Shown piece after piece: positions 1 to 64,000 of a DNA stretch of 64,000 nt (position 1 is its first letter; every line of letters begins with the position of its first letter). A model generated the notes under the pieces. The model saw only the letters and a list, made by a program, of their open reading frames with translations. It searched no databases and was not told the origin of the DNA. Source of the DNA: Occultella gossypii. Its GTDB lineage: Bacteria; Actinomycetota; Actinomycetes; Actinomycetales; Beutenbergiaceae. The position numbers and the translations under genes were made by a program. Where the stretch lies: assembly GCF_019947135.1 (NCBI RefSeq), contig NZ_JAGSHT010000013.1, positions 248,001 through 312,000 on the forward strand, written 5' to 3'.

Positions 1-1167
1 CGCGAGCACGTCCAGCTCGGCTACGCCACGACCGTGCACCGCTGCCAGGGCATGACGGTCGACGTCGCCCGGGTACTCGTCGACGACTCGATGGCCCGCG
101 AGCACCTCTACACCGGCATCACGCGGGGCAGGGAGAGCAACCATCTCTATGTCGTCACCGAGGAGCTGCTCGACGTCTCCCTGCACCACCAGCCACAGCC
201 CCTTGCCGCGGCCCGCGACGTCCTCGAAGCCGTGCTCGGACGCGGCGACTCCGACGACGCCGCCCTCACCACGGCGATGGCTGACCGGGAGGCATCGAAC
301 TCGCTCGCGATGCTCGTGCCCGCCTATGAGGACGCCCTTGCGACCGCGCTCGATCCCCACGCCGTCGCCAGGATGGGCGAGGCCATTCGACGCGCCTACC
401 CGCCCGACCAAGCCCGCCGCATCCTGGCGGACGAGTCGTGGCCACACTTGGCTGGGCTTCTGTACCGCCACCAGCGAACCGGCACCGATGTATCAGCGCG
501 GCTCGGGGAGCACGTCGAGAGCCTCGCCGGGGCGCGCTCGCCCGCTCCCCTACTGGCATGGCAGCTCGACGAACCCGTGACGGACGGTGAGGGTCTGCCC
601 TCCTGGATCACTCCCCCACCGCCTGACGAGAGTCGACCGCGGGACGCGCGCAACGCCGTCGGGCATCCAGTGGAAGCCAGCGGCACGGAGGAGGCGGCGG
701 TAGCCGCGTGGCTGCGCGATCGAGCGCAACGGATCCGCGATCGCCTCGACGAGCTCACCCGACGAGTCGCCGAGCATCCACCGGTCTGGGCCGCAGCGCT
801 CCCGGAGCCACCCGGTATCGACTCCCCGGACCGGCTGGTCTGGGACCACCACGTGCGCCAGATCGTCGCCTACCGCGACCGGTACAGCATCGATACCGAC
901 TCGCCCCTAGGAACGTCGTTGCCTGCGGGCAGCGCCATGGGCAGGGCTCGGATGGCCGCCGAGGCGGCACTCACCGCGCTCGCCGCCGTCAATGACGCGC
1001 CCGACGTGGCCGAACGCGACCGGCTGCGGGAGATCGGGCGGGAGCAAGCATTGGCGCAGGCCGAGGTCAGTCTCGATGAGCTGCAGCAGGGCCCTATCTA
1101 TCCGCTCGTCCCGATGCACCAGCATCTGAGCATCTATGGCGACGGTGCAGGGCCGGGGCTCGGCTGA
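1..1167 (+). CDS. MobF/TraA-type conjugative relaxase-helicase, C-terminal part (5' end outside window)
   Basis: The reading frame is already open at base 1 and continues to the stop at 1165-1167, so only the last 388 residues are present. The visible part begins in the RecD-like helicase end: TVHRCQGMTVD matches the motif that couples ATP hydrolysis to DNA binding, and LYTGITRGRESNHLYVV matches the last helicase motif of MobF relaxases (TrwC/TraA family). About 320 residues of Arg/Glu-rich C-terminal tail follow, as is usual in actinobacterial members. The family nicks and unwinds DNA for conjugation. The nickase domain, with its catalytic tyrosine, is upstream of the window. It marks the first kilobases as part of an integrated conjugative element or its remnant. 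Recognition of the helicase motifs is firm; activity of the whole gene cannot be judged. Confidence 0.8.
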   Translation, partial: REHVQLGYATTVHRCQGMTVDVARVLVDDSMAREHLYTGITRGRESNHLYVVTEELLDVSLHHQPQPLAAARDVLEAVLGRGDSDDAALTTAMADREASNSLAMLVPAYEDALATALDPHAVARMGEAIRRAYPPDQARRILADESWPHLAGLLYRHQRTGTDVSARLGEHVESLAGARSPAPLLAWQLDEPVTDGEGLPSWITPPPPDESRPRDARNAVGHPVEASGTEEAAVAAWLRDRAQRIRDRLDELTRRVAEHPPVWAAALPEPPGIDSPDRLVWDHHVRQIVAYRDRYSIDTDSPLGTSLPAGSAMGRARMAAEAALTALAAVNDAPDVAERDRLREIGREQALAQAEVSLDELQQGPIYPLVPMHQHLSIYGDGAGPGLG

Positions 1168-1186
1168 ACGTCTCTCGGTCATCGCA

Positions 1187-1222
1187 GATATCAACCTGTT
1201 CGCCGGCGAACAGGTCGATATC
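1187..1222. terminator. 36-bp inverted repeat between convergent genes, probable bidirectional terminator
   Basis: The arms are GATATC-A-ACCTGTTCGCC and GGCGAACAGGT-C-GATATC, i.e. 17 of 18 positions pair. The repeat lies between the relaxase stop (1167) and the stop of the convergent gene ending at 1243. There is almost no loop, only CCGG at the centre, and no T-run. A bidirectional terminator is the simplest reading; a recombination or protein-binding site is possible. Confidence 0.55.
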
Positions 1223-1242
1223 AGACACGCGACACGCACTGG

Positions 1243-1980
1243 TCAACCTCGCAGCAGCAGTTCCAAACGTTGGAGCCCTGCAGTCGCGCCTCCGACCATC
1301 GCCCAGACCGGGCGGTGCGCCCTCATGTCTCCGAGCATCGAACGCAGACGATCCCGCTCCAATGCGTCCAGCGGCGGTTCGCCCCGGACGTCCGCCGGGG
1401 TCAGCAGCGTCGACAGCACTGCGAAGTCCGTGAGGTGCCGATCGCGCTTGCGATCGAGCATCACCGTCCGTGCCGCTGCTTTCGCACCGAGCGCACCCAG
1501 CACCGAAGGCCGTAGGACCGCGCCGGTGCGGCCCTCGACCTTCACGGCCTGCGCCGAGGTTCTGTTCAGGGCTTTCTGCGCGCCGGGAGTCTCCAGAGTG
1601 GTGCCACCGCCGGCGCCCCGTCGACGAGCGGCGTGCTCGCCCAGGAACCTAGGGATCAGGACATCGATGACTGCCGCGTCGCGGACCCAACGGTGCTGGT
1701 GACCAGTGTGCGTGGTGCCGGCAGGGGCGAACCCGGCTGCCTTGAGGGTCGACGTGATCTGAAAGAGAGCGTCGGGATGGCCGCGGACGTCGAGCACGGT
1801 GTCTGCGTCGTCGGTTGCACGGGTCGGCCACGAGCCACGGGCCGCGCACCACAGGTGAACCATCTGGCCGCCCACGAGCGTCCAGCCGGTCGGGTGCGAC
1901 TCGTAGAGATCGAGCAACGCCGCCCAACCTGCTGCTTGATCCGCATTGAGCATCGGCACCTCGACTACCTGCTCGCTCAC
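1243..1980 (-). CDS. AbiEii-like nucleotidyltransferase (putative toxin of a type IV TA pair)
   Basis: This 245-residue protein has a nucleotidyltransferase-fold N terminus: TLVGGQMVHLW is the GG motif helix, followed by RATDDADTVLD, which carries the paired acidic residues expected to bind metal. The rest is helical and Arg-rich. It resembles the AbiEii/AbiGii nucleotidyltransferase family, whose toxins act as abortive-infection effectors. The start ATG overlaps the stop of the upstream HTH gene (ATGA, 1977-1980), so the two are translationally coupled, as AbiEi/AbiEii genes are. Toxin identity is inferred from fold motifs and pairing. A solitary nucleotidyltransferase of another function cannot be excluded. 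Confidence 0.65.
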   Translation of the reverse strand: MSEQVVEVPMLNADQAAGWAALLDLYESHPTGWTLVGGQMVHLWCAARGSWPTRATDDADTVLDVRGHPDALFQITSTLKAAGFAPAGTTHTGHQHRWVRDAAVIDVLIPRFLGEHAARRRGAGGGTTLETPGAQKALNRTSAQAVKVEGRTGAVLRPSVLGALGAKAAARTVMLDRKRDRHLTDFAVLSTLLTPADVRGEPPLDALERDRLRSMLGDMRAHRPVWAMVGGATAGLQRLELLLRG

Positions 1981-2654
1981 GCCTTCCGCTCCCGGTTGGC
2001 AGGGCGCCCGTGCTCGCGGATCAGCACCATCGCTTGTTGCGCTTCTCTGGGACCCAGATCGGCCAGGTCAGCTGCCACGAGCAGCCACGGCACCGGCGCC
2101 CGTGGACGGACGTCGCACACGTAGAGGATGGCGTTGCCCGACTCCCCCAGTTGTGCGGGGACCAGCAGGTGATCGAAGGTCACCGCGTCGACGTCCCCAC
2201 GGGAGACGTACCCCTCGGCAAGGCGTGAGTCAGCCATCCCGGACCGCCGGTCGGAGCGTCCCGAGGCCGCAACGCGCGCATCGGACAGCACCCCTGCGGG
2301 ATCCGGGGCCGTCAGTACTTCGCGTCGGGCGCGCCGTGCCAGCAGCGAACGCAGCGAGGCCACCGGGTCACGCTCAGTCAGGAGCTTGTCCCAGCGAGAT
2401 CGCATCCGCCACAGCTCCGACGCGCTCACACCGTCAGGACGACGACCGTCTGCGACCTCGACAAACGCCCACGCCATCCGCGGACTCAATGGTTGCCCTG
2501 CACGACGGGGTGTGGCGGGGATCGACGAGGGGTCGACCAGCCAGGTACCACCAATCCGTTCGCCACGAAGCTGACCATCCGCGAGCATGCTCCGCACGCG
2601 CCGTGGGCTCACCCCCAGATGGCCTGCGGCATCCGTGATGGACAAGAGCTCCAT
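1977..2654 (-). CDS. HTH DNA-binding protein, AbiEi-like antitoxin/repressor
   Basis: The N terminus (LSITDAAGHLGVSPRRVR...GERIGGTWLVD) is an excisionase/MerR-type helix-turn-helix, followed by about 170 residues without a recognised domain. It is the upstream, overlapping partner of the nucleotidyltransferase gene and so is the likely antitoxin and autorepressor. Two ATGs are possible, at 2660 and 2654. The second is chosen because a -10 box (CACAAT) ends 7 bases before it and a TTGACA -35 lies 18 bases further up, the geometry of a leaderless transcript beginning at the ATG. Choosing 2660 would add two residues (Met-His). Protein length is 225 aa. Confidence 0.6.
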   Translation of the reverse strand: MELLSITDAAGHLGVSPRRVRSMLADGQLRGERIGGTWLVDPSSIPATPRRAGQPLSPRMAWAFVEVADGRRPDGVSASELWRMRSRWDKLLTERDPVASLRSLLARRARREVLTAPDPAGVLSDARVAASGRSDRRSGMADSRLAEGYVSRGDVDAVTFDHLLVPAQLGESGNAILYVCDVRPRAPVPWLLVAADLADLGPREAQQAMVLIREHGRPANRERKA

Positions 2655-2661
2655 GTGCATA

Positions 2662-2691
2662 ATTGTGCCGATACCGGAGCAATACTGTCAA
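2662..2691 (-). promoter_or_regulatory. Promoter of the AbiE-like pair (leaderless)
   Basis: On the minus strand TTGACA (2691-2686), an 18-base spacer and CACAAT (2667-2662) are followed after 7 bases by the ATG at 2654. The stretch is AT-rich compared with its surroundings. Confidence 0.6.
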
Positions 2692-3000
2692 TCTCGAAGA
2701 TCGAAGATACCGCAGGCGGCGACGATCACTCCGGAACGTGCAGGTCAGCAGAGTGAACGATGTCGTGATCTCGGAAACCACGCGACTTCCTCTCTGCGCG
2801 GCGGCGGCCCTCGCGTGGAGGGTGTCCACCGTCGAGCGGCCATACGGTTCGCCTGTCCGGTCTGTTCCGATGCACTGCTGCATCTCTGGTCGCAGTGCGG
2901 AGTTGCCGGCCGAGCTGTGATCGATGGTGAGGGAGTCCGCGAACGACGCCGATCTACTGAATGTCACGGTTCACCAGCCTGGGCCGTCTGAGGTCGCCTC
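2692..3000. other. Intergenic region between divergent defence operons
   Basis: About 310 bases separate the AbiE-like and CBASS operons. Apart from the two promoters at its edges I see no gene, repeat or hairpin. Open frames across it carry no recognisable motif. Confidence 0.5.
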
Positions 3001-3006
3001 TAGTCT
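3001..3006 (+). promoter_or_regulatory. -10 box of the CBASS operon (leaderless)
   Basis: TAGTCT is followed by exactly 7 bases and the ATG at 3014. No convincing -35 is seen. It supports ATG 3014 over the in-frame upstream codon at 2924. Confidence 0.5.
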
Positions 3007-3013
3007 CTCCGAC

Positions 3014-4165
3014 ATGAGCAAGCGAAAGGACCCACCGCGGCCCGTCGTCGTCAGCGTATGGGCGAAGGCGGCGGGCCGTTGCTCGATGTGCGGGGATCCG
3101 CAGCTCGTGAGCGCCATTCGCGATGTGACTGTGACGATCGGTGAGATTGCGCACCAAGCCGGCGCCACTGAGGGCAAGAAGTCTCCGCGGGGCGACGCTG
3201 ACGTTTCCCTCCCTGCACGGGACAAGGAGGAGAACCTCATGCTCCTGTGCCACGAGTGCCACCGGAAGATTGATTCAACCTCAGGACAGGAGGTGTACAC
3301 CGTCGAGGTGCTCAGGGGGATCAAGGAGCAGCACGAGGCGATGGTCGCTGCGCTCACCGACTTCCGCACCGAGAGCAGGACGCTCGTCGTGGCGACCCGC
3401 AGCACGGTGAGACAGCAGGCCGTCGCGGCGACGCCCCGGGAGATCGCGTTCGCGTTGGTCGAGAATCGGCGGACCCCCTACGCGCTCGGCAACCTCACCT
3501 ACAACGTGACCATCGACTTGACCGACCCGGTGTCGGACGAGTGGGTGTGGCAGCGAGGGATGAAGCAGATCGACGCGGCGATCGAGGGCATCGAAGCCAC
3601 CCTGTCCGCCGGCCGCGTCGACCATCTGTCGGTGTTCGCCCTCGCGCCGATCCCCCTGCTGGCGTACTTGGGTCACAAGCTCGGCGACAAGACGACCGTT
3701 GACGCGTTCCGGCGTTCACGGGACCACACCGACCGTGCGTGGTGCTGGGGCGAGGAGACGACCGGTGTGCCCGTTTTCGTTCACGACCTTCCCGACGTGG
3801 GTCGAGAGTCGGACAGCATCGTGGTCGCCCTGGACGTGACGGCCTCTGTCAAGACAGAACGGCTACCAGCGGACCTGACCGACCTGCCCACCGTGAGACT
3901 CCATCCAAGCAATGCTGCGCCAGGCCCCGACCTATTGGGATCCCGACGGGCACTCGATTCGTTCGGGCGCGCGTGGCGCCGGCTGCTCGCGCAGCTCGAG
4001 AACGACTTCCCAGAAGTCAATCGACTGCATGTCGTCGCGGCAGTCCCGGCCCCCGCTGCTGTCGCAATCGGGAGATTCCACCGACCCTACGCCGACCCGG
4101 CGATGGTCATGTACGAGCTCGGTGAGGACACCCGATACCAGCGAGCATTGGAGATCCCGGCGTGA
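3014..4165 (+). CDS. cap5: CBASS effector: HNH endonuclease-SAVED fusion (Cap5-like)
   Basis: The 383-residue product has an N-terminal HNH nuclease (residues 20-90). Zinc ligands are C23, C26, C79 and C82, and the catalytic set is H47 (EIAHQAG), N74 and H83 (LLCHECHR). A SAVED domain (about 130-383) follows, with HLSVFALAPIPLLAYLGHK and a late HVVAAVPAPAAVAIGRF strand-helix segment. SAVED senses the cyclic oligonucleotide made by the partner synthase and switches on non-specific double-strand DNA cutting, killing the infected cell. The stop overlaps the start of the CD-NTase gene by 4 bases (GTGA). The start was set by the leaderless promoter and by the conserved N terminus; the frame is open upstream to 2924 but those 30 codons look non-coding. 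Confidence 0.9.
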   Translation: MSKRKDPPRPVVVSVWAKAAGRCSMCGDPQLVSAIRDVTVTIGEIAHQAGATEGKKSPRGDADVSLPARDKEENLMLLCHECHRKIDSTSGQEVYTVEVLRGIKEQHEAMVAALTDFRTESRTLVVATRSTVRQQAVAATPREIAFALVENRRTPYALGNLTYNVTIDLTDPVSDEWVWQRGMKQIDAAIEGIEATLSAGRVDHLSVFALAPIPLLAYLGHKLGDKTTVDAFRRSRDHTDRAWCWGEETTGVPVFVHDLPDVGRESDSIVVALDVTASVKTERLPADLTDLPTVRLHPSNAAPGPDLLGSRRALDSFGRAWRRLLAQLENDFPEVNRLHVVAAVPAPAAVAIGRFHRPYADPAMVMYELGEDTRYQRALEIPA

Positions 4166-5499
4166 GCGCGTGCACCGAAGAGTTCAAGGCATTCCTGAAC
4201 GACCACGTCAACATCAACCAGACCCGCTGGGACAACCTGCTAAGCCGTGTATCCACCCTTAACGACTTCATCAACGACGCTCCCGCCGTCGGTGAGCATG
4301 TCAACGACGACGTCATTCCGCAGGGCTCCTACGCCCGCCGGACGATCATCCGACCGGTCGCGGGCAAGGACTACGACGCGGATGTGCTCGTCCCCATGAA
4401 CGAAGTCGACGGTTGGGAGCCGGAGGACTACATTCCTTCGCTCCAGCGAGCGTTCGAAGCGTCGGCCCGCTACGCAGGCAAGAGCACGATGAAGAAGCGC
4501 TGCCTGCGTGTCCAGTACAGCGACGCCTTCCACGTCGACCTGGTCCCGTTCGTGGAGCGCGCAGGTGGCAGGTACATCACCCACCGGACAGAGAACCGAT
4601 GGATCCTGCAGGACCCGACGGCCCTGACCGAGTGGTTCCAGGGTCAGAACAGGGCCGCCAACTATCACCTCGTCAAGGCCGTCCGCCTCGTGAAGTACCT
4701 GCGAGAGCACAGCAGCGCCGAGATCCCCTCAGTCGTGCTCACGACCCTGCTCGCCAGCCAGGTGAGCCCATACGGCGACCCGACCTACAACAGCGTGGCC
4801 TCGACGCTCAACACGCTCCTGTCTGCGCTCGACGCCTACCTCACCCCACTGGCGAGCCCACCGTTCGTAGACGACCGGAGCGGATACGGCGAGAATCTGG
4901 CCAACCGGTGGTCACAGACCGACTTCGACGCGTTCAAGAGCAGGCTTCGCACATGGGCAAGCAAGGCGCAGACAGCCTACGCGGCGCCCTACGCCGAGAG
5001 TTGCGAGAAGTGGCGTTCGCTATTCGGAACGGACTTCGGCACAGCGGCGGAGCCAGCAGCGCTGCAGGCGGCCGGCGCCCGGGGCGAGTCGGGAATGCGC
5101 ACTGGCTTGGCGCCGGGTGAGCAGACCCTCGCAGATCTCGACATTGTAGAGCGGCTTGAGTCGCGCTATCACGTCAAGATGATCGGAAGGATGGCTTCCC
5201 GCAAGATGATCCGATTTCGGCGGCTACCGTCGACCGGAGACCTGGTGCCCATCGGACGGCGCCTGAAGTTCGAGGTCGAGGGCTGCAACGTCGAGGGCGC
5301 AACGTACTACTGGAAGGTCCGCAACTTCGGAGCCGAGGCCCAGAGGCGACACATGGAGCGTGGCGCGATCGAACCACGCGGAGCGCAGATCACAGAAGCC
5401 GCCGACTTCGCCGGTCCGCACTGGGTTCAGGTGTGGGCCGTCAAGAACGGGGTGGCCCTGGCAACATCGCGCCAAGAGGTCACCATCATCCCGAAGTGA
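4162..5499 (+). CDS. CBASS CD-NTase (cGAS/DncV-like cyclic oligonucleotide synthase) with AGS-C-like C-terminal domain
   Basis: The 445-residue protein has the nucleotidyltransferase signature GSYARR (G55-S56), then DYDADVLV with metal ligands D72 and D74, and the third acidic residue D126 in HVDLVPF. A helical OAS-like core continues to about residue 300. The last 110 residues are a separate beta-rich module (from YHVKMIGRM to QEVTIIPK) like the AGS-C domain often appended to SMODS synthases. It should make the second messenger detected by the SAVED effector encoded just upstream. With no Cap2/Cap3 or TRIP13/HORMA genes nearby, this is a minimal type I CBASS. The GTG start lies inside the effector stop. 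The exact clade and product nucleotide cannot be read from the sequence. Confidence 0.9.
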   Translation: MSACTEEFKAFLNDHVNINQTRWDNLLSRVSTLNDFINDAPAVGEHVNDDVIPQGSYARRTIIRPVAGKDYDADVLVPMNEVDGWEPEDYIPSLQRAFEASARYAGKSTMKKRCLRVQYSDAFHVDLVPFVERAGGRYITHRTENRWILQDPTALTEWFQGQNRAANYHLVKAVRLVKYLREHSSAEIPSVVLTTLLASQVSPYGDPTYNSVASTLNTLLSALDAYLTPLASPPFVDDRSGYGENLANRWSQTDFDAFKSRLRTWASKAQTAYAAPYAESCEKWRSLFGTDFGTAAEPAALQAAGARGESGMRTGLAPGEQTLADLDIVERLESRYHVKMIGRMASRKMIRFRRLPSTGDLVPIGRRLKFEVEGCNVEGATYYWKVRNFGAEAQRRHMERGAIEPRGAQITEAADFAGPHWVQVWAVKNGVALATSRQEVTIIPK

Positions 5500-5643
5500 A
5501 ACGCCAGCGTCGTGGACCTGTTCACCTCTCCCTTGCTGGCGATCCAGTAGGCCGCCAGTGTGCGCGTGTCGCTCTCGACGCCGGGCCGCCTGGGTTGCGT
5601 CTTCCGCTGACACGCCGTGCTTGAGCAACGCTCGGATGGACCC
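5500..5643 (-). pseudogene. Stub of a small toxin gene downstream of the RHH antitoxin
   Basis: Directly after the antitoxin stop, in the same phase, the minus strand reads LLKHGVSAEDATQAARR. This resembles the N-terminal HGVSxEDAxxAA signature of small toxins that normally follow this antitoxin type in actinobacteria. The next residues match no expected strand or catalytic segment, and the frame then runs antisense into the CD-NTase gene. I read this as a truncated toxin, possibly cut when the CBASS segment inserted. The recognition rests on about 17 residues. Confidence 0.35.
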
Positions 5644-5877
5644 TCACGCGGCAAAGTCAGCCAGCGCGCGACGAATCGCCTCGGAGCGGGATAGGTGGGC
5701 CCTCTCTGCCACGGCATCCAGCGCAGCGAGCTCCTCGGCGGTGAGGCGAACCGCTACGACCTGCATCGGTTCGGCACCGCGACCCGGGCGACCGCGGCCG
5801 CGCCGCTTCAACTCCTCGACGTCGTACCCGACCTCGGCCTCGTCTGCCCACTTCTGAATCTGCTCGTCACTGACCAC
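5644..5877 (-). CDS. Ribbon-helix-helix (CopG-like) antitoxin
   Basis: This 77-residue protein has an acidic helix (VSDEQIQKWADEAEVGYD), a basic linker (RRGRGRPGRG) and a C-terminal ribbon-helix-helix (VVAVRLTAEELAALDAVAE...SRSEAIRRALADFAA). Such proteins bind their own promoter as dimers and neutralise a co-encoded toxin. Here the toxin is only a stub. The GTG at 5877 is preferred to the TTG at 5883 because a TACGAT box (5889-5884) ends 6 bases before it, as for a leaderless message, and the resulting MVSDEQIQ fits the family start. Confidence 0.75.
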   Translation of the reverse strand: MVSDEQIQKWADEAEVGYDVEELKRRGRGRPGRGAEPMQVVAVRLTAEELAALDAVAERAHLSRSEAIRRALADFAA

Positions 5878-5883
5878 GAACAA

Positions 5884-5889
5884 ATCGTA
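5884..5889 (-). promoter_or_regulatory. -10 box of the RHH antitoxin (leaderless)
   Basis: TACGAT on the minus strand, 6 bases before GTG 5877. Confidence 0.4.
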
Positions 5890-6309
5890 TGACGAAAATG
5901 GTCGAGCGGGAGTCGCGACCCCGGAAACGGTCGCGCAGAAACTGTCACAGTACTGTCACTGGGTCAATGGACAGCCTGTTCTTGCAGGTCAGAGTGACTA
6001 GGGCGACAATCCCCCATTGTCATCGACGACCGTCGGCTCACCGCAGCAATAGAAATCGCCGGGTTGTGTTCCGTGTCCCAGCTACGTCTCAGACCGCTTC
6101 TAAGACGGCCGCCGACCTGCGCCGCGGGTGTACTCGGCAAACGGCTACGACCGACAAGTCGCCCGCGCCGCCTCCGCGTGAGGTCGAAGGACGATTCGAG
6201 GTCGAGCGCTGCAATGTTGCCTTCGTTGGGAACACAGTCACCTTAGGGGCACCCGCCCCCTCACTTCCGGGGTTGACCACTACCCGTATTCACAGGAGAG
6301 GTGCAGGTC
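5890..6309. other. Non-coding stretch before the serpin gene with a short tandem repeat
   Basis: No gene is supported here. ACTGTCAC occurs twice (5941-5948 and 5952-5959), 11 bases apart or one helical turn, 52-75 bases upstream of the antitoxin -10 box, and could be an operator. The remainder is moderately AT-rich for this genome. The serpin ribosome site AGGAGAGG is at 6294-6301. Confidence 0.35.
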
Positions 6310-7557
6310 GTGACAGGTACCAGGAGCTTCAGAGCCGTCGCGGCCGGGGCTGCGGTCGCGTTCGTCCTGGCCGCCTGCGGTGCCGTCGGCGATCCGGCCC
6401 CGGGAGGCGGGCCCGGGGACCTCGCGATTGTCGGCACATTGTCGCCTGAGGAAGCAGCGGCCGCGGCCGACGGCGTCAACGCCTTCGGGTTCGAGCTGCA
6501 CGCCGGCGTTGCCGAAGCCGGAGAGAACACGCTCACATCGCCGCTCTCGGCGGCGGTGCTGCTGGCGATGGTGACCGCCGGCGCAGGCGGAGCGACCGCC
6601 GAAGAAATGGTCGAGGTCCTTCACCTCGACGACCCACGAGACACACGGAACGCAGCGCTGCTCGCCGAACTCACCCACACCAACGACGTCACGTTATCGA
6701 TCGCGAACTCGCTTTGGGCCGCCGAGGGCCACCCGTTCGATCAGGATTACGTCTCGTTCGTCGAGAGCATCTACGGGGCCACGCTGGACGAGGTCGACCT
6801 TGGCACCCAGGAGACCGCCGACACGATCGACGCCTGGGTCAACGAGCACACCCAGGGGCTCATCGACGAAATCGCCGCCGACCTCGGCCTCCCCGACCCA
6901 CAAGCGGTGCTGGTGCTTCTCAACACCGTGTACTTCCTCGGAACCTGGACTACGGCCTTCGACGCGGCGGACACGCGCGAAGCGCCGTTCACGCTCGCGG
7001 GAGGGCAGCAGCTGGACGTGCCCACGATGCACCGCGGTCTCGCCGAGGTGCAGGCCTCCATCGGCGACGGGTTCCAGATGATCCGCCTGCCCTACGGGGC
7101 AGAAGAGCGCTACGGCATGGAGATACTCCTGCCCGACGAAGGCGTGGCCCTCGACGAGTTGCTCGACGGTCTCGACGCCGGCACGTGGGGCGACGCCGTC
7201 GGCGCGCTCCAACCGGCCACCTTCTCCGAGGTCGCGCTGCCCCGCTTCGAGCTGCAGTGGGAGGCCGAACTGAATGAGGTGCTGCAGTCTCTTGGTATGG
7301 CCTCCGCGTTCGGTGGAGGCGGGGACTTCACCCGCATGTCGCCGTCGAACCCGTTCCTGGACGTTGTCGTGCAGAAGACCTACATCCGGGTCGACGAGCA
7401 GGGCACCGAGGCCGCGGCCGTCACGGGCGCGGTGATGGCTGAGTCCTCCGCCGGACCGGCGCCGTTCCGGGTCGACCGGCCCTTCGCGTTCACCGTCAGC
7501 GACCGCGAGACGGGCGCCGTACTCTTCCTCGGCAGCGTCCACGACCCCCGCGGCTGA
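6310..7557 (+). CDS. Serpin-family protease inhibitor, secreted lipoprotein
   Basis: The 415-residue product begins with a lipoprotein signal ending FVLAAC, so the mature protein should be lipid-anchored outside the membrane. The rest is a full-length serpin: an N-terminal helical part (SPLSAAVLLAMVTAGAGG), the NTVYFLGTW strand, and near the C terminus the hinge GTEAAAVTGAV followed by a reactive loop (MAESSAGPAP) and the closing FRVDRPFAFTVSD segment. An Ala-rich hinge is typical of inhibitory serpins, which trap serine or cysteine proteases covalently. P1 is not certain; the loop is small-residue rich, suggesting elastase/subtilisin-like targets. GTG 6310 is chosen because AGGAGAGG ends 8 bases before it; GTG 6301 lies inside that site. 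No operon partner is evident. Confidence 0.88.
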   Translation: MTGTRSFRAVAAGAAVAFVLAACGAVGDPAPGGGPGDLAIVGTLSPEEAAAAADGVNAFGFELHAGVAEAGENTLTSPLSAAVLLAMVTAGAGGATAEEMVEVLHLDDPRDTRNAALLAELTHTNDVTLSIANSLWAAEGHPFDQDYVSFVESIYGATLDEVDLGTQETADTIDAWVNEHTQGLIDEIAADLGLPDPQAVLVLLNTVYFLGTWTTAFDAADTREAPFTLAGGQQLDVPTMHRGLAEVQASIGDGFQMIRLPYGAEERYGMEILLPDEGVALDELLDGLDAGTWGDAVGALQPATFSEVALPRFELQWEAELNEVLQSLGMASAFGGGGDFTRMSPSNPFLDVVVQKTYIRVDEQGTEAAAVTGAVMAESSAGPAPFRVDRPFAFTVSDRETGAVLFLGSVHDPRG

Positions 7558-7614
7558 CCAGACCACGACCCAGGGTGTGCCCGGCCTCAGAGGGGTGACA
7601 GCCGCCCTCTAGCA

Positions 7615-7722
7615 GTGGCCCTGGAGGCCGAGGACGCCCCGGTGTTCTCGACGGCGAAGTCCGAGGACGTCTACGGCTTCGCGGCTCTGGCCCGCGAGTT
7701 GGCGAAGCGCTGCGACAAGTAG
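7615..7722 (+). pseudogene. Possible C-terminal gene remnant
   Basis: A 35-codon frame reads VALEAEDAPVFSTAKSEDV and then YGFAALARELAKRCDK before a stop. Composition and amphipathic ending look protein-like, but no start with a ribosome site or upstream domain is present. It may be the tail of a deleted gene. I do not recognise the family. Confidence 0.2.
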
Positions 7723-7756
7723 TGGCGCTCGCCGCTGAGAGCCGATGCGACCGCAC

Positions 7757-8728
7757 TCACCGGTCCAGTCGGGGCACGCCCGGCAACATCGCGGCCGCCA
7801 GGACGTTCCCGGTGACGAGCGATCCGCCGTCGAACCAGACCGCGCCGAGCCCTCTGCCCAGCAGGAGCTCGCCGAGCTCCTCTCGGTGCTCGACAAGGGG
7901 CATGGCGAAACAGAGCGCGCCGGGCGTCAGCAGGTCGAGCACGGAATCGACATCTGGCCGGGCGCCAGCACCTCCGAGCCACACAGCACCTGACGTGACA
8001 GGAGTGCCAAGCAGCGCCCAGTCGCGCGAGAGCGCTCCGATCGTGACGGGCCGACCCTGCAGGCATGCCAACTGCGCGGCAGCCCACCGCGCACGGCCCC
8101 ACGGCGTCGGTAGGCGCCCGGGCACCACGTCGCCTCGACCTGCGGGCGGTTCGACGACGGTGCGCTCGTCCCAGTGCGCCGGCCGCGCTGCGGCGGCGTG
8201 AGCGACGATGTCCGCGGCCTCGTCGGGTCCGGGCGGCGGGTCGGCGGCGAACACGTACTCCAGTGCGATGGCTCCACTCTCCCCGAGTGCCCGAACACCC
8301 ACCCTGCCGTCACGGTGAAGCTCCACCCGTGGGCGCCGCTCCACACCGGTCGGCCCGATCACGGGCAGCAGGTCCAGCACGGCACCGAGCGCCTCGTCAT
8401 AGAGGTAGAGCGCACGTTCGGCGAACCCGAGCAGCGCCAGCCAGGAGCTGCCGGAGTACGGGTCGTGCCGCAGCAGCGGCAGCAAGGCGAGCGCATCGCC
8501 GTCGTGCCCGTCCGACTCAGCCAGCCAACGCATCCCCTGAGCAGCCGCGAGCAGGTCGGCGGCCTCGAGAACCGCCGTCTCGGCGGCGAGCCTGCGAGGC
8601 GAGGCCATCTCGCCGTCCTCCAGGAGCTTCTCGTTGGCGCTCCTGACCTCCAGCTGCTGGTAAGCCTCTGCGATCCCCTGCTGGCCCGACACACGGTGCC
8701 ACCATTCCTTGACGCCCATCAGGAGCAT
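7757..8728 (-). CDS. Unrecognised protein, second gene of a two-gene operon
   Basis: The 323-residue product starts MLLMGVKEWWHRVSGQQG and is rich in Ala, Leu and acidic residues, with no signal peptide or membrane segment. An N-terminal helical part (to about 105) is followed by alternating strands and helices (ALEYVFAADPPPGPDEAAD, AVWFDGGSLVTGN). I recognise no catalytic motif or family. The start overlaps the upstream gene: ATG 8728 has GGAAAG a few bases before it, while ATG 8719 forms TGATG with the upstream stop. Either start gives the same body. The overlap implies coupled translation and joint function with the upstream gene. Confidence 0.55.
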   Translation of the reverse strand: MLLMGVKEWWHRVSGQQGIAEAYQQLEVRSANEKLLEDGEMASPRRLAAETAVLEAADLLAAAQGMRWLAESDGHDGDALALLPLLRHDPYSGSSWLALLGFAERALYLYDEALGAVLDLLPVIGPTGVERRPRVELHRDGRVGVRALGESGAIALEYVFAADPPPGPDEAADIVAHAAAARPAHWDERTVVEPPAGRGDVVPGRLPTPWGRARWAAAQLACLQGRPVTIGALSRDWALLGTPVTSGAVWLGGAGARPDVDSVLDLLTPGALCFAMPLVEHREELGELLLGRGLGAVWFDGGSLVTGNVLAAAMLPGVPRLDR

Positions 8729-10014
8729 CGCTTTCCGAGCGCGACAAGCGCATCGCGCATCTCGTGATGCACAGGTTCGGTCGTCGTCTCCCAGCCGTCG
8801 CCAGCGATCACGTACACCGCACCATGCCGCGGCACCGTCTCGATCTCCCGGATCTCGCTGAGACGCGGCACCCTTGGGTCTTGAGCCACGGACAGGACAC
8901 GTGCGCCGAGCCTGTCGTCTGCGAGGTAGATGCTGTCGCGCGTGACGATCACGTGTCCGTGGGCCGCAGCGCCCTGGGCGGCCAGGTCGCCCTGGATCTC
9001 CGGCCACGCCCCAAGAGGCATGTCACCCTCGACGACGATGGTCTCGCCACGACGCCTGATCAGCGCGATGATCGCCGCGGATGCCAATCCGGTCGGCACG
9101 TCGAGCGGCTCGGCACCGTCCCACGTCGAATGCCCAGGAAAGAACGGCGCCTTCGGTGGCCGTGGTCGCGGCGTCCAGCTCGTCGGATCGAGATCCCGCA
9201 CGAGCCTGCGCGCCAGGCGGTCCGCGACGGACAGCAGCCCGTTCGGCCCCGGGGCGGTGGGCGTCGAGCGTGTGCCCCAGACGAGCTGGTTGGCGTGGTG
9301 ACCACTCGGCACGCCCCGGTCGTCCACCACCCGCACGCGCTCTTCCCCTGGGAGTTCGACGACCGGTCCCACCCTCTGCAACTCGCCGGTGCTGTGCCGC
9401 AGGCGACCCGACGTCCGGTGATAGGACCACGTGTGCGAATGAGTGGTGGCGACCCAACCGCTCGAGGTGCCGTCGAAGGTGACCGGTCGCGCGACGACCT
9501 CCGCGAGCTCGTCGACCGTGACCAGGAATGCCTCGATGGCGCCAATCGCCTCGACCTCGGCCACTGACCGCTCGCCGGCGTCGGTCGCCTCGTCGACCGC
9601 CGACCAGGAGCCCTGCCAAGGCGCCCGCGCGAGTAGCGCCGCGAGCGCTCGCCGCACGTCGTCGGGCACGGCCGGGATGCGCACGTCGCGGTGTAGATCG
9701 GCACCGAGGAGGACTTCGTCGGCGTGCACTCCCAGCACGCTGAGCCGCCGGGCATCTGATGCCAGACGTGTCTGCGGCGCGAACACACCCAGCAACTGGT
9801 CATCCATCCCGATGGCGACGTGGTCGTCGCTGACGACGAGATGCACCGGCAGTTCCCTGATCGGCGAGCGCGAGCGGTCGGTGGCAGGCAGCGTCGCTTG
9901 GACGAGAATGCGCTCGCCGCGCCGTTGCATCAGAGCGACGAGCACGGCGAGCGGCTCCTGGTCCCGTGGCGCCCACATCGATGCGTGGCCGTCCCAGGTG
10001 GATTGGTCGATCAT
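8719..10014 (-). CDS. Unrecognised protein with an internal tandem duplication, first gene of a two-gene operon
   Basis: The 431-residue protein contains two copies of one module. Copy A (about 4-130) begins QSTWDG and continues ALxxLxxRRGExIxVxxxxP, then HLVVSDDHVAIGMDDQLLG. Copy B (295-428) begins HSTWDG with ALIRRRGETIVVEGDMP and HVIVTRDSIYLADDRLG. A dissimilar central part (about 130-290) separates them. There is no signal peptide or membrane helix and no catalytic motif that I know. Each copy ends in strands and a helix (DVRRALAALL, EMRDALVAL), so a repeated beta-alpha ligand- or protein-binding fold is plausible. GAGGTGGG lies just before ATG 10014. Both operon genes look genuine by codon pattern, but their role is unknown. 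Confidence 0.6.
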   Translation of the reverse strand: MIDQSTWDGHASMWAPRDQEPLAVLVALMQRRGERILVQATLPATDRSRSPIRELPVHLVVSDDHVAIGMDDQLLGVFAPQTRLASDARRLSVLGVHADEVLLGADLHRDVRIPAVPDDVRRALAALLARAPWQGSWSAVDEATDAGERSVAEVEAIGAIEAFLVTVDELAEVVARPVTFDGTSSGWVATTHSHTWSYHRTSGRLRHSTGELQRVGPVVELPGEERVRVVDDRGVPSGHHANQLVWGTRSTPTAPGPNGLLSVADRLARRLVRDLDPTSWTPRPRPPKAPFFPGHSTWDGAEPLDVPTGLASAAIIALIRRRGETIVVEGDMPLGAWPEIQGDLAAQGAAAHGHVIVTRDSIYLADDRLGARVLSVAQDPRVPRLSEIREIETVPRHGAVYVIAGDGWETTTEPVHHEMRDALVALGKRCS

Positions 10015-10163
10015 GGTCCCACCTCAGCCTGTCTCCGTCGATGCACATCGCCACGATAGCCGGACCGTAGGGCACCGAACTGGCCCCATGCACGGTGAGG
10101 GACCGGCTTCCGCACGGTCAAGCTGCCGTCGGTTGCCTGACGGCAGCACCGGGTACGGGCGAG

Positions 10164-10169
10164 TAGGTT
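10164..10169 (+). promoter_or_regulatory. -10 box of the transglutaminase-like gene (leaderless)
   Basis: TAGGTT ends 6 bases before ATG 10176. Confidence 0.4.
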
Positions 10170-10175
10170 CTGCAC

Positions 10176-11156
10176 ATGCAGTCAGCAGCTCAAGGCGGAA
10201 TCGAGTCACGCTATCGGCATGAGCCGGACGCGCACTACTCGCGACCCTCGTACTACTCCGACCCTGGGCGGCACGCCGACCTGCTGGCCAGCGTGCCCAG
10301 CGACCTTGCCAGCGTGTGCGCGGTTGCGCAGAACACCATCACCCACTACAGGTTCTCTAGCGTTCCGCTGCCCACCTCGAGCAACGACGACATCAATGCG
10401 CGCTGGCTCAGCCGGATTCTCGACATCGATCAACAGCGACACGGGAAGCCGCTGCAGCACGACCGTGCCGAGGCCGACAGGGTCCAAGGCTGCTGCCGTG
10501 ACCAGGTGCTGCTGGCGGTCGGCATCCTGCGGCAGCACCGGATCCCTGCCCGGAGCCGCGTCGGGTTCGCTGAGTACTTTCGCTCCGACCGCCGTCAGGA
10601 TCACGTCGTCGCCGAGGCATGGCTCGGGAATCGATGGGTCCGGTTTGACCCAGGAGTCTCCGAACCACGCGAGTGCCTCGCCAACCCTCTCGACATCAGT
10701 ACCGATGGCGACTCGCCATTCTTGACGGCCGCGGCCGCTTGGGTCGGGTACCGGCAGCACGGGAAATCGATCGACGATCTCGGCATCCGCATCCCATCAG
10801 CAGAATTCACGGGAGCGCCATTCGTTCTCACTTATCTGATCATGGACGTAGCTCATCGCTTCGGTGACGAACTGCTCCTGTGGGACTTCTGGGGTGCGAT
10901 GCCGCTGCCTGGTCGTGAGATGGATGTCGGGTTGGGCGACGAGCTCGCCGAGTTGGTCGTGCGAGCTGATGCAGGGGACCCGGACGCCGAAAGTCAGCTG
11001 GAGCGTATCCACCACACTGATCCTCGAGTTCGACCGGGCTCCCAGGTCCAACAGTTCTGCCCCCGCGGTGGATCACCACGCCAGGTTCGGCTCGACCCAG
11101 CCGCTGCCCTGAAAGTCGGTTCCCACTCGACGCCTGACTACCCGGACGCCCGGTAG
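10176..11156 (+). CDS. Transglutaminase-like cysteine protein
   Basis: In this 326-residue protein the segment VQGCCRDQVLLAVGILRQHR is the Cys-helix of the transglutaminase-like fold, DHVVAEAWLGNRWVRFDP supplies the His and Asp, and the spacing fits a papain-like triad. The C-terminal 150 residues (FVLTYLIMDVAHRFGDELLLWDFWG) have no known domain. Bacterial members are proteases or amide-group transferases, often in peptide processing. No signal peptide is seen, so it should be cytoplasmic. The start follows a TAGGTT box by 6 bases. The 3' end overlaps the convergent PIG-L remnant by 19 bases. Confidence 0.65.
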   Translation: MQSAAQGGIESRYRHEPDAHYSRPSYYSDPGRHADLLASVPSDLASVCAVAQNTITHYRFSSVPLPTSSNDDINARWLSRILDIDQQRHGKPLQHDRAEADRVQGCCRDQVLLAVGILRQHRIPARSRVGFAEYFRSDRRQDHVVAEAWLGNRWVRFDPGVSEPRECLANPLDISTDGDSPFLTAAAAWVGYRQHGKSIDDLGIRIPSAEFTGAPFVLTYLIMDVAHRFGDELLLWDFWGAMPLPGREMDVGLGDELAELVVRADAGDPDAESQLERIHHTDPRVRPGSQVQQFCPRGGSPRQVRLDPAAALKVGSHSTPDYPDAR

Positions 11157-11443
11157 CGGATCCCCTTTCGGCGCGCGTTGAGCACGGGCGTGTGACAGGA
11201 ACAGTCCGGGGCTGACTCTGTGGGTCGCCGGTAGTCGCCATAGCCCAACATCCTCGGTTCGCCGGCTCCCAGCACGCTCAGGGCATCGGCAAGCTCCGAC
11301 GCTCGCTGACTGTCGGCACCCCAGGTCGCGGTCACGACGCCTACGCGCGCGCCCGCTGCGGCTCGACTGGCCAGCATGCCGCCTGCCGAGAGCGACTCGT
11401 CATCTGGATGAGCAAAGACCGCCAGGACACTGAACTCCATCAT
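11138..11443 (-). pseudogene. Truncated PIG-L/LmbE-type deacetylase
   Basis: The first 75 residues are a clear LmbE N terminus: VLAVFAHPDDESLSAGGMLA carries the AHPDDE zinc motif, followed by GVVTATWG and ADALSVLGAGEPRMLGYGDYR. After that the similarity stops and the frame ends at residue 101, whereas functional members run 220-290 residues and need a later HPDH zinc ligand. The gene therefore appears cut at its 3' end, where it meets the transglutaminase-like gene. The family would deacetylate GlcNAc-type substrates. Confidence 0.6.
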
Positions 11444-11494
11444 CCATCGACCGTATGCGAGACCGCACCAGAAGCGATCGATTTGACTGGGCGC

Positions 11495-11914
11495 TCACAG
11501 CAACAGGTCGATGAGTGCCCGAGCCTCCCAGAGCGGCGCGCTACACTCGGCGGCGCTGAGTCCAGCCAGATCGTGTTCTTCGACGGCTGCGACGTCCTCG
11601 ACGTCATGCACCGCAAAGTGCTTGTCAGCAACATCGAGCACAGCAATCTGCCCCTTGTGCCGGAAGTCGATCGGACGGCCGGCACTATCACGCGAGACCC
11701 TCAGGTCGAAGGCGTGCCACGACCGGACCGCTGCAACGCGTACGCCACACTCTTCAACCAACTCGCGCCTCAGCGTCTCCTCGGGACTCTCGCCCGGCTC
11801 AGGGCTACCGCCAGGCAGATCGAGCAGACCGACGTAGGGGCCGCGAGCCTTCCGTATCAACACAACCCGTCCCTGCGGGTTGGACCAGATCCCGTAGATA
11901 CCCAAGTGCTCCAC
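11495..11914 (-). CDS. NUDIX hydrolase
   Basis: A 139-residue single-domain protein with a complete Nudix box: GGSPEPGESPEETLRR then ELVEECGV, matching GX5EX7REUXEEXGU. The family hydrolyses nucleoside diphosphates linked to another moiety, using Mg2+ held by the REUXEE glutamates. Substrate cannot be deduced. The start is GTG at 11914. It precedes the truncated PIG-L gene by about 50 bases and may once have shared its transcript. Confidence 0.85.
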   Translation of the reverse strand: MEHLGIYGIWSNPQGRVVLIRKARGPYVGLLDLPGGSPEPGESPEETLRRELVEECGVRVAAVRSWHAFDLRVSRDSAGRPIDFRHKGQIAVLDVADKHFAVHDVEDVAAVEEHDLAGLSAAECSAPLWEARALIDLLL

Positions 11915-12036
11915 ACAGCACAGTCTCGCAAGTGTTCGCTAACCACCGAATCCGACGCGGTGCTGCGACGTTGTGGAACCTCTACAAGATCGCAGAGCCG
12001 ACACGTGACCTCCGACGGGCGCCGCACATTTCGGGC

Positions 12037-12042
12037 TACTCT
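12037..12042 (+). promoter_or_regulatory. -10 box of lipoprotein gene 12050 (leaderless)
   Basis: TACTCT ends 7 bases before ATG 12050. Confidence 0.45.
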
Positions 12043-12049
12043 CACGACC

Positions 12050-12589
12050 ATGGCGCTGGAGACACGGGGGGTGCTGGCGGCAGCACTCGGCGCAGCGCTC
12101 CTGGCGGGAGCGCTGATGACCGGGTGCGGCGCACCCGGCACCTCACCAGCCGACGCGGACGGCTCGACATCGACTTCGCCACCGTCGACGACCAGTTCGC
12201 CGACCGCAGCCTGCCCCCAGCCCGTCGAGGGCGAGCTGCCGGAATACTGCGTCGCCTACGACCCCGAGGAGTTGATGGAGGGGAACGAGCAGTACCGCCA
12301 GCGGCACGACCTTCCCGACGACGTGGCGACTGCCGCCGAGGCGCTCGTACCCGCCGTCACCGAAGTACTTGAGCAGCTCCGTCTCGCAGGACCCACAACC
12401 GAGGACGACGTCCGCGCTGCTCTGGAGTCGCTCGGTCTGGCGTCCGTGCAGACCCGGTCGGGCGCCGGGATCGCATTCGGCGCCGCCGCGCCCGAAGGCG
12501 GCTACGTGTTCGGTGCGGTGGAGGCCGACGCGGTGACCATCGAAGTCGGCGGCGTAATCATGGACGGCGGGTGCCTACCGGCCCAGTAG
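12050..12589 (+). CDS. Small lipoprotein of unknown function
   Basis: The 179-residue product has a lipoprotein signal (hydrophobic core AAALGAALLAGALM, lipobox TGC) and then a Ser/Thr/Pro linker (about 30-50) typical of actinobacterial anchored lipoproteins. The folded part (50-179) has two cysteines near its start, in a disulfide-like PVEGELPEYC arrangement, and one at the end (GGCLPAQ). I do not recognise the domain. The frame is open for 640 bases upstream, but that part is antisense to the NUDIX gene. A leaderless box fixes the ATG. Confidence 0.6.
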   Translation: MALETRGVLAAALGAALLAGALMTGCGAPGTSPADADGSTSTSPPSTTSSPTAACPQPVEGELPEYCVAYDPEELMEGNEQYRQRHDLPDDVATAAEALVPAVTEVLEQLRLAGPTTEDDVRAALESLGLASVQTRSGAGIAFGAAAPEGGYVFGAVEADAVTIEVGGVIMDGGCLPAQ

Positions 12590-12599
12590 TGCCGGCGGC

Positions 12600-12716
12600 A
12601 TGTCCGCACCCCTGACGTGGTCCCCTGCAGTTCCCGGGTTGTGGGTCGGGCCTGCTCTCACCGTGGCAATAGTCGCAGGCGCCGTCGTGTACGCGGTACG
12701 GCGACGCCGCGAGTAA
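12600..12716 (+). CDS. Possible 38-residue membrane peptide
   Basis: This short frame begins 11 bases after the lipoprotein stop. It encodes a short N terminus, one hydrophobic helix (VGPALTVAIVAGAVVYAV) and a positive tail (RRRRE), the layout of a single-pass inner-membrane peptide. There is no strong ribosome site, but GCCGGCGGC precedes it. It may be translated by reinitiation after the lipoprotein gene. It is too small for firm support. Confidence 0.35.
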   Translation: MSAPLTWSPAVPGLWVGPALTVAIVAGAVVYAVRRRRE

Positions 12717-12913
12717 TTCCTTCCCGAGACCGTCCACAGCCCGCAGGCACGGCGCGTGCACTCCCCACCGCCACATAGCGCCGACAGAACCCCGCCATTT
12801 AACGGCACACACCACAGACAGCGCGCCATCGAGCCGGACGGCGGCTCACAAGTACGCACGAATCTCGGCGCGTCGACCAAGGTTAGTGAGCCGACTTCTG
12901 CGGCGCTGATGAA

Positions 12914-13519
12914 GTGACCATCGTCGAATATGCCCGGGTGAGCACCGATCACCAACAGCTGGCCGCCCAGGAATACCTGCTCCGCGCCCAGGGGTGCGAA
13001 CGCATCTTCACCGACACCATGTCGGGAGTGCGCGAGGACCGCCCCGGCCTGGCCCAACTCCTGGACTATGTCCGCCCTGGGGACACCGTCGTCGTGGTCG
13101 CCCTCGACCGGCTCGGCCAGTCCCTGACCGGAGTGATCCGCACCATCGAAACGCTGACCGAAGCCGGCGTGCTGCTGCGCTCCGTCCGGGAGGGCATCGA
13201 CCACTCCACCCCAACCGGACGCATGCTCCCCGGCATCTTCGCCGCCCTCGCCGAGTACGAACGCGAGCTCATGCACGAACGAGCCGCTGCCGCTCGAGCG
13301 GCAGCCCGGGCCCGCGGCCGGCACACCGGTCGCCCGCCACGGCTCACCGGTGACCAGGTTCGCCAGGTCCGCGCACTGCGCGACGGCGGCGAATCCATCA
13401 CCGACCTCACCCGCACCTTCGGCGTCTCCCGCGCGACCATCTACCGAGCCCTCAACCGCGCCGACCTCAACGTCGGAGACCTACAGGCCAGGGCGGCAGC
13501 AGGAGCGGTGAGACGATGA
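12914..13519 (+). CDS. Small serine recombinase (resolvase/invertase family)
   Basis: The 201-residue product has the catalytic N-terminal domain with YARVSTDHQ (nucleophile serine in ARVS), DTMSGVREDRPGL and VVVALDRLGQSL, the E-helix YERELMHERAAAARAAARARG, and a C-terminal helix-turn-helix (SITDLTRTFGVSRATIYRAL). The length equals Tn3-type resolvases and DNA invertases. It would cut and rejoin DNA through a phosphoserine link. No res-like repeats or transposase gene were seen beside it, so it may be an orphan from an element that brought part of this region. The start is GTG at 12914. Confidence 0.85.
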   Translation: MTIVEYARVSTDHQQLAAQEYLLRAQGCERIFTDTMSGVREDRPGLAQLLDYVRPGDTVVVVALDRLGQSLTGVIRTIETLTEAGVLLRSVREGIDHSTPTGRMLPGIFAALAEYERELMHERAAAARAAARARGRHTGRPPRLTGDQVRQVRALRDGGESITDLTRTFGVSRATIYRALNRADLNVGDLQARAAAGAVRR

Positions 13520-13646
13520 CGGGCGAGCACCTGCCGAGAGAAGTAGTTGACTTCGAGATTTCCGACGCCGCTCCCCTGCCGCCCTGCGGCCCGACCAGTT
13601 CCTCACGGGCGCAGGAGCTGAGTCCCGAGATCGGCCGCCGGGCCCC

Positions 13647-14387
13647 TCAGCTGAGCGCGTCGGAGCGGCCGGCTTCGATGCGGGACCACTGGGCGATGGG
13701 GCGTCCGTTCGTCCTCCAATGGTGTCGGCCGGGTTCTTCGCTCCAGGGCTGAGGCCAGCCCTCGGGCGAGTCCTCCCAGGTCTCTTGGCGTCCGTAGACG
13801 GTCATGTCCAGCAGTCCGTGGGTGGGGGTCATGACCTCGACACCGCGACCGCCGGTGTAGTAGGTCTCGAACACCCGCTCGCCGTCGCGGACGTAGCAGA
13901 CGAGGTGGTGGACCTGCCAGTCGCGACCCTCCAGGAACTGTGCCGCAGTCTTCTCGGCCGAGTACCACGGCATGTCCAGACCCATGAAGTCGCGGTAGCG
14001 GACGCTCTCCTCGTACGGGCCTTTACAGAGGGTCGCGTACGTGATGTCGCGGGAGTGGAGGTAGGACAGCTCGCGTACCTGGCAGTTGAAGAACGTGCAG
14101 CCCTCGCACTGCTCTGCGGCGGGCCGGCCGGGCCACCAGGCGTGGAAGTATGCGATGAGCTGCTTGCGGCCTTCGAAGACGTCGAGGATCGTGATCGGCC
14201 CATCTGGACCGATCACCTCGATGCCAGCGTCGACCTCCACCATCGGCAGCCGCCGCCGCGCCGCTGCGATCGCGTCCCCTTCGCGGGTGTGCGCCTTCTC
14301 TCGTGCGAACAGTGCGTCCCGCGCCTCCTGCCAGGTCTTTCTGTCGACCACGGGCGGGAGGGCCGGGTCGGGTGTTTCGTCGTTCAT
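13647..14387 (-). CDS. DUF899 thioredoxin-like family protein
   Basis: A 246-residue protein recognised by ITILDVFEGRKQLIAYFHAW, EQCEGCTFFNCQVRELSYLH and the late GLLDMTVYGRQETWEDSP segment of DUF899 proteins. The fold resembles thioredoxin/AhpC; the C-x-x-C cluster (CEGCTFFNC) lies where a redox site would be, but no reaction is established for the family. It is probably cytoplasmic. GGAGG stands 8 bases before ATG 14387. No operon partner. Confidence 0.8.
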   Translation of the reverse strand: MNDETPDPALPPVVDRKTWQEARDALFAREKAHTREGDAIAAARRRLPMVEVDAGIEVIGPDGPITILDVFEGRKQLIAYFHAWWPGRPAAEQCEGCTFFNCQVRELSYLHSRDITYATLCKGPYEESVRYRDFMGLDMPWYSAEKTAAQFLEGRDWQVHHLVCYVRDGERVFETYYTGGRGVEVMTPTHGLLDMTVYGRQETWEDSPEGWPQPWSEEPGRHHWRTNGRPIAQWSRIEAGRSDALS

Positions 14388-15162
14388 GATCGGCCTCCGA
14401 ACAGGTCAGCCAGTGAGATTCACGGGTCACGGGTACTCATGGCGCGTTGCTTCGTCATCATCTCCGTCCCCCGGGCGCATGTCCCGAACATCGCACACCA
14501 GCTCACGGCCACACATCCGCCCGGTGACGTACCCCCGCCTACGCCCCTCGCCGTACACACTCACATCCGCCGTATCGAGCCCGGCCCAGCGGCAGTGCCC
14601 GGCGATTACGTGAACCTGCCCGGAATCACTTGATGCGCCTCCTGCACGCCCCCTTCGGCAAGCGGGCCGACACCGTCCTGAACCTCTTCGCGCGGCGACG
14701 CGGCTTCCGTGCCCCCGCCGGAGTCCATCTCGTCCGATGGCTCGAGGCGGCGGGCGCGGCGCTGCCGCGCCCTAGCCGGGACCATCGGTGTGCGCTCACG
14801 CGTCTCAAAGGCGGGTGCAGGGCGCAACGGTCGCACGCGCCCAACCAAGGCGCAGATAAGGCTCAAGGTCAAGCTCCCGACTGAACCGCGGGCAGCCCGA
14901 CGCGCGCAGCACACGCACGAGACGACCAGAGACGCGACCTGGGCCGCAGATGCCAACAAGGCCCGAACCTGTACCAACGTATCCATTGGCAAGGGTCCGA
15001 GCCTTGTACGAAGTGGCCCCTCTGGCTAACGAGGACCCCGACCAGTAGACGACCGTTATCGGCCTGCGCCCTTCTGATGTGGGTCCTAGGTGGGCACCGC
15101 GCATCTGGATGATGATCCAGACGCTCGCCGATTCGCTCGATGGCGCCGTCTCGCTCAGGCAT
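14388..15162. other. 775-base region without a supportable gene
   Basis: Several frames stay open by GC bias, but none shows a domain, signal peptide or good ribosome site. No repeats, hairpin with T-run or RNA gene was noticed. It separates the DUF899 gene from the end of the sigma-factor operon and is probably decayed DNA. Confidence 0.4.
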
Positions 15163-15675
15163 TCAGAAGTCGGCTACGAGTACTTCCGAAGCGGATAGGG
15201 CCGCGCGGAGCTCCTGCTTGGCGCGGGCGTACCTGCTCCGGACCGTCGTGGCCGGCGTGTCGAGCACCTGCGCGACCTCGGCGAGCGTGAAGCCCTCCCA
15301 GTGGACCAGCCGCACGACCTCCGCGAGGTCCTCGTCCAAGCGCGCGACAGCGTCGCGGACCTCCAGCCCGTCGTCGGCGTGCGGGGCGGTCGCGCCGCCA
15401 GCCTGCCCGGCGTTTTGCACGCGCAGGACCAGCAGACTCCGGCGGCGCTGCCCGCGTCGCGCGTTGGCGACGACGTTCCGGGCGACCACGAACAGCCACA
15501 GCCGGGCCTGCAGCCCGTCGTCGGGCACGACGGCGACGCGCCGCCACGCCGTCGTCATGACCTCGCTTAGCGCGTCGGTAGCCTCGTCAGGACCGATGCG
15601 CCGCTCGAGGTACGCGAGCAGGTCGCGCGCGTTCCTCCTCAGGAGTTCGTCGAGCCGGTCGCTCGCGCGGGTCAC
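15163..15675 (-). CDS. ECF-type RNA polymerase sigma factor
   Basis: The 170-residue protein has sigma region 2 (LLRRNARDLLAYLERRIG then ARLWLFVVARNVVANARR) and region 4 with the C-terminal HTH (EGFTLAEVAQVLDTPATTVR then SRYARAKQELR). It directs RNA polymerase to a small stress or envelope regulon. GTG 15675 is preferred over GTG 15684 because it forms a GTGA overlap with the upstream gene stop (15672). Unusually, the membrane partner gene comes first in this operon. Regions 2 and 4 are complete, so it should be functional. Confidence 0.85.
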   Translation of the reverse strand: MTRASDRLDELLRRNARDLLAYLERRIGPDEATDALSEVMTTAWRRVAVVPDDGLQARLWLFVVARNVVANARRGQRRRSLLVLRVQNAGQAGGATAPHADDGLEVRDAVARLDEDLAEVVRLVHWEGFTLAEVAQVLDTPATTVRSRYARAKQELRAALSASEVLVADF

Positions 15676-16307
15676 GGCAGCCACGACTCAAGCCCGGGGC
15701 ACTGTGCCTCTCCGCCCCACGAGCCGGTCTCCATCTCGATGTCCCGCTCGGCTAGCTCCTCCGTGACGTACTCGCTCACCGCACGGTCGACAGCCTGCTG
15801 GTACTCGTTGTCGGTATCTGGGTAGTAGACGGTGCCGTACCGGGCGTCGACCTCGGTGCCGTCAGCGAGCACGTGCCCGCGATCCTCCGAGCGCATGATC
15901 CGGAGCATCCCATCGACATCGACGCGGTCAAGGATGCCGTCCTCGGAGAGGACCTCGCGCACGGCCGACGTCACCTCCGGGTCAGGGTGCAGCACGTCGC
16001 CGATACGGCTCTCACACTCGATTCCGCTGGGCAGCGTGTAGATGAACGACTGATCCGGGTCCTGCGCCCACGGGCTCCAACTCCAGCCGAGGCCGTCTGC
16101 CGCGGCGGCACCGGCTCCAGCGACCACCACGCTGGCCGCGACTCCGACCGCGGCCAGCTGGCGCCACCGGCGCGGGCGGGAGGCGCGGCGGGTGACGCCG
16201 ACCAGGCGGGCGATGCCGTCATCGGTGACCGCGTCCGTGACAGGGGTAGGTGGTGCCGCGCTGCGCAGCCGCGCGTCGAGGCGGTCGTCCGGCTCGATGT
16301 CGTGCAT
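15672..16307 (-). CDS. Single-pass membrane protein, probable regulator of the adjacent ECF sigma factor
   Basis: The 211-residue product has a cytoplasmic N terminus of about 45 residues, an Arg-rich stretch and one transmembrane helix (LAAVGVAASVVVAGAGAAAA), then an outside domain (from about 75) with two cysteines (GIECESRIG and EAQCPGLE). The topology is that of an anti-sigma or signal sensor, although no zinc HxxxCxxC anti-sigma motif is visible. AAGGAGACC precedes ATG 16307. It overlaps and is upstream of the sigma gene, the reverse of the usual order. A regulatory role is inferred only from topology and coupling. Confidence 0.6.
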   Translation of the reverse strand: MHDIEPDDRLDARLRSAAPPTPVTDAVTDDGIARLVGVTRRASRPRRWRQLAAVGVAASVVVAGAGAAAADGLGWSWSPWAQDPDQSFIYTLPSGIECESRIGDVLHPDPEVTSAVREVLSEDGILDRVDVDGMLRIMRSEDRGHVLADGTEVDARYGTVYYPDTDNEYQQAVDRAVSEYVTEELAERDIEMETGSWGGEAQCPGLESWLP

Positions 16308-16540
16308 GTGAGGTCTCCTTCGTCGGTGACGGCCCGTGCCGTCAACCACTACATGTCCGGCACCGACCCCGACGACGTCGGCATGAAGTCTTCTTGGTGC
16401 AATCGTCGCTCCCAACCGGCGGGTCGCAGGCGCACCTCGCGTTGCCGAGCCCAATCGTGCGACCCGGAAGCCGGGGTAGACGGTCGCGGGAGCGGGTCGG
16501 GTGTGGACATGCCTGCCGGGCCGGTCATGCGCGTCTGTCC

Positions 16541-16546
16541 TATCGT
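16541..16546 (+). promoter_or_regulatory. -10 box of GNAT gene 16554 (leaderless)
   Basis: TATCGT ends 7 bases before GTG 16554. Confidence 0.4.
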
Positions 16547-16553
16547 CGGAGTC

Positions 16554-17108
16554 GTGTCTGGCTTCAAGGTCCGTGCCGTCAGAAAAGGCGACTGGTCCGC
16601 GCTCGAAGAACTCTTTGGACGCGCGGGCGCATCAAACGGGTGCTGGTGCCAATACTGGCTGCTAGGACCGGAGTATCACCGTCGCGACCGCCAGCTCAAC
16701 AGAGCCGCGCTCGCTCGGCAGGTGCGTCGGGAGCACAGTCCGGGTCTGCTCGCGTACAGCGACGGCGCAGCCGTGGGCTGGGCCAGGTTCACCCCACGTA
16801 GCCAGCTGCGCTACGTGCTCGACAGGTTCAAGGGGTACGACTTTCCGGACGACGACGCCCGGGTGCTGTCTTGCTTCTTCACCGCTCGCGCCAGCCGTGG
16901 GCAGGGAGTGATGTCCGCGCTAATTGAGCACGCGGTGACGCAGGGCAACGAGCACGGCTACGCCGTAGAGGGGTATCCGATCGACCCGAGCGCACCTGGC
17001 GCGACCCGCAACCGATTCCCTGGGGTGCTACCGGCCTTCCTGGAGCATGGGTTCTTCGAGGTCGGTCGACTGGCCGCTGACCGCGCGGTCGTGCGGACCA
17101 AGAGCTAA
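16554..17108 (+). CDS. GNAT-family N-acetyltransferase
   Basis: The 184-residue protein has a GNAT fold with a CCW-rich opening (GCWCQYWLLGPEYHR), the acetyl-CoA P-loop region ARASRGQGVMSALIEHAV and the closing strand AFLEHGFFEVGR. This cysteine/tryptophan N terminus is common in actinobacterial GNATs of unknown substrate. The GTG start is fixed by the TATCGT box. It stands alone between the sigma operon and a remnant region. Confidence 0.75.
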   Translation: MSGFKVRAVRKGDWSALEELFGRAGASNGCWCQYWLLGPEYHRRDRQLNRAALARQVRREHSPGLLAYSDGAAVGWARFTPRSQLRYVLDRFKGYDFPDDDARVLSCFFTARASRGQGVMSALIEHAVTQGNEHGYAVEGYPIDPSAPGATRNRFPGVLPAFLEHGFFEVGRLAADRAVVRTKS

Positions 17109-17112
17109 ACGT

Positions 17113-17202
17113 TCAGGCGGCGACGACACAGAACAGGTTGCCGTCGGGATCGCGGAGAACGACGACGATTGCACCCGGTGGCAGCCCCATGCTGGTCATA
17201 CA
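17113..17202 (-). pseudogene. C-terminal remnant of a VOC (glyoxalase/bleomycin-resistance) protein
   Basis: The minus strand reads GAIVVVLRDPDGNLFCVVAA followed by a stop. It matches the last strand of VOC-superfamily proteins (V.DPDGN.F.V). Only about 28 codons are in frame; upstream the frame holds no further VOC sequence. It abuts the GNAT stop. It is a decayed gene fragment. Confidence 0.5.
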
Positions 17203-17773
17203 CGACACGCCCGTCCAGAATCGACCGCTTCTGAGGCTCGCTGCGGTACCCGCAGGTCTCGGCGAGTTCCTGTCCGGCATGTTCGGAACCTTCGGCGGGT
17301 TGTTCTGTCATCGACGCCGTCCTGGCACGCTAGCGGCGGGCGCGGTACGTGGTACTTCGGCAAGCACGGCACGTGTCCGCGGTGCGACGCGAGGTTGTAG
17401 CAGACCACCCTCAGGAGATGACGCTCAAGCCGCGTGAACTCTCAATCTATGGGTGGCCACCGAGAGCTGCCCGCTGACGCCCACCGGCCACCCAGCGGTG
17501 GTGACCATGTGGCGTGGTTAAGCCGCGATAGGCCCCAGCCGGCGTGTGCCGGCGGGCGGCGATGCGATGGAGCCGCTTCGGCCGTGCGGGACAGCCGCCG
17601 ACTGATCGCGGCTTGAGCAGGTCGCCGAATCGGTCCGTGCGCTCGGCCTGCGTCTGGTTCGCACCACGTCGGTGTTGAGTAGGTGGGATGGGGCGCCGAT
17701 GAGAAACGGCGCCGACAGCAGTCTGAAATACGGTCCGGTGGAAACGCGCTGCGCGCATCAAGGGAGTAACGAG
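17203..17773. other. 570-base region without a supportable gene
   Basis: Short open frames exist on both strands, but none carries a domain I recognise. No clear insertion-sequence end or RNA gene was found. With the VOC remnant it looks like degraded accessory DNA. Confidence 0.35.
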
Positions 17774-18343
17774 ATGAGACCACTTCGATACTCGATCAAC
17801 GTCACGCTCGACGGCTGCTGCCATCACGAGGCAGGGCTCCCACCCGATGAGGAGTCGATGCGCTACTGGACCGCGGAGATGGAACGAGCCGATGCCCTGC
17901 TATTCGGCCGGGTGACCTACCAGATGATGGAGTCGGCGTGGCGGCAGCCGGCCACGGGTACGTGGCCTGACTGGATGGATGAATGGGAGATCCCGTTCGC
18001 CGAGACCATCGACCGAGCGAAGAAGTACGTCGTGTCGAACACGCTGAGCGGGGTCGATTGGAATGCCGAACTGGTGCGAGGCGACCTAGGGCAAGCGGTC
18101 CAGCGGCTCAAGCAGGAGCCAGGCGAGGGCCTGTTCGTGGGTGGCGTGACGCTCCCGCTGGCGTTGGCAGATCTGGGACTGATCGACGAGTACGTGTTCC
18201 TGGTGCAGCCGGTCCTTGCCGGACACGGGCCGACGTTGCTCGCCGGTCTGCGCGAGCGCATCCAGCTCGAGCTCGTCGATCGCCATGAGTTCCGGTCGGG
18301 GGTGGCCGCCGTGCGATACCGGCCCACGCGAGCAACGGCTTGA
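17774..18343 (+). CDS. Dihydrofolate reductase-family (RibD C-terminal-like) protein
   Basis: The 189-residue protein begins LRYSINVTLDGCCHH, the first strand of the RibD_C/DHFR-like fold, followed by ADALLFGRVTYQMMESAW, KYVVSNTLS and LFVGGVTLPLALADLGLID, all typical. Actinobacterial single-domain members bind NADPH; their substrate is generally unknown. It is not a housekeeping folA or ribD. GGGAG lies just before ATG 17774. No operon partner. Confidence 0.75.
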   Translation: MRPLRYSINVTLDGCCHHEAGLPPDEESMRYWTAEMERADALLFGRVTYQMMESAWRQPATGTWPDWMDEWEIPFAETIDRAKKYVVSNTLSGVDWNAELVRGDLGQAVQRLKQEPGEGLFVGGVTLPLALADLGLIDEYVFLVQPVLAGHGPTLLAGLRERIQLELVDRHEFRSGVAAVRYRPTRATA

Positions 18344-18497
18344 CGTGATCTGCCCTGGCCCGTTGGCCGCTGTCTCGCATCGGAACAAGGGTTCTTGAGC
18401 AGTTTCAAATCCCCGCCGGGCCTCGCTTATTCGCTTGTGGCCCACCAAGGAATCACTAGCGTGGCCGGGAGACCGACCGACACAGAGGAGTGGGGCC

Positions 18498-19091
18498 GTG
18501 CCCTTCGAGATCGAGAAGTCCGACATCCCCGAGGGGCTGACGACCGACGAGTTCGTCCTTCGGCCGATCGTGGCCGCCGACGCCGAGCTGGACTACGCGG
18601 CCGTGATGGAGAGCAGGGACTACCTGCGCGCCTGGGAGCAGTCGACGTGGCCGGCGGACGATTTCACCGTCGAAGCCAACCGGGAGGACCTGGTCGGCCT
18701 GGAGGAGCGGCACGCCGACCGCAGGGCCTTCACCTACACGGTGATGAACCCGGCCGGCACGGAGTGTCTCGGCTGCGTCTACCTGATGGCGACCAATGGT
18801 CGCTCGTTCACCGGCGCGCGCATCACCGCGGTGGGAGACCAACGCTGGGACGAGTACGAAGCCGCGGTGTACTTCTGGGTGCGTCGGTCCCGGCTGGCGA
18901 CGGAGACGGATCGGGTGCTTCTCGAGGCACTTCGGACCTGGCTCGCCCAGGACTGGAGCCTCCGCGGACATCTCTTCGTCACCAACGAGCAGTTCACCCA
19001 ACAGGTCGACCTGATCGGGCAGACCGACCTGCAACTGCGGTTCACGGTCGAGAACCCGGGCAAGTCCGGCCGCTATCTCGCCTACTCTTAG
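18498..19091 (+). CDS. GNAT-like acetyltransferase family protein
   Basis: The 197-residue protein has FVLRPIVAADAELDYAAVM, a GNAT-type first strand and helix, then FTYTVMNPAGTECLGCVYL and a distorted acetyl-CoA region (FWVRRSRLATETDRVLLEAL) lacking the canonical Q/RxxGxG/A loop. It may bind a different acyl donor or be non-catalytic. GAGGAG precedes the GTG start by 7 bases. Its 3' end overlaps the convergent alginate-lyase-like gene by 4 bases. Confidence 0.6.
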   Translation: MPFEIEKSDIPEGLTTDEFVLRPIVAADAELDYAAVMESRDYLRAWEQSTWPADDFTVEANREDLVGLEERHADRRAFTYTVMNPAGTECLGCVYLMATNGRSFTGARITAVGDQRWDEYEAAVYFWVRRSRLATETDRVLLEALRTWLAQDWSLRGHLFVTNEQFTQQVDLIGQTDLQLRFTVENPGKSGRYLAYS

Positions 19092-20275
19092 GCGGCCACG
19101 CCCCGGCGAACGTCGCCGGCGAGCACCACATGCCTCGGCTCGCCGGTGGCCGCCAGGCTTCGGTGCGCATCGGCGACGCGGCGGTCGGCGAGTCCGATCG
19201 CGCCCATCCGGGCCGCGGCGATCGCGTGGTCTCCCGCGTGGTTGTCCTCGACCTGGTCCAACCGGGCATAGGGCCACTCGGCGCCGCCCAGGTAGGGCAG
19301 CAGGAACTCGTAGGCGAGGCGAAGGCTGCGGCCGTCGCTCGTCTCGTGCGCCCACTGGTCCACACCGAGTGAGGCGAGGACCTGGGCCTCGGTGGCGAGC
19401 GCACGCAACCCGTAGGTGGCGTACGGCCACGCGTCGGGGCGGGCCATCTCCTCCGGCAGCGAGCCGTCCGCGCCGAGCTGGTGCTCGAGGTGGGTGCGGC
19501 CGAGCTTCGCCAGGTCGTCGACCAGCTCGGGCGTCGCAGTGCCGGCGTAGCCGGCGGCCGCGGCCACCTGCGCGAGCCAGAACGACCCGTGGTTGTTGAC
19601 CATCCGGCCCTCCGCCGTCCCGAACTCGCTCGTGCGCAGCCAGCCGGCGTAACCCGCCATCCAGGCCCGCAGGCCGTCGCGGTCCGTGCCGCACCAGTGG
19701 CCGTCCGCCTCGAGGAGGCGCACGTGGTCGAGGACCTCCACCAGCACCGCGCCCTCGATGATGCCGATCGCCGCGCCGTCGTTGACGCCCGGCAGCACCG
19801 CCGCGTGACGCAGGTGCGGCGTCATCGACGTGGCGGGATCCACGAACCAGGTCCGCAGCACCGCGGCGGCGGCCTCACCCAGCTCGGCGTCGTCACCGAT
19901 GAACGCGCCGAGCGCGAGCACCCGGACCCGCTCGACCATCTCGTCGTAGCGCGCCTTGTCATACCGGTCCGAGTTCGACTCGGGGTTGATCAGGCAGTCG
20001 CGGCGCAGGTACGGCAGCCCGTCCGGACGCTCCGGGTCGGGCCAGGCGTACTTGCCGATCGCGTAGAAGTCGCGGGTCTGCCCCGACGGGCCCGGGTCCG
20101 GCTTGTCCGTGACTGCCACCGGGGCGAGCGCCGCGAGCGTCCGCCCCCGAGCAACGAGCGTGTCCCGTGCGCTCTGCAGCTCTTCCCCAGCAGACCCGTC
20201 CCGCAGGGCCTCCCGGGCGTTGTTGAGGGCGGTCCACGACATCGTGGTCAGGATGGGCGGCGCGGTGGACGGCAT
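19088..20275 (-). CDS. Alginate_lyase-superfamily protein (PL5-like fold)
   Basis: The 395-residue all-helical protein has FYAIGKYAWPDPERPDGLPY near residue 70, NPESNSDRYD, and the central GRMVNNHGSFW motif whose Asn-His pair is the signature of the alginate lyase toroid fold. No signal peptide is visible, so it may be cytoplasmic, unlike secreted lyases. Members cleave or bind uronate polysaccharides; some are of unknown specificity. It is alone and convergent with the GNAT-like gene, so context gives no substrate. The start ATG 20275 is the first methionine of the conserved part. Confidence 0.7.
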   Translation of the reverse strand: MPSTAPPILTTMSWTALNNAREALRDGSAGEELQSARDTLVARGRTLAALAPVAVTDKPDPGPSGQTRDFYAIGKYAWPDPERPDGLPYLRRDCLINPESNSDRYDKARYDEMVERVRVLALGAFIGDDAELGEAAAAVLRTWFVDPATSMTPHLRHAAVLPGVNDGAAIGIIEGAVLVEVLDHVRLLEADGHWCGTDRDGLRAWMAGYAGWLRTSEFGTAEGRMVNNHGSFWLAQVAAAAGYAGTATPELVDDLAKLGRTHLEHQLGADGSLPEEMARPDAWPYATYGLRALATEAQVLASLGVDQWAHETSDGRSLRLAYEFLLPYLGGAEWPYARLDQVEDNHAGDHAIAAARMGAIGLADRRVADAHRSLAATGEPRHVVLAGDVRRGVAA

Positions 20276-20353
20276 GCGCGTGGATCTTACGCCCAGGTCA
20301 TGGACCCGTTGACCTCGTCCGCGTGCCGGTAGGGGGCAGGCCGCGACCTCACT

Positions 20354-20359
20354 TAGGAT
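20354..20359 (+). promoter_or_regulatory. -10 box of gene 20366 (leaderless)
   Basis: TAGGAT ends 6 bases before GTG 20366. Confidence 0.5.
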
Positions 20360-20365
20360 CGTCTG

Positions 20366-20659
20366 GTGATCTTCAAGGCCGTCGGCGATGCGCGCCCCTA
20401 CCCGGACCATGGGCTGAGCACGCCCAAGGACTGGGCGAAGATCCCGCCCCGCCAGGTGCGCCTCGACGAACTGGTCACCACGAAGGCCACCCTCGATCTG
20501 CATAGCCTGCTGTCCGAGGACTCCACGTTCTACGGCGACCTGTTCGCCCACGTGGTGTCCTGGCGCGGTGTGCTCTACCTCGAGGACGGACTGCACCGCG
20601 CCCTGCGGACCGCGCTCCAGCAGCGCAACGTGCTCCACGCGCGGGTCCTGGAGATCTGA
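20366..20659 (+). CDS. Conserved actinobacterial protein of unknown function (97 aa)
   Basis: The sequence starts MIFKAVGDARPYPDHGLSTP and ends LHARVLEI. It belongs to a highly conserved short protein found next to LytR_C-domain genes in many actinobacteria; I know of no assigned function. It has no membrane segment. The gene ends 50 bases before the LytR_C gene, which has its own -10 box. Identity as a family is confident, role unknown. Confidence 0.75.
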   Translation: MIFKAVGDARPYPDHGLSTPKDWAKIPPRQVRLDELVTTKATLDLHSLLSEDSTFYGDLFAHVVSWRGVLYLEDGLHRALRTALQQRNVLHARVLEI

Positions 20660-20697
20660 GCCGTGGACAGTTCCGTGGTCCGGAGCCGCGTATCCGC

Positions 20698-20703
20698 TAG
20701 GTT
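20698..20703 (+). promoter_or_regulatory. -10 box of the LytR_C gene (leaderless)
   Basis: TAGGTT ends 6 bases before GTG 20710. Confidence 0.5.
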
Positions 20704-20709
20704 CCTTCC

Positions 20710-21315
20710 GTGAGTACCAACGGCGCGCGCGAGGCCGCCGAGGCCAGGGCGGCCCGGCGCCGGCACCTGCAGCAGCGACAGACCGTCATCTTCGGCGGCC
20801 TGATCGCGGTGATGCTGGTGATCGCGTTGACGGCCGGCGCCATGTGGGTGGGGATCCTGCCGACGCCGGTGAACATCCCGATCAACTCCCCGGAGCCCAC
20901 CGCGGCGACGGCCGCACCCGGCCCGTGCCCGCCGGAGGGGCAGACCTACATCAACTTCGCCGAGATCACGGCCACCGTGCTGAACGGCACCACTCGGAGC
21001 GGCCTCGCGGGCACGACCTCGGCCGAGCTCGCCGCTCGCGGCATCATCATCGCCGCCCAGGCCAACGCCGAGTCCAGCTACGCCGGGGTCGTCCGCATCG
21101 TCGCCGGCCCCACCGGGCTCGGGCAGGCCTACAGCGTGGCGCTGCTGTTCCCCGAATCGACCATCGTGCTCGACGAGCGCGTGGACGCCACGGTCGACGT
21201 GGTCCTCGGCGCTCAGTTCGAGATGCTGCTGCCGGCCGAAGAGGTACTTCTCGACCCGGCCGTCGCGATCCCTGCTCCGCAGGGCTGCGAACCGCTCCCG
21301 ACGGCGACCGGCTGA
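20710..21315 (+). CDS. LytR C-terminal-domain membrane protein
   Basis: The 201-residue product has a basic cytoplasmic N terminus (RAARRRHLQQRQ), one membrane helix (VIFGGLIAVMLVIALTAGAM) and an extracellular LytR_C domain (about 85-190) with ITATVLNGTTRSGLAGTTSA. The domain occurs in cell-wall related proteins alone or after LytR-CpsA-Psr domains; the LCP phosphotransferase part is absent here. It probably acts at the envelope. It is preceded by the conserved 97-residue gene, a common actinobacterial pairing. Confidence 0.8.
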   Translation: MSTNGAREAAEARAARRRHLQQRQTVIFGGLIAVMLVIALTAGAMWVGILPTPVNIPINSPEPTAATAAPGPCPPEGQTYINFAEITATVLNGTTRSGLAGTTSAELAARGIIIAAQANAESSYAGVVRIVAGPTGLGQAYSVALLFPESTIVLDERVDATVDVVLGAQFEMLLPAEEVLLDPAVAIPAPQGCEPLPTATG

Positions 21316-21318
21316 GTC

Positions 21319-21747
21319 GTGTCCGTCGGCGCCGGTTTCACGGCCCTCGCGCCGGTGCGCGCGCCCGGGCCCGAGGTGCCCGCGCCCGCGCAGGCGGGCG
21401 AGACCGTGCGCCCCTGGCAGGCAACCGCGCAGTACGGCGTCTCCCCGTTCGTGAACAGTTACACCCGCCCGCTGCCCTCCTATGCCGAGACGTTCTCCGG
21501 CCCGGGTTACTTCACGCCGCCGCCGAAGTCGTCCGTGTGGGCCACGCTCGCCCTGGTGTTCGCCCTGCTCGGCGTGGTGCTGTCGGTGCCCGCGCTGCTC
21601 GCGATCGTTTTCGGACACATCGGTGTGGTGCAGACCAGGAACAACCTCATGCGCGGTCGCGGCCTGGCCATGGCGGCACTCGTGCTCGGATACGTGGTGG
21701 TCGGCTTCTGGGCGCTGCTCCTGACCGCGATCTGGCTGTCCGGCTGA
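21319..21747 (+). CDS. DUF4190-type small membrane protein
   Basis: After about 70 Pro-rich residues, two hydrophobic helices (TLALVFALLGVVLSVPALLA and AMAALVLGYVVVGFWALLL) flank IVFGHIGVVQTRNN, the DUF4190 signature. The role is unknown; it is often found in envelope genes of actinobacteria. It begins 3 bases after the LytR_C stop, so the two are likely cotranscribed. Confidence 0.7.
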   Translation: MSVGAGFTALAPVRAPGPEVPAPAQAGETVRPWQATAQYGVSPFVNSYTRPLPSYAETFSGPGYFTPPPKSSVWATLALVFALLGVVLSVPALLAIVFGHIGVVQTRNNLMRGRGLAMAALVLGYVVVGFWALLLTAIWLSG

Positions 21748-21780
21748 CAGACGGCGGGCGTTTCATGACCGCTTCCGGCC

Positions 21781-22656
21781 TCACCCGGCCGCGGTCAGTC
21801 CCACCCGGAGCCGCCCGAGCAGAAGGTCCGCGGCGGGGGTCCGCAGGGTCGGGTGGCTGATCAGGCCGACCGACACGCTCAGCTCGGCACCATCGGCACC
21901 AGTGATCACGGACCCGGGCCGAGGGGCGAGGCTGGCCGGGATGACGAGGGCGCCCATGCCCTGGGCGAACAGGTCCGTGGCGAGGCTGGGGGTGGAGACC
22001 TCGACGGCGATATCGAGTCGCGCCCCGGCGCTGCGAGCCGCCGCCTCAAGGACTCCGCGCGCACCGACGGCCGCGTCGAGCAGGATCAGCGGCACCTTCG
22101 CCAGTTCCGTGACCGGCACCGGTCCGGCGGCACGATCCAGGCCGACCACGGTCAGCGGATCGCTCAGCAGCTCCACCCAGGCCGGCCCGCCCACCTCGGC
22201 GGCGCCTGCCCGCACCACGACCGCCAGGTCCAGGGCGGAGTCTGACACCGCGCGATGCAGGTCCTGTGCCGACGCGGACGAGACGACGAGTTCGATGCCT
22301 GGGAACTCCGCCGCGAAGTCCGCGAGGAGCTGCGCGAGTTCGGGGAGGTCAGCGCCGGTCAACAGTCCCAGCCGCACCCGGCCCCGGCGCACCCCCGCGA
22401 CATCGTCGACGACCTGACGCAGCGCCGAGAGGGCAGCGAGGGCGGTGCGGGCAGCGGGGAGCGCCACCGTGCCGGCCGGCGCCAGCCGGACTCGACGGCT
22501 GGTCCGGATGAACACGGGCTGTCCGAGCTCCGCCTCAAGCTCCTTGATCCGGGCACTGATCGTCGACTGCGCGACGCGGATCCGGTCGGCCGCCGCACTG
22601 AAGGACTCCTCCTCCGCGACGGCGACGAACGCCTCGAGCTTCGCCTCATCCATCAT
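21781..22656 (-). CDS. LysR-family transcriptional regulator
   Basis: The 291-residue protein has an N-terminal winged HTH (FVAVAEEESFSAAADRIRVA then QSTISARIKELEAELG) and a periplasmic-binding-like effector domain (about 90-290). It is divergent from the hemerythrin gene, and a T-N11-A palindrome in between is the likely operator, so it probably controls that gene and itself. The ligand is unknown. ATG 22656 and ATG 22653 are both possible. Confidence 0.88.
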   Translation of the reverse strand: MMDEAKLEAFVAVAEEESFSAAADRIRVAQSTISARIKELEAELGQPVFIRTSRRVRLAPAGTVALPAARTALAALSALRQVVDDVAGVRRGRVRLGLLTGADLPELAQLLADFAAEFPGIELVVSSASAQDLHRAVSDSALDLAVVVRAGAAEVGGPAWVELLSDPLTVVGLDRAAGPVPVTELAKVPLILLDAAVGARGVLEAAARSAGARLDIAVEVSTPSLATDLFAQGMGALVIPASLAPRPGSVITGADGAELSVSVGLISHPTLRTPAADLLLGRLRVGLTAAG

Positions 22657-22682
22657 GAAGCCCGATCCTAGCGATCGAATCC

Positions 22683-22697
22683 ATCGGTTTGTCCGAT
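22683..22697. promoter_or_regulatory. LysR-type operator candidate
   Basis: ATCGG-TTTGT-CCGAT is a perfect dyad with the T-N11-A spacing of LysR boxes. It lies between the divergent LysR and hemerythrin genes. Confidence 0.5.
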
Positions 22698-22770
22698 CTC
22701 CTGGTTGCGTCGCAGACTGGTTCGCACCAACCGCGGCCCTCGCCGCACGGCACGAACAGTGGAGGAAGAA

Positions 22771-23499
22771 GTGACGAACGTCCGCCCGATGCCCACCGAG
22801 CCCGTCGCCGCCGGTGACCCCGCCGACCCGTTCACGATGACGCTGTTCCACTCGGCCCTGCGCCGGGACCTGGCCCGAGCCCGGCTGCTGCTGGACGATC
22901 CCGGGCTGTCCGTGCGGCGACGCCGGCGCCTCGGGCGGCACCTGCAGTGGGTGATGGCCCAGCTCCGGTGGCACCACGAGGGCGAGGACCACAGTCTGTG
23001 GCCGGTGCTGCTGGAGCGTGACCCGGCCAGTCGCGTGGTCCTCGACGCCATGGAGGCCGAGCACGAGTCCCTCGACGGGCCGCTGCTCGCGCTCGAGGCG
23101 GCCGCCCGTGGCCTGGTCGCGGACCGGGCCACCCCCGCTGACGCCCTCACGGCCCTCGACGAACTGGAGGGTCCGTTGCTCGCGCACCTGACGCACGAGG
23201 AGCAGGAGGGCCTGGAGATCGTGCGCCGGCTGCTCAGCCACCGCGAGTGGCAGGCGTTCGAGAAGCGCGCCTGGATCGACGGGTACACCGGGGCGGACAC
23301 GCTTCGGTTCCTGCGGTGGATCGCCGACGGCGTCCGGTGGCGCCCGGACCTCGTCCGCCGGTTCGGGGTACCCGCCGCCCTCTACTGGCCGGTCCTGAAG
23401 CCGCTGTCCCGCAGCGCCCGCTGCCCCGGGCTCACGGTCTGGTCCGGTACTCCGGCGGCCCGCATCCCGAGTGCGGCAGGATCGCTGTCACCGCTGTGA
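22771..23499 (+). CDS. Hemerythrin-domain protein
   Basis: The 242-residue protein has a hemerythrin HHE four-helix bundle at about 15-160. Putative iron ligands are in FHSALRRDL, WHHEGEDHSLWPVL, EAEHESLDGPL and HLTHEEQEGLE. Such proteins bind O2 or NO or store iron. The C-terminal 80 residues (LRFLRWIADGVRWRP...) lack a known domain. GGAGG stands 7 bases before the GTG start at 22771. Divergence from a LysR regulator suggests redox or nitrosative control, which is inference. Confidence 0.82.
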   Translation: MTNVRPMPTEPVAAGDPADPFTMTLFHSALRRDLARARLLLDDPGLSVRRRRRLGRHLQWVMAQLRWHHEGEDHSLWPVLLERDPASRVVLDAMEAEHESLDGPLLALEAAARGLVADRATPADALTALDELEGPLLAHLTHEEQEGLEIVRRLLSHREWQAFEKRAWIDGYTGADTLRFLRWIADGVRWRPDLVRRFGVPAALYWPVLKPLSRSARCPGLTVWSGTPAARIPSAAGSLSPL

Positions 23500-23501
23500 T
23501 C

Positions 23502-23507
23502 TAGACT
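23502..23507 (+). promoter_or_regulatory. -10 box of gene 23515 (leaderless)
   Basis: TAGACT ends 7 bases before ATG 23515. Confidence 0.45.
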
Positions 23508-23514
23508 CCCGCTC

Positions 23515-24204
23515 ATGGGGGGTCAGTGGGCTGACCGAGTCGCGATCCGGGTCGTGCTCGACCGTGTGGCCGAGCCGCCCGAGGCCATCGCCGGCTGCAC
23601 CGAGGCTTTCGTGCGCGCGTTCGAGGCCCGGCGCGGACGCACCGACTGGGAGGTCATCGACGGCCCAGCCTGGACCGGGTCGGCGGCCGAGCTCACGGAG
23701 GTCGTTCGCAGCCGCCCTTCGACCGCCGCCACCGGCGAGGCCGACCCGAGCGACGGGTACGGCTACAGCCTGTATCGACGCCTCGGACCCCGCGCCGCGA
23801 TGTCCGTCGGCGTGGACGTCGGAGGCAGGTTCATCGGGCGACGGCTGCCGAGTCAGAACGTGCGCGCCAACGTCATCAACCCACCGGGTGTCCCAGTCGA
23901 GCCCGGGTTGGCCGACGCACTGCTGGAGTCGTTGATCGAGGCCTGGCGGCCGCTGTTCGCCAACCTGAGTACCTACGACATCAACGTGCTCCGCAGGCGG
24001 GGGCAGTGGAAGATCCCGGCCGGCTACCGGGTGTGGCTGCGCGACGGCACGGTGTCCCTGACCGAGGTCGCGGACGGCATCACGCTGCACCCGTTCGCAG
24101 GCGGCACGATGATCCGCGTCCCCGACCACTGGGCTCCCGAGGAAATCGCTGCGCGGCTGGTCGAGACCTACGAGCGCAACGGCGTCGACGTCGTCCCGCA
24201 CTGA
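23515..24204 (+). CDS. Unrecognised protein, possibly an immunity-like fold
   Basis: The 229-residue product has no signal peptide. RRLGPRAAMSVGVDVGGRF and later YRVWLRDGTVSLTEVADG alternate strands and helices, a layout seen in polymorphic-toxin immunity proteins (for example the Imm52 group). That resemblance is weak and no toxin gene is near. The leaderless box and codon pattern support it as a real gene. Confidence 0.5.
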   Translation: MGGQWADRVAIRVVLDRVAEPPEAIAGCTEAFVRAFEARRGRTDWEVIDGPAWTGSAAELTEVVRSRPSTAATGEADPSDGYGYSLYRRLGPRAAMSVGVDVGGRFIGRRLPSQNVRANVINPPGVPVEPGLADALLESLIEAWRPLFANLSTYDINVLRRRGQWKIPAGYRVWLRDGTVSLTEVADGITLHPFAGGTMIRVPDHWAPEEIAARLVETYERNGVDVVPH

Positions 24205-24248
24205 CCCGCACCGCCCGGCTCGGGCGTGGCCGGCAGCGCTCGGCAGGG

Positions 24249-24902
24249 TCAGATCGGCTCGATCCTCAGGTTCGCGTACTCGGCCACCATCGGTGCCATC
24301 TGCCGGAACCCGATCCGGCCCGGCCCCAGCGGCGGGCCGCCCACCGACCCGTCGTCGAGCCACCGGAAGGACTCGACGTCGTTGATCGAGAACGTCACCG
24401 CGCTGCGGGAGAGGGTGAGCCGGATCCGGTAGGGCCCGCGGGCGTCCGGCACGTCCGGCAGCGGGTCGGCGCCGGCCGCCACCAGGTGGAACCCGTGGGA
24501 CTTGCGCAGGTTGCACGTGTGCAGGGCCCGCTCGTCCTCCCACCGGCGCCGGAAGTAGGACACGTGATAGGCGTCCAGGCTGCCGTGGTGGTACTGCTCG
24601 TACTCGCCGGTCCGGGCCGGCAGCGCCGGGTCGAACAGGTCGCGCCCGTCGTGACCCGTGGCGGCGAAGAACAGGATGCACAGGCCCGGCTCGTGGACCG
24701 GCCAGAAGTCCCAGCTGATCGCGACGCCGTCGGGCGCCTCGACCGGGCACCAGAACACGACGTTCGCGGCCTGCCCCTGCGCCGGGTCCCGGGTGGACTC
24801 CAGGCGCAGCCGGCCCTGCGGAAACGTCACCGCACCGTCACCCTCGAGGACCCAGCCGGCCACGTCGCCGGGCCCGGCGAGTGGGTTGCGGTAGCAGCTC
24901 AC
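24249..24902 (-). CDS. DUF1961 family protein (YesU-like), last gene of the rhamnose operon
   Basis: The 217-residue beta-rich protein contains GLCILFFAATGHDGRDLFD, GEYEQYHHGSLDAYHVSYFRR and GPYRIRLTLSRSAVTFSIND, characteristic of DUF1961, a jelly-roll fold resembling concanavalin-like glycan-binding or lyase domains. YesU of Bacillus subtilis belongs here and lies in a rhamnogalacturonan operon. A role in handling rhamnose-containing glycans fits the upstream rha genes. The GTG start overlaps the rhaB stop by 4 bases (GTGA). Confidence 0.8.
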   Translation of the reverse strand: MSCYRNPLAGPGDVAGWVLEGDGAVTFPQGRLRLESTRDPAQGQAANVVFWCPVEAPDGVAISWDFWPVHEPGLCILFFAATGHDGRDLFDPALPARTGEYEQYHHGSLDAYHVSYFRRRWEDERALHTCNLRKSHGFHLVAAGADPLPDVPDARGPYRIRLTLSRSAVTFSINDVESFRWLDDGSVGGPPLGPGRIGFRQMAPMVAEYANLRIEPI

Positions 24903-26392
24903 ACCCGGTCCGCCGGGACGCCGTGCACGCGTTCCTCGGCCACCGCCCAGGCCTCCCGCTCGGCCGGGTCGGGTTCGTAGCGGGTCAGCGCCAGCCCGCG
25001 GGCAGCCACGGCGCGCAGGGCCGCGAGGTCACCGGACAGGGCGCCGACGGCTCGGGCCTGGACGAGCACGTTGCCGATCGCCGTGCTCTCGTCCGGCCCG
25101 GCGATCACGGGCAGCCCGGTGGCGTCCGCGGCGGCCTGGCACAGCAGTGCGTTCCGGGATCCGCCGCCGACGATGTGCAGCACCCGCACCGGGTGCCTGG
25201 ACAGCTCGGTGGCCTCCCGGACGGCCCGCCGGTAGGCGACGGTGAGGGAGTCCAGGATGCATCGGGTCACCTCGGCCGGGGTGGCCGGCACCGGCTGAAT
25301 GCTCGCGCGGGCCTGCGCGGCGATCCGCGTGGGCATGTCCCCCGGGGGCAGGAAGTCGGGGTGGTCCACGTCCACGAGCGTGCGTCGCGCCGGGACCCGC
25401 GCCGCCACCTCGAGCAGGGTGGTGATGTCGGTGCCGGGCTCCGCGGCCTCGCGCCAGGTGCGCTGGGACTCCTGCAGCAGCCACAGCCCCATCACGTTGC
25501 GCAGGTACCGCACGGTCCCGTCGACGCCGAGCTCGTTCGTGAAGTTCGCGGCGCGGGAGGCCTCGGTGAGCACCGGTTCGGTCAGCTCGACCCCGACCAG
25601 GGACCAGGTGCCGCAGGAGACGTAGGCGAAGTCGGCGCCGGTGGCGGGGATGCCCGCCACCGCCGAGGCGGTGTCGTGGGACCCGACGGCGATCACGGGC
25701 ACCTCGCCGAGTCCGGTCACCTCGCGCACGGACTCGCTCAGGGTGCCGATCACCTGCCCGGGCTCGACGACGTCGGGCAGCAGGCCGGCGGGTACGCCGA
25801 TCCGCCCCAGCAGGTCGGTGGACCAGGTCCGGGTGCGCTGGTCGAGCAGCGCCGTGGTGGAGGCGTTCGTGAGTTCGCTGACGGCCACACCAGTGAGCAG
25901 GTACGCGAGCAGGTCCGGGATCAGCAGGGCACGCTGGACGCCCTCGAGCCCGCCGGCGGCCCGCTCGGCCGCGAGCTGGTAGATGGTGTTGAACGGCAGG
26001 TGCTGCATCCCTGCGATCCGGTACAGCTCTTCCGGGTCGACGGCGGAGTGTACGTCGGAGATGACCGGCGCCGTCCGCTCGTCGCGGTAGGCGACGGGCT
26101 CGGCGACCAGCGCACCGTCGGCGCCGATCAGACCGTAGTCCACGGCCCAGCTGTCGATGCCGATCCCGGCGAGCGGGCCGCGCCGCCCCGCGGCGCGCAG
26201 CCCCTGCACGACCTCACCGAAGAGAGCGGTGAGGTCCCAGCGCAACGTGCCTGCGCCGTCGGGCACTGCTCCGTTCGCGAACCGGGCCACCTCCTCGAGC
26301 ACGAGGCGCGGCTCGCCGTCGACCTCGGCCACCTCGGCGCGGATCACCCGCCCCGAGGAGGCCCCCAGGTCGACGGCGGCGAACGCGGTCAT
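24899..26392 (-). CDS. rhaB: L-rhamnulokinase
   Basis: The 497-residue FGGY-family kinase starts with the phosphate-binding motif FAAVDLGASSGR. WAVDYGLI and SHDTASAVAGIP are the substrate- and ATP-region motifs, and HIVGGGSRNALLCQAAADATG is the adenosine motif. It phosphorylates L-rhamnulose at O1. Its ATG forms TGATG with the stop of the aldolase/dehydrogenase gene, so translation is coupled. The length is normal for the family and the frame is intact. Confidence 0.92.
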   Translation of the reverse strand: MTAFAAVDLGASSGRVIRAEVAEVDGEPRLVLEEVARFANGAVPDGAGTLRWDLTALFGEVVQGLRAAGRRGPLAGIGIDSWAVDYGLIGADGALVAEPVAYRDERTAPVISDVHSAVDPEELYRIAGMQHLPFNTIYQLAAERAAGGLEGVQRALLIPDLLAYLLTGVAVSELTNASTTALLDQRTRTWSTDLLGRIGVPAGLLPDVVEPGQVIGTLSESVREVTGLGEVPVIAVGSHDTASAVAGIPATGADFAYVSCGTWSLVGVELTEPVLTEASRAANFTNELGVDGTVRYLRNVMGLWLLQESQRTWREAAEPGTDITTLLEVAARVPARRTLVDVDHPDFLPPGDMPTRIAAQARASIQPVPATPAEVTRCILDSLTVAYRRAVREATELSRHPVRVLHIVGGGSRNALLCQAAADATGLPVIAGPDESTAIGNVLVQARAVGALSGDLAALRAVAARGLALTRYEPDPAEREAWAVAEERVHGVPADRV

Positions 26393-28428
26393 CAGCGCAG
26401 GAACGCGGCCGCGACCCCGGAGTCGACCGGGATGTGCAGGCCCGTGGTCTGGCTCAGGTCGCCGCCGGCGAGCGCGAACACCGCGGCGGCCACGTGCTCG
26501 GGCAGGACCTCGCGCTTGAGCAGGGTGCGCTGGGCGTAGTACGCGCCGAGCTCGGACTCCTCCACGCCGTACACGGCGGCCCGCTTGGCGCCCCACCCGC
26601 CGGCGAAGATGCCGCTGCCGCGCACCACGCCGTCGGGGTTGATGCCGTTGACCCGCACGCCGTGCTCACCGAGCTCGGCCGCGAGCAGGCGCACCTGGTG
26701 GGCCTGGTCCGCCTTGGTGGCGGAGTAGGCGATGTTGTTCGGGCCGGCGAACAGGGAGTTCTTGCTCGCGATGTAGACGATGTCGCCGCCGAGCTTCTGG
26801 GCGATCAGCGCGCGGGCGGCCTCGCGGGCCACCAGGAAGGAACCGCGGGCCATCACGTCGTGCTGCAGGTCCCAGTCCTTGACCGTGGTCTCCAGCAGCG
26901 GCTTGGAGATGGACAGGCCGGCGTTGTTGACCACCAGGTCCACGCCGCCGAACGCGAGCGCGGCGGCGTCGATGAGGGCGGCGACCTGCTCCTCGCTGGT
27001 GACGTCGCACTGCACGGCCACGGCCACGTCGGGCCCGCCGAGCTCGGCGGCGACGGCCTGCGCGCCCTCGAGGTTGAGGTCGGCGATGACGACGCACGCC
27101 CCCTCGGCGGCGAGCCGCTCGGCGATCGCCCTGCCGATGCCGGAGCCGGCGCCGGTGACCAGGGCCACCCGGGTGGCGAGCGGCTTCGGCTTGGGCATCC
27201 GGGCGAGCTTGGCCTCCTCGAGGGCCCAGTATTCGATCCGGAACTTCTCGGACTCCTCGATCGGGGCGTAGGTGGACAGCGCCTCGGCGCCGCGCATCAC
27301 GTTGATCGCGTTGACGTAGAACTCGCCGGCCACGCGCGCGGTCTGCTTGTTCTTGCCGAAGGAGAACATGCCGACGCCGGGCACGAGCACGATCGCCGGG
27401 TCGGCGCCGCGCATGGCGGGGCTCTCGGGCGTGGCGTGCCGGTCGTAGTAGGCGGCGTAGTCGGCGCGATAGGCCTCGTGCAGCTCGGCGAGGCGGGCGA
27501 GCACGTCCTGCACCGGGGCGGCCGCGGGCAGGTCCACCACGAGCGGCTTGACCTTGGTGCGCAGGAAGTGGTCCGGGCAGGAGGTGCCAAGGGCCGCGAG
27601 CGGGCCGAGCTTCTCGCTGGCCAGGAAGTCCAGGACCTCGGGGGAGTCGGTGAAGTGGCCCACCTGGGGCGCGTCCGCGGAGGCGATGCCACGGATCGCC
27701 GGGGCGAGCGCGGCGGCCTTCGCGCGGCGCTCCGCCTCGGGCAGTGCCTCGTAGCCGGGCACGACGGCGCCGAACGGGTCCGCCTTGCCGTGGGAGGCGA
27801 TGTAGGCCTCGGCGGTGGCGATGATCTCCAGGGAGTTCGCCTCGGCCTGCTCGGAGGTGTCCCCCCAGGCGGTGATGCCGTGGCCACCGAGGATGCAGCC
27901 GATCGCCTGCGGGTTGGCTTCCTTGATGGCCGCGATGTCCAGGCCGAGCTGGAAGCCGGGGCGGCGCCACGGGACCCAGACCACCCGCTCGCCGAAGATC
28001 GTGGAGGTGAGCTGCTCGCCGTCGGCGGCGGTGGCGATAGCGATGCCGGAGTCGGGGTGCAGGTGGTCCACGTGCGCGGAGTCGACGAGCCCGTGCATCG
28101 CGGTGTCGATGCTCGGGGCGGCGCCGCCCTTGCCGTGCAGGCAGTAGTCGAACGCGGCGACCATCTCGTCCTCGCGGTCCACGCCGGGGTACACGCCGGT
28201 CAGGGCGCGCAGCCGGTCCAGGCGCAGCACGGCCAGGCCGGACTCCTTCAGGGTGCCGAGGTCGCCGCCGGAGCCCTTCACCCAGCACAGCTCCACGGAC
28301 TCCCCGGTGACCGGGTCGATCTCGGTGCCCTTGGCGGAGGTGTTCCCGCCGGCGTAGTTGGTGTTGCGCGGGTCGGCACCGAGGCGGTTGGACCGGGCGA
28401 TGAGGTCGGCGACAGCCGGGTTCGTCAT
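26392..28428 (-). CDS. rhaEW: Bifunctional rhamnulose-1-phosphate aldolase/short-chain dehydrogenase (RhaEW type)
   Basis: The 678-residue fusion has a class II aldolase domain (1 to about 400): metal-binding DHLHPDSG (H122, H124) and GGHGITAWG (H183). A short-chain dehydrogenase follows (about 418-678) with the NAD motif TGAGSGIG at 425-432, VVNNAG and the catalytic YSATK. The first half splits L-rhamnulose-1-P into DHAP and L-lactaldehyde. The second half, by analogy with RhaEW of Bacillus, oxidises lactaldehyde to L-lactate. The start is ATG 28428, where the conserved aldolase N terminus begins; an open frame upstream is unsupported. Confidence 0.9.
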   Translation of the reverse strand: MTNPAVADLIARSNRLGADPRNTNYAGGNTSAKGTEIDPVTGESVELCWVKGSGGDLGTLKESGLAVLRLDRLRALTGVYPGVDREDEMVAAFDYCLHGKGGAAPSIDTAMHGLVDSAHVDHLHPDSGIAIATAADGEQLTSTIFGERVVWVPWRRPGFQLGLDIAAIKEANPQAIGCILGGHGITAWGDTSEQAEANSLEIIATAEAYIASHGKADPFGAVVPGYEALPEAERRAKAAALAPAIRGIASADAPQVGHFTDSPEVLDFLASEKLGPLAALGTSCPDHFLRTKVKPLVVDLPAAAPVQDVLARLAELHEAYRADYAAYYDRHATPESPAMRGADPAIVLVPGVGMFSFGKNKQTARVAGEFYVNAINVMRGAEALSTYAPIEESEKFRIEYWALEEAKLARMPKPKPLATRVALVTGAGSGIGRAIAERLAAEGACVVIADLNLEGAQAVAAELGGPDVAVAVQCDVTSEEQVAALIDAAALAFGGVDLVVNNAGLSISKPLLETTVKDWDLQHDVMARGSFLVAREAARALIAQKLGGDIVYIASKNSLFAGPNNIAYSATKADQAHQVRLLAAELGEHGVRVNGINPDGVVRGSGIFAGGWGAKRAAVYGVEESELGAYYAQRTLLKREVLPEHVAAAVFALAGGDLSQTTGLHIPVDSGVAAAFLR

Positions 28429-28522
28429 GGAAGAGCCTTCACTCTCGAGGGTGGTGGGAGTCGGGTTCGGGCACGAAGCGGGCGTGGCGCGAGCTCGGTC
28501 CGGGCGTCGGCGTGGGAGCGGG

Positions 28523-29701
28523 TCAGGCGCCCCAGCCGGCCTGGGTGCCGCCGACGCGCTCGGCGATGATCTTCTCGCCGTACCCGGACGCGCGGTGGGC
28601 CGCGATCGGGTCGGCGGCCAGGCCCTGCTCCTCGCGAACCTGCGCGAGAAGTGGCCGGACGTCGGTGTTGTAGGCGTCCATGAGCAGGCCGTTCGCGCCG
28701 AGCACGTCACCGCTGGTCTGCGCGGCCTTGAGGGCCTCCCGGTCCACCAGCAGCGCCTTCGCGGTGGCCTCCTGGACGTTCATGACGGAACGGATCTGCG
28801 CCTGGATCTTCGGCTCGATGTTGTGGCACTGGTCGAGCATGAAGTTCACGCCGGACTCCGCCCGGAGCGCGTCCGCGCCGACGATCTCGTTCATGATCCG
28901 GAACAGCTGGAACGGGTCCGCGGCGCCGACCATGAGGTCGTCGTCGGCGTAGAAGCGGGAGTTGAAGTCGAACGCGCCGAGCCGCCCGAGGCGGATCAGC
29001 TGGGCGACGATGAACTCGATGTTCGTGTTCGGGGCGTGGTGGCCGGTGTCCAGCACCACGGTGGCCCGCTCCCCCAGCGCGAGGCAGTGCACCAGCGAGG
29101 TGCCCCAGTCCGGGATGTCCATCGTGTAGAAGTACGGCTCGAAGAACTTGTACTCCAGGAGCAGCCGGTGGTTGTCGTCGAGCGCTGCATAGATCTCGGC
29201 GAGCCCGTCGGCGAGCCGGTCCTGGCGGGCCCGGATGTCGTCCTGCCCCGGGTAGTTCGTGCCGTCCGGCAGCCACAGCTTCAGGTCCGTGGAGCCGGTC
29301 GCGCGCATCACGTCGATGCAGTCGAGGTGGTGCTTGACCGCCTTCGCCCGCACCTTGGCGTCGGGGTGGGTGAGCGAGCCGAGCATGTAGTCGTCGTCCT
29401 GGAACAGGTTCGAGTTGATCGCCCCGATGCTCACGCCGAGGTCGCGGGCGTGTGCGGCGAGCGCGTCGTAGTCGTCGACCAGGTCCCACGGGATGTGGAG
29501 CGAGACGCGCGGCGCGGCGCCGGTGTAGGCGTGCACCTGCGCGACGTCGGCGATCTTCTCGTACGGGTCGCGCGGCACACCGGCCTGGTTGAACACCTTG
29601 AACCGGGTGCCCGAGTTCCCGAACGCCCAGGACGGCAGTTCGATGGTCTGGGCGGCGAGTGCGTCGCGCACCCCGTTGGCGGCGGTGGCCGGCGTGGTCA
29701 T
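28523..29701 (-). CDS. rhaI: L-rhamnose isomerase (RhaI type)
   Basis: The 392-residue TIM-barrel protein has VSLHIPWDLVDDYDALAAHA, GAINSNLFQDDDYMLGSLTH, the metal-site LLEYKFFEPYFYTMDIPDWG and VVLDTGHHAPNTNIEF, and FDFNSRFYADDDLMVG, all diagnostic of the actinobacterial/rhizobial L-rhamnose isomerase family. It converts L-rhamnose to L-rhamnulose with divalent metal. GGAG lies 7 bases before ATG 29701; a TTG at 29713 is less likely. It is the first gene of the rha operon, with an ATCGTT-core operator 49-60 bases upstream. Confidence 0.92.
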   Translation of the reverse strand: MTTPATAANGVRDALAAQTIELPSWAFGNSGTRFKVFNQAGVPRDPYEKIADVAQVHAYTGAAPRVSLHIPWDLVDDYDALAAHARDLGVSIGAINSNLFQDDDYMLGSLTHPDAKVRAKAVKHHLDCIDVMRATGSTDLKLWLPDGTNYPGQDDIRARQDRLADGLAEIYAALDDNHRLLLEYKFFEPYFYTMDIPDWGTSLVHCLALGERATVVLDTGHHAPNTNIEFIVAQLIRLGRLGAFDFNSRFYADDDLMVGAADPFQLFRIMNEIVGADALRAESGVNFMLDQCHNIEPKIQAQIRSVMNVQEATAKALLVDREALKAAQTSGDVLGANGLLMDAYNTDVRPLLAQVREEQGLAADPIAAHRASGYGEKIIAERVGGTQAGWGA

Positions 29702-29749
29702 GTTGTGCTCCAAGTCTGGTTTGGTGGGACGGCGATCAGCCTTCGGCTC

Positions 29750-29761
29750 TGAAACGATTCA
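29750..29761. promoter_or_regulatory. Rhamnose-regulon operator, site 1 (rhaI)
   Basis: TGAAACGATTCA (reverse TGAATCGTTTCA) is a near-palindrome centred on CG, as LacI-family operators are. The same core recurs at 31819, 32942 and 37150. Confidence 0.65.
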
Positions 29762-29883
29762 CCGTCAGTGTTCAGACTAGAAGCGCCCGACGGCGGGTGT
29801 CAAGCGATCGCTCGACGCCCGCCTCGGGCGTGGGCCGGGCCGGGCCGGGCAGTCGGGCGCGGTCGGCCGAGTCCGCCAAGCCC

Positions 29884-29922
29884 GCCTCGAATCAGTCGTG
29901 AACGTCCGGCTGATTCGAAGGC
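29884..29922 (-). terminator. Hairpin downstream of the dehydratase gene
   Basis: GCCTCGAATCAG and CTGATTCGAAGGC pair with one bulge across a 14-base loop. It lies about 95 bases after the dehydratase stop and before the rhaI promoter, and there is no T-run. It may be a terminator or a protein site. Confidence 0.4.
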
Positions 29923-30017
29923 TCGGCGACTGAATCGGCACTGCGCTCGGCGGCACTCAGGCCGGGGTGCGGTAGCCGATCGCGCGGCTCAGCCCGATCC
30001 CGCCCAACGGCGGCAGG

Positions 30018-31748
30018 TCAGTGCGACTCGCGGCTCACCTCGCTGCCGCTGGCGCCGACCAGGATATCCAGGTCCGCACCGGAGTCGGCCTGCAGCACGT
30101 GGTCGACGTAGAGACGTTCCCAGCCGCGGGTGGGTGCCGCGAACCCGGCCAGGGTCGCCTCGTTCGGGGTACGTGCCGCGAGCTCGTCGGCGGGCACGTC
30201 CAGGTCGAGGCGCCGGCCGGCGACATCGAGCACGATCATGTCCCCGGTCCGGACCAGCGCCAGCGGGCCGCCGGCCGCGGCCTCGGGCGAGACGTGGAGC
30301 ACCACGGTGCCGTACGCCGTGCCGCTCATCCGGCCGTCGCAGATGCGCACCATGTCCCGCACGCCCTGCTCCACCAGCCGCTTCGGCATCGGCATGTTCG
30401 CGACCTCGGGCATGCCCGGGTAGCCCTTCGGTCCGCAGCCACGCAGCACCAGCACGCTGGTGGCGTCCACCTCGAGGTCCGGGTCGTCGATGCGCTCGTG
30501 GAAGTCCTCGATGGAGTCGAACACGACCGCCTTCCCACGGTGCTGCAGCAGCTCGGGCGTCGCGGCGGCGGGCTTGATGATCGCGCCCGCCGGGGCGAGG
30601 TTGCCGCGCAGCACGGCGATGCCGGCCTCGCCCTGGACCGGGGCGTCGCGGACGCGGATCACCTCGGGATCCCAGATCGGGGCGTCACCGAGGTGGTCCA
30701 CGAGCGGGGTCCCGTCGACCGTGAGCGCACTCGGGTCGAGCAGGTCGCGCACCTGCGCGAGCACGGCGTGCAGCCCGCCGGCCCGGTAGAGGTCGTCCAT
30801 CAGGAACCGCCCGGCCGGCTGCAGGTCCACGAGCAGCGGCACCCGGGAGCCGATCCGGTCGAAGTCGTCGAGGGTCAGGTCGATGCCGAGGCGGCCCGCG
30901 ATCGCGAGCAGGTGGACGACGGCGTTCGTGGAGCCACCGATGGCGGCGAGCGTGACGATGGCGTTGTGGAAGGACGCCTTCGTCAGCACGTCGGCGGGCC
31001 CGCGGTCGGCCGCGACCATCTCGACGACGAGTTTGCCGGTCGCGTGGGAGCCCTCGAGCAGGCGGCTGTCCGGGGCCGGGGTGCCGGCCAGGCCGGGCAG
31101 CACCATGCCGAGCGCCTCGGCGAGCAGCCCCATCGTGGACGCGGTGCCCATCGTGTTGCAGTGCCCGCGGGAGCGGATCATCGCCGACTCCGAGCGCGTG
31201 AACTGCTCCGCCGGGAGCGTGCCGGCCCGGACCTCCTCGGACAGGCGCCACACGTCGGTGCCGCAGCCGAGCGCCTGACCCGCGAACGTGCCGGTGAGCA
31301 TCGGCCCACCGGGCACCACCACGGCGGGCAGGCCCACCGAGGCCGCGCCCATGAGCAGCGCCGGGATGGTCTTGTCGCAGCCGCCGAGCAGCACCACGCC
31401 GTCGATCGGGTTGCCGCGGATCATCTCCTCGATGCTCATCGCGGCCATGTTCCGCCAGAGCATCGCGGTGGGCCGCAGCTGCGTCTCGCCGAGGGACACC
31501 ACCGGCATGTTCAGCGGGACCCCGCCGGCCTCGAGCACGCCGTCCCGCACGCTCGCGGCGACCTCGTTCAGGTGCGAGTTGCAGGGCGCCAGGTCCGAGG
31601 CCGTGTTCGCGATGGCGATGTGCGGCTTGCGGCCCTCGAACGCGTCCGCGGGGACGCCGCGGCGCATCCAGGCCCGGTGGATGTAGGCATCCCGCCCCTG
31701 CCCGGCGTACCACTGCTGGCTGCGCAACTCACGGCTCTGTTCGACCAC
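30018..31748 (-). CDS. IlvD/Edd-family dehydratase, probable sugar-acid dehydratase
   Basis: The 576-residue iron-sulfur dehydratase has cysteines C56 (LAPCNSHL), C124 (LGGCDKTIPALLMG) and C197 (RGHCNTMGTASTMGL), plus the C-terminal GCGPKGYPGMPEVANMPMP and ICDGRMSGTAYG. Length and these motifs fit the sugar-acid branch (arabonate/xylonate-type) as well as IlvD. Valine biosynthesis is less likely because the gene sits in a catabolic regulon with its own ATCGTT-core site 71-82 bases upstream. It probably turns an aldonate into the 2-keto-3-deoxy acid; the sugar is unknown. Confidence 0.8.
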   Translation of the reverse strand: MVEQSRELRSQQWYAGQGRDAYIHRAWMRRGVPADAFEGRKPHIAIANTASDLAPCNSHLNEVAASVRDGVLEAGGVPLNMPVVSLGETQLRPTAMLWRNMAAMSIEEMIRGNPIDGVVLLGGCDKTIPALLMGAASVGLPAVVVPGGPMLTGTFAGQALGCGTDVWRLSEEVRAGTLPAEQFTRSESAMIRSRGHCNTMGTASTMGLLAEALGMVLPGLAGTPAPDSRLLEGSHATGKLVVEMVAADRGPADVLTKASFHNAIVTLAAIGGSTNAVVHLLAIAGRLGIDLTLDDFDRIGSRVPLLVDLQPAGRFLMDDLYRAGGLHAVLAQVRDLLDPSALTVDGTPLVDHLGDAPIWDPEVIRVRDAPVQGEAGIAVLRGNLAPAGAIIKPAAATPELLQHRGKAVVFDSIEDFHERIDDPDLEVDATSVLVLRGCGPKGYPGMPEVANMPMPKRLVEQGVRDMVRICDGRMSGTAYGTVVLHVSPEAAAGGPLALVRTGDMIVLDVAGRRLDLDVPADELAARTPNEATLAGFAAPTRGWERLYVDHVLQADSGADLDILVGASGSEVSRESH

Positions 31749-31818
31749 GCTGACTCCTCTGCTCCGGCGCTGCGCCCCTAGGCTGGGTCCGCACGCGCAC
31801 CTGCCCCTCCACCTGCGA

Positions 31819-31830
31819 GGAACGATTCGA
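31819..31830. promoter_or_regulatory. Rhamnose-regulon operator, site 2
   Basis: GGAACGATTCGA keeps the AACGATTC core of site 1. It lies between the divergent dehydratase (start 31748) and dehydrogenase (start 31904) genes and could control both. Confidence 0.5.
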
Positions 31831-31903
31831 CGATGACTCCGTTGGCCGCCAGCCTAGTCAGCCCGGGACGCCCCGAGGCACGGGCGCACCGGCCCGCCCC
31901 AGC

Positions 31904-32911
31904 ATGAGGGCGGTGGTGCTGACCGGGCCGCACACGGCGGAGGTCGCGGACGTCCCGGCGCCGCGGCCCGGCCCCGGGCAGGTGGTCGTCGACGTGAGCC
32001 GGGTCGGCGTCTGCGGCACCGATGTCGAGCTGTTCACCGGCGAGATGAGCTATCTCCACGACGGCCAGGCCGGCTACCCGCTGCGGCCCGGCCACGAGTG
32101 GTGCGGCACCGTCAGCGCCGTGGGCGACGGCGTCGAGGAGGCCTGGGTGGGCCGGCGCACCACGGGCGACACCATGCTCGGCTGCGGCCACTGCCGCCGC
32201 TGCCTGGCCGGGAGGCACCACGTGTGCGCCGACCGGTATGAGATCGGCATCCGCGGCGGTTGGCACGGTGCGCTCGCCGAGCAGCTCCTGGTGCCCGCCT
32301 CCTCCCTGCACGCCCTGCCGGACACCCTGGACGACACCGCCGGGGCGATGGTCGAACCGGGCGGCAACGCTGTGCGCGCCGTGCGGGCGGCGAACGTGGG
32401 GGACGGCGACCAGGTGCTCGTGGCCGGGCCCGGCACCATCGGACTGCTCGCGGCGCTGTTCGCCGAGGCCGCCGGCGCACGGGCGCACCTGCTCGGGCCG
32501 GACGAGCAGTCCCTGGAGTTCGCCCGCTCGCTCGGCCTGACGCACGCCTGGACCGAGGCGACGCTGCCCGACCAACCGTGGGACGCCGTCGTCGATGCGT
32601 CCACGGGAGCGGGCGTGCCGGCCCGCGCCGTCGACCTCGTCGAACCCGCCGGCCGGGTCGTCTACATCGGGATCGCGCCGATCCCGACCCTGCTCGACAG
32701 CCGCTCGCTCGTGTTCGCCGACATCACCGCGGTGGGCATCCTCGGGGCGTCCGCGGGCCTGGCGGGCGCGATCGAGGCCTATGCGCAAGGGTCGGTGGAT
32801 CCGCGCCCGTTGGTGGCGGCCACCGTCCCCCTCACGCAGGCCGTGGCGGTACTCGCCGGCGAGCGGCCGGGCGGGCACGGCCCGAAGGTCCATATCGATC
32901 CGCGACGGTGA
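31904..32911 (+). CDS. Zinc-dependent medium-chain dehydrogenase
   Basis: The 335-residue MDR enzyme has the catalytic zinc segment VGVCGTDVELF and GHEWCGTV, the structural zinc cysteines in GCGHCRRCLAGRHHVC, and a Rossmann motif VAGPGTIGLLAALFAEAAGA. It should oxidise a polyol or sugar with NAD(P). Divergent transcription with the sugar-acid dehydratase and the shared operator suggest the two act in one oxidative route. The substrate is not readable. It ends 124 bases before the LacI gene. Confidence 0.82.
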   Translation: MRAVVLTGPHTAEVADVPAPRPGPGQVVVDVSRVGVCGTDVELFTGEMSYLHDGQAGYPLRPGHEWCGTVSAVGDGVEEAWVGRRTTGDTMLGCGHCRRCLAGRHHVCADRYEIGIRGGWHGALAEQLLVPASSLHALPDTLDDTAGAMVEPGGNAVRAVRAANVGDGDQVLVAGPGTIGLLAALFAEAAGARAHLLGPDEQSLEFARSLGLTHAWTEATLPDQPWDAVVDASTGAGVPARAVDLVEPAGRVVYIGIAPIPTLLDSRSLVFADITAVGILGASAGLAGAIEAYAQGSVDPRPLVAATVPLTQAVAVLAGERPGGHGPKVHIDPRR

Positions 32912-32941
32912 GTTCTGTCGGGTGAGGCGCTGGCGGCGCCA

Positions 32942-32953
32942 TGAATCGTTACA
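32942..32953. promoter_or_regulatory. Rhamnose-regulon operator, site 3 (LacI gene)
   Basis: TGAATCGTTACA matches site 1 in 11 of 12 bases. It overlaps a possible -10 (TACACT, 32949-32954) and lies 83-94 bases before the LacI-family gene, consistent with autoregulation. Confidence 0.6.
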
Positions 32954-33035
32954 CTCAGACGCGGGCAGGGCTGCCGCGGTCACGAGTGACGCCGGGGCGC
33001 TCGACCCGACTGAGCTCAGATCAACGAGGAGAACG

Positions 33036-34079
33036 ATGGCGGCGACCCAGGCTGGCACTGGCCGGAACGGCAGGCGTCCGAGCGTCACGGACGTGGCCCG
33101 GCTCGCAGGCGTGTCCGTGGGCACCGTGTCGAACGTGCTGAACCGGCCGGAGAACGTGGCCCCGCCGACCAGGGCCAGGGTCGAGGCGGCGATCAAGGAA
33201 CTGTCGTTCGTGCGTAACGCGTCCGCCCGGCAGTTGCGCAGCGGTGAGCTGAACACCGTCGGCGCGGTGGTGCTGGACATCGCGAACCCGTTCTTCACCG
33301 AGATGGCCCGCGGGATCGAGGACCGGCTCGCCCAGGACGAGTACACGCTGATGCTGTGCAGCTCGGACGAGAACCCCGAGCGCGAGGGCCGCTATCTGCG
33401 CCTGTTCGAGGAGCACGGTGTGCGCGGGGTGATCGCGACACCCTCCGAGGGCAGCCTGGACATGCTCCTTGCGATGCGCGAGCGGGGCATCGACGTGGTC
33501 CTGCTCGACCACACCTCTCCCCTTCCCGACCTGCCGTCGGTCGCCGTCGACGACGTCGGCGGCGGCGCCCTCGCTACCGAGCATCTGCTCGCCCAGGGCC
33601 ACACCCGGCTGGCGTTCCTGAACGGCCCGTTGACGTTGCGCCAGTGCGTGGACCGTCGTGACGGCGTGATGCAGACCCTCACCGCCCACGGCCTGGACCC
33701 GGCCACCTCGCTCGTGGAGATCCCGCTCGAGGCCCTGAACGCCGACGGCGGCGACGACGGCATGCGCCGGCTCCTCGCCGCCGACGGCCCCACCCCGACC
33801 GCCACGTTCTGCGTCAACGACGTCACCGCGCTCGGGGCGCTGCGGGCCCTGCGGGACCTGGAGGTCTCCGTGCCGGGCGAGATGGCCGTGGTCGGCTACG
33901 ACGACGTCATGTTCGCGAACATGCTCGCCACGCCGCTCACCTCGGTGCGCCAGCCGATGTACAAGATGGGGTGGACCGCCGCGGACATGCTGCTGCGCCG
34001 CGGCTCGGAGGACCTGGCCGCGGAGCAGGTCGAGTTCGAGCCGGAGCTCGTGGTCCGGGCCTCGAGCGTGCCCGCCTGA
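33036..34079 (+). CDS. LacI-family regulator, candidate master regulator of the rhamnose genes
   Basis: The 347-residue protein has the LacI HTH (TDVARLAGVSVGTVSNVLNR) and hinge helix (RNASARQLRSG), then a sugar-binding domain (IANPFFTEMARGIED, FCVNDVTALGALRAL, VVGYDDVMFANMLATPLTSV). GAGGAG precedes ATG 33036. Its location among the genes carrying the ATCGTT-core sites, one of them its own, makes it the best candidate for their repressor. The inducer, rhamnose or a metabolite, is inferred. Confidence 0.88.
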   Translation: MAATQAGTGRNGRRPSVTDVARLAGVSVGTVSNVLNRPENVAPPTRARVEAAIKELSFVRNASARQLRSGELNTVGAVVLDIANPFFTEMARGIEDRLAQDEYTLMLCSSDENPEREGRYLRLFEEHGVRGVIATPSEGSLDMLLAMRERGIDVVLLDHTSPLPDLPSVAVDDVGGGALATEHLLAQGHTRLAFLNGPLTLRQCVDRRDGVMQTLTAHGLDPATSLVEIPLEALNADGGDDGMRRLLAADGPTPTATFCVNDVTALGALRALRDLEVSVPGEMAVVGYDDVMFANMLATPLTSVRQPMYKMGWTAADMLLRRGSEDLAAEQVEFEPELVVRASSVPA

Positions 34080-34134
34080 GTCACCCGCACCCCGCGCCGG
34101 TGACGGTGCCGAACGCGGCTGGCATCATCGGGTG

Positions 34135-34476
34135 ATGCACGCTCAGCGCCGCATCCCGCTCGCCGTCGCCGCCCTCACCCTCGCCCTGACGGCCGCGGCC
34201 TGCTCCGGTCCCGGTGGGCCGCCGGACCGGGACCCGGACGTCACCGGAACGGTCGGGAGCGAGGGGACCACTCTCGTCCTGGCGGCGCCCTCCGATCCCT
34301 ACTACGAGGGCATGGACCTCCTGCGCGGCGACCCGGGCGTCCTCCGTGGCGACCAGCCGATCGAGGCCGCGGAGCTGGTGGACGGAGAGGACGTCGAGGT
34401 CTGGATCGAGGGTGGGTGTGCCGAGTCCTTCCCGGTGCAGTGCCAGGTCGTCACCGTGCGCGCCATCGGCGAGTAG
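34135..34476 (+). CDS. Small putative lipoprotein
   Basis: The 113-residue product has a signal peptide with lipobox LTAAACSG and an outside domain of about 90 residues ending with two cysteines (GGCAESFPVQC). No known family. ATG 34135 is preferred to GTG 34132, which precedes it by one codon. It may be leaderless (CATCAT box 6 bases upstream), but the box is weak. Confidence 0.55.
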   Translation: MHAQRRIPLAVAALTLALTAAACSGPGGPPDRDPDVTGTVGSEGTTLVLAAPSDPYYEGMDLLRGDPGVLRGDQPIEAAELVDGEDVEVWIEGGCAESFPVQCQVVTVRAIGE

Positions 34477-34507
34477 ACGGCCTTTCCGGCCTTCGATCCG
34501 CACCCGC

Positions 34508-34513
34508 TATGCT
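34508..34513 (+). promoter_or_regulatory. -10 box of gene 34520 (leaderless)
   Basis: TATGCT ends 6 bases before ATG 34520. Confidence 0.45.
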
Positions 34514-34519
34514 GCCTGC

Positions 34520-35809
34520 ATGACTGGTGATGCAACGATGCTTCAAGACCTCCCTGCCGAGGCGAGAGGAGCCGGCACGATCCTGCTCCGGTCCTCCTGG
34601 CAGACCATCAACATCGGGGACGTGGCCCACACGCCGGGCGCGATCACGGCGCTGCTCGGCGCCGGCGCGGGCCGGATCATCCTGTGGCCCGGCGGCCTGG
34701 ACGACCGGGAGCACGCCATGCTCGCCGGCCGGTTCCCGGATCTCGAATTCGCCTATGGCGACATCGGCCCCGACGGCCGCCCGGACACCCCCGAACTCGC
34801 GCGCGCCTTCGACGAGGCGGACCTCTTCATCCACGGGAGCGCCGCCGGAATGGGCTCGGGCCCGGGCCTGCGGGCCTGGCAGTCCTCCGGCAAGCCGTAC
34901 GGGTTCTTCGGCATCACGTTCGACCCGCTCGGCAACTTCATGCCGTTCCAGCTTCCCGATGCCCGCCGGGTGGTCGGCGGGATCGCCCCCGGCCACCTGG
35001 GCGACGAATCTCGCGAGATCCTCGACGGTGCGGCGTTCGTGTTCTGCCGGGACACGATCTCGCTGGACTACCTGCGGGGGCAGGGCGTGCGCGCCGAGAT
35101 CCTCGAGCCGGGTCCGGACGCGACGTTCGCGTTCGACATCCGCGACGAGGCCGGCGCCGATGCCGTGCTCGCCGACCATGACCTGGAGCCCGGCTTCCTC
35201 GTCGCTGTGCCCAGGCTGCGCTACACGCCGTACGCGCACATCCGGAACCTGCCGGTCACCGCCACCGACCTGACCAAGGACGCCGTGAACGAGGCGTTCA
35301 CCCCGCGCGACCTGGGCGTCCTGACCGAGACCATCGCCTGGTGGGTCCGGACCACCGGCCGGAAGGTGCTCGTCGCGCCCGAGATGAGCTACGCCGTCGC
35401 CCTCATCGCCGACTACTGGCCGGCCACCCTGCCGCAGGACGTGCGCGCGAAGGTCGCGATCATCGACGAGTTCTGGGACCTGCCCACGGCGACCGCCACG
35501 TACGCGCGAGCCGCCGCCGTCGTCAGCATCGAGTGCCACTCCCCCATCCTGGCCACAACGGTGGGCGTGCCAGGCACCTACCTGCGCCAGCCGACCGACA
35601 CGGTCAAGGGAGCCATGTACGCGGACCTGGGTGGGTCGAACATGGTCAACGAGATCGACGACGGCGCAGCCGGGGTCATCGAGCGGCTCGCCCGGGTGGT
35701 CGCCGACCCGGGCGCGGCGCGCGGCGCCGCCGAGGGCGTGCACGCCGAGGCACTGCGCCGGCTGGCCCGCATGGGCCGGGCGGCGGTGGCCGCGAGCCGG
35801 GTCAGCTGA
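34520..35809 (+). CDS. Polysaccharide pyruvyl transferase-family protein
   Basis: The 429-residue protein has the CsaB/PS_pyruv_trans layout: [20 protein letters not shown] at the N terminus, [36 protein letters not shown], and late [18 protein letters not shown], which resembles the conserved S-x-R-x-H-x region of the family. Members transfer pyruvyl from PEP to wall or exopolysaccharide sugars. It lacks a signal and should be cytoplasmic. It carries its own promoter and is not obviously part of rhamnose breakdown. Its end overlaps the convergent oxidase gene by 8 bases. Confidence 0.7.
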
Positions 35810-37070
35810 CCGGGCGCTCGCTCTCGGCGCGGGCCGCCCGCCGCAGGGGTGCGAGCCGGCTCAGCTGGGTCACGTGCTGCGGCCCGAGCTCGTCGAGCGA
35901 GGCGACCCCGAGCAGGCGCATGGTCCGGGTGATCTCCGCGGTGAGGATGGCGATCATCCGGTCCACGCCGTCGCGTCCCCCGGCCATCAGGCCGTACAGG
36001 TAGGCACGGCCGACGAGCGTGAAGTCGGCGCCGAGGGCGATCGCGGCGACGACATCCGCGCCGCTCATGATGCCGGTGTCCAGCACGATCTCGAGGTCGT
36101 TCCCGAGCTCGCGGGCCACCTCGGGCAGCAGGTGGAACGGGATCGGGGCCCGGTCGAGCTGGCGGCCGCCGTGATTGGACAGCACGATCCCGTCCACGCC
36201 GAGGTCCGCGACCCGCTTGGCGTCCTCGAGGGTCTGGATCCCCTTGACCACGACCTTGCCGGGCCACTGGTCGGAGACCCAGCGCAGGTCGTCGAAGTCC
36301 ACGGTCGGGTCGAACATCGTGTTCAGCAGGTCCGCGACGGTCCCGGACCAGCGGTCGAGGGACGCGAACGCGAGCGGCTCGGTGGTGAGGAAGTCGATCC
36401 ACCACTGCGGACGCGGGAGCGCGTTGAGCACGGTCTTCGGGGTGAGGGAGGGCGGGATCGTCATGCCGTTGCGGGTGTCCCGCAGCCGGGCGCCGGCGAC
36501 GGGCACGTCGACGGTGACCAGGAGGGTGTCGAAGCCTGCCTTCGCGGCCCGGTCCACCAGGGCCATCGACCGGTCCCGGTCCTTCCACATGTACAGCTGG
36601 AACCAGTTCCGCCCACCGGGGTTGGCGGCGGCGACGTCCTCGATGGAGGCGGTGCCCATGGTCGACAGCGAGAACGGGATCCCGGCGGCGCCGGCGGCAC
36701 CGGCGCCCGCGATCTCGCCCTCGGTCTGCATCATCCGGGTGAACCCGGTGGGGGCGATCCCGAACGGCAGCGCCACCGGGCCGCCGAGCACGGTCGCCGA
36801 GGTGTCCACCGCGGAGACGTCCCGCAGGATCGCCGGGTGGAACTCGATGTCCTCGAACGCCTGGCGGGCGCGGCTCAGGGACAGTTCCTTCTCGGCGGCG
36901 CCCTCGGTGTAGTCGAACGCGGCCTTCGGGGTGCGCCGCTTGGCGATCGTGCGCAGGTCCTCGACGTTGAGGGCGGCGGCGAGGCGTCGCTTGCGACCGT
37001 TCAGTTCCGGTGCCTTGAACTGCATCAGCGGCGCGAGGTCGCGCACCTTCGGGACTCGACGCTGAACCAT
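35802..37070 (-). CDS. lldD: FMN-dependent alpha-hydroxy-acid (L-lactate) dehydrogenase/oxidase
   Basis: The 422-residue (S)-2-hydroxyacid oxidase has [16 protein letters not shown] near residue 52, the substrate segment [43 protein letters not shown] and the active-site histidine block [13 protein letters not shown], then [18 protein letters not shown] and VGRAYLYGL for the flavin phosphate. Best match is the LldD type, which oxidises L-lactate to pyruvate. L-lactate is the expected end product of RhaEW, and an operator resembling the rhaI site lies 80-91 bases upstream, so a joint pathway is likely. Glycolate or mandelate specificity cannot be excluded. Confidence 0.82.
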
Positions 37071-37149
37071 CGGGGGGAACTCTCCAGTCTCTTCACGCGG
37101 GGGCGGCCGTCCGCCTGCCCCCGCGATGGTAGCGGACACGACACTCGAT

Positions 37150-37161
37150 TGTATCGTTTCA
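37150..37161. promoter_or_regulatory. Rhamnose-regulon operator, site 4 (oxidase gene)
   Basis: TGTATCGTTTCA matches the reverse of site 1 in 11 of 12 bases. It lies upstream of the FMN oxidase start at 37070. Confidence 0.6.
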
Positions 37162-37366
37162 GAGGCGCTGGCTGCACGATGAGGTGACCCCATTGTCGGT
37201 CGGGACGTGGGTCCCGCCGCGCTGCGGTGCCTCCCGCGGTCCGGCCGTCGGTCCCGCCGCAAACGAGCACCCGGATCGGTTCGGCGTCGGTAAAGTGTTT
37301 CCGGTCGGGGCAGGCGCGGTGGATCGCTGCCCGACCACGGTCTAGCAACGTCGTCGAAGGGCCCGC

Positions 37367-38227
37367 GTGAGCATCCAGTCCCAGATCCAGGCGAAGCGCG
37401 ACACGCTCGCCCCGTCGATGCGCCGCGTGGCCGATGCGATCCTGGCCGACCCGAGCCTCGTCCTGGAGGAGACGATCTCCGAGCTGGCACGTAAGTGCGC
37501 CACATCGGAGACCACGATCGTCCGCTTCTGCCGGACGCTCGGCCTGGCCGGATACGTCCAGCTCCGGCTCGCCCTGGCCACCGAGGTCGGCCGCGAGGGT
37601 GCCCGGCGGTCCCCCGCGGCGACCTACGGTTCGGACATCTCCGCCGGCAGCACACTGGAGGAGGTCGTGGCGAGCATCGGCTTCACCGAGAACCTCGGCA
37701 TCGAGGAGACCATCAACAGCCTGGACATCGCCGAGCTCGGCCGGGTGGTGGACGCCATCGACGCCGCGGCCCGGATCTCGGTCTACGGCGTCAGCGCGAG
37801 CGGCTGGAGCGCCGCCGACCTGCACCGCAAGCTGTTCCGGATCGGCCGGGTGGCCTACTCGTTCGCGGACGGGCACGACGCCGTCACCTCGCTCGGCCTG
37901 ATGGGTGCCGGCGACGTCGCGGTCGGGTTCTCCCACCGGGGCACGACGGCGGAGGTGGTGCGGTTCCTCGAGGCCGCCCGGGAACGGGGGGTGACCGCGG
38001 TGGCGATCACGAACGCCGCCGACTCTCCCGTCGCCGCAGCGGCCGACCTCGTACTCCGGACGGCGGTCCGGGAGTCACCGTTCCGCTCCGGAGCGATGGC
38101 CTCCCGTACCGCGCAGTTGCTGATCGTGGACTGCATCTTCGTCGCGGTCGCCCAGCGCCGGATGACCGAGACGGTCGACGCCCTGCGCGACACCCACGAC
38201 GCCGTCGCCCAGTTCCGGGACAACTGA
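37367..38227 (+). CDS. MurR/RpiR-family transcriptional regulator
   Basis: The 286-residue protein has an N-terminal RpiR HTH ([20 protein letters not shown]) and a C-terminal SIS domain (from about 130: [20 protein letters not shown]) that binds a sugar phosphate. In Escherichia coli MurR senses MurNAc-6-P; the neighbouring murQ makes that ligand likely here. The serine hydrolase gene begins 3 bases after its stop, so they form an operon. GAAGGG precedes GTG 37367. Confidence 0.85.
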
Positions 38228-38230
38228 GCG

Positions 38231-39412
38231 ATGTCACGCGATTCCGTGTCGAGCCCCGCCGAGCAGCGGGACGCCGGACTCGAGCCCGCCCGGACTGCTG
38301 CCCTGCAGGGGCTGCTGGACTCGGCCACCCGCAACGCCGCCGCCGGCCCGGCCCCGGTCGGAGCAGCCGAGCCCGTTCCGGGCACCGCCGGGGCCGAAGC
38401 GCTGATCGCCCACCGCGGGCGGGTGATCGCCCGCGCCCGGGCGGGGTACGCCACGCTGTTCGCGGCCGACGGCGCACTACTCCCGACGCAGGAACGGCGC
38501 CCGCTGCCCCCGGAGCCGGTGTTCGACATCGCGTCCCTGACGAAGATCCTGACCACGGTCACCGCCCTGATCCAGGTGGACGCCGGCGTCCTCGACCTCG
38601 ACCGACCGGTGGCCGATCACCTCCCCGAGTTCGCCGTCGACCGCACCCACGAGCGGATCAGCCCCCGGCAGCTGCTCACCCATACGTCCGGCCTGCCGCC
38701 GGTGCTGCGCCTGTGGGAGGTGCCCGGCACCCGTGCGGACCGTGCCCAGCACGTCCTGCGCACGGAACTGTGCTCCGAACCCGGCTCGGCCCACGCGTAC
38801 TCCTGCGTGGGCTTCATGGTGCTCGGCCTGCTCCTCGAGCACCTCACCGGGCGAGGGTTGCCCAGCCTCCTGACGGACACCGTCACCGGGCCGCTGGCGA
38901 TGACGAGCACCGGCTACGACCCCACCAGCGCGGGCGACCGGGTGGTGCCGACCGAGTACCAGTCCGTCCCCGACCGCGGCCTCGTGTGCGGCACCGTCCA
39001 TGACGAGGCCGCCTGGAGCCTGGGTGGCTCCGGGAACGCCGGGGTGTTCAGCACCGGGCCGGACCTGGTCCGGTTCGCCGCTGCCCTCGGCGCCGACGGG
39101 CCGGGGCTGCTCAGCGAGGACTCGCTGACGCTGCTGCGTCGGGACGTGCTCCCTGCGTCCGAACGGGACCGGGTCGGGTACGGGCAGGCGCTCGGCATGC
39201 GCCTCGGGGACGCCACGTTCATGGGCACCGGTGACCCGGCCGTGATCGGGCACACCGGGTTCACCGGCGCCTCGCTGGTGATCGACACCGAGGCGGACCT
39301 GGCCGTCGTGCTGCTGACCAACCGCGTGCACCCGGTCCGGACCGCGTTCGATGCCGGGCCGCTACGTCGCGCGGTGACCGGACTGGCCCGGGAGCACGTC
39401 GCTCAGGCCTGA
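38231..39412 (+). CDS. Serine hydrolase of the beta-lactamase class C family
   Basis: The 393-residue enzyme has the SxxK motif ASLTK (S102, K105) and the Tyr motif as HAYSCVGFMVLG (Y-S-C rather than Y-S-N). HTGFTG stands for the third motif. There is no signal peptide, so it is probably cytoplasmic. Such enzymes can be D-Ala-D-Ala peptidases or esterases; beside murQ and nagZ, hydrolysis of imported muropeptides or of lactyl esters is plausible but unproven. It is coupled to the RpiR gene and overlaps murQ at its 3' end (convergent, 10 bases). Confidence 0.78.
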   Translation: MSRDSVSSPAEQRDAGLEPARTAALQGLLDSATRNAAAGPAPVGAAEPVPGTAGAEALIAHRGRVIARARAGYATLFAADGALLPTQERRPLPPEPVFDIASLTKILTTVTALIQVDAGVLDLDRPVADHLPEFAVDRTHERISPRQLLTHTSGLPPVLRLWEVPGTRADRAQHVLRTELCSEPGSAHAYSCVGFMVLGLLLEHLTGRGLPSLLTDTVTGPLAMTSTGYDPTSAGDRVVPTEYQSVPDRGLVCGTVHDEAAWSLGGSGNAGVFSTGPDLVRFAAALGADGPGLLSEDSLTLLRRDVLPASERDRVGYGQALGMRLGDATFMGTGDPAVIGHTGFTGASLVIDTEADLAVVLLTNRVHPVRTAFDAGPLRRAVTGLAREHVAQA

Positions 39413-40332
39413 GCGTCCAGGACCCCGCCGAGCCGGCCGCCGGCCTCGGCGAGCAGCCGTTCTGCCGCGGCCCGGTCCAGGCCGCGCGCCACCATGATCG
39501 CGGCGACCGGGACCCGCTGACCGGAATCGGTCAGGGCCTGCGCGGCGACTCGGGGGTCCGCGCCCGTGATGGTCGCGACCAGGCGCTCGGCCCGTGCCCG
39601 GAGCTTGACGTTGCTGACGGACAGATCGACCATCAGGTTCCCGTAGGTCTTGCCGAGCCTGATCATCACGCCGGTCGAGATCATGTTCAGGACCTGCTTC
39701 GTGGCGGAGCCCGCCTTCAGCCGGGTGGATCCGGCGAGCACCTCCGGGCCCACCTCGACCTCGATCGGCAGGTCCACGGCGGACCCGAGCTCGGAGGCGG
39801 TGTTGCAGGCCAGGCCGACGGTCAGGGCGCCGGCGGCGCGCGCCGCCCGAACCGCGCCGAGCACGAACGGGGTGCGCCCGCTGGCGGCGATCCCGACGAC
39901 CGTGTCGGTCGCGGTGACCCCGAGGCCGGCGATCTCCTGGGCGCCGAGCTCGGCAGAGTCCTCCGCACCTTCGACGGACTCGAACATGGCACCGCGCCCG
40001 CCTGCGATCACGCCCAGGACCTGGCCCGGATCCGTGTGGAACGTGGGCGGACACTCCGAGGCGTCCACCACTCCCAGCCGCCCCGAGGTGCCGGCACCGA
40101 GGTAGATCAGCCGCCCACCCGACTCCATCCGGGCCGCGGCGGCCTCCACGGCGGCAGCGACCTGCGGCAGCACGGCCCGCACCGCGAGCGGCACCCCGGC
40201 CTCGGCCTCGTTCATCGCCCGCAGGGCGTCCAGCGTCGGGATCGCGTCGAGCCGTCGGTACCGCTCGTCGATCCGCTCGGTCTCGAGCAGGTCGGTCCGA
40301 TCGCCCGTCACCGGTTGGGGGTCAGCCACCAT
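39403..40332 (-). CDS. murQ: N-acetylmuramic acid 6-phosphate etherase
   Basis: The 309-residue SIS-domain protein has LIYLGAGTSGRLGVVDASEC then PPTFHTDP, the MurQ signature with an active-site Glu, followed by GGRGAMFESVEGAEDS with the second Glu, TVVGIAASGRTPFVLGAV and STRLKAGSATKQVLNMIS. It removes the D-lactyl ether of MurNAc-6-P, giving GlcNAc-6-P. AAGAGG lies just before ATG 40332. It is divergent from the nagZ-like gene. The presence of murQ commits this locus to amino-sugar salvage. Confidence 0.95.
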   Translation of the reverse strand: MVADPQPVTGDRTDLLETERIDERYRRLDAIPTLDALRAMNEAEAGVPLAVRAVLPQVAAAVEAAAARMESGGRLIYLGAGTSGRLGVVDASECPPTFHTDPGQVLGVIAGGRGAMFESVEGAEDSAELGAQEIAGLGVTATDTVVGIAASGRTPFVLGAVRAARAAGALTVGLACNTASELGSAVDLPIEVEVGPEVLAGSTRLKAGSATKQVLNMISTGVMIRLGKTYGNLMVDLSVSNVKLRARAERLVATITGADPRVAAQALTDSGQRVPVAAIMVARGLDRAAAERLLAEAGGRLGGVLDAQA

Positions 40333-40359
40333 GTACCTCTTCTTCCTGAATCAAACGAA

Positions 40360-40418
40360 TTCAAGTAAACCAGCAGTTGCGCCTCGATGAAAATGATTGA
40401 CGCCTTCTACTTGAAGTA
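40360..40418. promoter_or_regulatory. murQ-nagZ divergent control region with paired TACTTGAA motifs
   Basis: TACTTGAA occurs on the minus strand at 40367-40360 and on the plus strand at 40408-40415, where it extends to the dyad TACTTGAAGTA (40408-40418). A possible nagZ -35 (TTGACG) is at 40397-40402. Candidate MurR sites; the motif is not one I know from the literature. Confidence 0.4.
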
Positions 40419-40445
40419 CGCCAATAATTGACCCACGATGGGCAC

Positions 40446-41990
40446 ATGCGTCACCACCGCGGCTCCGACCGCTCGCTCGAGTCCCTGGCCCATTCCGTTC
40501 TGTGGCCCGGCTTCACCGGAACGCGGGCACCCGACTGGTTGCTGCGCGCACGCGATGCCGGAGCGCCGGGGGCGCTGCTGTTCGCGCACAACATCGACCC
40601 CGATGACGCGGACCAGCTGTCCCGCCTCGTCGGCGAGCTGGATGGCACGCGCGGCAGCCTCGTCGGAGCCGACGAGGAGGGTGGCCTTGTGACCCGGCTG
40701 CACGCCCGGGACGGGTCCCCGAGCCCTGGCCATGCGGTACTGGGTCGCCACGACGTGATTGCGGACACCGAGACCGTCGCCGAGCAGATCGGTGCCGAAC
40801 TCGCGCGCCACGGCATCGCCATCGATCTGGCGCCCGTCGCCGATGTGAACAACAACCCGGCGAACCCCGTCATCGGCAGCCGCTCGTTCGGAGCCGATCC
40901 CGAGCTGGTGGCGCGGCACGCCGCCGCCTACGTGCGCGGACTGCAGCGTGCGGGCACCGCGGCCTGCGCGAAGCACTTCCCCGGCCACGGCGATACCACC
41001 ACCGACTCCCATCTCGCCGTCAGCAGGATGGAGGTGAGCGCCGACGAGCTCGAGGAGATCCACCTCGCCCCGTTCCGGGCCGCGATCGAGGCCGGCGTCC
41101 GGTCCGTGCTGACGGCGCACATCATCGTGCCCGTCCTCGGCCCGGAACCCGCGACCGTGAACCCCCGAGCGTTGTCGATGCTGCGCGGGATGGGCTTCGA
41201 CGGGCTGATCATCTCCGATGCCGTCGAGATGGAGGCCATCGCGAGCACACTCGGGATCGGGCCGGGTGCGGTCGCGGCGCTCGCCGCCGGCGTGGACCTC
41301 GTCTGTCTCGGCAATCAGGGCGCGGACCCGCGCACGCCCGAGAACCCGCGCCCGGACGAGTCCGCCTACCGGACCGTGCACACCGCCGTCGTCGACGCGC
41401 TCCGCTCGGGATCGCTGCGCGCGGAGCGCCTCGAAGAGGCGGCCGAGCGGATCGCCGCCCTGCGTACCTGGGTCACCGCCCACCGCACGGGTGGGAGCCC
41501 GGACCTGGCATCGACCACCTCGACACCGGACACCCCGACCGCCGCACGGAACGCCCCGACCACCACCGCGGTACGGGTGGCCGCGCACGCCTGCGACGTC
41601 CGCGGCGACGTCCGGCTCCGCGCGGGCGTGCCGGTCACCGTGATCGACGCCCGGGTGCTGCGCAACCGCGCCGCCGGGCGGGAGGCCGACCTGGTGGGTC
41701 GGGCGCTGGCCGCGCGCCGGGCGATCAGCCACCACCGGTTCGACGGCGATGACACCGCCGAACTGCTGCGCGCGGACCCGCAGGGCGAGGTCGTGCTGGT
41801 GGTCGACCAGCCGCACATCGCCGCCGCGGAGCGCCACGCGCTCACCGACGTGCTGGCCTGGCACCCGGACACCGTGGTGGTCCGCCTGGGCTGGCCCGGA
41901 GACCTCGGCGTGGACCTGCCCCGGCTGGTCACCACGCACGGCTCGAGCGCCGTCAGCGCGTCCGCCGTGGCCGACCTCCTGCTGGGGTGA
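40446..41990 (+). CDS. nagZ: Glycoside hydrolase family 3 beta-N-acetylhexosaminidase (NagZ-like)
   Basis: The 514-residue protein has a GH3 N-terminal barrel (1-350) with RGSLVGADEEGGLVTRL, DLAPVADVNNNPANPVIGSR, the NagZ loop KHFPGHGDTTTDSH carrying the His-Asp catalytic pair, and GLIISDAVEMEAI with the nucleophile Asp. A C-terminal alpha/beta domain (about 370-514) is longer than in small NagZ enzymes. It has no signal peptide, so it acts on imported GlcNAc-containing muropeptides. ATG 40446 is used; the frame is open to 40428 only. It ends at a bidirectional terminator. Confidence 0.85.
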   Translation: MRHHRGSDRSLESLAHSVLWPGFTGTRAPDWLLRARDAGAPGALLFAHNIDPDDADQLSRLVGELDGTRGSLVGADEEGGLVTRLHARDGSPSPGHAVLGRHDVIADTETVAEQIGAELARHGIAIDLAPVADVNNNPANPVIGSRSFGADPELVARHAAAYVRGLQRAGTAACAKHFPGHGDTTTDSHLAVSRMEVSADELEEIHLAPFRAAIEAGVRSVLTAHIIVPVLGPEPATVNPRALSMLRGMGFDGLIISDAVEMEAIASTLGIGPGAVAALAAGVDLVCLGNQGADPRTPENPRPDESAYRTVHTAVVDALRSGSLRAERLEEAAERIAALRTWVTAHRTGGSPDLASTTSTPDTPTAARNAPTTTAVRVAAHACDVRGDVRLRAGVPVTVIDARVLRNRAAGREADLVGRALAARRAISHHRFDGDDTAELLRADPQGEVVLVVDQPHIAAAERHALTDVLAWHPDTVVVRLGWPGDLGVDLPRLVTTHGSSAVSASAVADLLLG

Positions 41991-42013
41991 GACCGCCCCC
42001 GGCGGCCTCACCC
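41985..42013. terminator. Bidirectional terminator between nagZ and the ABC operon
   Basis: GGGTGAGACCGCC and GGCGGCCTCACCC pair at 12 of 13 positions around a CCC loop. The stem overlaps both stops of the convergent genes ending at 41990 and 42008. Confidence 0.65.
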
Positions 42014-42859
42014 GGCCAGACGCCGTCGGGGGTTCGGCGCGGCTGCCAGCAGTCGCCGCGTGTACTCGTGGGAGGGTGCGTCGATCACCTGTTCGCTCGA
42101 CCCACGCTCGACGACCTTGCCGTGGTACATCACCAGGGTCTGCGCGGAGTACGCACGGGCTGATCCCAGGTCGTGCGTGATGTACAGGACCGCGAGTTCC
42201 TCGGTCCGGCGCAGCTGGTCCAGCAGATCGAGCATCCCCTTCCGGATCGTCACGTCCAGCATCGAGACAGGTTCGTCCGCGAGCAGCACCTTCGGCTCGG
42301 CAGCGAGCGCGCGGGCGAAGGAGATCCGCTGCCGCTCCCCACCGGAGAGCTCGTGCGGGAACCGGTGCAGGTACCGCTCGGCCGGTGCCAGCTCCACCTT
42401 CCGCAGTAGCGCGAGGCTCCACTCCTCCACCTCGTCCGCGCTCATCGGACCGCCATGGATCCGCAGGGCCCGGCCCAGGGTGTAACTGACCCGGTGCAGC
42501 GGGTTCAGCGAGGAGAACGGATCCTGCAGGGTCATCTGGACGGTGCCGGTGTAACGGATGAAGGCTCGGCCACGGGTCGCCGAGACCGGATCACCGTTCA
42601 GCAGGAGCTCGCCGGAGGTCAACGGCATCAGCTGGGCGAGGAGCCGGCCCACGGTGCTCTTGCCGGAGCCGCTCTGACCCACGAGGGCCGTCACCTGACC
42701 GGCGCGCAGCTCCAGCGAGACGTCGTCCACGGCGCGGAAGTACTCCCGGCCGAACACCCCCGCCCGCTTGTTCGTGCGGAAGTCCTTCACCAGGTTCCGT
42801 GCCTCGAGCACGACGCGGCCCTGCTCGGGCTCGTGCGGATCCATGACGTCGGTGCTCAT
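42008..42859 (-). CDS. Peptide/muropeptide ABC transporter ATPase (DppF-like)
   Basis: The 283-residue ATPase has Walker A VGQSGSGKST, a Q-loop (TVQMTLQDPFSSLNPLHRV) typical of the OppF/DppF branch, signature LSGGERQR and Walker B KVLLADEPVSMLD. The last gene of the operon, it overlaps the fused gene by ATGA (42856-42859). It forms the second nucleotide-binding half of the importer. The usual C-terminal zinc/FeS-like cysteine tail is not present. Confidence 0.9.
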   Translation of the reverse strand: MSTDVMDPHEPEQGRVVLEARNLVKDFRTNKRAGVFGREYFRAVDDVSLELRAGQVTALVGQSGSGKSTVGRLLAQLMPLTSGELLLNGDPVSATRGRAFIRYTGTVQMTLQDPFSSLNPLHRVSYTLGRALRIHGGPMSADEVEEWSLALLRKVELAPAERYLHRFPHELSGGERQRISFARALAAEPKVLLADEPVSMLDVTIRKGMLDLLDQLRRTEELAVLYITHDLGSARAYSAQTLVMYHGKVVERGSSEQVIDAPSHEYTRRLLAAAPNPRRRLAG

Positions 42860-44742
42860 ACGAGGGCTCCCATGTCGGCGAGTGAGGCGAGCAGGGCCTG
42901 CGTGTACGGATGGCGGGGCTCGGCATAGACCTCGAGGGCCGGCCCGTACTCGACCAGCCGGCCACGCTGCATCACGGCGATGCTGTCCGAGACCTCCAGC
43001 AGCAAGGACAGGTCGTGCGTGGTGAAGATGATCGCGAACCCGTACTCGTCCCGTAGCGCCATCACCTGGTCGAGCACCTCGCGTTGGATCAGCAGGTCCA
43101 GCGCCGTGGTCGGCTCGTCCATGATGATCACGTCCGGCTCGAGCACGAGCGCGATGGCGATCGCGACCCGCTGCTTCATCCCGCCGGAGAGCTCGTGCGG
43201 ATAGGCCGAGACCCGGTCGGAGTCGATGCCGACCTTCTCCAGCATCGTCCGTGCCAGCGCCTCCCGTTCACGGGCCGGCATGGTCGGCCGGTGCACGCGG
43301 AGCACGTCGTCGAACTGCGCCCCGACGCTGGTCACGGCGTTCAGCGCGTTCATCGCACTCTGGAACACGATGGCGATCTCGTCCCAGCGGTAGCCGCGTA
43401 GCTCCTCCGAGGACAGCCCGAGCAGATCGATGGCCTCCGCCGCGCCCGGGTCGGCGCCGCTCGACGCACCCGGACGGGCGCGCGCGGCCCGGTGGTAGGT
43501 GATGGATCCCCCGGTCACCTGCGCCGGGTTGCGGAGCAGCCGGGTGATCGCGTTGGTGAGGGTGGACTTGCCGCTCCCGGACTCCCCCGCGAGGCCGAGG
43601 AGCTCGCCGCGGTGCAGGGTGATCGAGACGTCGTCGACGGCGTGCACCACCTGGTCGATGCTGGGGTAGTCGACCTTGAGGTTGCGGACCTCGATGATCG
43701 GGGCCCCGGGCACGTCGATCGGGCGGATCTGCGCCGCGGCGGCGGCGCTACCCGAAGGCTCCGGCCCCGCCACCTCGTTGACGCCGTCCTCGGACGGGAT
43801 CGACGCCAGGCCCGGCGAATCGACGCCTGAGGCCACGGCCGCGGCGCCGGCGGTGCTGAGCGCGGCCGCCTGCGGCCCGCCGGTGCGTACGGCCCGGCCC
43901 CGGCTCTTGCCGGTGCGCAGCCGCGGGTTCGAGTACTCGTCGATCCCGAAGTTGATCAGGGCCAGGCCGGCCCCGAGGACCGCGATCGCCAGGCCGGGCG
44001 GGACGAACCACCACCAGGCGCCGTACAGGAACGCCTGCGCGCTCTGCGCGAAGTAGAGCATCGACCCCCAGCTCGTGGTCGTCAGCGAGCCGAGGCCAAG
44101 GAAGGACAGCCCGGCCTCGGCCAGGACCGCACCGATCACGGAGAATAGGAAGCCGGAGGCGATCAGTGGCAGGGCGTTCGGCATGATCTCGGAGAAGACG
44201 ATCCGCGTGCGCGACTCACCGGTGGCCCGGGCCGCCTCGACGAACTCGCGTCGCCGCAGCGACATGGTCTGGGCGCGCAGGACTCGGGCCGAGCCGGCCC
44301 ACGAGGTGATCGCGATCACGAACGCCACGGAGATCATCCCCCGTGAGGGCAGGTACCCGGTCAGCACGATCAGCAGTGGCATCCCGGGAACGACCAGGAA
44401 CACCGCCGTGAGGATGTACAGCAGGTCGTCGGAGAGCCCTCGGAAGTAGCCCCCGATGACGCCGACGAGGACCGAGACGATCTGCGAGATGATCCCCGCG
44501 AACAGCCCGACGCCGAGCGAGACGCGGGCGCCGTACACGAACTGGGCGAAGACGTCCTGACCGGTCTGGGTGGTGCCGAGCCAGTGCGCGCCGGACGGCG
44601 GCTGGAGCAGGTCGGTGCCGCTGGCCTGCGGCGAGTAGCTCGTCAGCATCGGGCCGAACACGGCCATCAGCACGAAGAAGATGGCGATGATCAGGCCCGC
44701 GCGCACCTTCCCGGAGGCCGGCACGAGTCGTGAGAGGTTCAT
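42856..44742 (-). CDS. Fused ABC permease (DppC-like) and ATPase (DppD-like)
   Basis: The 628-residue protein combines two normally separate subunits. Residues 1 to about 275 are a DppC permease (LIIAIFFVLMAVFGPMLTSY; EFVEAARATGESRTRIVFSE is the EAA loop). An Ala/Gly/Pro-rich linker (about 280-345) leads to an ATPase with Walker A GESGSGKST, Q-loop FQSAMNALNAVT, signature LSGGMKQR and Walker B VIIMDEPTTALD. The frame is uninterrupted. It lies 2 bases after the DppB gene. The fusion fixes the stoichiometry of the complex and is seen only sporadically in peptide ABC systems. Confidence 0.9.
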   Translation of the reverse strand: MNLSRLVPASGKVRAGLIIAIFFVLMAVFGPMLTSYSPQASGTDLLQPPSGAHWLGTTQTGQDVFAQFVYGARVSLGVGLFAGIISQIVSVLVGVIGGYFRGLSDDLLYILTAVFLVVPGMPLLIVLTGYLPSRGMISVAFVIAITSWAGSARVLRAQTMSLRRREFVEAARATGESRTRIVFSEIMPNALPLIASGFLFSVIGAVLAEAGLSFLGLGSLTTTSWGSMLYFAQSAQAFLYGAWWWFVPPGLAIAVLGAGLALINFGIDEYSNPRLRTGKSRGRAVRTGGPQAAALSTAGAAAVASGVDSPGLASIPSEDGVNEVAGPEPSGSAAAAAQIRPIDVPGAPIIEVRNLKVDYPSIDQVVHAVDDVSITLHRGELLGLAGESGSGKSTLTNAITRLLRNPAQVTGGSITYHRAARARPGASSGADPGAAEAIDLLGLSSEELRGYRWDEIAIVFQSAMNALNAVTSVGAQFDDVLRVHRPTMPAREREALARTMLEKVGIDSDRVSAYPHELSGGMKQRVAIAIALVLEPDVIIMDEPTTALDLLIQREVLDQVMALRDEYGFAIIFTTHDLSLLLEVSDSIAVMQRGRLVEYGPALEVYAEPRHPYTQALLASLADMGALV

Positions 44743-44744
44743 GG

Positions 44745-45731
44745 TCAGCCTTCCTGACGCGTGCGGGGGTCGAGGAACACGTAGACGACGTCGGCCACGA
44801 GGTTCGCGGCGATCACCGCCAGCGAGATGATCAGGAAGAGTCCCTGCATCAGCGGGAAGTCCTGGTTCTGGACCGCCTCGAACAGGGTGTAGCCGACGCC
44901 CGGGTAGTTGAAGATCACCTCGGTGAGCATCGACCCACCGACGACGGCGCCGAGGGAGAGTGCGAACCCGGTCACCGAGGGCAGGATCGCGTTCCGGGCC
45001 GCGTAGTTGACCAGCACCATCCGCTTCGGCAGGCCCTTCGCCTCGGCCATGGTCACGTAGTCCTCACCGAGGACGGTCACCGTCATGTTCCGCATGCTCA
45101 GCACCCAGCCGGCGAAGGAGGCCAGGATGATCGTGATCGCCGGCAGGATGCCGTGATAGAGGACGGAGGAGATGAACTCCCAGTCCCATCCCGGCACCAG
45201 CCCCGGTTCGTAGGCGTGCGAGACCGGGAACCAGCCCAGGTTCACCGAGAGGATCAGGACCAGGATCAACGCCATCCAGAAGTACGGGACGGCGTTGAGG
45301 AAGGTGAGGGCCGGCAGCAGGTGGTCGGTCCAGGATCCGCGCCGCCAGGCCAACACCACGCCGAGCCCGGTGCCGATCAGGAAGCTGATCACCGTGGTGA
45401 TGCCGACCAAGCCGATCGTCCACGGCAGTGCACCCAGCACGATCTCGGAGACCGGGACCGGGAAGAAGCCGATCGAGAGACCGAGGTCGCCGGCCGCCAG
45501 CGAGGTGAGGTAGTCCCAGTACTGCACGTGCAGCGGCGCATCCGTGAGCCCGTAGCTCTCCGCGATCGCGTCCATGGCGGCCGGGTCGATCCGCCCTGAC
45601 AGCCGTTCCACGAGGAGCGCGACGGGATCGCCCGGCATCAGCCGGGGGATCAGGAAGTTCATGGTGAGCGCAGCCCAGGCGATGAACACGTACAGCATCA
45701 CCTTGCGCAGGAGGTACTTCAAGCGGGACAA
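44745..45731 (-). CDS. ABC permease (DppB-like)
   Basis: The 328-residue permease has six or so membrane helices, the DppB N terminus (FLIPRLMPGDPVALLVERLS) and the EAA loop VTMAEAKGLPKRMVLVNYAA. It pairs with the fused DppC-DppD. The start is TTG 45731 with AGAGG close by; an internal ATG at 45695 would cut the conserved first helix. It follows the binding-protein gene across a strong hairpin, which probably lowers its expression relative to that gene. Confidence 0.9.
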   Translation of the reverse strand: MSRLKYLLRKVMLYVFIAWAALTMNFLIPRLMPGDPVALLVERLSGRIDPAAMDAIAESYGLTDAPLHVQYWDYLTSLAAGDLGLSIGFFPVPVSEIVLGALPWTIGLVGITTVISFLIGTGLGVVLAWRRGSWTDHLLPALTFLNAVPYFWMALILVLILSVNLGWFPVSHAYEPGLVPGWDWEFISSVLYHGILPAITIILASFAGWVLSMRNMTVTVLGEDYVTMAEAKGLPKRMVLVNYAARNAILPSVTGFALSLGAVVGGSMLTEVIFNYPGVGYTLFEAVQNQDFPLMQGLFLIISLAVIAANLVADVVYVFLDPRTRQEG

Positions 45732-45765
45732 CCTCTCGGATCGGATTCGGCCGGGTGGCGGACGC

Positions 45766-45793
45766 GGGCGGGCGGCGTGTGCGCCGCCCGCCC
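45766..45793 (-). terminator. Perfect 12-bp hairpin between binding-protein and permease genes (attenuator)
   Basis: GGGCGGGCGGCG, loop TGTG, CGCCGCCCGCCC. It sits just after the binding-protein stop and 35 bases before the permease start, in the middle of the operon, and has no T-run. Likely a partial terminator or a 3'-end stabiliser. Confidence 0.6.
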
Positions 45794-45806
45794 GACCTCG
45801 CTGCGG

Positions 45807-47465
45807 TCAGCCGGCGGGCGTCAGGTTCGTGACGACCAACAGGTTGTCCGGGAACTGGAACGGCGCGCCGAGGGCGTACGGGTCCTCCTCGGTGGGGAAC
45901 CCCTCCCACCGTGCGGTGTTGTACTGGAACCAGTTCGGGGACTGCAGCATCGCGATGACCGGGAGCTGTTCGACCATGATCTGCTCGAGCCCGTCGAACG
46001 CGGCCTGCTGCTCCTCGGGGTCACTGGTGGCCGCGAATGACTCCAGCAGGGCGTCGGCCTCGTCGTCGTAGTAGCGGTTGTAGTTCGAGACGACGGTCTC
46101 GCCCGGGCCGGTCTCGTACTCGGAACTCATCATCGAACGGAACAGCGTGTACGGGGTGAGGCCCATCGCCACGGACGCGATGGTCATCTGGTAGTTGCCG
46201 GAGTTGCGGGCCTCCAGCCATGCCTCGAACGAGACGCCCTGGGGCTCCACGACCACGCCGATCTTCGCGAGCTGCTCCTGGAGCAGGCCGCTCATCGTCA
46301 CCCAGTCCACGTAGCTCGACGGGATCTGCAGCGCGTAGGACATCCGCTCGCCTGCCGGGGTGGTGCGCACACCGTCGCTGCCGAGCACATAGCCGGCCTC
46401 GTCCAGGATGGCGTTCGCCTCATCGACGTCGTAACTGAACTCCGCATCGGCGTACTCCTCGCTCAGCACCGACTCGTAGGCAGGCAACGGCAGCCCGGTG
46501 GGGTGCGCCGGCGGGGTGTACCCCTGCATGGCGACCTCGGAGAGCTGGTCGCGGTCGATGCCGGCGCTGAGCGCCTCGCGCACCGCCACGTCGTCGAACG
46601 GTGCCGTCTGCGTGTTCACGAGCAGGTTCACGAGTCCGTCACCGGGGTACCAGTAGGACCGGTGCTCCGGGTCCCCGGAGACGTAGATCTGGTCGATGTT
46701 GGCGACGAACCCGCCGGACCAGTCGAACTCACCGGCCTGCAGCGAGCTGTTGAACGTCTGGTCGGAGGACGCCGGGTAGCGGACCTGCTCGACCTCGACC
46801 TCGTCGGCGTTCCAGTAGCCCTCGTTCGCGCTCAGTGTGTACAGCTGTTGCCCGAACTGCTCGAGCACGAACGGCCCGGTGGCCACCGGCTCCTCGTTCT
46901 GGAACTCGATCGGGTCGACGTCGGCGAACACGTGCTCGGGGACCATGACGGTGTTCGCGATGGAGGCCTGGAACGCGAACGCGACACTGTTGAAGGTCAC
47001 CTCCACGGTGAGGGGGTCGGTGGCGACCGCCTCGGCAAGGTCGAGCGCACCCGCGTTCGCCGCGGGGTTGTCCCGCATCAGGTTGAAGGTGAACGCGACG
47101 TCGTCGGCGTCGAACGCCTCGCCGTCGGACCAGGTGACGCCCTCCCGGAGCGCGAACGTGACGACCGTGCCCTCCTCGTTGAACTCCATCGACTCGGCCA
47201 GCCAGGGCTGCGCGTCACCGGGCACCATCGGGGTGGCGATCATCAGCGGCTCGTACAGCATGCCCTTGGTGCCCTGGAGCGCCGTCGGGGAGAACGGGTT
47301 GAAGTTCTGCTGATAGGTGTTGGCCGTGTTGGCGTGGATCGTCAGCGGTGCGACCGCGCCGGCGTCCTCGCCCGAGTCGTCGTCGCCGCCGCCGGTACAG
47401 GCCGACAGGGCGAGGGTGCCGGCCGTCAGCACGGCGGCCAGACGGATGAACCTCGGGGTTCTCAT
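45807..47465 (-). CDS. Solute-binding lipoprotein of the peptide-type ABC importer (SBP_bac_5)
   Basis: The 552-residue protein has a signal with lipobox LALSAC and then a Gly/Asp linker. The SBP_bac_5 fold follows: MLYEPLMIATPMVPGDAQPW, GVTWSDGEAFDADDVAFTFN, RYPASSDQTFNSSLQAGEFD. It would bind solute outside the membrane and pass it to the permeases. With namZ, murQ and nagZ around it, MurNAc, muropeptides or wall peptides are the likely ligands; the sequence alone cannot say which. Confidence 0.9.
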   Translation of the reverse strand: MRTPRFIRLAAVLTAGTLALSACTGGGDDDSGEDAGAVAPLTIHANTANTYQQNFNPFSPTALQGTKGMLYEPLMIATPMVPGDAQPWLAESMEFNEEGTVVTFALREGVTWSDGEAFDADDVAFTFNLMRDNPAANAGALDLAEAVATDPLTVEVTFNSVAFAFQASIANTVMVPEHVFADVDPIEFQNEEPVATGPFVLEQFGQQLYTLSANEGYWNADEVEVEQVRYPASSDQTFNSSLQAGEFDWSGGFVANIDQIYVSGDPEHRSYWYPGDGLVNLLVNTQTAPFDDVAVREALSAGIDRDQLSEVAMQGYTPPAHPTGLPLPAYESVLSEEYADAEFSYDVDEANAILDEAGYVLGSDGVRTTPAGERMSYALQIPSSYVDWVTMSGLLQEQLAKIGVVVEPQGVSFEAWLEARNSGNYQMTIASVAMGLTPYTLFRSMMSSEYETGPGETVVSNYNRYYDDEADALLESFAATSDPEEQQAAFDGLEQIMVEQLPVIAMLQSPNWFQYNTARWEGFPTEEDPYALGAPFQFPDNLLVVTNLTPAG

Positions 47466-47510
47466 GTGGTTGACCTTTCGATGGGTGGAGCGGGGGGAAC
47501 AAAGGTGACG

Positions 47511-48503
47511 TCAGTGGTCCAGGTCGGCACGCAGCACGTCGAAGCGCCGGGTGATGCGGAAACCGGACCGCAGGTAGAGGTGCCCGGCAGGTGAGTCCTC
47601 GCCGGTCCACAGGAACCAGGCGCTCTGGGCACCCTCGGCGCGCATCCGGGTGAGGGTCTCGTGCAGCAACACCTTTCCGAGGCCAGTGCCGCGCGACGTC
47701 TCGTCCACCCCGTACGGGCCGAACCGTTCCCGCAGGCCGCGGTACGCGCCGTAGGTGGAGAAGCCCACGACGGGACCCTCGGGGTGGCGCGCCAGGAGCA
47801 CCCTGTCGATCCGTCCGTGCTGCAGCACGGAGTCCCGGACCGCCTCACCCCAGTCCGGGGCCAGCCGCTGCGCGGCGAAGGAGATCACCTCGGGCAGATC
47901 ATCGGGGCGGGCGGCTGCGAACGCGTACCCGTCGGCGACCCGCGCCGCACGCAGGTCCAGCACGTCGGACGGCGTCGCGTAGTCGGCGAGATCGAGGCTC
48001 ATCGCCGCGGCCGTGTACAGCCGCCGGAAGCCGGCCCGCTCGAACAGCCGGGCGGCGTCCGGGTAGGCGGCAGTGTCCAGGCCGGGCACGAAGTATGCCA
48101 GCGGGTAGGCCGCGTAGTTGACCCAGTGGGCACCCTTGCCCGCGAGGAACGCCCCGGCCCGCCGCACCAGTTCGGTGCCGATGCCCTGCCTGCGGGCGTC
48201 GGGCCGGACGCAGCCGATGGTGATCCACCCGCCGTCGGGATCGGGCCCGATCCCTCGCCCGGCACGGACCGCGTAGACGAAGCCCTGCGCCTGACCGGTG
48301 GCCTCGTCCACGGCGACGATCAGGCCGTCGGGGTCGAAGTTCGGGTCCAGCAGGACGGTGTGGGTGAACCAGTCCTCGCTGACGGCGTCGCGCGGCATCG
48401 CGACCGTGGTGAGCTCGGCGAGCCGGGCGGCATCACCGGGCCGGTGCGCACGATAGGTGACCTGCAAGGGAATGACCTTTCCGATCTGTTCGATGGTGCT
48501 CAT
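47511..48503 (-). CDS. Tandem double-GNAT acetyltransferase
   Basis: The 330-residue protein holds two GNAT domains: the first (about 10-165) with acetyl-CoA loop PDARRQGIGTELVRRAG, the second (about 180-325) with ETSRGTGLGKVLLHETL. Both loops keep the Q/RxxGxG/A pattern, so both could bind acetyl-CoA. It lies between the PIG-L deacetylase and the binding-protein gene. Opposing deacetylase and acetyltransferase genes in one operon suggest acetyl-group editing of an amino sugar, which is inference. ATG 48503 is the likely start. Confidence 0.8.
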   Translation of the reverse strand: MSTIEQIGKVIPLQVTYRAHRPGDAARLAELTTVAMPRDAVSEDWFTHTVLLDPNFDPDGLIVAVDEATGQAQGFVYAVRAGRGIGPDPDGGWITIGCVRPDARRQGIGTELVRRAGAFLAGKGAHWVNYAAYPLAYFVPGLDTAAYPDAARLFERAGFRRLYTAAAMSLDLADYATPSDVLDLRAARVADGYAFAAARPDDLPEVISFAAQRLAPDWGEAVRDSVLQHGRIDRVLLARHPEGPVVGFSTYGAYRGLRERFGPYGVDETSRGTGLGKVLLHETLTRMRAEGAQSAWFLWTGEDSPAGHLYLRSGFRITRRFDVLRADLDH

Positions 48504-48549
48504 TGACGGCAGCAGGACGGCGTGTGCCGCCCGCTCCCGAAGGGTCGGT

Positions 48550-49245
48550 TCAGTTCAGGGGCGCCATGCCCCAGGTCCGCCCGGAGGAGAGGGCAACGGC
48601 GTGGGGCACGCCGGCGAGGCAGCCGCGGGTGATCATCTGGGCCGAGTAGAAGTCGATGTAGCGGAAGCCGTAGGTCTCCCCGCGAGCGAACGCTTGACCG
48701 CTGATGGCGTCGGTCCAGAGCCGGTGCGCCTCCGCCGAGATCTCCACGAACAGGTCCGCGTCGAAACCGGTCGCGTCCTCCCAGTTCTCCGTGAACAGCA
48801 GGCGGCCGACGCCGTGCCGGGTGGTTTCGTCCTTCCACCCGGGCAGGCCGGCCAGGTAGCGCGCCCGCTCGGCGAGGATCGAGGCGTTCTCGTGGTCGGT
48901 GTGGATGCTGCGCCGCCAGTGCGCGAGCAGCGTGGTCGGCCTGACCTCGCGGATGAGGTCGGCGACCCGTTCGGCGACCGCGTCGTCGGCGGTGAGGAAC
49001 CCGTCGGAGATGTCATCGAAGATGACCACCTCGGCGCCGATCCCGGCCGCGAACGCTCGCGCTTCGGCGATCTTCTGCTCGCGGTAGTCGGCGGCGGACA
49101 TCCGAGGGTGCCCCCGCTCCCCCGGCGTGAGTGCCACGAGCACGGACCGGCCGCCGTCCAGCACGTTCTGCGCGAGCAGCGGTCCGGCGGCGAGGTCCAT
49201 ATCGCCGATGTGACCGCCCACGGCCATGATCGTCTGAGGTGACAA
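48550..49245 (-). CDS. PIG-L-family deacetylase with variant metal motif
   Basis: The 231-residue protein has the PIG-L fold. The N-terminal motif reads AVGGHIGDMDLAAG in place of AHPDDxE, keeping a His and two acidic residues, and the distal motif is intact (WRRSIHTDHENAS, the HxDH pair). Family members remove acetyl from GlcNAc-type sugars with zinc. The altered first motif is typical of a subgroup. AAGGA is 8 bases before the TTG start. It follows namZ by 35 bases in the salvage operon. Confidence 0.8.
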   Translation of the reverse strand: MSPQTIMAVGGHIGDMDLAAGPLLAQNVLDGGRSVLVALTPGERGHPRMSAADYREQKIAEARAFAAGIGAEVVIFDDISDGFLTADDAVAERVADLIREVRPTTLLAHWRRSIHTDHENASILAERARYLAGLPGWKDETTRHGVGRLLFTENWEDATGFDADLFVEISAEAHRLWTDAISGQAFARGETYGFRYIDFYSAQMITRGCLAGVPHAVALSSGRTWGMAPLN

Positions 49246-49280
49246 CGGATTCGTCCTTCGTTCGGGTTCGGCGGCGGTGT

Positions 49281-50471
49281 TCAGGGGTAGAGCAGTGCCT
49301 CCGGCGGCACGATCGGCGTCGGTGGACCGGCGGCGAGGATCGCACTCAGGTCCGCGCCGCGATCGATTCCCTCGCGCAGGGCCGTCGAGCCCCAGAGGAG
49401 GTCGATGAAGGGCGGGCGGCCCGGCTGCGGAGGCAGCCAGATCGACTCCCCGGGATACAGGGCGGCGACCGCCCGGAGCACGGCCACGCCGGTCGCGATC
49501 GGATCGAACGCCGCGACATCACGCACGTGCAACTGGGCGCCGTGCACCACGTCGCCGTGCCACTTGCTGAACGTGGGGCGGAAGACGGCCTCACGGAACG
49601 CGACACCGGGCAGGCCCTGCTCGGACAGCGCGCCGGCCAGGCGCCCGTCGGTCCAGGACGCCCCGAACAGCTCGAACGGCTTCGTGGTGCCGCGGCCCTC
49701 CGAGAGCACGGTGCCCTCCAGCAGGCCGATGGCGCCGAAGACGGTCGCGGTGGTCAGCGTGGGCATGTTCGGCGACGGCATCACCCAGTCGTCGTGCGGG
49801 CCCTGGCGCTGCCGGTCCCAGCCGGCCAGCTCGATCACCTCGAGATCGGCGGCGGCGCCCACGGCATCGGGCACGTGGGCCGAGTTGAACCACCGGGCGA
49901 GCTCGCCGAGGGTGAGTCCGTGCTGGAGCGGGATCGAGACCCGGCCCACGAAGCTGGCGCAGGACGGATCGAGCCCGGGCCCGGTCCGGACCAGACCACC
50001 CAGGGGGTTCGGCCGGTCGAGCACCACGATTCGGATCCCGACCCGCGCCGCGGAGCAGAGCAGGTCGAAGAGCGTCCAGGTGTAGGTGTAGAACCGAATG
50101 CCGATGTCCTGGAAGTCCACCAGGATCGTGGCCACCCCGGACTCGCGCAGCAGTCCGTCGAGCCGCGGCCCGTCGGAGCGGTAGGTGTCCACCACCGGCA
50201 GGCCGGTGGCGAGGTCGACGCCGTCGCCCTCGCTCTCGCCCGCCTGCACCGCACCCCAGTAGCCGTGCTCCGGCGTGAAGATCGTGGTCAGCTCCACGCC
50301 CGTGGCCAGCAGCGCGTCCACACCGCGGCGCAGGTCCGCCGTGACGGACGTGTAGTTCGCACAGAGGCCGGCGGGACCCCGGCCGATCAGACCGGGTTCG
50401 GCGATCGCCCGGCTCAGGCCCGTTCGGACCCGCGCCACATCGTCCACCTCGACCACTGGCCGTTCCCCCAC
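49281..50471 (-). CDS. namZ: Exo-beta-N-acetylmuramidase (DUF1343/GH171)
   Basis: The 396-residue protein carries the DUF1343 blocks: LTTIFTPEHGYWGAVQAGE, TILVDFQDIGIRFYTYTWTL, IVVLDRPNPLGGLVRTGPGLD, SEGRGTTKPFELFGASW and FRPTFSKWHGDVVHGAQLHV. NamZ of Bacillus subtilis releases MurNAc from the non-reducing end of glycans. No signal peptide is visible here, so it may act after uptake, unlike the secreted Bacillus enzyme. It is the first gene of the seven-gene operon and has a dyad-bearing promoter. The start is GTG 50471. Confidence 0.9.
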   Translation of the reverse strand: MGERPVVEVDDVARVRTGLSRAIAEPGLIGRGPAGLCANYTSVTADLRRGVDALLATGVELTTIFTPEHGYWGAVQAGESEGDGVDLATGLPVVDTYRSDGPRLDGLLRESGVATILVDFQDIGIRFYTYTWTLFDLLCSAARVGIRIVVLDRPNPLGGLVRTGPGLDPSCASFVGRVSIPLQHGLTLGELARWFNSAHVPDAVGAAADLEVIELAGWDRQRQGPHDDWVMPSPNMPTLTTATVFGAIGLLEGTVLSEGRGTTKPFELFGASWTDGRLAGALSEQGLPGVAFREAVFRPTFSKWHGDVVHGAQLHVRDVAAFDPIATGVAVLRAVAALYPGESIWLPPQPGRPPFIDLLWGSTALREGIDRGADLSAILAAGPPTPIVPPEALLYP

Positions 50472-50481
50472 TCGTCCTCGA

Positions 50482-50521
50482 CTGTGTAAGTACGCTACAC
50501 AGATCGTCAGACTAGGGTCAA
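50482..50521 (-). promoter_or_regulatory. Promoter and palindromic operator of the namZ-ABC operon
   Basis: On the minus strand -35 TTGACC (50521-50516), an 18-base spacer and -10 TAGCGT (50497-50492). The -10 is embedded in a perfect dyad, CTGTGTA-N7-TACACAG (50482-50502). A protein bound there would block transcription. Confidence 0.55.
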
Positions 50522-50525
50522 TTAG

Positions 50526-50544
50526 TTACGCGCAGGTTACGCGC
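50526..50544. repeat. Tandem TTACGCGC pair upstream of the namZ promoter
   Basis: TTACGCGC occurs at 50526-50533 and 50537-50544, 11 bases apart (one helical turn), just upstream of the -35. Candidate activator site. Confidence 0.4.
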
Positions 50545-50580
50545 GCTCCCCACGGGCGCCGCACCTCGTGGAGCATGATC

Positions 50581-52617
50581 TCAGAGGCTGCCGACCAGGC
50601 CGGGCAGCGCCCCGGCCCGGGCGAACACCGGGATGACCTCGATCGGCGCGTCCACCTCGATCCGCTGCCCGCCGTGGTGCACCTCGCCGGTGTGCAGGTC
50701 CGTCCAGTCCGCTCCGCCAGGAAGGTACACCGGCCGCGAGCGCGCCCCTGCTGCGAGCACCGGCGCGACCAGCAGGTCCGGCCCGAACAGGAACTGATCG
50801 GCGACGTCCCACGCGGCCGGATCATCCGGGAACTCATGGAACAGGGCGCGCATCACCGGCTGGCCGTAGGTGTGCGCGGCGCGCATCACCGAGCGCGTGT
50901 AGTCGCGCAGCCGCTCCCGCAGGTGCGTGTAGCGGGACAGGATCGCGAACACCTCCTCGCCGAAGCTCCAGAGCTCGTTGGCGGCGCCGGAGTCCCGGCG
51001 GTGGCTGCCGTCCGCGGCCCGGACCGGCTCGGCCGGCCCGCGGTCGCCGTGCAGCCGCATCACGGGCAGGAACGTCGCGAACTGGAACCAGCGCACCAGC
51101 AGCTCGTGGAAGGCCGGGTCATCGGTGCGTCCGCCGCCGAACCCGCCGATGTCCGTGGTGAACCACGGGATCCCGGCCACGCCCATGTGGATCCCGGCGG
51201 TGATCTGGCGGGCCATCGAGGCGAAGCTGGAGTGGATGTCGCCGGACCAGACGAGGGCGCCGTAGCGCTGACTACCGGCCCACGCGGCCCGCACCAGACT
51301 GACCGGAGCACCTTCGCCGTCGGCCATCAACCCGTCGTGGAAGGTGCGCGCGAACAGCTGCGGGTAGATGTTGCCGACCTCGCGGACCTGGCCGAGGTGG
51401 TACCGGTAGGCGCCGTAGTCGTAGAAGGCGAACTCGGGCTCCGCCTCGTCCAGCCAGAACAGCCGGATGCCGTGCCGGGCATAGTTGGCGCGGCACGTCT
51501 CCCAGAGGAAGTCGCGGGCCGCGGGGTTCGTCACGTCCACGAACTGGCTCGGCCCTTCGAATGCCATCTGCACGTCGACGCCACGGTTGGACAGGGCGAG
51601 CCAGCCCTCGCGGGCCATCCGCGCGTAGTTCTCCGAGGAGTGCGACACCTGGGGCCACACCGAGACCATGAGCTCGATGCCGAGGTCCTTCAGTTCCGCG
51701 ACCATCGCGGCCGGGTCGGGCCAGAACTCCTCCTCGAACCGGTAGTCGCCCATGTGCGGCCAGTGGAAGAAGTCGGCGACGATGACGTCCATCGGCAGGC
51801 CACGCCGCTTGTGCTCGCGGGCCACCTCGAGCAGCTGCTCCTGGTTCCAGTACCGCAGCTTGCACTGCCAGAACCCGAGGCCGTGCTCGGGCATCATCGG
51901 CGCGTGCCCGGTGGCGTCGGCGAAGGCCGCGGTGATCTGCGCCGGCGAGGCACCCACGGTGACCCAGTAGTCGATCTGCCTGGTGGACTCGGCGACCCAC
52001 TCGGTGCGGTTGCTCGCGAACGTCGCGCGGCCGATCGCGGGGTTGTGCCAGAGGAACCCGTAGCCGGCACTGGAGAGCACGAACGGCACGCTCACCTGGG
52101 AGTTGCGGTGCGCGAGCTCGAACGTGCAGCCCTTGATATCGAGGATGTCCTGCTGGTACTGGCCCATCCCGTACAGCTTCTCGGCGGGATCGGCCACGAG
52201 GGCGAGGGTCGCGGCGTAGGTGCCGCCGTCCTGCGCCGAGTAGTCCCGGGCCCGCAGCTTGAGGGCGCCACCGGCGTCCTCCTCGGCGAACAGCAGGCGA
52301 CCGTCCGCCGCGAAGAACTCCAGCCGGCACGCGAACCGCCGGTAGCCGGCCTGGCCGTCGAAGAAGTCCCGGGCGGTCGCGACGACGCGCACCTCACCGT
52401 TGGTCAGGGTCGCGACCGGGCCGTCGACGGCGACCGTCACCTTCTCGTGGGCGCCCGCCTCGGGGGGCAGCAGCGCCCAGTCGGTGTCGATCACGCCGGC
52501 CCCGTGGGCGGCACGCACCCGCACGGAGTCGGCGCCCCAGGCCTGGACCACGAGGGTCTCGCCACCGCCCCGCCAGGTGAAGCTCTCGGCGTCGGTGGAG
52601 AAGTGGTGATCGGTCAT
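50581..52617 (-). CDS. Glycoside hydrolase family 31 (alpha-xylosidase/alpha-glucosidase-like)
   Basis: The 678-residue enzyme has an N-terminal beta-sandwich (1-210), then the barrel: GLGFWQCKLRYWNQEQLLEV, DVIVADFFHWPHMGDYRF, RLFWLDEAEPEF with the nucleophile Asp, and GALVWSGDIHSSF with the acid/base Asp. There is no signal peptide, so it acts on imported oligosaccharides. It is the last gene of the arabinofuranoside operon, 38 bases after the DUF1680 gene. The exact bond (alpha-xyloside, glucoside or galactoside) is not determined. Confidence 0.88.
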   Translation of the reverse strand: MTDHHFSTDAESFTWRGGGETLVVQAWGADSVRVRAAHGAGVIDTDWALLPPEAGAHEKVTVAVDGPVATLTNGEVRVVATARDFFDGQAGYRRFACRLEFFAADGRLLFAEEDAGGALKLRARDYSAQDGGTYAATLALVADPAEKLYGMGQYQQDILDIKGCTFELAHRNSQVSVPFVLSSAGYGFLWHNPAIGRATFASNRTEWVAESTRQIDYWVTVGASPAQITAAFADATGHAPMMPEHGLGFWQCKLRYWNQEQLLEVAREHKRRGLPMDVIVADFFHWPHMGDYRFEEEFWPDPAAMVAELKDLGIELMVSVWPQVSHSSENYARMAREGWLALSNRGVDVQMAFEGPSQFVDVTNPAARDFLWETCRANYARHGIRLFWLDEAEPEFAFYDYGAYRYHLGQVREVGNIYPQLFARTFHDGLMADGEGAPVSLVRAAWAGSQRYGALVWSGDIHSSFASMARQITAGIHMGVAGIPWFTTDIGGFGGGRTDDPAFHELLVRWFQFATFLPVMRLHGDRGPAEPVRAADGSHRRDSGAANELWSFGEEVFAILSRYTHLRERLRDYTRSVMRAAHTYGQPVMRALFHEFPDDPAAWDVADQFLFGPDLLVAPVLAAGARSRPVYLPGGADWTDLHTGEVHHGGQRIEVDAPIEVIPVFARAGALPGLVGSL

Positions 52618-52655
52618 GCGGGTTCGAACTCCAGTGGGTGTGGTGGTGGGTGCGG

Positions 52656-54446
52656 TCAGACGATCCGCGGGTCGTCCAGGTCGAAGTAGACGCGGTACGG
52701 CATCCGTTCGGCGATCTCCGACAGCGGCCGCAGGTCACCGAACGGCAGCCGTGCCGTCCCGACGCCGACGGGCGTGTACCGCACCCCCTCCCCCGGCTCG
52801 AAGGCCTGCTCGAGATCGACCATCTCCCAGGGCGTCGGGAGCGAGATAGGCATGGTCCAGTCCGCCCTCTGCGCCAGCACGACCGGGCCGTGGGCGAACG
52901 CGACCCGGTTCGGGTGCCGGGCGTCGACCGGCAGGACCCGCAGGCCGGCGCCGATCGTGACGTCGACGACGTCGCCGTCGCGCCAGTCCCGGTCGATGAC
53001 CAGCCAGTCACCTCCGGTCGCCACGGCGTTCACCGGCTCCCCGTTCACGGCCGCCGAGAACCCCTCGCTCCACGACGGGACCCGCAGCCGCAACGCCAGG
53101 CGCCCGGAGCCGTGCAGGGTCAGGCGGGCATCGTCGGTCTGCGGGAAGGACGTCTCGAGGGTGAGGCCGAACGCCCGTCCCTCGTGTTCCCAGGAGACCG
53201 TCGAGGGCACGTAGAGCAGCACGGCGAGACCGTCGTCCGCCGCGTAGTAGAGGAGGTTCGGCAGTTCGGAGACGCACTGGAGGTATGTCCCCGAGCAGCA
53301 CGGCCAGTCGTCCCAGTGCGGCAGCTTGGTGGCGACCCCGAGCCGGTAGTCCTGGTAGTAGGGCGTCCGGCCACCCGGCCGGACTGGGGTCACCGCGCCG
53401 ATCCCGGAGTAGACGAGCTGCTCCACCCAGTCCCCGTAGCGGGCCAGCCCCGTGTATGTCAGCAGCGCCGTCGAGACCTTGAATGCGGCCCACGACCCGC
53501 ACACGATCTCGGCCGAGTCGGTGCGCCACTCGAGGCTGCGCCCGAGCGCGCCGTCCTCCGGGAGGGTGAACTCGCTCGGTCCGTAGCCGCCGGTGGCGTA
53601 GGTCTGCGTCGTGGTGAAGTACGTATGCGCATTGCGCACGATCTCCAGGTACCGGTCCTCGCCGGTGACCTCGTACGCCGCGGCGGCCGAGGCGAACGTG
53701 TTCAGGTGCGAGTACGCGTGCAGCCAGGCCGGGACCGGCCAGGCCCGGCCCGGCTGCGGCTCCGTCAGGAAGCGGTCCCAGTAGGCGTCGTAGTGCCACT
53801 CCCGCGCGAACTCGCCGACCCGGTCGTCGGCGCCGGCCAGCCAGGCACGGTGGAGATTCTCGGCGAGCGTGTACCACTCGAGGGTGCGGGCATGGCTGGT
53901 CGGACCGATGCGGCCACCGGCGAAGTCGTGCGCCGACGGCGTCGGGCGGGCTCGGTCGAAGGTCCGGTCCGCCCAGGGCACCGTCCGTTCCAGGAGCGCG
54001 AGCGCCGGCTCGTGCCCGGTGAGGGTGAACGTGTCGACGAGTCCGCAGATGAGCTTCTCGTAGCCGTACAGGGACATCCGGACGTCACCGTCAGGACCGA
54101 CCGTCTCCGCGAAGCCGTCGACCAACTCGATCGCCCGCTCGCTCGCCGCCGTCACGCCGGCGGTGGCGCCGAGGCGGGCGAGTCCGCTGACCCACTGCCC
54201 GAACGTGGGCTCCGAGGTCACGGCGGACCAACCCGTCAGGGGTGCGCCGGGAGCGTCCTGGCCGGCCGCCGTCCGGAAGCCGTGCAGGACGTCGTCCGGG
54301 TCCATGGCGAGGTAGGTGGCCGCGGCGTCCGCGATGCGCTCGGCCAGTGGCCCGCTCTCGATCCGGACCCGTCCGGTGTGCCCGAGCGGTTGCAGCACCA
54401 CCTGCGCCCGGATGCGGTCAGATCCCTTGCTTCGTGTCACTGACAA
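52656..54446 (-). CDS. DUF1680/GH127-clan glycosidase
   Basis: The 596-residue (alpha/alpha)6-barrel protein belongs to PF07944. Motifs are SLYGYEKLICGLVDTFTLTG, PAWLHAYSHLNTFASAAAAY, TDSAEIVCGSWAAFKV and DDWPCCSGTYLQCVSELPN. The Cys-Cys pair and Glu-Ile-Val-Cys correspond to the zinc/thiolate site of GH127, but with one extra residue between Glu and Cys compared with the other GH127 here, so the specificity may differ. The TTG start at 54446 has AAGGG 7 bases upstream. It is intracellular and probably acts on a second arabinofuranoside linkage. Confidence 0.82.
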   Translation of the reverse strand: MSVTRSKGSDRIRAQVVLQPLGHTGRVRIESGPLAERIADAAATYLAMDPDDVLHGFRTAAGQDAPGAPLTGWSAVTSEPTFGQWVSGLARLGATAGVTAASERAIELVDGFAETVGPDGDVRMSLYGYEKLICGLVDTFTLTGHEPALALLERTVPWADRTFDRARPTPSAHDFAGGRIGPTSHARTLEWYTLAENLHRAWLAGADDRVGEFAREWHYDAYWDRFLTEPQPGRAWPVPAWLHAYSHLNTFASAAAAYEVTGEDRYLEIVRNAHTYFTTTQTYATGGYGPSEFTLPEDGALGRSLEWRTDSAEIVCGSWAAFKVSTALLTYTGLARYGDWVEQLVYSGIGAVTPVRPGGRTPYYQDYRLGVATKLPHWDDWPCCSGTYLQCVSELPNLLYYAADDGLAVLLYVPSTVSWEHEGRAFGLTLETSFPQTDDARLTLHGSGRLALRLRVPSWSEGFSAAVNGEPVNAVATGGDWLVIDRDWRDGDVVDVTIGAGLRVLPVDARHPNRVAFAHGPVVLAQRADWTMPISLPTPWEMVDLEQAFEPGEGVRYTPVGVGTARLPFGDLRPLSEIAERMPYRVYFDLDDPRIV

Positions 54447-54457
54447 CGGGATTCCCT

Positions 54458-55120
54458 TCAGAGGTGCGAGTGGGCCGGCACCGGCTCCGGTCGAGGTTCC
54501 CGGGCCGGCCGGGGCAGGACGCCGCTGCGCCACAACTGCGCGGAGGTGAGCATGGCGGGACCGGCCACGCCGAACACCGGCACCAGCCCCGGCACCACGT
54601 AGTAGAGGCAGAGCACGACGGCCAGCACCACGGCTGCGCCGAGGGCGGTCAGCGGGCGAGCCAGGGCCAGCAGCGCGGCGCGCCGCAACGTCGCCAACGG
54701 TCCTTCGTCGAAGTGCACCGCCAGCATCCAGACCGACGCGCACAGGACGAACAGCAGCGCCGCCGCGAACCACAACAGCGCCGCGACCCCGGCCGCGAGG
54801 CCCTGCGCGCCACCGGAGGTGAGGACGTGGTGCTCGACGAGCAGCAGCACCCACGCCGTCGTCAGTACGTAGCCGATCACGTTCGCCGAACCCAGTTCCG
54901 CGCGCCAGGCGGCTCCGAACTCGACCCGCAGCGGCTCCCGGTGGGGGTCATCGGGACGCATCAGGTCGCGACGCAGCACCGCGTGCACGGCGGCGGTCGC
55001 CGGGAACACCCCGGCGACCACCCCGCCCCGCAGCGTGTACAGCAGCCACAGCGCGTTCAGTGCGAACAACCGCACGCCGATCTCACCGACCCGCGTGTGC
55101 CATCCGAGCAGTCGCAGCAT
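54458..55120 (-). CDS. YesL-like DUF624 membrane protein
   Basis: The 220-residue protein has about five membrane helices (RLFALNALWLLYTLRGG, VIGYVLTTAWVLLLVEHHVL, AALLWFAAALLFVLCASVWM, AVVLAVVLCLYYVVPGLVPV). DUF624 proteins regularly accompany CUT1 transporters for plant-wall sugars; the role, perhaps a transporter accessory, is unknown. The ATG forms TGATG with the permease stop. Confidence 0.82.
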   Translation of the reverse strand: MLRLLGWHTRVGEIGVRLFALNALWLLYTLRGGVVAGVFPATAAVHAVLRRDLMRPDDPHREPLRVEFGAAWRAELGSANVIGYVLTTAWVLLLVEHHVLTSGGAQGLAAGVAALLWFAAALLFVLCASVWMLAVHFDEGPLATLRRAALLALARPLTALGAAVVLAVVLCLYYVVPGLVPVFGVAGPAMLTSAQLWRSGVLPRPAREPRPEPVPAHSHL

Positions 55121-56025
55121 CAGCCCTTCACCGACCCGATCATGACGCCCTTCTCGAAGTACTTCTGGAGGAAGGGGTAGAGGATGATCACCGGGAGTGT
55201 GGAGACCACGATCACGCCGTACTTGATCTGGTCCGCGTACTGCTGGGCGTAGCTGCCGCCCGTGCCGCCCGCCCCGCCGGCGCCGCCGGCGAAGGCCTGA
55301 TTGGAGATCAGGATGTCCCGGAGCACGATCTGCAGCGGCTGTTTGTCATAGGTGCGCACGAACACCAGACCGGTGAAGAAGTCGTTCCAGTGCTGCACCA
55401 GGTAGTACAGCCCGATCACGGAGATGATCGCCATGGACAGCGGCACCGCGATCTTGAGGAAGAACTGGAAGTAGTTGGCGCCGTCGATCGTGGCCGCCTC
55501 GAAGATCTCCTCGGGCAGGGAGTGCTCGAAGAACGCCCGCGCGATGATCAGGTTGTAGACGTTCACCGCCGACGGCAGGACGAACACCGCCCAGTTGTCC
55601 AGCAGGCTCAGGTCCCGGTACAGCAGGTAGGTGGGGATCAGTCCGCCGCTGAAGAACATCGTGAACGCGAAGAACAGCATCAGGACCTTGCGCGGCGCGA
55701 ACTCGCGCCGGGACAGCGCGTACGCCGCGGGCAGGGTCACCAGCAGGTTCAGCGCGGTGCCGGCCGCCGTGTAGATCAGCGTGTTCCGGTACCCGGTCCA
55801 GATCCGGGTGTCCGCGAAGATCTGGTCGTAGCCGAACCAGGACCAGCCGCGGGGCCAGAAGGACACCCCGCCGGTGGCCACCAGGGTCGGATCCGAGACC
55901 GAGGCGATCACCACGAAGTACACCGGGTACAGCGTGATGAACAGGATGAGGGCACAGGTCAGTCCGAGGACCACCGTGAAGGCGATCTCCCCGGGACTGC
56001 GGTGCCGCAGGGTTGCCAGTCGCAT
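55120..56025 (-). CDS. Carbohydrate ABC permease (CUT1, LplC/YtcP type)
   Basis: The 301-residue permease has six membrane helices and the EAA loop LPEEIFEAATIDGANYFQFF. FTMFFSGGLIPTYLLYRDL marks the LplC/YtcP branch used for rhamnogalacturonan or arabinan-type oligosaccharides. A Gly-rich insert (AFAGGAGGAGGTGGSYAQQY) near residue 260 is unusual. It follows the partner permease by 14 bases. Confidence 0.9.
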   Translation of the reverse strand: MRLATLRHRSPGEIAFTVVLGLTCALILFITLYPVYFVVIASVSDPTLVATGGVSFWPRGWSWFGYDQIFADTRIWTGYRNTLIYTAAGTALNLLVTLPAAYALSRREFAPRKVLMLFFAFTMFFSGGLIPTYLLYRDLSLLDNWAVFVLPSAVNVYNLIIARAFFEHSLPEEIFEAATIDGANYFQFFLKIAVPLSMAIISVIGLYYLVQHWNDFFTGLVFVRTYDKQPLQIVLRDILISNQAFAGGAGGAGGTGGSYAQQYADQIKYGVIVVSTLPVIILYPFLQKYFEKGVMIGSVKG

Positions 56026-56039
56026 CGTCGTCTTTCCTC

Positions 56040-57020
56040 TCACCACAGGCTCGTGTTGGCGACCCGTTTGGCGATCTGGTTCGTGATCACCAGGAACAGG
56101 AAGTTGATCGCCGTGTTGAACAGCCCGATGGCCGTGGCGTAGCTGAACTGGTTGGACAGGATCCCGATCTTGTACACGTACGTGGAGATGACCTCCGAGA
56201 CGCCCAGGTTCAGCGGGTTCTGCATCAGGAAGATCTTCTCGAAGCCGGCGTTGAGCACCCCGCCCATGTTCAGGATGAGCAGGACGATCATGGTCGGCAC
56301 CAGGGCCGGGAAGTCGATGTGCCGCACGATGCTCAGGCGGCCGGCGCCGTCGATCTTGGCCGCCTCGTACAGCTGGGTGTCGACGCTGGCCAGGGCGGCC
56401 AGGTAGATGATCGAGTTCCAACCGCAGTGCTGCCAGACCTCGGAGATCACGTACACCGGGACGAACGCCGAGGTGTCGCCGAGGAAGTTCACCCCGGTGA
56501 TTCCCAGGCCCTCCAGGAACCGGGTGATCAGCCCCGACGACGGCGACAGGAACACCTGCAGCATCCCGACGATCACGACGATCGAGATGAAGTGCGGCAG
56601 GTAGGTGGCCGTCTGCAGGAACTTCTTGCGCCGGCGGCCGACCACCTGGTTCACGAGCAGCGCCAAGGCGATCGGGGCGACGAAGCCGACCACCAGGGTC
56701 GTCACGCTGATCACCACGGTGTTACGCATCAGGGTCCAGAACTGCGGACTCTCGAAGAACTGCCGGAAGTACTTCAGGCCGACCCACTCGCCGCCGGTGA
56801 GACCGGCCGAGAAGTCGAACTCGCGGAACGCCAGCTGGATCCCGTACATCGGGACGTAGGCGAACACGGCCACGAACGCGATCGCGGGCGCGGCCATCAC
56901 CCACAGCTGCCAGTACCGGCGGAAGTGCCGGCGCAGCCCACGGCGGCCCGGCACCGTCGGTGCCACCTGGGCCTTCACGCGCCGGCTCACCTTCACCGGC
57001 GTCGGATCGATCAACGTCAT
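56040..57020 (-). CDS. Carbohydrate ABC permease (CUT1, LplB type)
   Basis: The 326-residue permease has a basic N terminus, six helices and the EAA loop LYEAAKIDGAGRLSIVRHID. FDFSAGLTGGEWVGLKYFRQ matches the LplB branch. No ATPase gene accompanies this importer, so it must use a shared MsmX/MsiK-like ATPase from elsewhere. ATG 57020 has GGAG 7 bases upstream; an in-frame ATG at 57059 lies inside the hairpin loop and is rejected. Confidence 0.9.
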   Translation of the reverse strand: MTLIDPTPVKVSRRVKAQVAPTVPGRRGLRRHFRRYWQLWVMAAPAIAFVAVFAYVPMYGIQLAFREFDFSAGLTGGEWVGLKYFRQFFESPQFWTLMRNTVVISVTTLVVGFVAPIALALLVNQVVGRRRKKFLQTATYLPHFISIVVIVGMLQVFLSPSSGLITRFLEGLGITGVNFLGDTSAFVPVYVISEVWQHCGWNSIIYLAALASVDTQLYEAAKIDGAGRLSIVRHIDFPALVPTMIVLLILNMGGVLNAGFEKIFLMQNPLNLGVSEVISTYVYKIGILSNQFSYATAIGLFNTAINFLFLVITNQIAKRVANTSLW

Positions 57021-57043
57021 CTGGGTCTCCTTCGACCGCTCGG

Positions 57044-57076
57044 CCGGGCCCGCCGCCATGGTGGCGGCGGGCCCGG
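57044..57076 (-). terminator. Perfect 15-bp hairpin between binding-protein and permease genes (attenuator)
   Basis: CCGGGCCCGCCGCCA and TGGCGGCGGGCCCGG pair fully around a TGG loop. It lies between the stop of the binding-protein gene (57084) and the permease start (57020), the same position as the hairpin at 45766. Confidence 0.65.
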
Positions 57077-57083
57077 TGCTCGA

Positions 57084-58700
57084 TCAGCCCAGGGAGGCGA
57101 CGTAGTCGTCGTAGTAGCCCTGGTAGATCTCCACGTTCTGCGGCAGCCCGGCCGCCTCCAGCTGGGCGACGTGGTCGTCCCACCCGGCCTCGGCGCCACC
57201 CTCGGTCACCCAGGTGGCCCAGTTCTGCATCGCGATACTGAGGAAGTTGGTGTCGTTCAGCGAGATCGTGGAGGAGTCCTCCGCGCTCAGGCTGAAGAAC
57301 TCCGCGGGAAAGACGTCCGCGACCGGGTCCACGTTGGCGATGGCCGGTGCGAGCGGCGCGGCCTCGTCGACCGCCTCCTGCAGGTCGGTCGGCAGCACCA
57401 CGTCGATGTCGTCACGGATCCACATCGGACCGTTGTCCGCCAACGTGGTGGTCCACTTCCAGGTGGACGGGTCCGAGGTCTCGTCGGCCGGCGGCAGCAC
57501 CTCGTAGGAGTTCTCGCCGGCCTCGGTGACGTTCGGACCGACGTCGCCCCAGAGCACCTGCACCGAGATGGTCTGGTCGTAGAACGCGTCGATCACCCGC
57601 AGCGCCGCGTCGCGGACGTCGGTCTGCGCCGACATCGTGATGCTGTTCGGGCCGTAGTTCAGCGAGTAGGTGTCGTAGGTCCAGACCGCGTCGGCGGCGT
57701 CCCCGCCCGGTGCCAGCATCGGCGCGGTGGCCGTGTACTGGGGGGCGAGCTGCGCGCCGAACCGGTCAGAGGCGGTCCAGCCCCAGGTGAAGCCGACACT
57801 CGCGTCGTCACCGTTGCCCCGGCCCACGGACTGGTAGGCGGAGTAGTCCTGCGTCATGACCTCCTGGCTGATGAGGCCCTCGGCGTAGCAGTCGTGCAGG
57901 AACTCGACGACGTCGCGGTAGCGCTCGTCGGTGAAGAAGTTGCCGACCTGCCCGTCCTCGACGAAATAGCCGGCGCCGCCGCCGCCGGTGATCGGCAGAC
58001 CGAGGCTGCCCAGGAGGACGGACGGCTGGAAGAAGCCGAAGCCGCCGGTACCGGTGGGCGACCAGTCCATCGGGATCTCGTCGCTGGGGTCCCCGTTGCC
58101 GTTGGCGTCCTCGTCCTTGAACGCCTTGAGCACGTCGAAGAGCTCGTCCCAGGTGGTCGGCATCGCCAGGCCCAGGTTGTCCAGCCACTGCTGGTTGATG
58201 TACTGGCGGGTGGCCGTCTCCGGCCAGAACCGCCGGTAGCTGGGCAGCGAGAACACGGCGCCGTCGGTCTGCGTGGCCATCGCCTCGGTCTGCGGGACCG
58301 CGTCGAACATGCCCTGCACGTTCGGCAGCGCGTCCATGTCATCGGACAGGTCCTCGAAGAGTCCGTTGAACGTCACCAGGTCCGAACCGGTGATCGCGTT
58401 CACACCCACCACCAGGTCCGGGATGTCCCCGGCCGCCAGCATGGTGGACTTCTTCTGGTCCCAGTCGGCCGAGACCTCCTCCCAGACGATCTCGACGTCC
58501 GCCATCTCCTCGATCTGGCTGACCCAGTCCATGTCGTCCATCGGCCCGGTGAGCGCGTGCTTGAGCACCAGGATGTGGACGGTGTTGTCACCACCGCCAC
58601 CCTCGCCGCCGTTGTCGCCGTCGCCGCCGGAGGTGCAGCCGGCGAGCACGAGCCCGCCTGCCACGACCGCGGCGGTCGCCGTCAGTGCCTTCCTCATCAT
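57084..58700 (-). CDS. Sugar-binding lipoprotein of the CUT1 importer
   Basis: The 538-residue protein has lipobox LVLAGC and an acidic Gly-rich linker, then a large SBP_bac_1-like fold (NQQWLDNLGLAMPTTWDELF, VGRGNGDDASVGFTWGWTAS). SBPs of this size with LplB/LplC permeases bind oligosaccharides. Neighbouring GH127 and GH31 enzymes suggest arabinose-containing side chains. ATG 58700 or 58697; AAGGG precedes both. Confidence 0.9.
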   Translation of the reverse strand: MMRKALTATAAVVAGGLVLAGCTSGGDGDNGGEGGGGDNTVHILVLKHALTGPMDDMDWVSQIEEMADVEIVWEEVSADWDQKKSTMLAAGDIPDLVVGVNAITGSDLVTFNGLFEDLSDDMDALPNVQGMFDAVPQTEAMATQTDGAVFSLPSYRRFWPETATRQYINQQWLDNLGLAMPTTWDELFDVLKAFKDEDANGNGDPSDEIPMDWSPTGTGGFGFFQPSVLLGSLGLPITGGGGAGYFVEDGQVGNFFTDERYRDVVEFLHDCYAEGLISQEVMTQDYSAYQSVGRGNGDDASVGFTWGWTASDRFGAQLAPQYTATAPMLAPGGDAADAVWTYDTYSLNYGPNSITMSAQTDVRDAALRVIDAFYDQTISVQVLWGDVGPNVTEAGENSYEVLPPADETSDPSTWKWTTTLADNGPMWIRDDIDVVLPTDLQEAVDEAAPLAPAIANVDPVADVFPAEFFSLSAEDSSTISLNDTNFLSIAMQNWATWVTEGGAEAGWDDHVAQLEAAGLPQNVEIYQGYYDDYVASLG

Positions 58701-58746
58701 TGAGCCCTTCGTGTGGTGATTCGGTTGGGGGTGCGTCGTCCGCGAC

Positions 58747-60714
58747 TCAGTCGCGGGCGACCGGGAGCCAGACCCGCATCGCCCCCGGGGCGCGGTTGCC
58801 CCAGGTCGCGAACGGGATGGCGGTCACTGTGGTGATGCCCGACGGCGGATTGTCGCCGGGGTCTGTTCGGTACAGGTCGGTCGGTGGTGCGCTCACGCGG
58901 AACGTGAGTTCCAGTCCGGCGCCGCCGGTGGCGCCCGCGGTCGCGGACGCCTCGCGCGGTGCGTGCGCGGTCACGACGGTCAGGTCGTCGACCTCGGTCG
59001 ACCCGGTGAGGTCGGCCTGCTCGATGCAGTACAGGACCGGCCCGCGCTCGAGCGCGACGCAGCCACGGACGGCGTCCACGCGTGGGTGCGCGGTGGTCCA
59101 GCGCGGCGTGAGGTCGAGGTCCAACCGGAACCGGGCGCCGTCGACCAGCTCGACCCGGGCATAGCCGTCGGCGTCCGCCCGGGACGCTGCGCCGTCGCCC
59201 GGCACTGTGCCGTCGGCACCGGCGACCAGAGCGGAAGTGGCCGACCACCCCGGGACCCGCACGGCGAGCCGCACCCCCGGACGCACCGTGCCGCGCACGC
59301 CGAGCGTCACCGCACCGGTGCGCGGGTAGTCGGTCTCGATCGTGAGCGTGCCCTCGCCCAGGTGGGCCGGCAGGTCGATCTCGGCACCGGCGAACTGGTG
59401 CACGAGCAGCTCGTCGTCGGTGCTGCTGGCCACGTACGCGGCGAGCTGGGCCACCACGCGGGCGATGTTCGGCGGGCAGCAGGCGCAGGCGTACCAGGAG
59501 GTGCGCTCGCGTGGCGCGTTCTCCTCGGAGTAGCGGTCCGGGCGCAGTTGCAGCGGGTTGGAGTAGAAGAACCGGGTGCCGGAGGCGTCGACCGAGGCAG
59601 CGAGCGCGTTGTGGATCTCGCGCTCGATGGTCTCGGCGTAGCCGGACCCGCCGCTGGCCAGCGTCATCCGCCAGTTCCAGTGCAGGTCCGCGATGGTGGC
59701 GCAGGTCTCGGCGTACGCGCGTTCCGACGGCAGCTCGTAGTCGTCGCCGAACGCCTCGTCGCGATGCCGGGCGCCGAACGCGCCGGACAGATACATCTTG
59801 CGCTCGTGGGCGCTGGCCCACTGGGCGTCCATGGCCTCGAGCAGGGCGGTCTCGCCGGTCTCCAGGTAGAGGTCGGTGACGCCGGCGTTCAGGTACAGCT
59901 GGCGCACGGCATGCCCGACGGCGGAGCGCGCCTCGCGCACGGGGGCGTGGTCCTGGAAGTAGCGGGCGCCGAGCGAGCCGACCTTGAGCAGGCCGTGGCC
60001 GCGCAGGTCGATCATGCGCTGGGCGAGGTCGAGGTGGGCGCGCTCGCCGGTGTGGCGGTACAGCTCGACGAGGGCGGTCTCGATCTCGGGGTGCCCGCAG
60101 ACGCCTTCGACCCCCTCGGGCCCGAAGGTGGCGTGGATCAGGGCGATGAAGCGCTCGGCGATCGCGAGGAGGTCGGTGCGGCCGGCGGCCCGGTCGAGCG
60201 CGATCGCGGCCTGGACCATGTGGCCGAGCACGTACATCTCGTGGGTCCACTCGAGTTCGGCGAACCGCTTCTCGGGGTGGACGCCCTGGATCCAGGTCAT
60301 CACGTAGCCGGAGTCGTCCTGGACCCGGGCGACGAGTCCGATGACGTCGTCCAGCCAGGCGTTCCACCGGTCGGTGCCGGACCGGCCGATCTCCCAGGCC
60401 ACCGCCTCGATCACCTTGTACAGATCCGAGTCGGCGAACACGAAGCCGCGGAATTCGGAGCCGGACTCCCCGACGAGCCGGCGGAAGTTGTCGAGCACTC
60501 CGGACGCCTCGAGCTGGTCGATGCAGTGCGGAATGGTCGCGGTCGCGTTCAGATGCTGCCAGGCGCCCAGTTGTCCGTTCGGGTCGAGGCGCACGGCGCG
60601 CAGGTCCAGCGGACGCTGCACGGCAACCGGCCCGGTGGGCACGGCGGGTGCGACGGTCCGATGGCCGACGGACCCCTCGAACGTTCTTGGCACGGTCAAC
60701 TCTGACTCCTTCAT
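58747..60714 (-). CDS. GH127 beta-L-arabinofuranosidase
   Basis: The 655-residue enzyme matches HypBA1-type GH127 proteins. TATIPHCIDQLEASGVLDNF opens the barrel, and the predicted zinc/thiolate site is E336 and C338 (YAETCATI) with C412 and C413 (YACACCPPN). E320 is the likely acid/base (RHRDEAF). This family releases beta-L-arabinofuranose, often from plant hydroxyproline-linked chains. No signal peptide. ATG 60714 is chosen because the promoter at 60732-60760 starts the transcript downstream of the alternative ATGs at 60732 and 60747. First gene of a seven-gene operon. Confidence 0.9.
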   Translation of the reverse strand: MKESELTVPRTFEGSVGHRTVAPAVPTGPVAVQRPLDLRAVRLDPNGQLGAWQHLNATATIPHCIDQLEASGVLDNFRRLVGESGSEFRGFVFADSDLYKVIEAVAWEIGRSGTDRWNAWLDDVIGLVARVQDDSGYVMTWIQGVHPEKRFAELEWTHEMYVLGHMVQAAIALDRAAGRTDLLAIAERFIALIHATFGPEGVEGVCGHPEIETALVELYRHTGERAHLDLAQRMIDLRGHGLLKVGSLGARYFQDHAPVREARSAVGHAVRQLYLNAGVTDLYLETGETALLEAMDAQWASAHERKMYLSGAFGARHRDEAFGDDYELPSERAYAETCATIADLHWNWRMTLASGGSGYAETIEREIHNALAASVDASGTRFFYSNPLQLRPDRYSEENAPRERTSWYACACCPPNIARVVAQLAAYVASSTDDELLVHQFAGAEIDLPAHLGEGTLTIETDYPRTGAVTLGVRGTVRPGVRLAVRVPGWSATSALVAGADGTVPGDGAASRADADGYARVELVDGARFRLDLDLTPRWTTAHPRVDAVRGCVALERGPVLYCIEQADLTGSTEVDDLTVVTAHAPREASATAGATGGAGLELTFRVSAPPTDLYRTDPGDNPPSGITTVTAIPFATWGNRAPGAMRVWLPVARD

Positions 60715-60731
60715 CGGTGCGACGAGGACCA

Positions 60732-60783
60732 TTGTTAACGCTCTCATTCAGCGTTGTCAATCAGCAAGCCATCAGCGTTGTCA
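60732..60783 (-). promoter_or_regulatory. Promoter and operator array of the GH127-ABC operon
   Basis: On the minus strand TTGACA (60760-60755), 17 bases and TAACAA (60737-60732). TGACAACGCTGA is present twice (60759-60748 and 60783-60772, 24 bases apart). The proximal copy forms an inverted repeat with AGCGTTAACA across 7 bases, covering the whole promoter. Probable LacI-family operator. Confidence 0.65.
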
Positions 60784-60829
60784 TAATCGTGTCAGGCCGT
60801 AGCCCGACGGACGTCGGAGGTCGGGCCGG

Positions 60830-61501
60830 TCAGCCGGTCAGACCGGTGACGCGCATGGTGATGTTGATCCGCCCGGCGCCGAGGCCGCAGCCCTCCGGCG
60901 CCGTGCCCGGGTAGACCTTCTGGATGCCGTGATAGGCGAGCCGCGACGGGCCGCCGAACACGAACAGGTCGCCGGAGGCGAGGTCGATGTCCTGGTACGG
61001 CTTGTTCCGGCTCTCGGTGTTGCCGAACCTGAAGCGGCTGGTGTCGCCGATCGACAGGGATACGACGGGGGCGAGGGAGCGCTCGTCCTTGTCCTGGTGC
61101 ATGCCCATCCGGGCCTGGTGATCGTAGTAGTTCACGAGGGCCGTGTCCGGCGTGTAGTCGTTGCCTGCGTTCGGGTCCCCGGTCGCCTCGCCCAGGGCCA
61201 GGCGGCCCAGGCGCACCATCCAGTCCGGGAAGTCCAGCACCCGGTTGCCGTTCACGTCGACAGCCTCGCGGGTGTACTCGTAGGGGCGCCAGTGCCAGCC
61301 CAGGCAAACGGTCTTCACGCTCATCTCGTGCCCGCGGACCTTCGCCGCCCGGATCGGCACCGGTCCGTCGGCCCACTCGTGGAACCTGGCGACGATCCAT
61401 GCCTGTTGGTCCAAGGTCAGCCAGCCCGGCACCCAGGTGGCGCCGTCCGCGAGCTGCCGGCGAGGGCGGGCGAGTAGGTCATCGTCGAAGAGGGCGTCCA
61501 T
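60830..61501 (-). CDS. alkB: AlkB-family 2-oxoglutarate/Fe(II) DNA repair dioxygenase
   Basis: The 223-residue protein has the iron ligands in MGMHQDKDE (His and Asp) and YHGIQKV (second His), and GRINITMRV with the two arginines that bind 2-oxoglutarate. LVNYYD and FRFGNT are further AlkB hallmarks. It removes methyl groups from damaged bases oxidatively. Its ATG forms TGATG with the stop of the Ada-type zinc protein, so both are coupled. Confidence 0.92.
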   Translation of the reverse strand: MDALFDDDLLARPRRQLADGATWVPGWLTLDQQAWIVARFHEWADGPVPIRAAKVRGHEMSVKTVCLGWHWRPYEYTREAVDVNGNRVLDFPDWMVRLGRLALGEATGDPNAGNDYTPDTALVNYYDHQARMGMHQDKDERSLAPVVSLSIGDTSRFRFGNTESRNKPYQDIDLASGDLFVFGGPSRLAYHGIQKVYPGTAPEGCGLGAGRINITMRVTGLTG

Positions 61502-61755
61502 CACCGCTCCTTCCACGCCCGGTACTCCTGCCTGAGGCAGACGCCGCACGGGCGATACCCGGCCGCGATCGCGGTGGCCTCGTCGGCGAAGAACACTCGA
61601 TCCGCCACATACCCGCCTCTCGCGATCGCCCGGAGCGCGGCCGGGCAGTCCAGCCGCCCGTAGATTCTCCCGCGTCGATGTCCACCGAGCACACCCCGGG
61701 TCGTGGAGCGGTACGGCCTCCCGTCGGGACCCTGGAGGAGGTAGGTGGTCACCAT
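61501..61755 (-). CDS. Stand-alone Ada-type metal-binding domain protein
   Basis: The 84-residue product has a basic strand region (GGHRRGRIYGRLDC), then RVFFADEATAIAAGYRPCGV and CLRQEYRAWK. It corresponds to the zinc/methyl-acceptor N-terminal module of Ada, but has three cysteines (C at DCPAA and the CGVC pair) rather than four, so a His might complete the site. It lacks the AraC and methyltransferase parts. Coupled to alkB, it likely aids the alkylation response, as a DNA-phosphotriester sensor or a loader. Confidence 0.72.
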   Translation of the reverse strand: MVTTYLLQGPDGRPYRSTTRGVLGGHRRGRIYGRLDCPAALRAIARGGYVADRVFFADEATAIAAGYRPCGVCLRQEYRAWKER

Positions 61756-61802
61756 GTCCCTTGAAGACGCGGCGCATACCCGGAGTGTGAGGTGTGCACG
61801 CA

Positions 61803-62816
61803 CTACCCGTCCGAGGCGGCCGGCGCCGATGACTCCCGCGGCACCAGGTGCGCGCCGGTGTGGACCACCCGAGGCGGCTCGTCCCAGCCCCCGATCCGCT
61901 CGATCAGCATCCGCACCGTGGCGGCGACCATCTCCTCCTGCTCCGGACTGACCGAGGACAGCGGCGGCGTCGTGAACTCGGCCTCGTCGGTGTCGTCGAA
62001 GCCGGTCACCGCGACGTCCTGCGGCACGCGCAACCCGTGGCTGCGCAGCCCGCGCAGGGCTCCGACCGCCATCGCGTCGTTGAAGCACATGACCGCGTCG
62101 AACGCCACGCCGGTCTGCAACAGGCCCACCACGGCCTCGTAGCCGGAGGCACGCCGGTCCCAGTCCGATCCGGTGATCAGCAGTCGTTCGTCGAGGGCGA
62201 TACCGTGCGCGGTGAGTGCGTCGAGGTACCCGGCGAACCGGCTTCCCTGCGGCGCCTCGGCGGGGCCGGTGCCGATCAGTGCGATCCGGCGGCGGCCGGT
62301 GGCGAGCAGGTGCTCGGCCATGGCCCGGAATCCCTCGCGCTCGCCCATGATGACGCAGTCGAACGTCGGCATGATCCCGCCGCCGAGTTGCACCACGGGC
62401 CGGGGCGGGACGGCGTCTCCGAGGACCTCGGGGCTCAGTCCGTGGGGGCAGAGGATCACGCCGTCGACGTCCGGGGTGGTGATGCCGAGCACCGCGTCCC
62501 GTTCGGCCGCGGTGTCGTGGGCGATCCGCAGCGTGGTCGTCAGCCCGTGCTCCTCCAGCGCCAGGATCAGCCGCTCGGCGACCTCGGCGAAGTACGGCTG
62601 GTAGATCATCGGCACCACCACGGCGACCCGCCCGGTGCGGCCGGACGCCAGCCCGCGACCCGCCTCGTTGACGGTGTAGCCGACCTCGGCGACGGCCGCG
62701 AGCACCCGGTCCCGGGTGGCGCCGGCGACGTGCCGCCGCCCGAGCAGCACGTTGGAGACCGTCTTGGCCGAGACACCCGCACGCGCGGCCACGTCCGCCA
62801 GGGTCGGCCTGCTCAT
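61803..62816 (-). CDS. LacI-family regulator
   Basis: The 337-residue regulator has HTH LADVAARAGVSAKTVSNVLL, hinge NEAGRGLASGRTG and a binding domain with ALIGTGPAEAPQGSRFAGYL, FNDAMAVGALRGLRSHGL and VTGFDDTDEAEFTTPPLSSV. It overlaps the stop of the upstream LacI gene by ATGA. It is a candidate for the operator array before the GH127 gene, whose half-site AACGCT fits a LacI recognition helix. Which of the two LacI proteins binds there is unknown. Confidence 0.88.
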   Translation of the reverse strand: MSRPTLADVAARAGVSAKTVSNVLLGRRHVAGATRDRVLAAVAEVGYTVNEAGRGLASGRTGRVAVVVPMIYQPYFAEVAERLILALEEHGLTTTLRIAHDTAAERDAVLGITTPDVDGVILCPHGLSPEVLGDAVPPRPVVQLGGGIMPTFDCVIMGEREGFRAMAEHLLATGRRRIALIGTGPAEAPQGSRFAGYLDALTAHGIALDERLLITGSDWDRRASGYEAVVGLLQTGVAFDAVMCFNDAMAVGALRGLRSHGLRVPQDVAVTGFDDTDEAEFTTPPLSSVSPEQEEMVAATVRMLIERIGGWDEPPRVVHTGAHLVPRESSAPAASDG

Positions 62817-63835
62817 CGTGGCGCCCCCAACGTGGATTCGCGCCGGACCAGCTCCACGGGCAGGACCACCCGGCGCGGCACCGCCGGCACGGTCCCGGCG
62901 ATCCGCTCGGCGAGCAGGTCCAGCGCCGCCCGGGCCAGTCGCGCCGGCCCGGCGTCGACGGTCGTCAGGGACGGCGTCGAGAACCAGCCGTCGTCCAGGT
63001 TGTCGTACCCGAGCAGGGCCACCTCGCCCGGTACGTCCACGCCGCGGGCGGTCAGCGCGGACAGCGCACCGAGGGCCACCTCGTCGTTGACACAGATCAG
63101 GACGTCCGTCTCCGGGTGGGCGGCCAGGGCGTCGACCGCGGCGGCGGCGCCCCACCCGCGGTCCCACTCGCCGTCGGGCCGGATCACGGGCACCGTGGCC
63201 TCGAACCCGGCCGCCGCGAGCGCCGCCCGGGTCACCGCCCCCGGTTCGGCGAGCACTCCGGGAGTGCGCGGCCCGCGGTCCGCGCCTCGGTCACCGCCGA
63301 GCAGCAGGGGTCGACGGCGTCCGAGCACCGCGAGGTGGCGCGTCACCATGCCCATGGCGGAGGCCACGTCATCGAGCACCACGTCCGCGTCCGCGTCGTC
63401 GCCCTGCACCACCACGACCGGACGGTCGGTGAGCGCGCCGTCGAGCGGGAGGCCGGCGCCGTCGTCGCCGATCAGCACCACGCCGTCGTAGCTCGGACCG
63501 CGACCGTCCAGCACCGCGCGGATCCGTTCCGGATCCCCGTGGCTCGGCTCGACCGCGGCCTGGAGCCCGCGCCGGTCGGTCTCGCTGACCAATGCCTCGA
63601 CCAGGGCCGCGAGGTAGGGCCGGCGCAGGCCGGCGACGGCGATGCCGATCACTCCGGTGCGGCCGGTGCGCAGCGCGCGGGCATTGCCGTTCGGCACCCA
63701 GCCGAGGCTTGCGATGGCGTCCCGGACGCGTGCCACCGTCTCGGGCCGGATGTGGGGTTCGCTGTTGACCACCCGGGAGACCGTCTTGAGGGACACCCCG
63801 GCCAGCGCAGCCACGTCCCGCATCGTCGCCACCAT
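62813..63835 (-). CDS. LacI-family regulator
   Basis: The 340-residue regulator has HTH MRDVAALAGVSLKTVSRVVN, hinge NGNARALRTGRTG and a divergent ligand domain (VVLIGDDGAGLPLDGAL, CVNDEVALGALSALTARGVD, LLGYDNLDDGWFSTPSL). ATG 63835 or the in-frame ATG 63823 could be the start. It is the first gene of a two-regulator operon. The two paralogues differ in the recognition helix (SLKTVSRV against SAKTVSNV), so they could bind different operators. Confidence 0.88.
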   Translation of the reverse strand: MVATMRDVAALAGVSLKTVSRVVNSEPHIRPETVARVRDAIASLGWVPNGNARALRTGRTGVIGIAVAGLRRPYLAALVEALVSETDRRGLQAAVEPSHGDPERIRAVLDGRGPSYDGVVLIGDDGAGLPLDGALTDRPVVVVQGDDADADVVLDDVASAMGMVTRHLAVLGRRRPLLLGGDRGADRGPRTPGVLAEPGAVTRAALAAAGFEATVPVIRPDGEWDRGWGAAAAVDALAAHPETDVLICVNDEVALGALSALTARGVDVPGEVALLGYDNLDDGWFSTPSLTTVDAGPARLARAALDLLAERIAGTVPAVPRRVVLPVELVRRESTLGAPR

Positions 63836-63926
63836 GTGGTCAGAGTAGGCCCGAGTCAGCCTCGGACCGGCATCGTCGGGCTGCCCCCATGCCCCGGCAT
63901 CGTCACGGTTGCCGTCGCCTCCTGGA
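63836..63926. other. Upstream region of the LacI pair with a direct repeat
   Basis: CCGGCATCGTC occurs at 63867-63877 and 63894-63904, 27 bases apart. It may be an operator. Nothing else is recognised. Confidence 0.3.
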
Positions 63927-63953
63927 GGCCGGCTCGGTGGTCACCGGCCGGCC
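63927..63953. terminator. GC-rich hairpin, terminator candidate
   Basis: GGCCGG-C-TCGGTG and CACCG-GCCGGCC pair with small bulges around a short loop. It lies after a possible minus-strand stop at 63960. Confidence 0.4.
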
Positions 63954-63959
63954 CACAAC

Positions 63960-64000
63960 TCACTCGTGGCGGCGGTCGAAGGCTGTGCGGATCTCCCCGG
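63960..64000 (-). CDS. Possible 3' end of a gene entering from the right edge
   Basis: The minus strand reads GEIRTAFDRRHE then stop, followed by the hairpin at 63927. Thirteen codons are too few to identify it. Confidence 0.25.
   Translation of the reverse strand, partial: GEIRTAFDRRHE

Follow-up and report, generated by a model that had tools for sequence, protein, structure and literature searches.

We read positions 37367 to 50471 of a 64,000-nucleotide stretch of the Occultella gossypii genome (the window) as a locus for the import and salvage of peptidoglycan amino sugars, in which an ABC importer would take a disaccharide or short oligosaccharide of MurNAc and GlcNAc, and not a peptide, into the cytoplasm. 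We put the probability of this reading at roughly 70%. It draws on gene identities, conservation in relatives, NamZ and NagZ enzymes without signal peptides, a binding protein of sugar type, and the presence and linkage pattern of candidate kinases, all as judged from sequence.

Gene content of the locus

The eleven genes that the initial annotation had listed were all confirmed between 37367 and 50471, each backed by domain or family matches far above chance level in Pfam, NCBIfam or solved structures. The locus begins with a MurR/RpiR-family regulator on the plus strand (37367 to 38227), which has HTH_6 and SIS domains (PF01418, 1.9e-19; PF01380, 3e-23) and is kept in the loci of relatives. 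A beta-lactamase-fold serine hydrolase follows on the same strand (38231 to 39412; PF00144, 8.6e-58), with the motifs SLTK, YSC and HTG in their usual positions and, by eye, no signal peptide; its top NCBIfam match, PBP4B, scores 90 bits, below the cut-off of 385. On the minus strand, the MurNAc-6-phosphate etherase MurQ (39403 to 40332) passes both the TIGR00274 equivalog (342.3 bits, cut-off 302) and PRK05441 (381 bits, cut-off 168). The GH3 beta-N-acetylglucosaminidase at 40428 to 41990 (plus strand) bears the KHFPGHGD...DSH signature in alignments to 6k5j and 3tev, the former being its top solved match (5e-53) and itself a GH3 beta-N-acetylglucosaminidase. We call it NagZ-like because it missed the PRK05337 cut-off (164 bits against 207).

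The remaining seven genes form an operon on the minus strand, in the order NamZ, PIG-L, double GNAT, binding protein, DppB, fused DppC-DppD and DppF. NamZ (49281 to 50471) is a predicted GH171 exo-N-acetylmuramidase. Most of the protein is covered by NamZ_N (PF07075, 1.1e-59, residues 35-239) and NamZ_C (PF20732, 2.2e-38, residues 244-380), its solved relatives are 4k05 (1.5e-45) and 4jja, and release of MurNAc from MurNAc-GlcNAc is the activity predicted from its family. Signal peptides were assessed by eye, and neither NamZ nor the NagZ-like enzyme starts with a hydrophobic N terminus, in agreement with the initial annotation. The double-GNAT protein (47511 to 48503; PF13508 and PF00583, two stretches each) is a candidate glucosaminide N-acetyltransferase; its profile aligns with residues 550-765 of 4zm6 (6e-15) and with 5kga (1.7e-12). 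The importer comprises an SBP_bac_5 lipoprotein of the chitin-oligosaccharide-binding kind (45807 to 47465), a DppB-type permease (44745 to 45731; PF00528, 3.4e-43), a fused DppC permease and DppD ATPase (42856 to 44742; PF00528 at residues 91-276, PF00005 at 370-546), and a DppF-type ATPase (42008 to 42859; PF00005, 2.4e-28). The fusion is a single open frame of 628 amino acids, and the match is continuous in relatives too.

The aspartate of the HPDD motif is the general base of PIG-L/LmbE de-N-acetylases. In the PIG-L/LmbE-fold protein of the operon (48550 to 49245; PF02585, 1.4e-17), HIGD replaces HPDD, as it does in all 13 sequences compared, the window included; the usual catalytic aspartate is lacking, and the predicted fold is kept (pLDDT 86).

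The gap upstream of NamZ (50472 to 50580) holds an imperfect palindrome at 50481-50503, a putative operator with similar counterparts in the three other genomes of the genus. A search for an operator common to the regions upstream of murR, murQ-nagZ and namZ returned only this palindrome and an 8-base core that the namZ-upstream region has in common with the murQ-nagZ gap, exact in the window and locus L030 only; neither a sigma-70 consensus nor a terminator was matched. The next gene upstream, GH31 (50581-52617), ends 109 bp before NamZ. Since GH31 lies beside NamZ in only two of six other family loci (L030 and L031) and was not detected in L032-L035, we excluded the glycan genes at 50581-60760 from the unit.

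Conservation across relatives

The initial annotation had suggested a comparison across related genomes. The locus is kept in four same-genus genomes, counting O. gossypii and including O. aeris (G008) and O. glacieicola (G009), and with changes in Ruania (the genus of Ca. Ruania gallistercoris, G017), a probable Beutenbergia (G001) and Brachybacterium (the genus of Brachybacterium timonense, G209). All eleven genes are found in five of the six other family loci of the same NamZ type (L030-L034, about 20 kb each); L033 and L034 differ in that their NagZ-like gene has just 38% identity and sits on the opposite side of NamZ. In 14 of 18 genomes that carry this type of NamZ, the binding protein, DppB, fused DppCD and DppF stand beside it, and one further genome has its locus interrupted by a contig end. 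These 18 are eight family members and ten genomes hand-picked from an order-level list (NamZ at E ≤ 1e-50 in 66 of 396 genomes), with G085, which ranked among the picks, left out. NamZ, MurQ and MurR occur together in several genera. Gene content and conservation thus support the proposal of an actinobacterial peptidoglycan amino-sugar salvage locus with its own ABC importer.

Binding protein and cargo of the importer

The binding protein starts, by eye, with a lipoprotein signal (LSAC), and its closest solved structures are chitin-oligosaccharide binders of Vibrio (6lzu, 3.9e-75; 1zty, 1.5e-71), whereas DppA (1dpe) is matched at 3.8e-18 only. In bit scores, the chitin-oligosaccharide binders reach 257, AppA 83 and DppA 69, and the NCBIfam DppA_dipep model gives 62 bits, below its cut-off of 1005. 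The importer that the initial annotation named after Dpp has the DppBCDF-type architecture but no binding protein of dipeptide kind, and we discarded the label of dipeptide importer for that protein. Judging from these comparisons, the cargo is probably not a peptide. The protein belongs to the same family as VhCBP of the Vibrio (GlcNAc)2 importer and shares its key positions: the aspartate equivalent to D365 is kept, and the W363 position is Tyr, Trp or Phe, in all 16 sequences compared (window included). In contrast, N409, F411, R436 and F437, which with D365 and W363 are ligand contacts in the accessible portion of PMC8449061 and touch the second GlcNAc, are not kept, being S, A, V and V by alignment count. 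With these second-sugar residues replaced, the true ligand is a guess; the predicted structure of the binding protein is of low confidence (pLDDT 38).

Two other cargoes deserve weighing. MurNAc-peptides or disaccharide-peptides could be imported as by YejBEF-YepA of Agrobacterium, with the serine hydrolase stripping the peptide inside, and the peptide/nickel architecture (SBP_bac_5, DppBCDF) and the conserved presence of that hydrolase, with PBP4B as its best family match, would fit. The Agrobacterium system, an established ABC importer of muropeptides, is like ours a peptide-family transporter for peptidoglycan recycling, but its YepA binds muropeptides and is said to be confined to Alphaproteobacteria (part text of PMC9790009), while our binding protein is by the scores above far closer to chitin-oligosaccharide binders. 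No AmpD or LdcA family match was found among the eleven locus genes. The NamZ and NagZ families, moreover, act on glycan ends, and on balance we consider a muropeptide cargo unlikely. That the importer instead carries (GlcNAc)2 or longer chitin oligosaccharides and adjoins the salvage genes by chance would agree with its top solved matches, the Vibrio (GlcNAc)2-4-binding proteins. Against this stand the loss of the four second-GlcNAc contacts and the way NamZ, MurQ and MurR travel with the importer in several genera, in a setting of peptidoglycan and not chitin, which make it quite improbable.

Candidate MurNAc kinases

The initial annotation noted that the locus has no MurNAc kinase and supposed that the step is missing or performed by an unfamiliar enzyme. 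The absence from the locus holds, as whole-genome searches gave no AnmK or BadF match in 37367-50471, but both families are present elsewhere in the genome. AnmK (contig C31, outside the window; 1.4e-94) passes the NF007146 equivalog (455.8 bits, cut-off 440) and adjoins a CUT1 importer and second copies of both MurQ and MurR. A BadF-type kinase lies unlinked to the locus at C35:150177-151247, and BadF relatives adjoin murQ, anmK or namZ in G001, G184, G297 (whose match has one internal stop codon), eight Brachybacterium genomes, and Actinocatenispora and Planotetraspora loci; in all eight Brachybacterium genomes examined, BadF and AnmK fall within the same 20 kb. AnmK with its second MurQ and the MurK-like BadF led us to reject a missing kinase; the gene for this step very probably lies outside the locus, in another part of the genome. 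Some evidence does point the other way: of two family genomes, G021 has the full locus with no AnmK above cut-off and BadF of the unlinked kind only, and G015 has the locus but lacks both an intact AnmK, its copy being broken, and a BadF of linked type. The BadF of O. gossypii, too, matches a MurNAc kinase weakly. Even so, we regard a truly absent or unfamiliar kinase step as very improbable.

The top solved match of the O. gossypii BadF is the MurNAc/GlcNAc kinase 8zo3 (2.7e-7, 33.5 bits), by a small margin over hexokinase 2e2n at 31.9 bits; in NCBIfam it is matched by a GlcNAc kinase model alone, at 44.9 bits, far below the cut-off of 370. The G001 relative, 7 bp from murQ, matches 8zo3 at 1.9e-15 (60.5 bits) versus 38.4 bits for 2e2n. 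The O. gossypii protein groups with 12 of 14 linked BadF proteins at a fork supported 93/92 (below the tool's mark of 95/80, with long branches). This second tree followed the removal of nine rows present in the first: two partial Planotetraspora sequences, two identical G023 rows, one from G022, the murQ-near copy of G002, and, for each of G008, G009 and G010, the second copy. The rows outside it include two divergent BadF near murQ (G002 and G023). In Tannerella forsythia MurK, T94 and S133-P134-L135 are said to set MurNAc specificity by making room for the lactyl group (PMC10465942, in part). By alignment count, the O. gossypii BadF has Gly at the first and Asp-Gly-Met at the others, unlinked BadF proteins are much alike, and these positions fail to separate linked from unlinked BadF. 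For later steps, the genome has NagB above cut-off and two NagA-like proteins below theirs. In M. smegmatis, both AnmK and MurK have previously been listed, in a preprint (available part of PMC13041923).

NamZ with and without a signal peptide

We compared the best 80 of 589 confirmed NamZ stretches (from at least 595; bit score ≥55). With signal peptides judged by eye, GNAT lies within the fetched DNA at 16 of 18 NamZ loci that lack one and at 0 of the 62 that have one or are unclear, DppB at 11 of 18 versus 0 of 62, and MurQ at 11 of 18 versus 4 of 62, in tests that ignore relatedness and count locus L180, which gave no open frame, among the 62. In a tree of 25 no-signal and 21 signal-peptide NamZ rows (hand-chosen from about 70, two row pairs being the same genome twice), 24 of the 25 no-signal rows fall outside a 22-row set supported 99/98, which contains all 21 signal-peptide rows plus the remaining no-signal one. 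Absence of the signal peptide marks out a group in actinobacteria with ties to several ABC importers, whereas exported NamZ mostly has none. Importers beside signal-less NamZ are of the chitin-oligosaccharide type with fused DppCD, a divergent Dpp type, and CUT1, the last confirmed by Pfam for the L124 binding protein and otherwise consisting of 24-27% tblastn matches.

The idea that fragments are imported intact and dismantled inside holds insofar as cytoplasmic breakdown is probable. It does not hold as purely intracellular digestion, since O. gossypii has a second NagZ-NamZ pair with, by eye, signal peptides. More tentatively, a cytoplasmic actinobacterial NamZ lineage may be served by at least three recruited, dedicated ABC importers as a non-PTS route for muramic sugars, with the PIG-L-fold protein lacking its aspartate possibly performing an undescribed step on those sugars.

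Discussion

In the pathway that we propose, MurNAc-GlcNAc-type oligosaccharides would most likely enter intact through the ATP-driven ABC importer. Inside, the non-reducing ends would lose MurNAc to NamZ and GlcNAc to the NagZ-like enzyme, while the double GNAT would probably re-acetylate de-N-acetylated GlcN units, and the serine hydrolase would probably trim residual peptide. The MurK-like BadF kinase, encoded away from the locus, would probably phosphorylate free MurNAc, and AnmK anhydro-MurNAc, after which MurQ, under MurR control, would convert MurNAc-6-P to GlcNAc-6-P and D-lactate. What the importer binds, in which order the bonds are cut, which substrate each kinase takes and what MurR, the GNAT, the serine hydrolase and PIG-L do are all predictions in this scheme.

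The locus is a variant of known peptidoglycan salvage, new in form. Like it, the murQ-murR-murP-amiE-nagZ-namZ (ybb) cluster of Bacillus subtilis groups MurQ, MurR, NagZ and NamZ, the last of which we take to be the product of ybbC. The accessible text of PMC5061867 gives that cluster an amidase gene as well, a ybbC of unknown function, MurP as a PTS importer, and extracellular NagZ and AmiE, whereas here the importer is of ABC type and NamZ and NagZ have no signal peptide. The separate signal-peptide pair of O. gossypii resembles the Bacillus pair. MurP-MupG of Staphylococcus aureus reportedly combines PTS import with a 6-phospho-muramidase, in place of the ABC import, NamZ and separate kinase proposed here. 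It likewise recovers MurNAc-GlcNAc through import and cytoplasmic cleavage (PMC6262408, part text). The MurK/GlmA/NagZ set of Clostridium acetobutylicum is alike in its BadF-type MurNAc/GlcNAc kinase (8zo3) and double-GNAT glucosaminide acetyltransferase (5kf1 series), but the kinase is unlinked in O. gossypii. We presume that 8zo3 is the Clostridium kinase and the 5kf1 series GlmA, and we know of no NamZ or chitin-oligosaccharide-type importer in that set. In a partial survey of the open-access literature, no report of an actinobacterial MurNAc ABC importer or cytoplasmic NamZ came to light, which is a weak negative.

Streptomyces coelicolor recycles MurNAc through MurQ though it lacks a MurP ortholog (PMC5061867, in part), and how such actinobacteria import and phosphorylate muramic sugars is therefore a natural question. 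The O. gossypii locus and its relatives name candidates for both steps, namely chitin-oligosaccharide-type and CUT1 ABC importers and a MurK-like BadF kinase, together with a cytoplasmic NamZ group. A NamZ without a signal peptide would point, as a simple genomic marker, to genomes in which the sugar chain probably enters whole.

RESULTS

Within the 5.84-Mb genome of Occultella gossypii (39 contigs; the window is C35:248001-312000), the eleven salvage and import genes named in the initial annotation were all found in the window. MurR (37367-38227) and the serine hydrolase (38231-39412) lie on the forward strand and are followed by MurQ (39403-40332, reverse), which scored above its NCBIfam cut-off, and by the NagZ-like GH3 protein (40428-41990, forward), which keeps the KHFPGHGD...DSH signature and scored 164 bits against PRK05337, below the 207-bit NCBIfam cut-off. 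The seven-gene operon is on the reverse strand and comprises NamZ (49281-50471), PIG-L (48550-49245), double GNAT (47511-48503), an SBP_bac_5 lipoprotein (45807-47465), DppB (44745-45731), fused DppC-DppD (42856-44742), and DppF (42008-42859). Judged from translations only, a separate glycan locus adjoins at 50581-60760 (reverse) with a GH31-like protein, two large glycosidase-like proteins, and CUT1-like permeases with a binding protein, and a kinase, dehydrogenase/aldolase, isomerase-like protein, and dehydratase at 24249-31748 (reverse) resemble a rhamnose-type sugar catabolic locus.

The kinase step had been described as missing or unfamiliar, a gap that genes elsewhere in the genome largely fill. 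One of these, AnmK, is encoded at C31:28086-29225 (1.4e-94 in the own-genome search, above an NCBIfam equivalog cut-off), beside second copies of MurQ and of a MurR-like regulator, together with two CUT1-like permeases and a CUT1-like binding protein, these last three named from translations (fetched locus L007, 8166-14798). This set is a probable separate uptake locus for anhydroMurNAc or MurNAc. A BadF/BadG-family kinase is encoded at C35:150177-151247, with approximately 134 kb separating it from the nearer end of the locus. Its best solved match was 8zo3, an N-acetylmuramic acid/N-acetylglucosamine kinase (2.7e-7, 33.5 bits), with hexokinase 2e2n close at 31.9 bits, and its sole NCBIfam match was a GlcNAc kinase model at a score far below the cut-off. 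The distinction was clearer for the relative in genome G001 (60.5 bits for 8zo3 versus 38.4 bits for 2e2n), which is encoded 7 bp from a MurQ 66% identical to that of the window. BadF relatives also occur in NamZ or MurQ clusters of Actinocatenispora rupis and, as partial genes, of two Planotetraspora, and linked relatives (those near murQ, anmK, or namZ) are present in G184 and G297; G002 and G023 carry more divergent BadF near MurQ. All eight Brachybacterium genomes examined have BadF and AnmK within the same 20 kb, and in seven of these the stretch also includes MurQ2. In a 30-row BadF tree, the four same-genus proteins cluster with 12 of the 14 linked rows (support 93/92) and 12 unlinked proteins are set apart (97/99), with the two remaining linked rows, from Nocardioidaceae, falling among the unlinked set.

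A second NamZ in the same genome is 46% identical to that of the window and adjoins a NagZ-like protein (contig C15; L009, 7324-10641). Signal peptides recognized by eye on both suggest that this pair is the exported counterpart of the window pair. Among the best 80 of at least 589 NamZ loci, visual inspection found no signal peptide on the NamZ of 18. GNAT was present in the fetched DNA of 16/18 of these versus 0/62 of the others, DppB in 11/18 versus 0/62, MurQ in 11/18 versus 4/62, serine hydrolase in 10/18 versus 8/62, and BadF in 3/18 versus 2/62, counts drawn from sequences related to one another, so that p-values are not to be taken literally. The no-signal label requires two changes on a tree of 46 NamZ sequences, one of them being Thermomicrobiales NamZ inside the signal-peptide set (99/98). 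At least three importers accompany the no-signal group: that of the window, a divergent Dpp importer at seven loci of Streptosporangiaceae, and a CUT1 importer in Kribbella and probably Microbacterium. A YdjC-family protein immediately follows PIG-L in the NamZ-CUT1 cluster of Kribbella pratensis (L124, 15965-16732).

Among named organisms, Occultella aeris and O. glacieicola (Ruaniaceae) stand nearest in the NamZ tree. A family search gave a NamZ match in 16/24 genomes, eight with the window's type. Six other window-type loci (~20 kb each) all carry the seven-gene operon, MurR, and a NagZ-like gene, the last being 38% identical and on the opposite side of NamZ in two; serine hydrolase and MurQ are each present in five. 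At the probable Beutenbergia locus, MurR sits within the operon and the binding protein is doubled in tandem. Adding ten genomes hand-picked from the order gave 18, of which 14 have the binding protein, DppB, fused DppCD, and DppF beside NamZ, and one more (G017) ends at a contig edge. In the fetched stretches, DppB and DppCD were not found in G095, a Brachybacterium whose stretch is free of Ns, none of the four matched beside NamZ in G184, and G297 gave partial matches only. The G095 binding-protein match passes directly into DppF (L230). Within the fetched stretches of the 18 genomes, GNAT was found in 17, serine hydrolase in 13, and PIG-L in 8. Brachybacterium timonense encodes a protein with a lactate racemase N-terminal domain near its NamZ-importer-MurQ operon (L118, 7170-8714), which could handle D-lactate from MurQ. 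At least one intact AnmK or linked-type BadF was detected in 16/18 genomes and neither in G015 and G021, two exceptions that count against this kinase assignment. In G015 and G017, anmK adjoins nagZ at the NamZ-importer locus itself; the syntenic anmK matches in G015 form two separate pieces (C1:272141-272778; L034, L054, L064), apparently a broken gene or an assembly error.

The binding protein best matched Vibrio chitin-oligosaccharide-binding proteins (6lzu, 3.9e-75, to 1zty, 1.5e-71), followed by 4pft/1vr5 (2.5e-52) and 4pfu (9.9e-42), one of these entries being named mannoside-binding; its DppA match reached only 3.8e-18. The structure 6lzu is VhCBP, in which N409, F411, R436, and F437 contact the reducing-end GlcNAc (PMC8449061; 6lzu chain numbering is the published numbering plus two, by manual count on the alignment). 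D365 is retained in the window protein and W363 is Tyr; across 16 binding proteins the Asp is invariant and the W363 place holds Tyr, Trp, or Phe. With these places kept and N409, F411, R436, and F437 exchanged for Ser, Ala, Val, and Val, respectively, the sequence suggests a sugar binder whose second site has changed. Gene neighbors suggest MurNAc-GlcNAc or GlcNAc-MurNAc as its ligand.

The GNAT profile best matched residues 550-765 of 4zm6, labeled as an N-acetyl-beta-D-glucosaminidase chain, and 5kga/5kf1, an acetyltransferase that we take to be GlmA, which acts as a glucosaminide N-acetyltransferase in cell-wall salvage. PIG-L retains HxxD and HxDH, with Gly replacing the usual first Asp (HIGD for HPDD) in 13/13 sequences compared (the window, L030-L035, L117, L119, L124, L125, L131, and L154), and four or more actinobacterial families have HIGD proteins in the vicinity of NamZ. 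Its predicted structure (pLDDT 86) matches PIG-L structures: deacetylases 2ixd, 1uan, and BshB lead by E-value (3e-14 to 1e-13), and GalB, a hydratase whose motif likewise lacks the first Asp, is top by query TM-score (0.82, 2.3 Å). The HIGD protein is possibly not a deacetylase. Since PIG-L was not found in the fetched Brachybacterium or Streptosporangiaceae stretches, we do not regard it as core.

DISCUSSION

Our main explanation is that the locus supports salvage of peptidoglycan amino sugars by ABC import and intracellular dismantling, to which we assign a probability of roughly 0.7, slightly reduced because of the small match margin of the organism's own BadF. The ABC system would most likely bring in a MurNAc/GlcNAc oligosaccharide, from which NamZ and NagZ would remove end sugars in the cytoplasm, with GNAT repairing de-acetylated units and the serine hydrolase trimming peptide. 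MurNAc may then be phosphorylated by BadF, or anhydroMurNAc by AnmK, and MurQ would yield GlcNAc-6-P and D-lactate. NagB (above its cut-off) and NagA-like proteins (below theirs) are encoded in the genome and could act after MurQ.

The Staphylococcus MurP-MupG system (PMC6262408) is parallel in logic, although it relies on a PTS, whereas the proposed route uses ABC import and a separate kinase. The individual parts of the locus are already known. Among the matches listed in searches of the open-access literature, no paper described their combination with a no-signal NamZ group and ABC importers that can replace one another.
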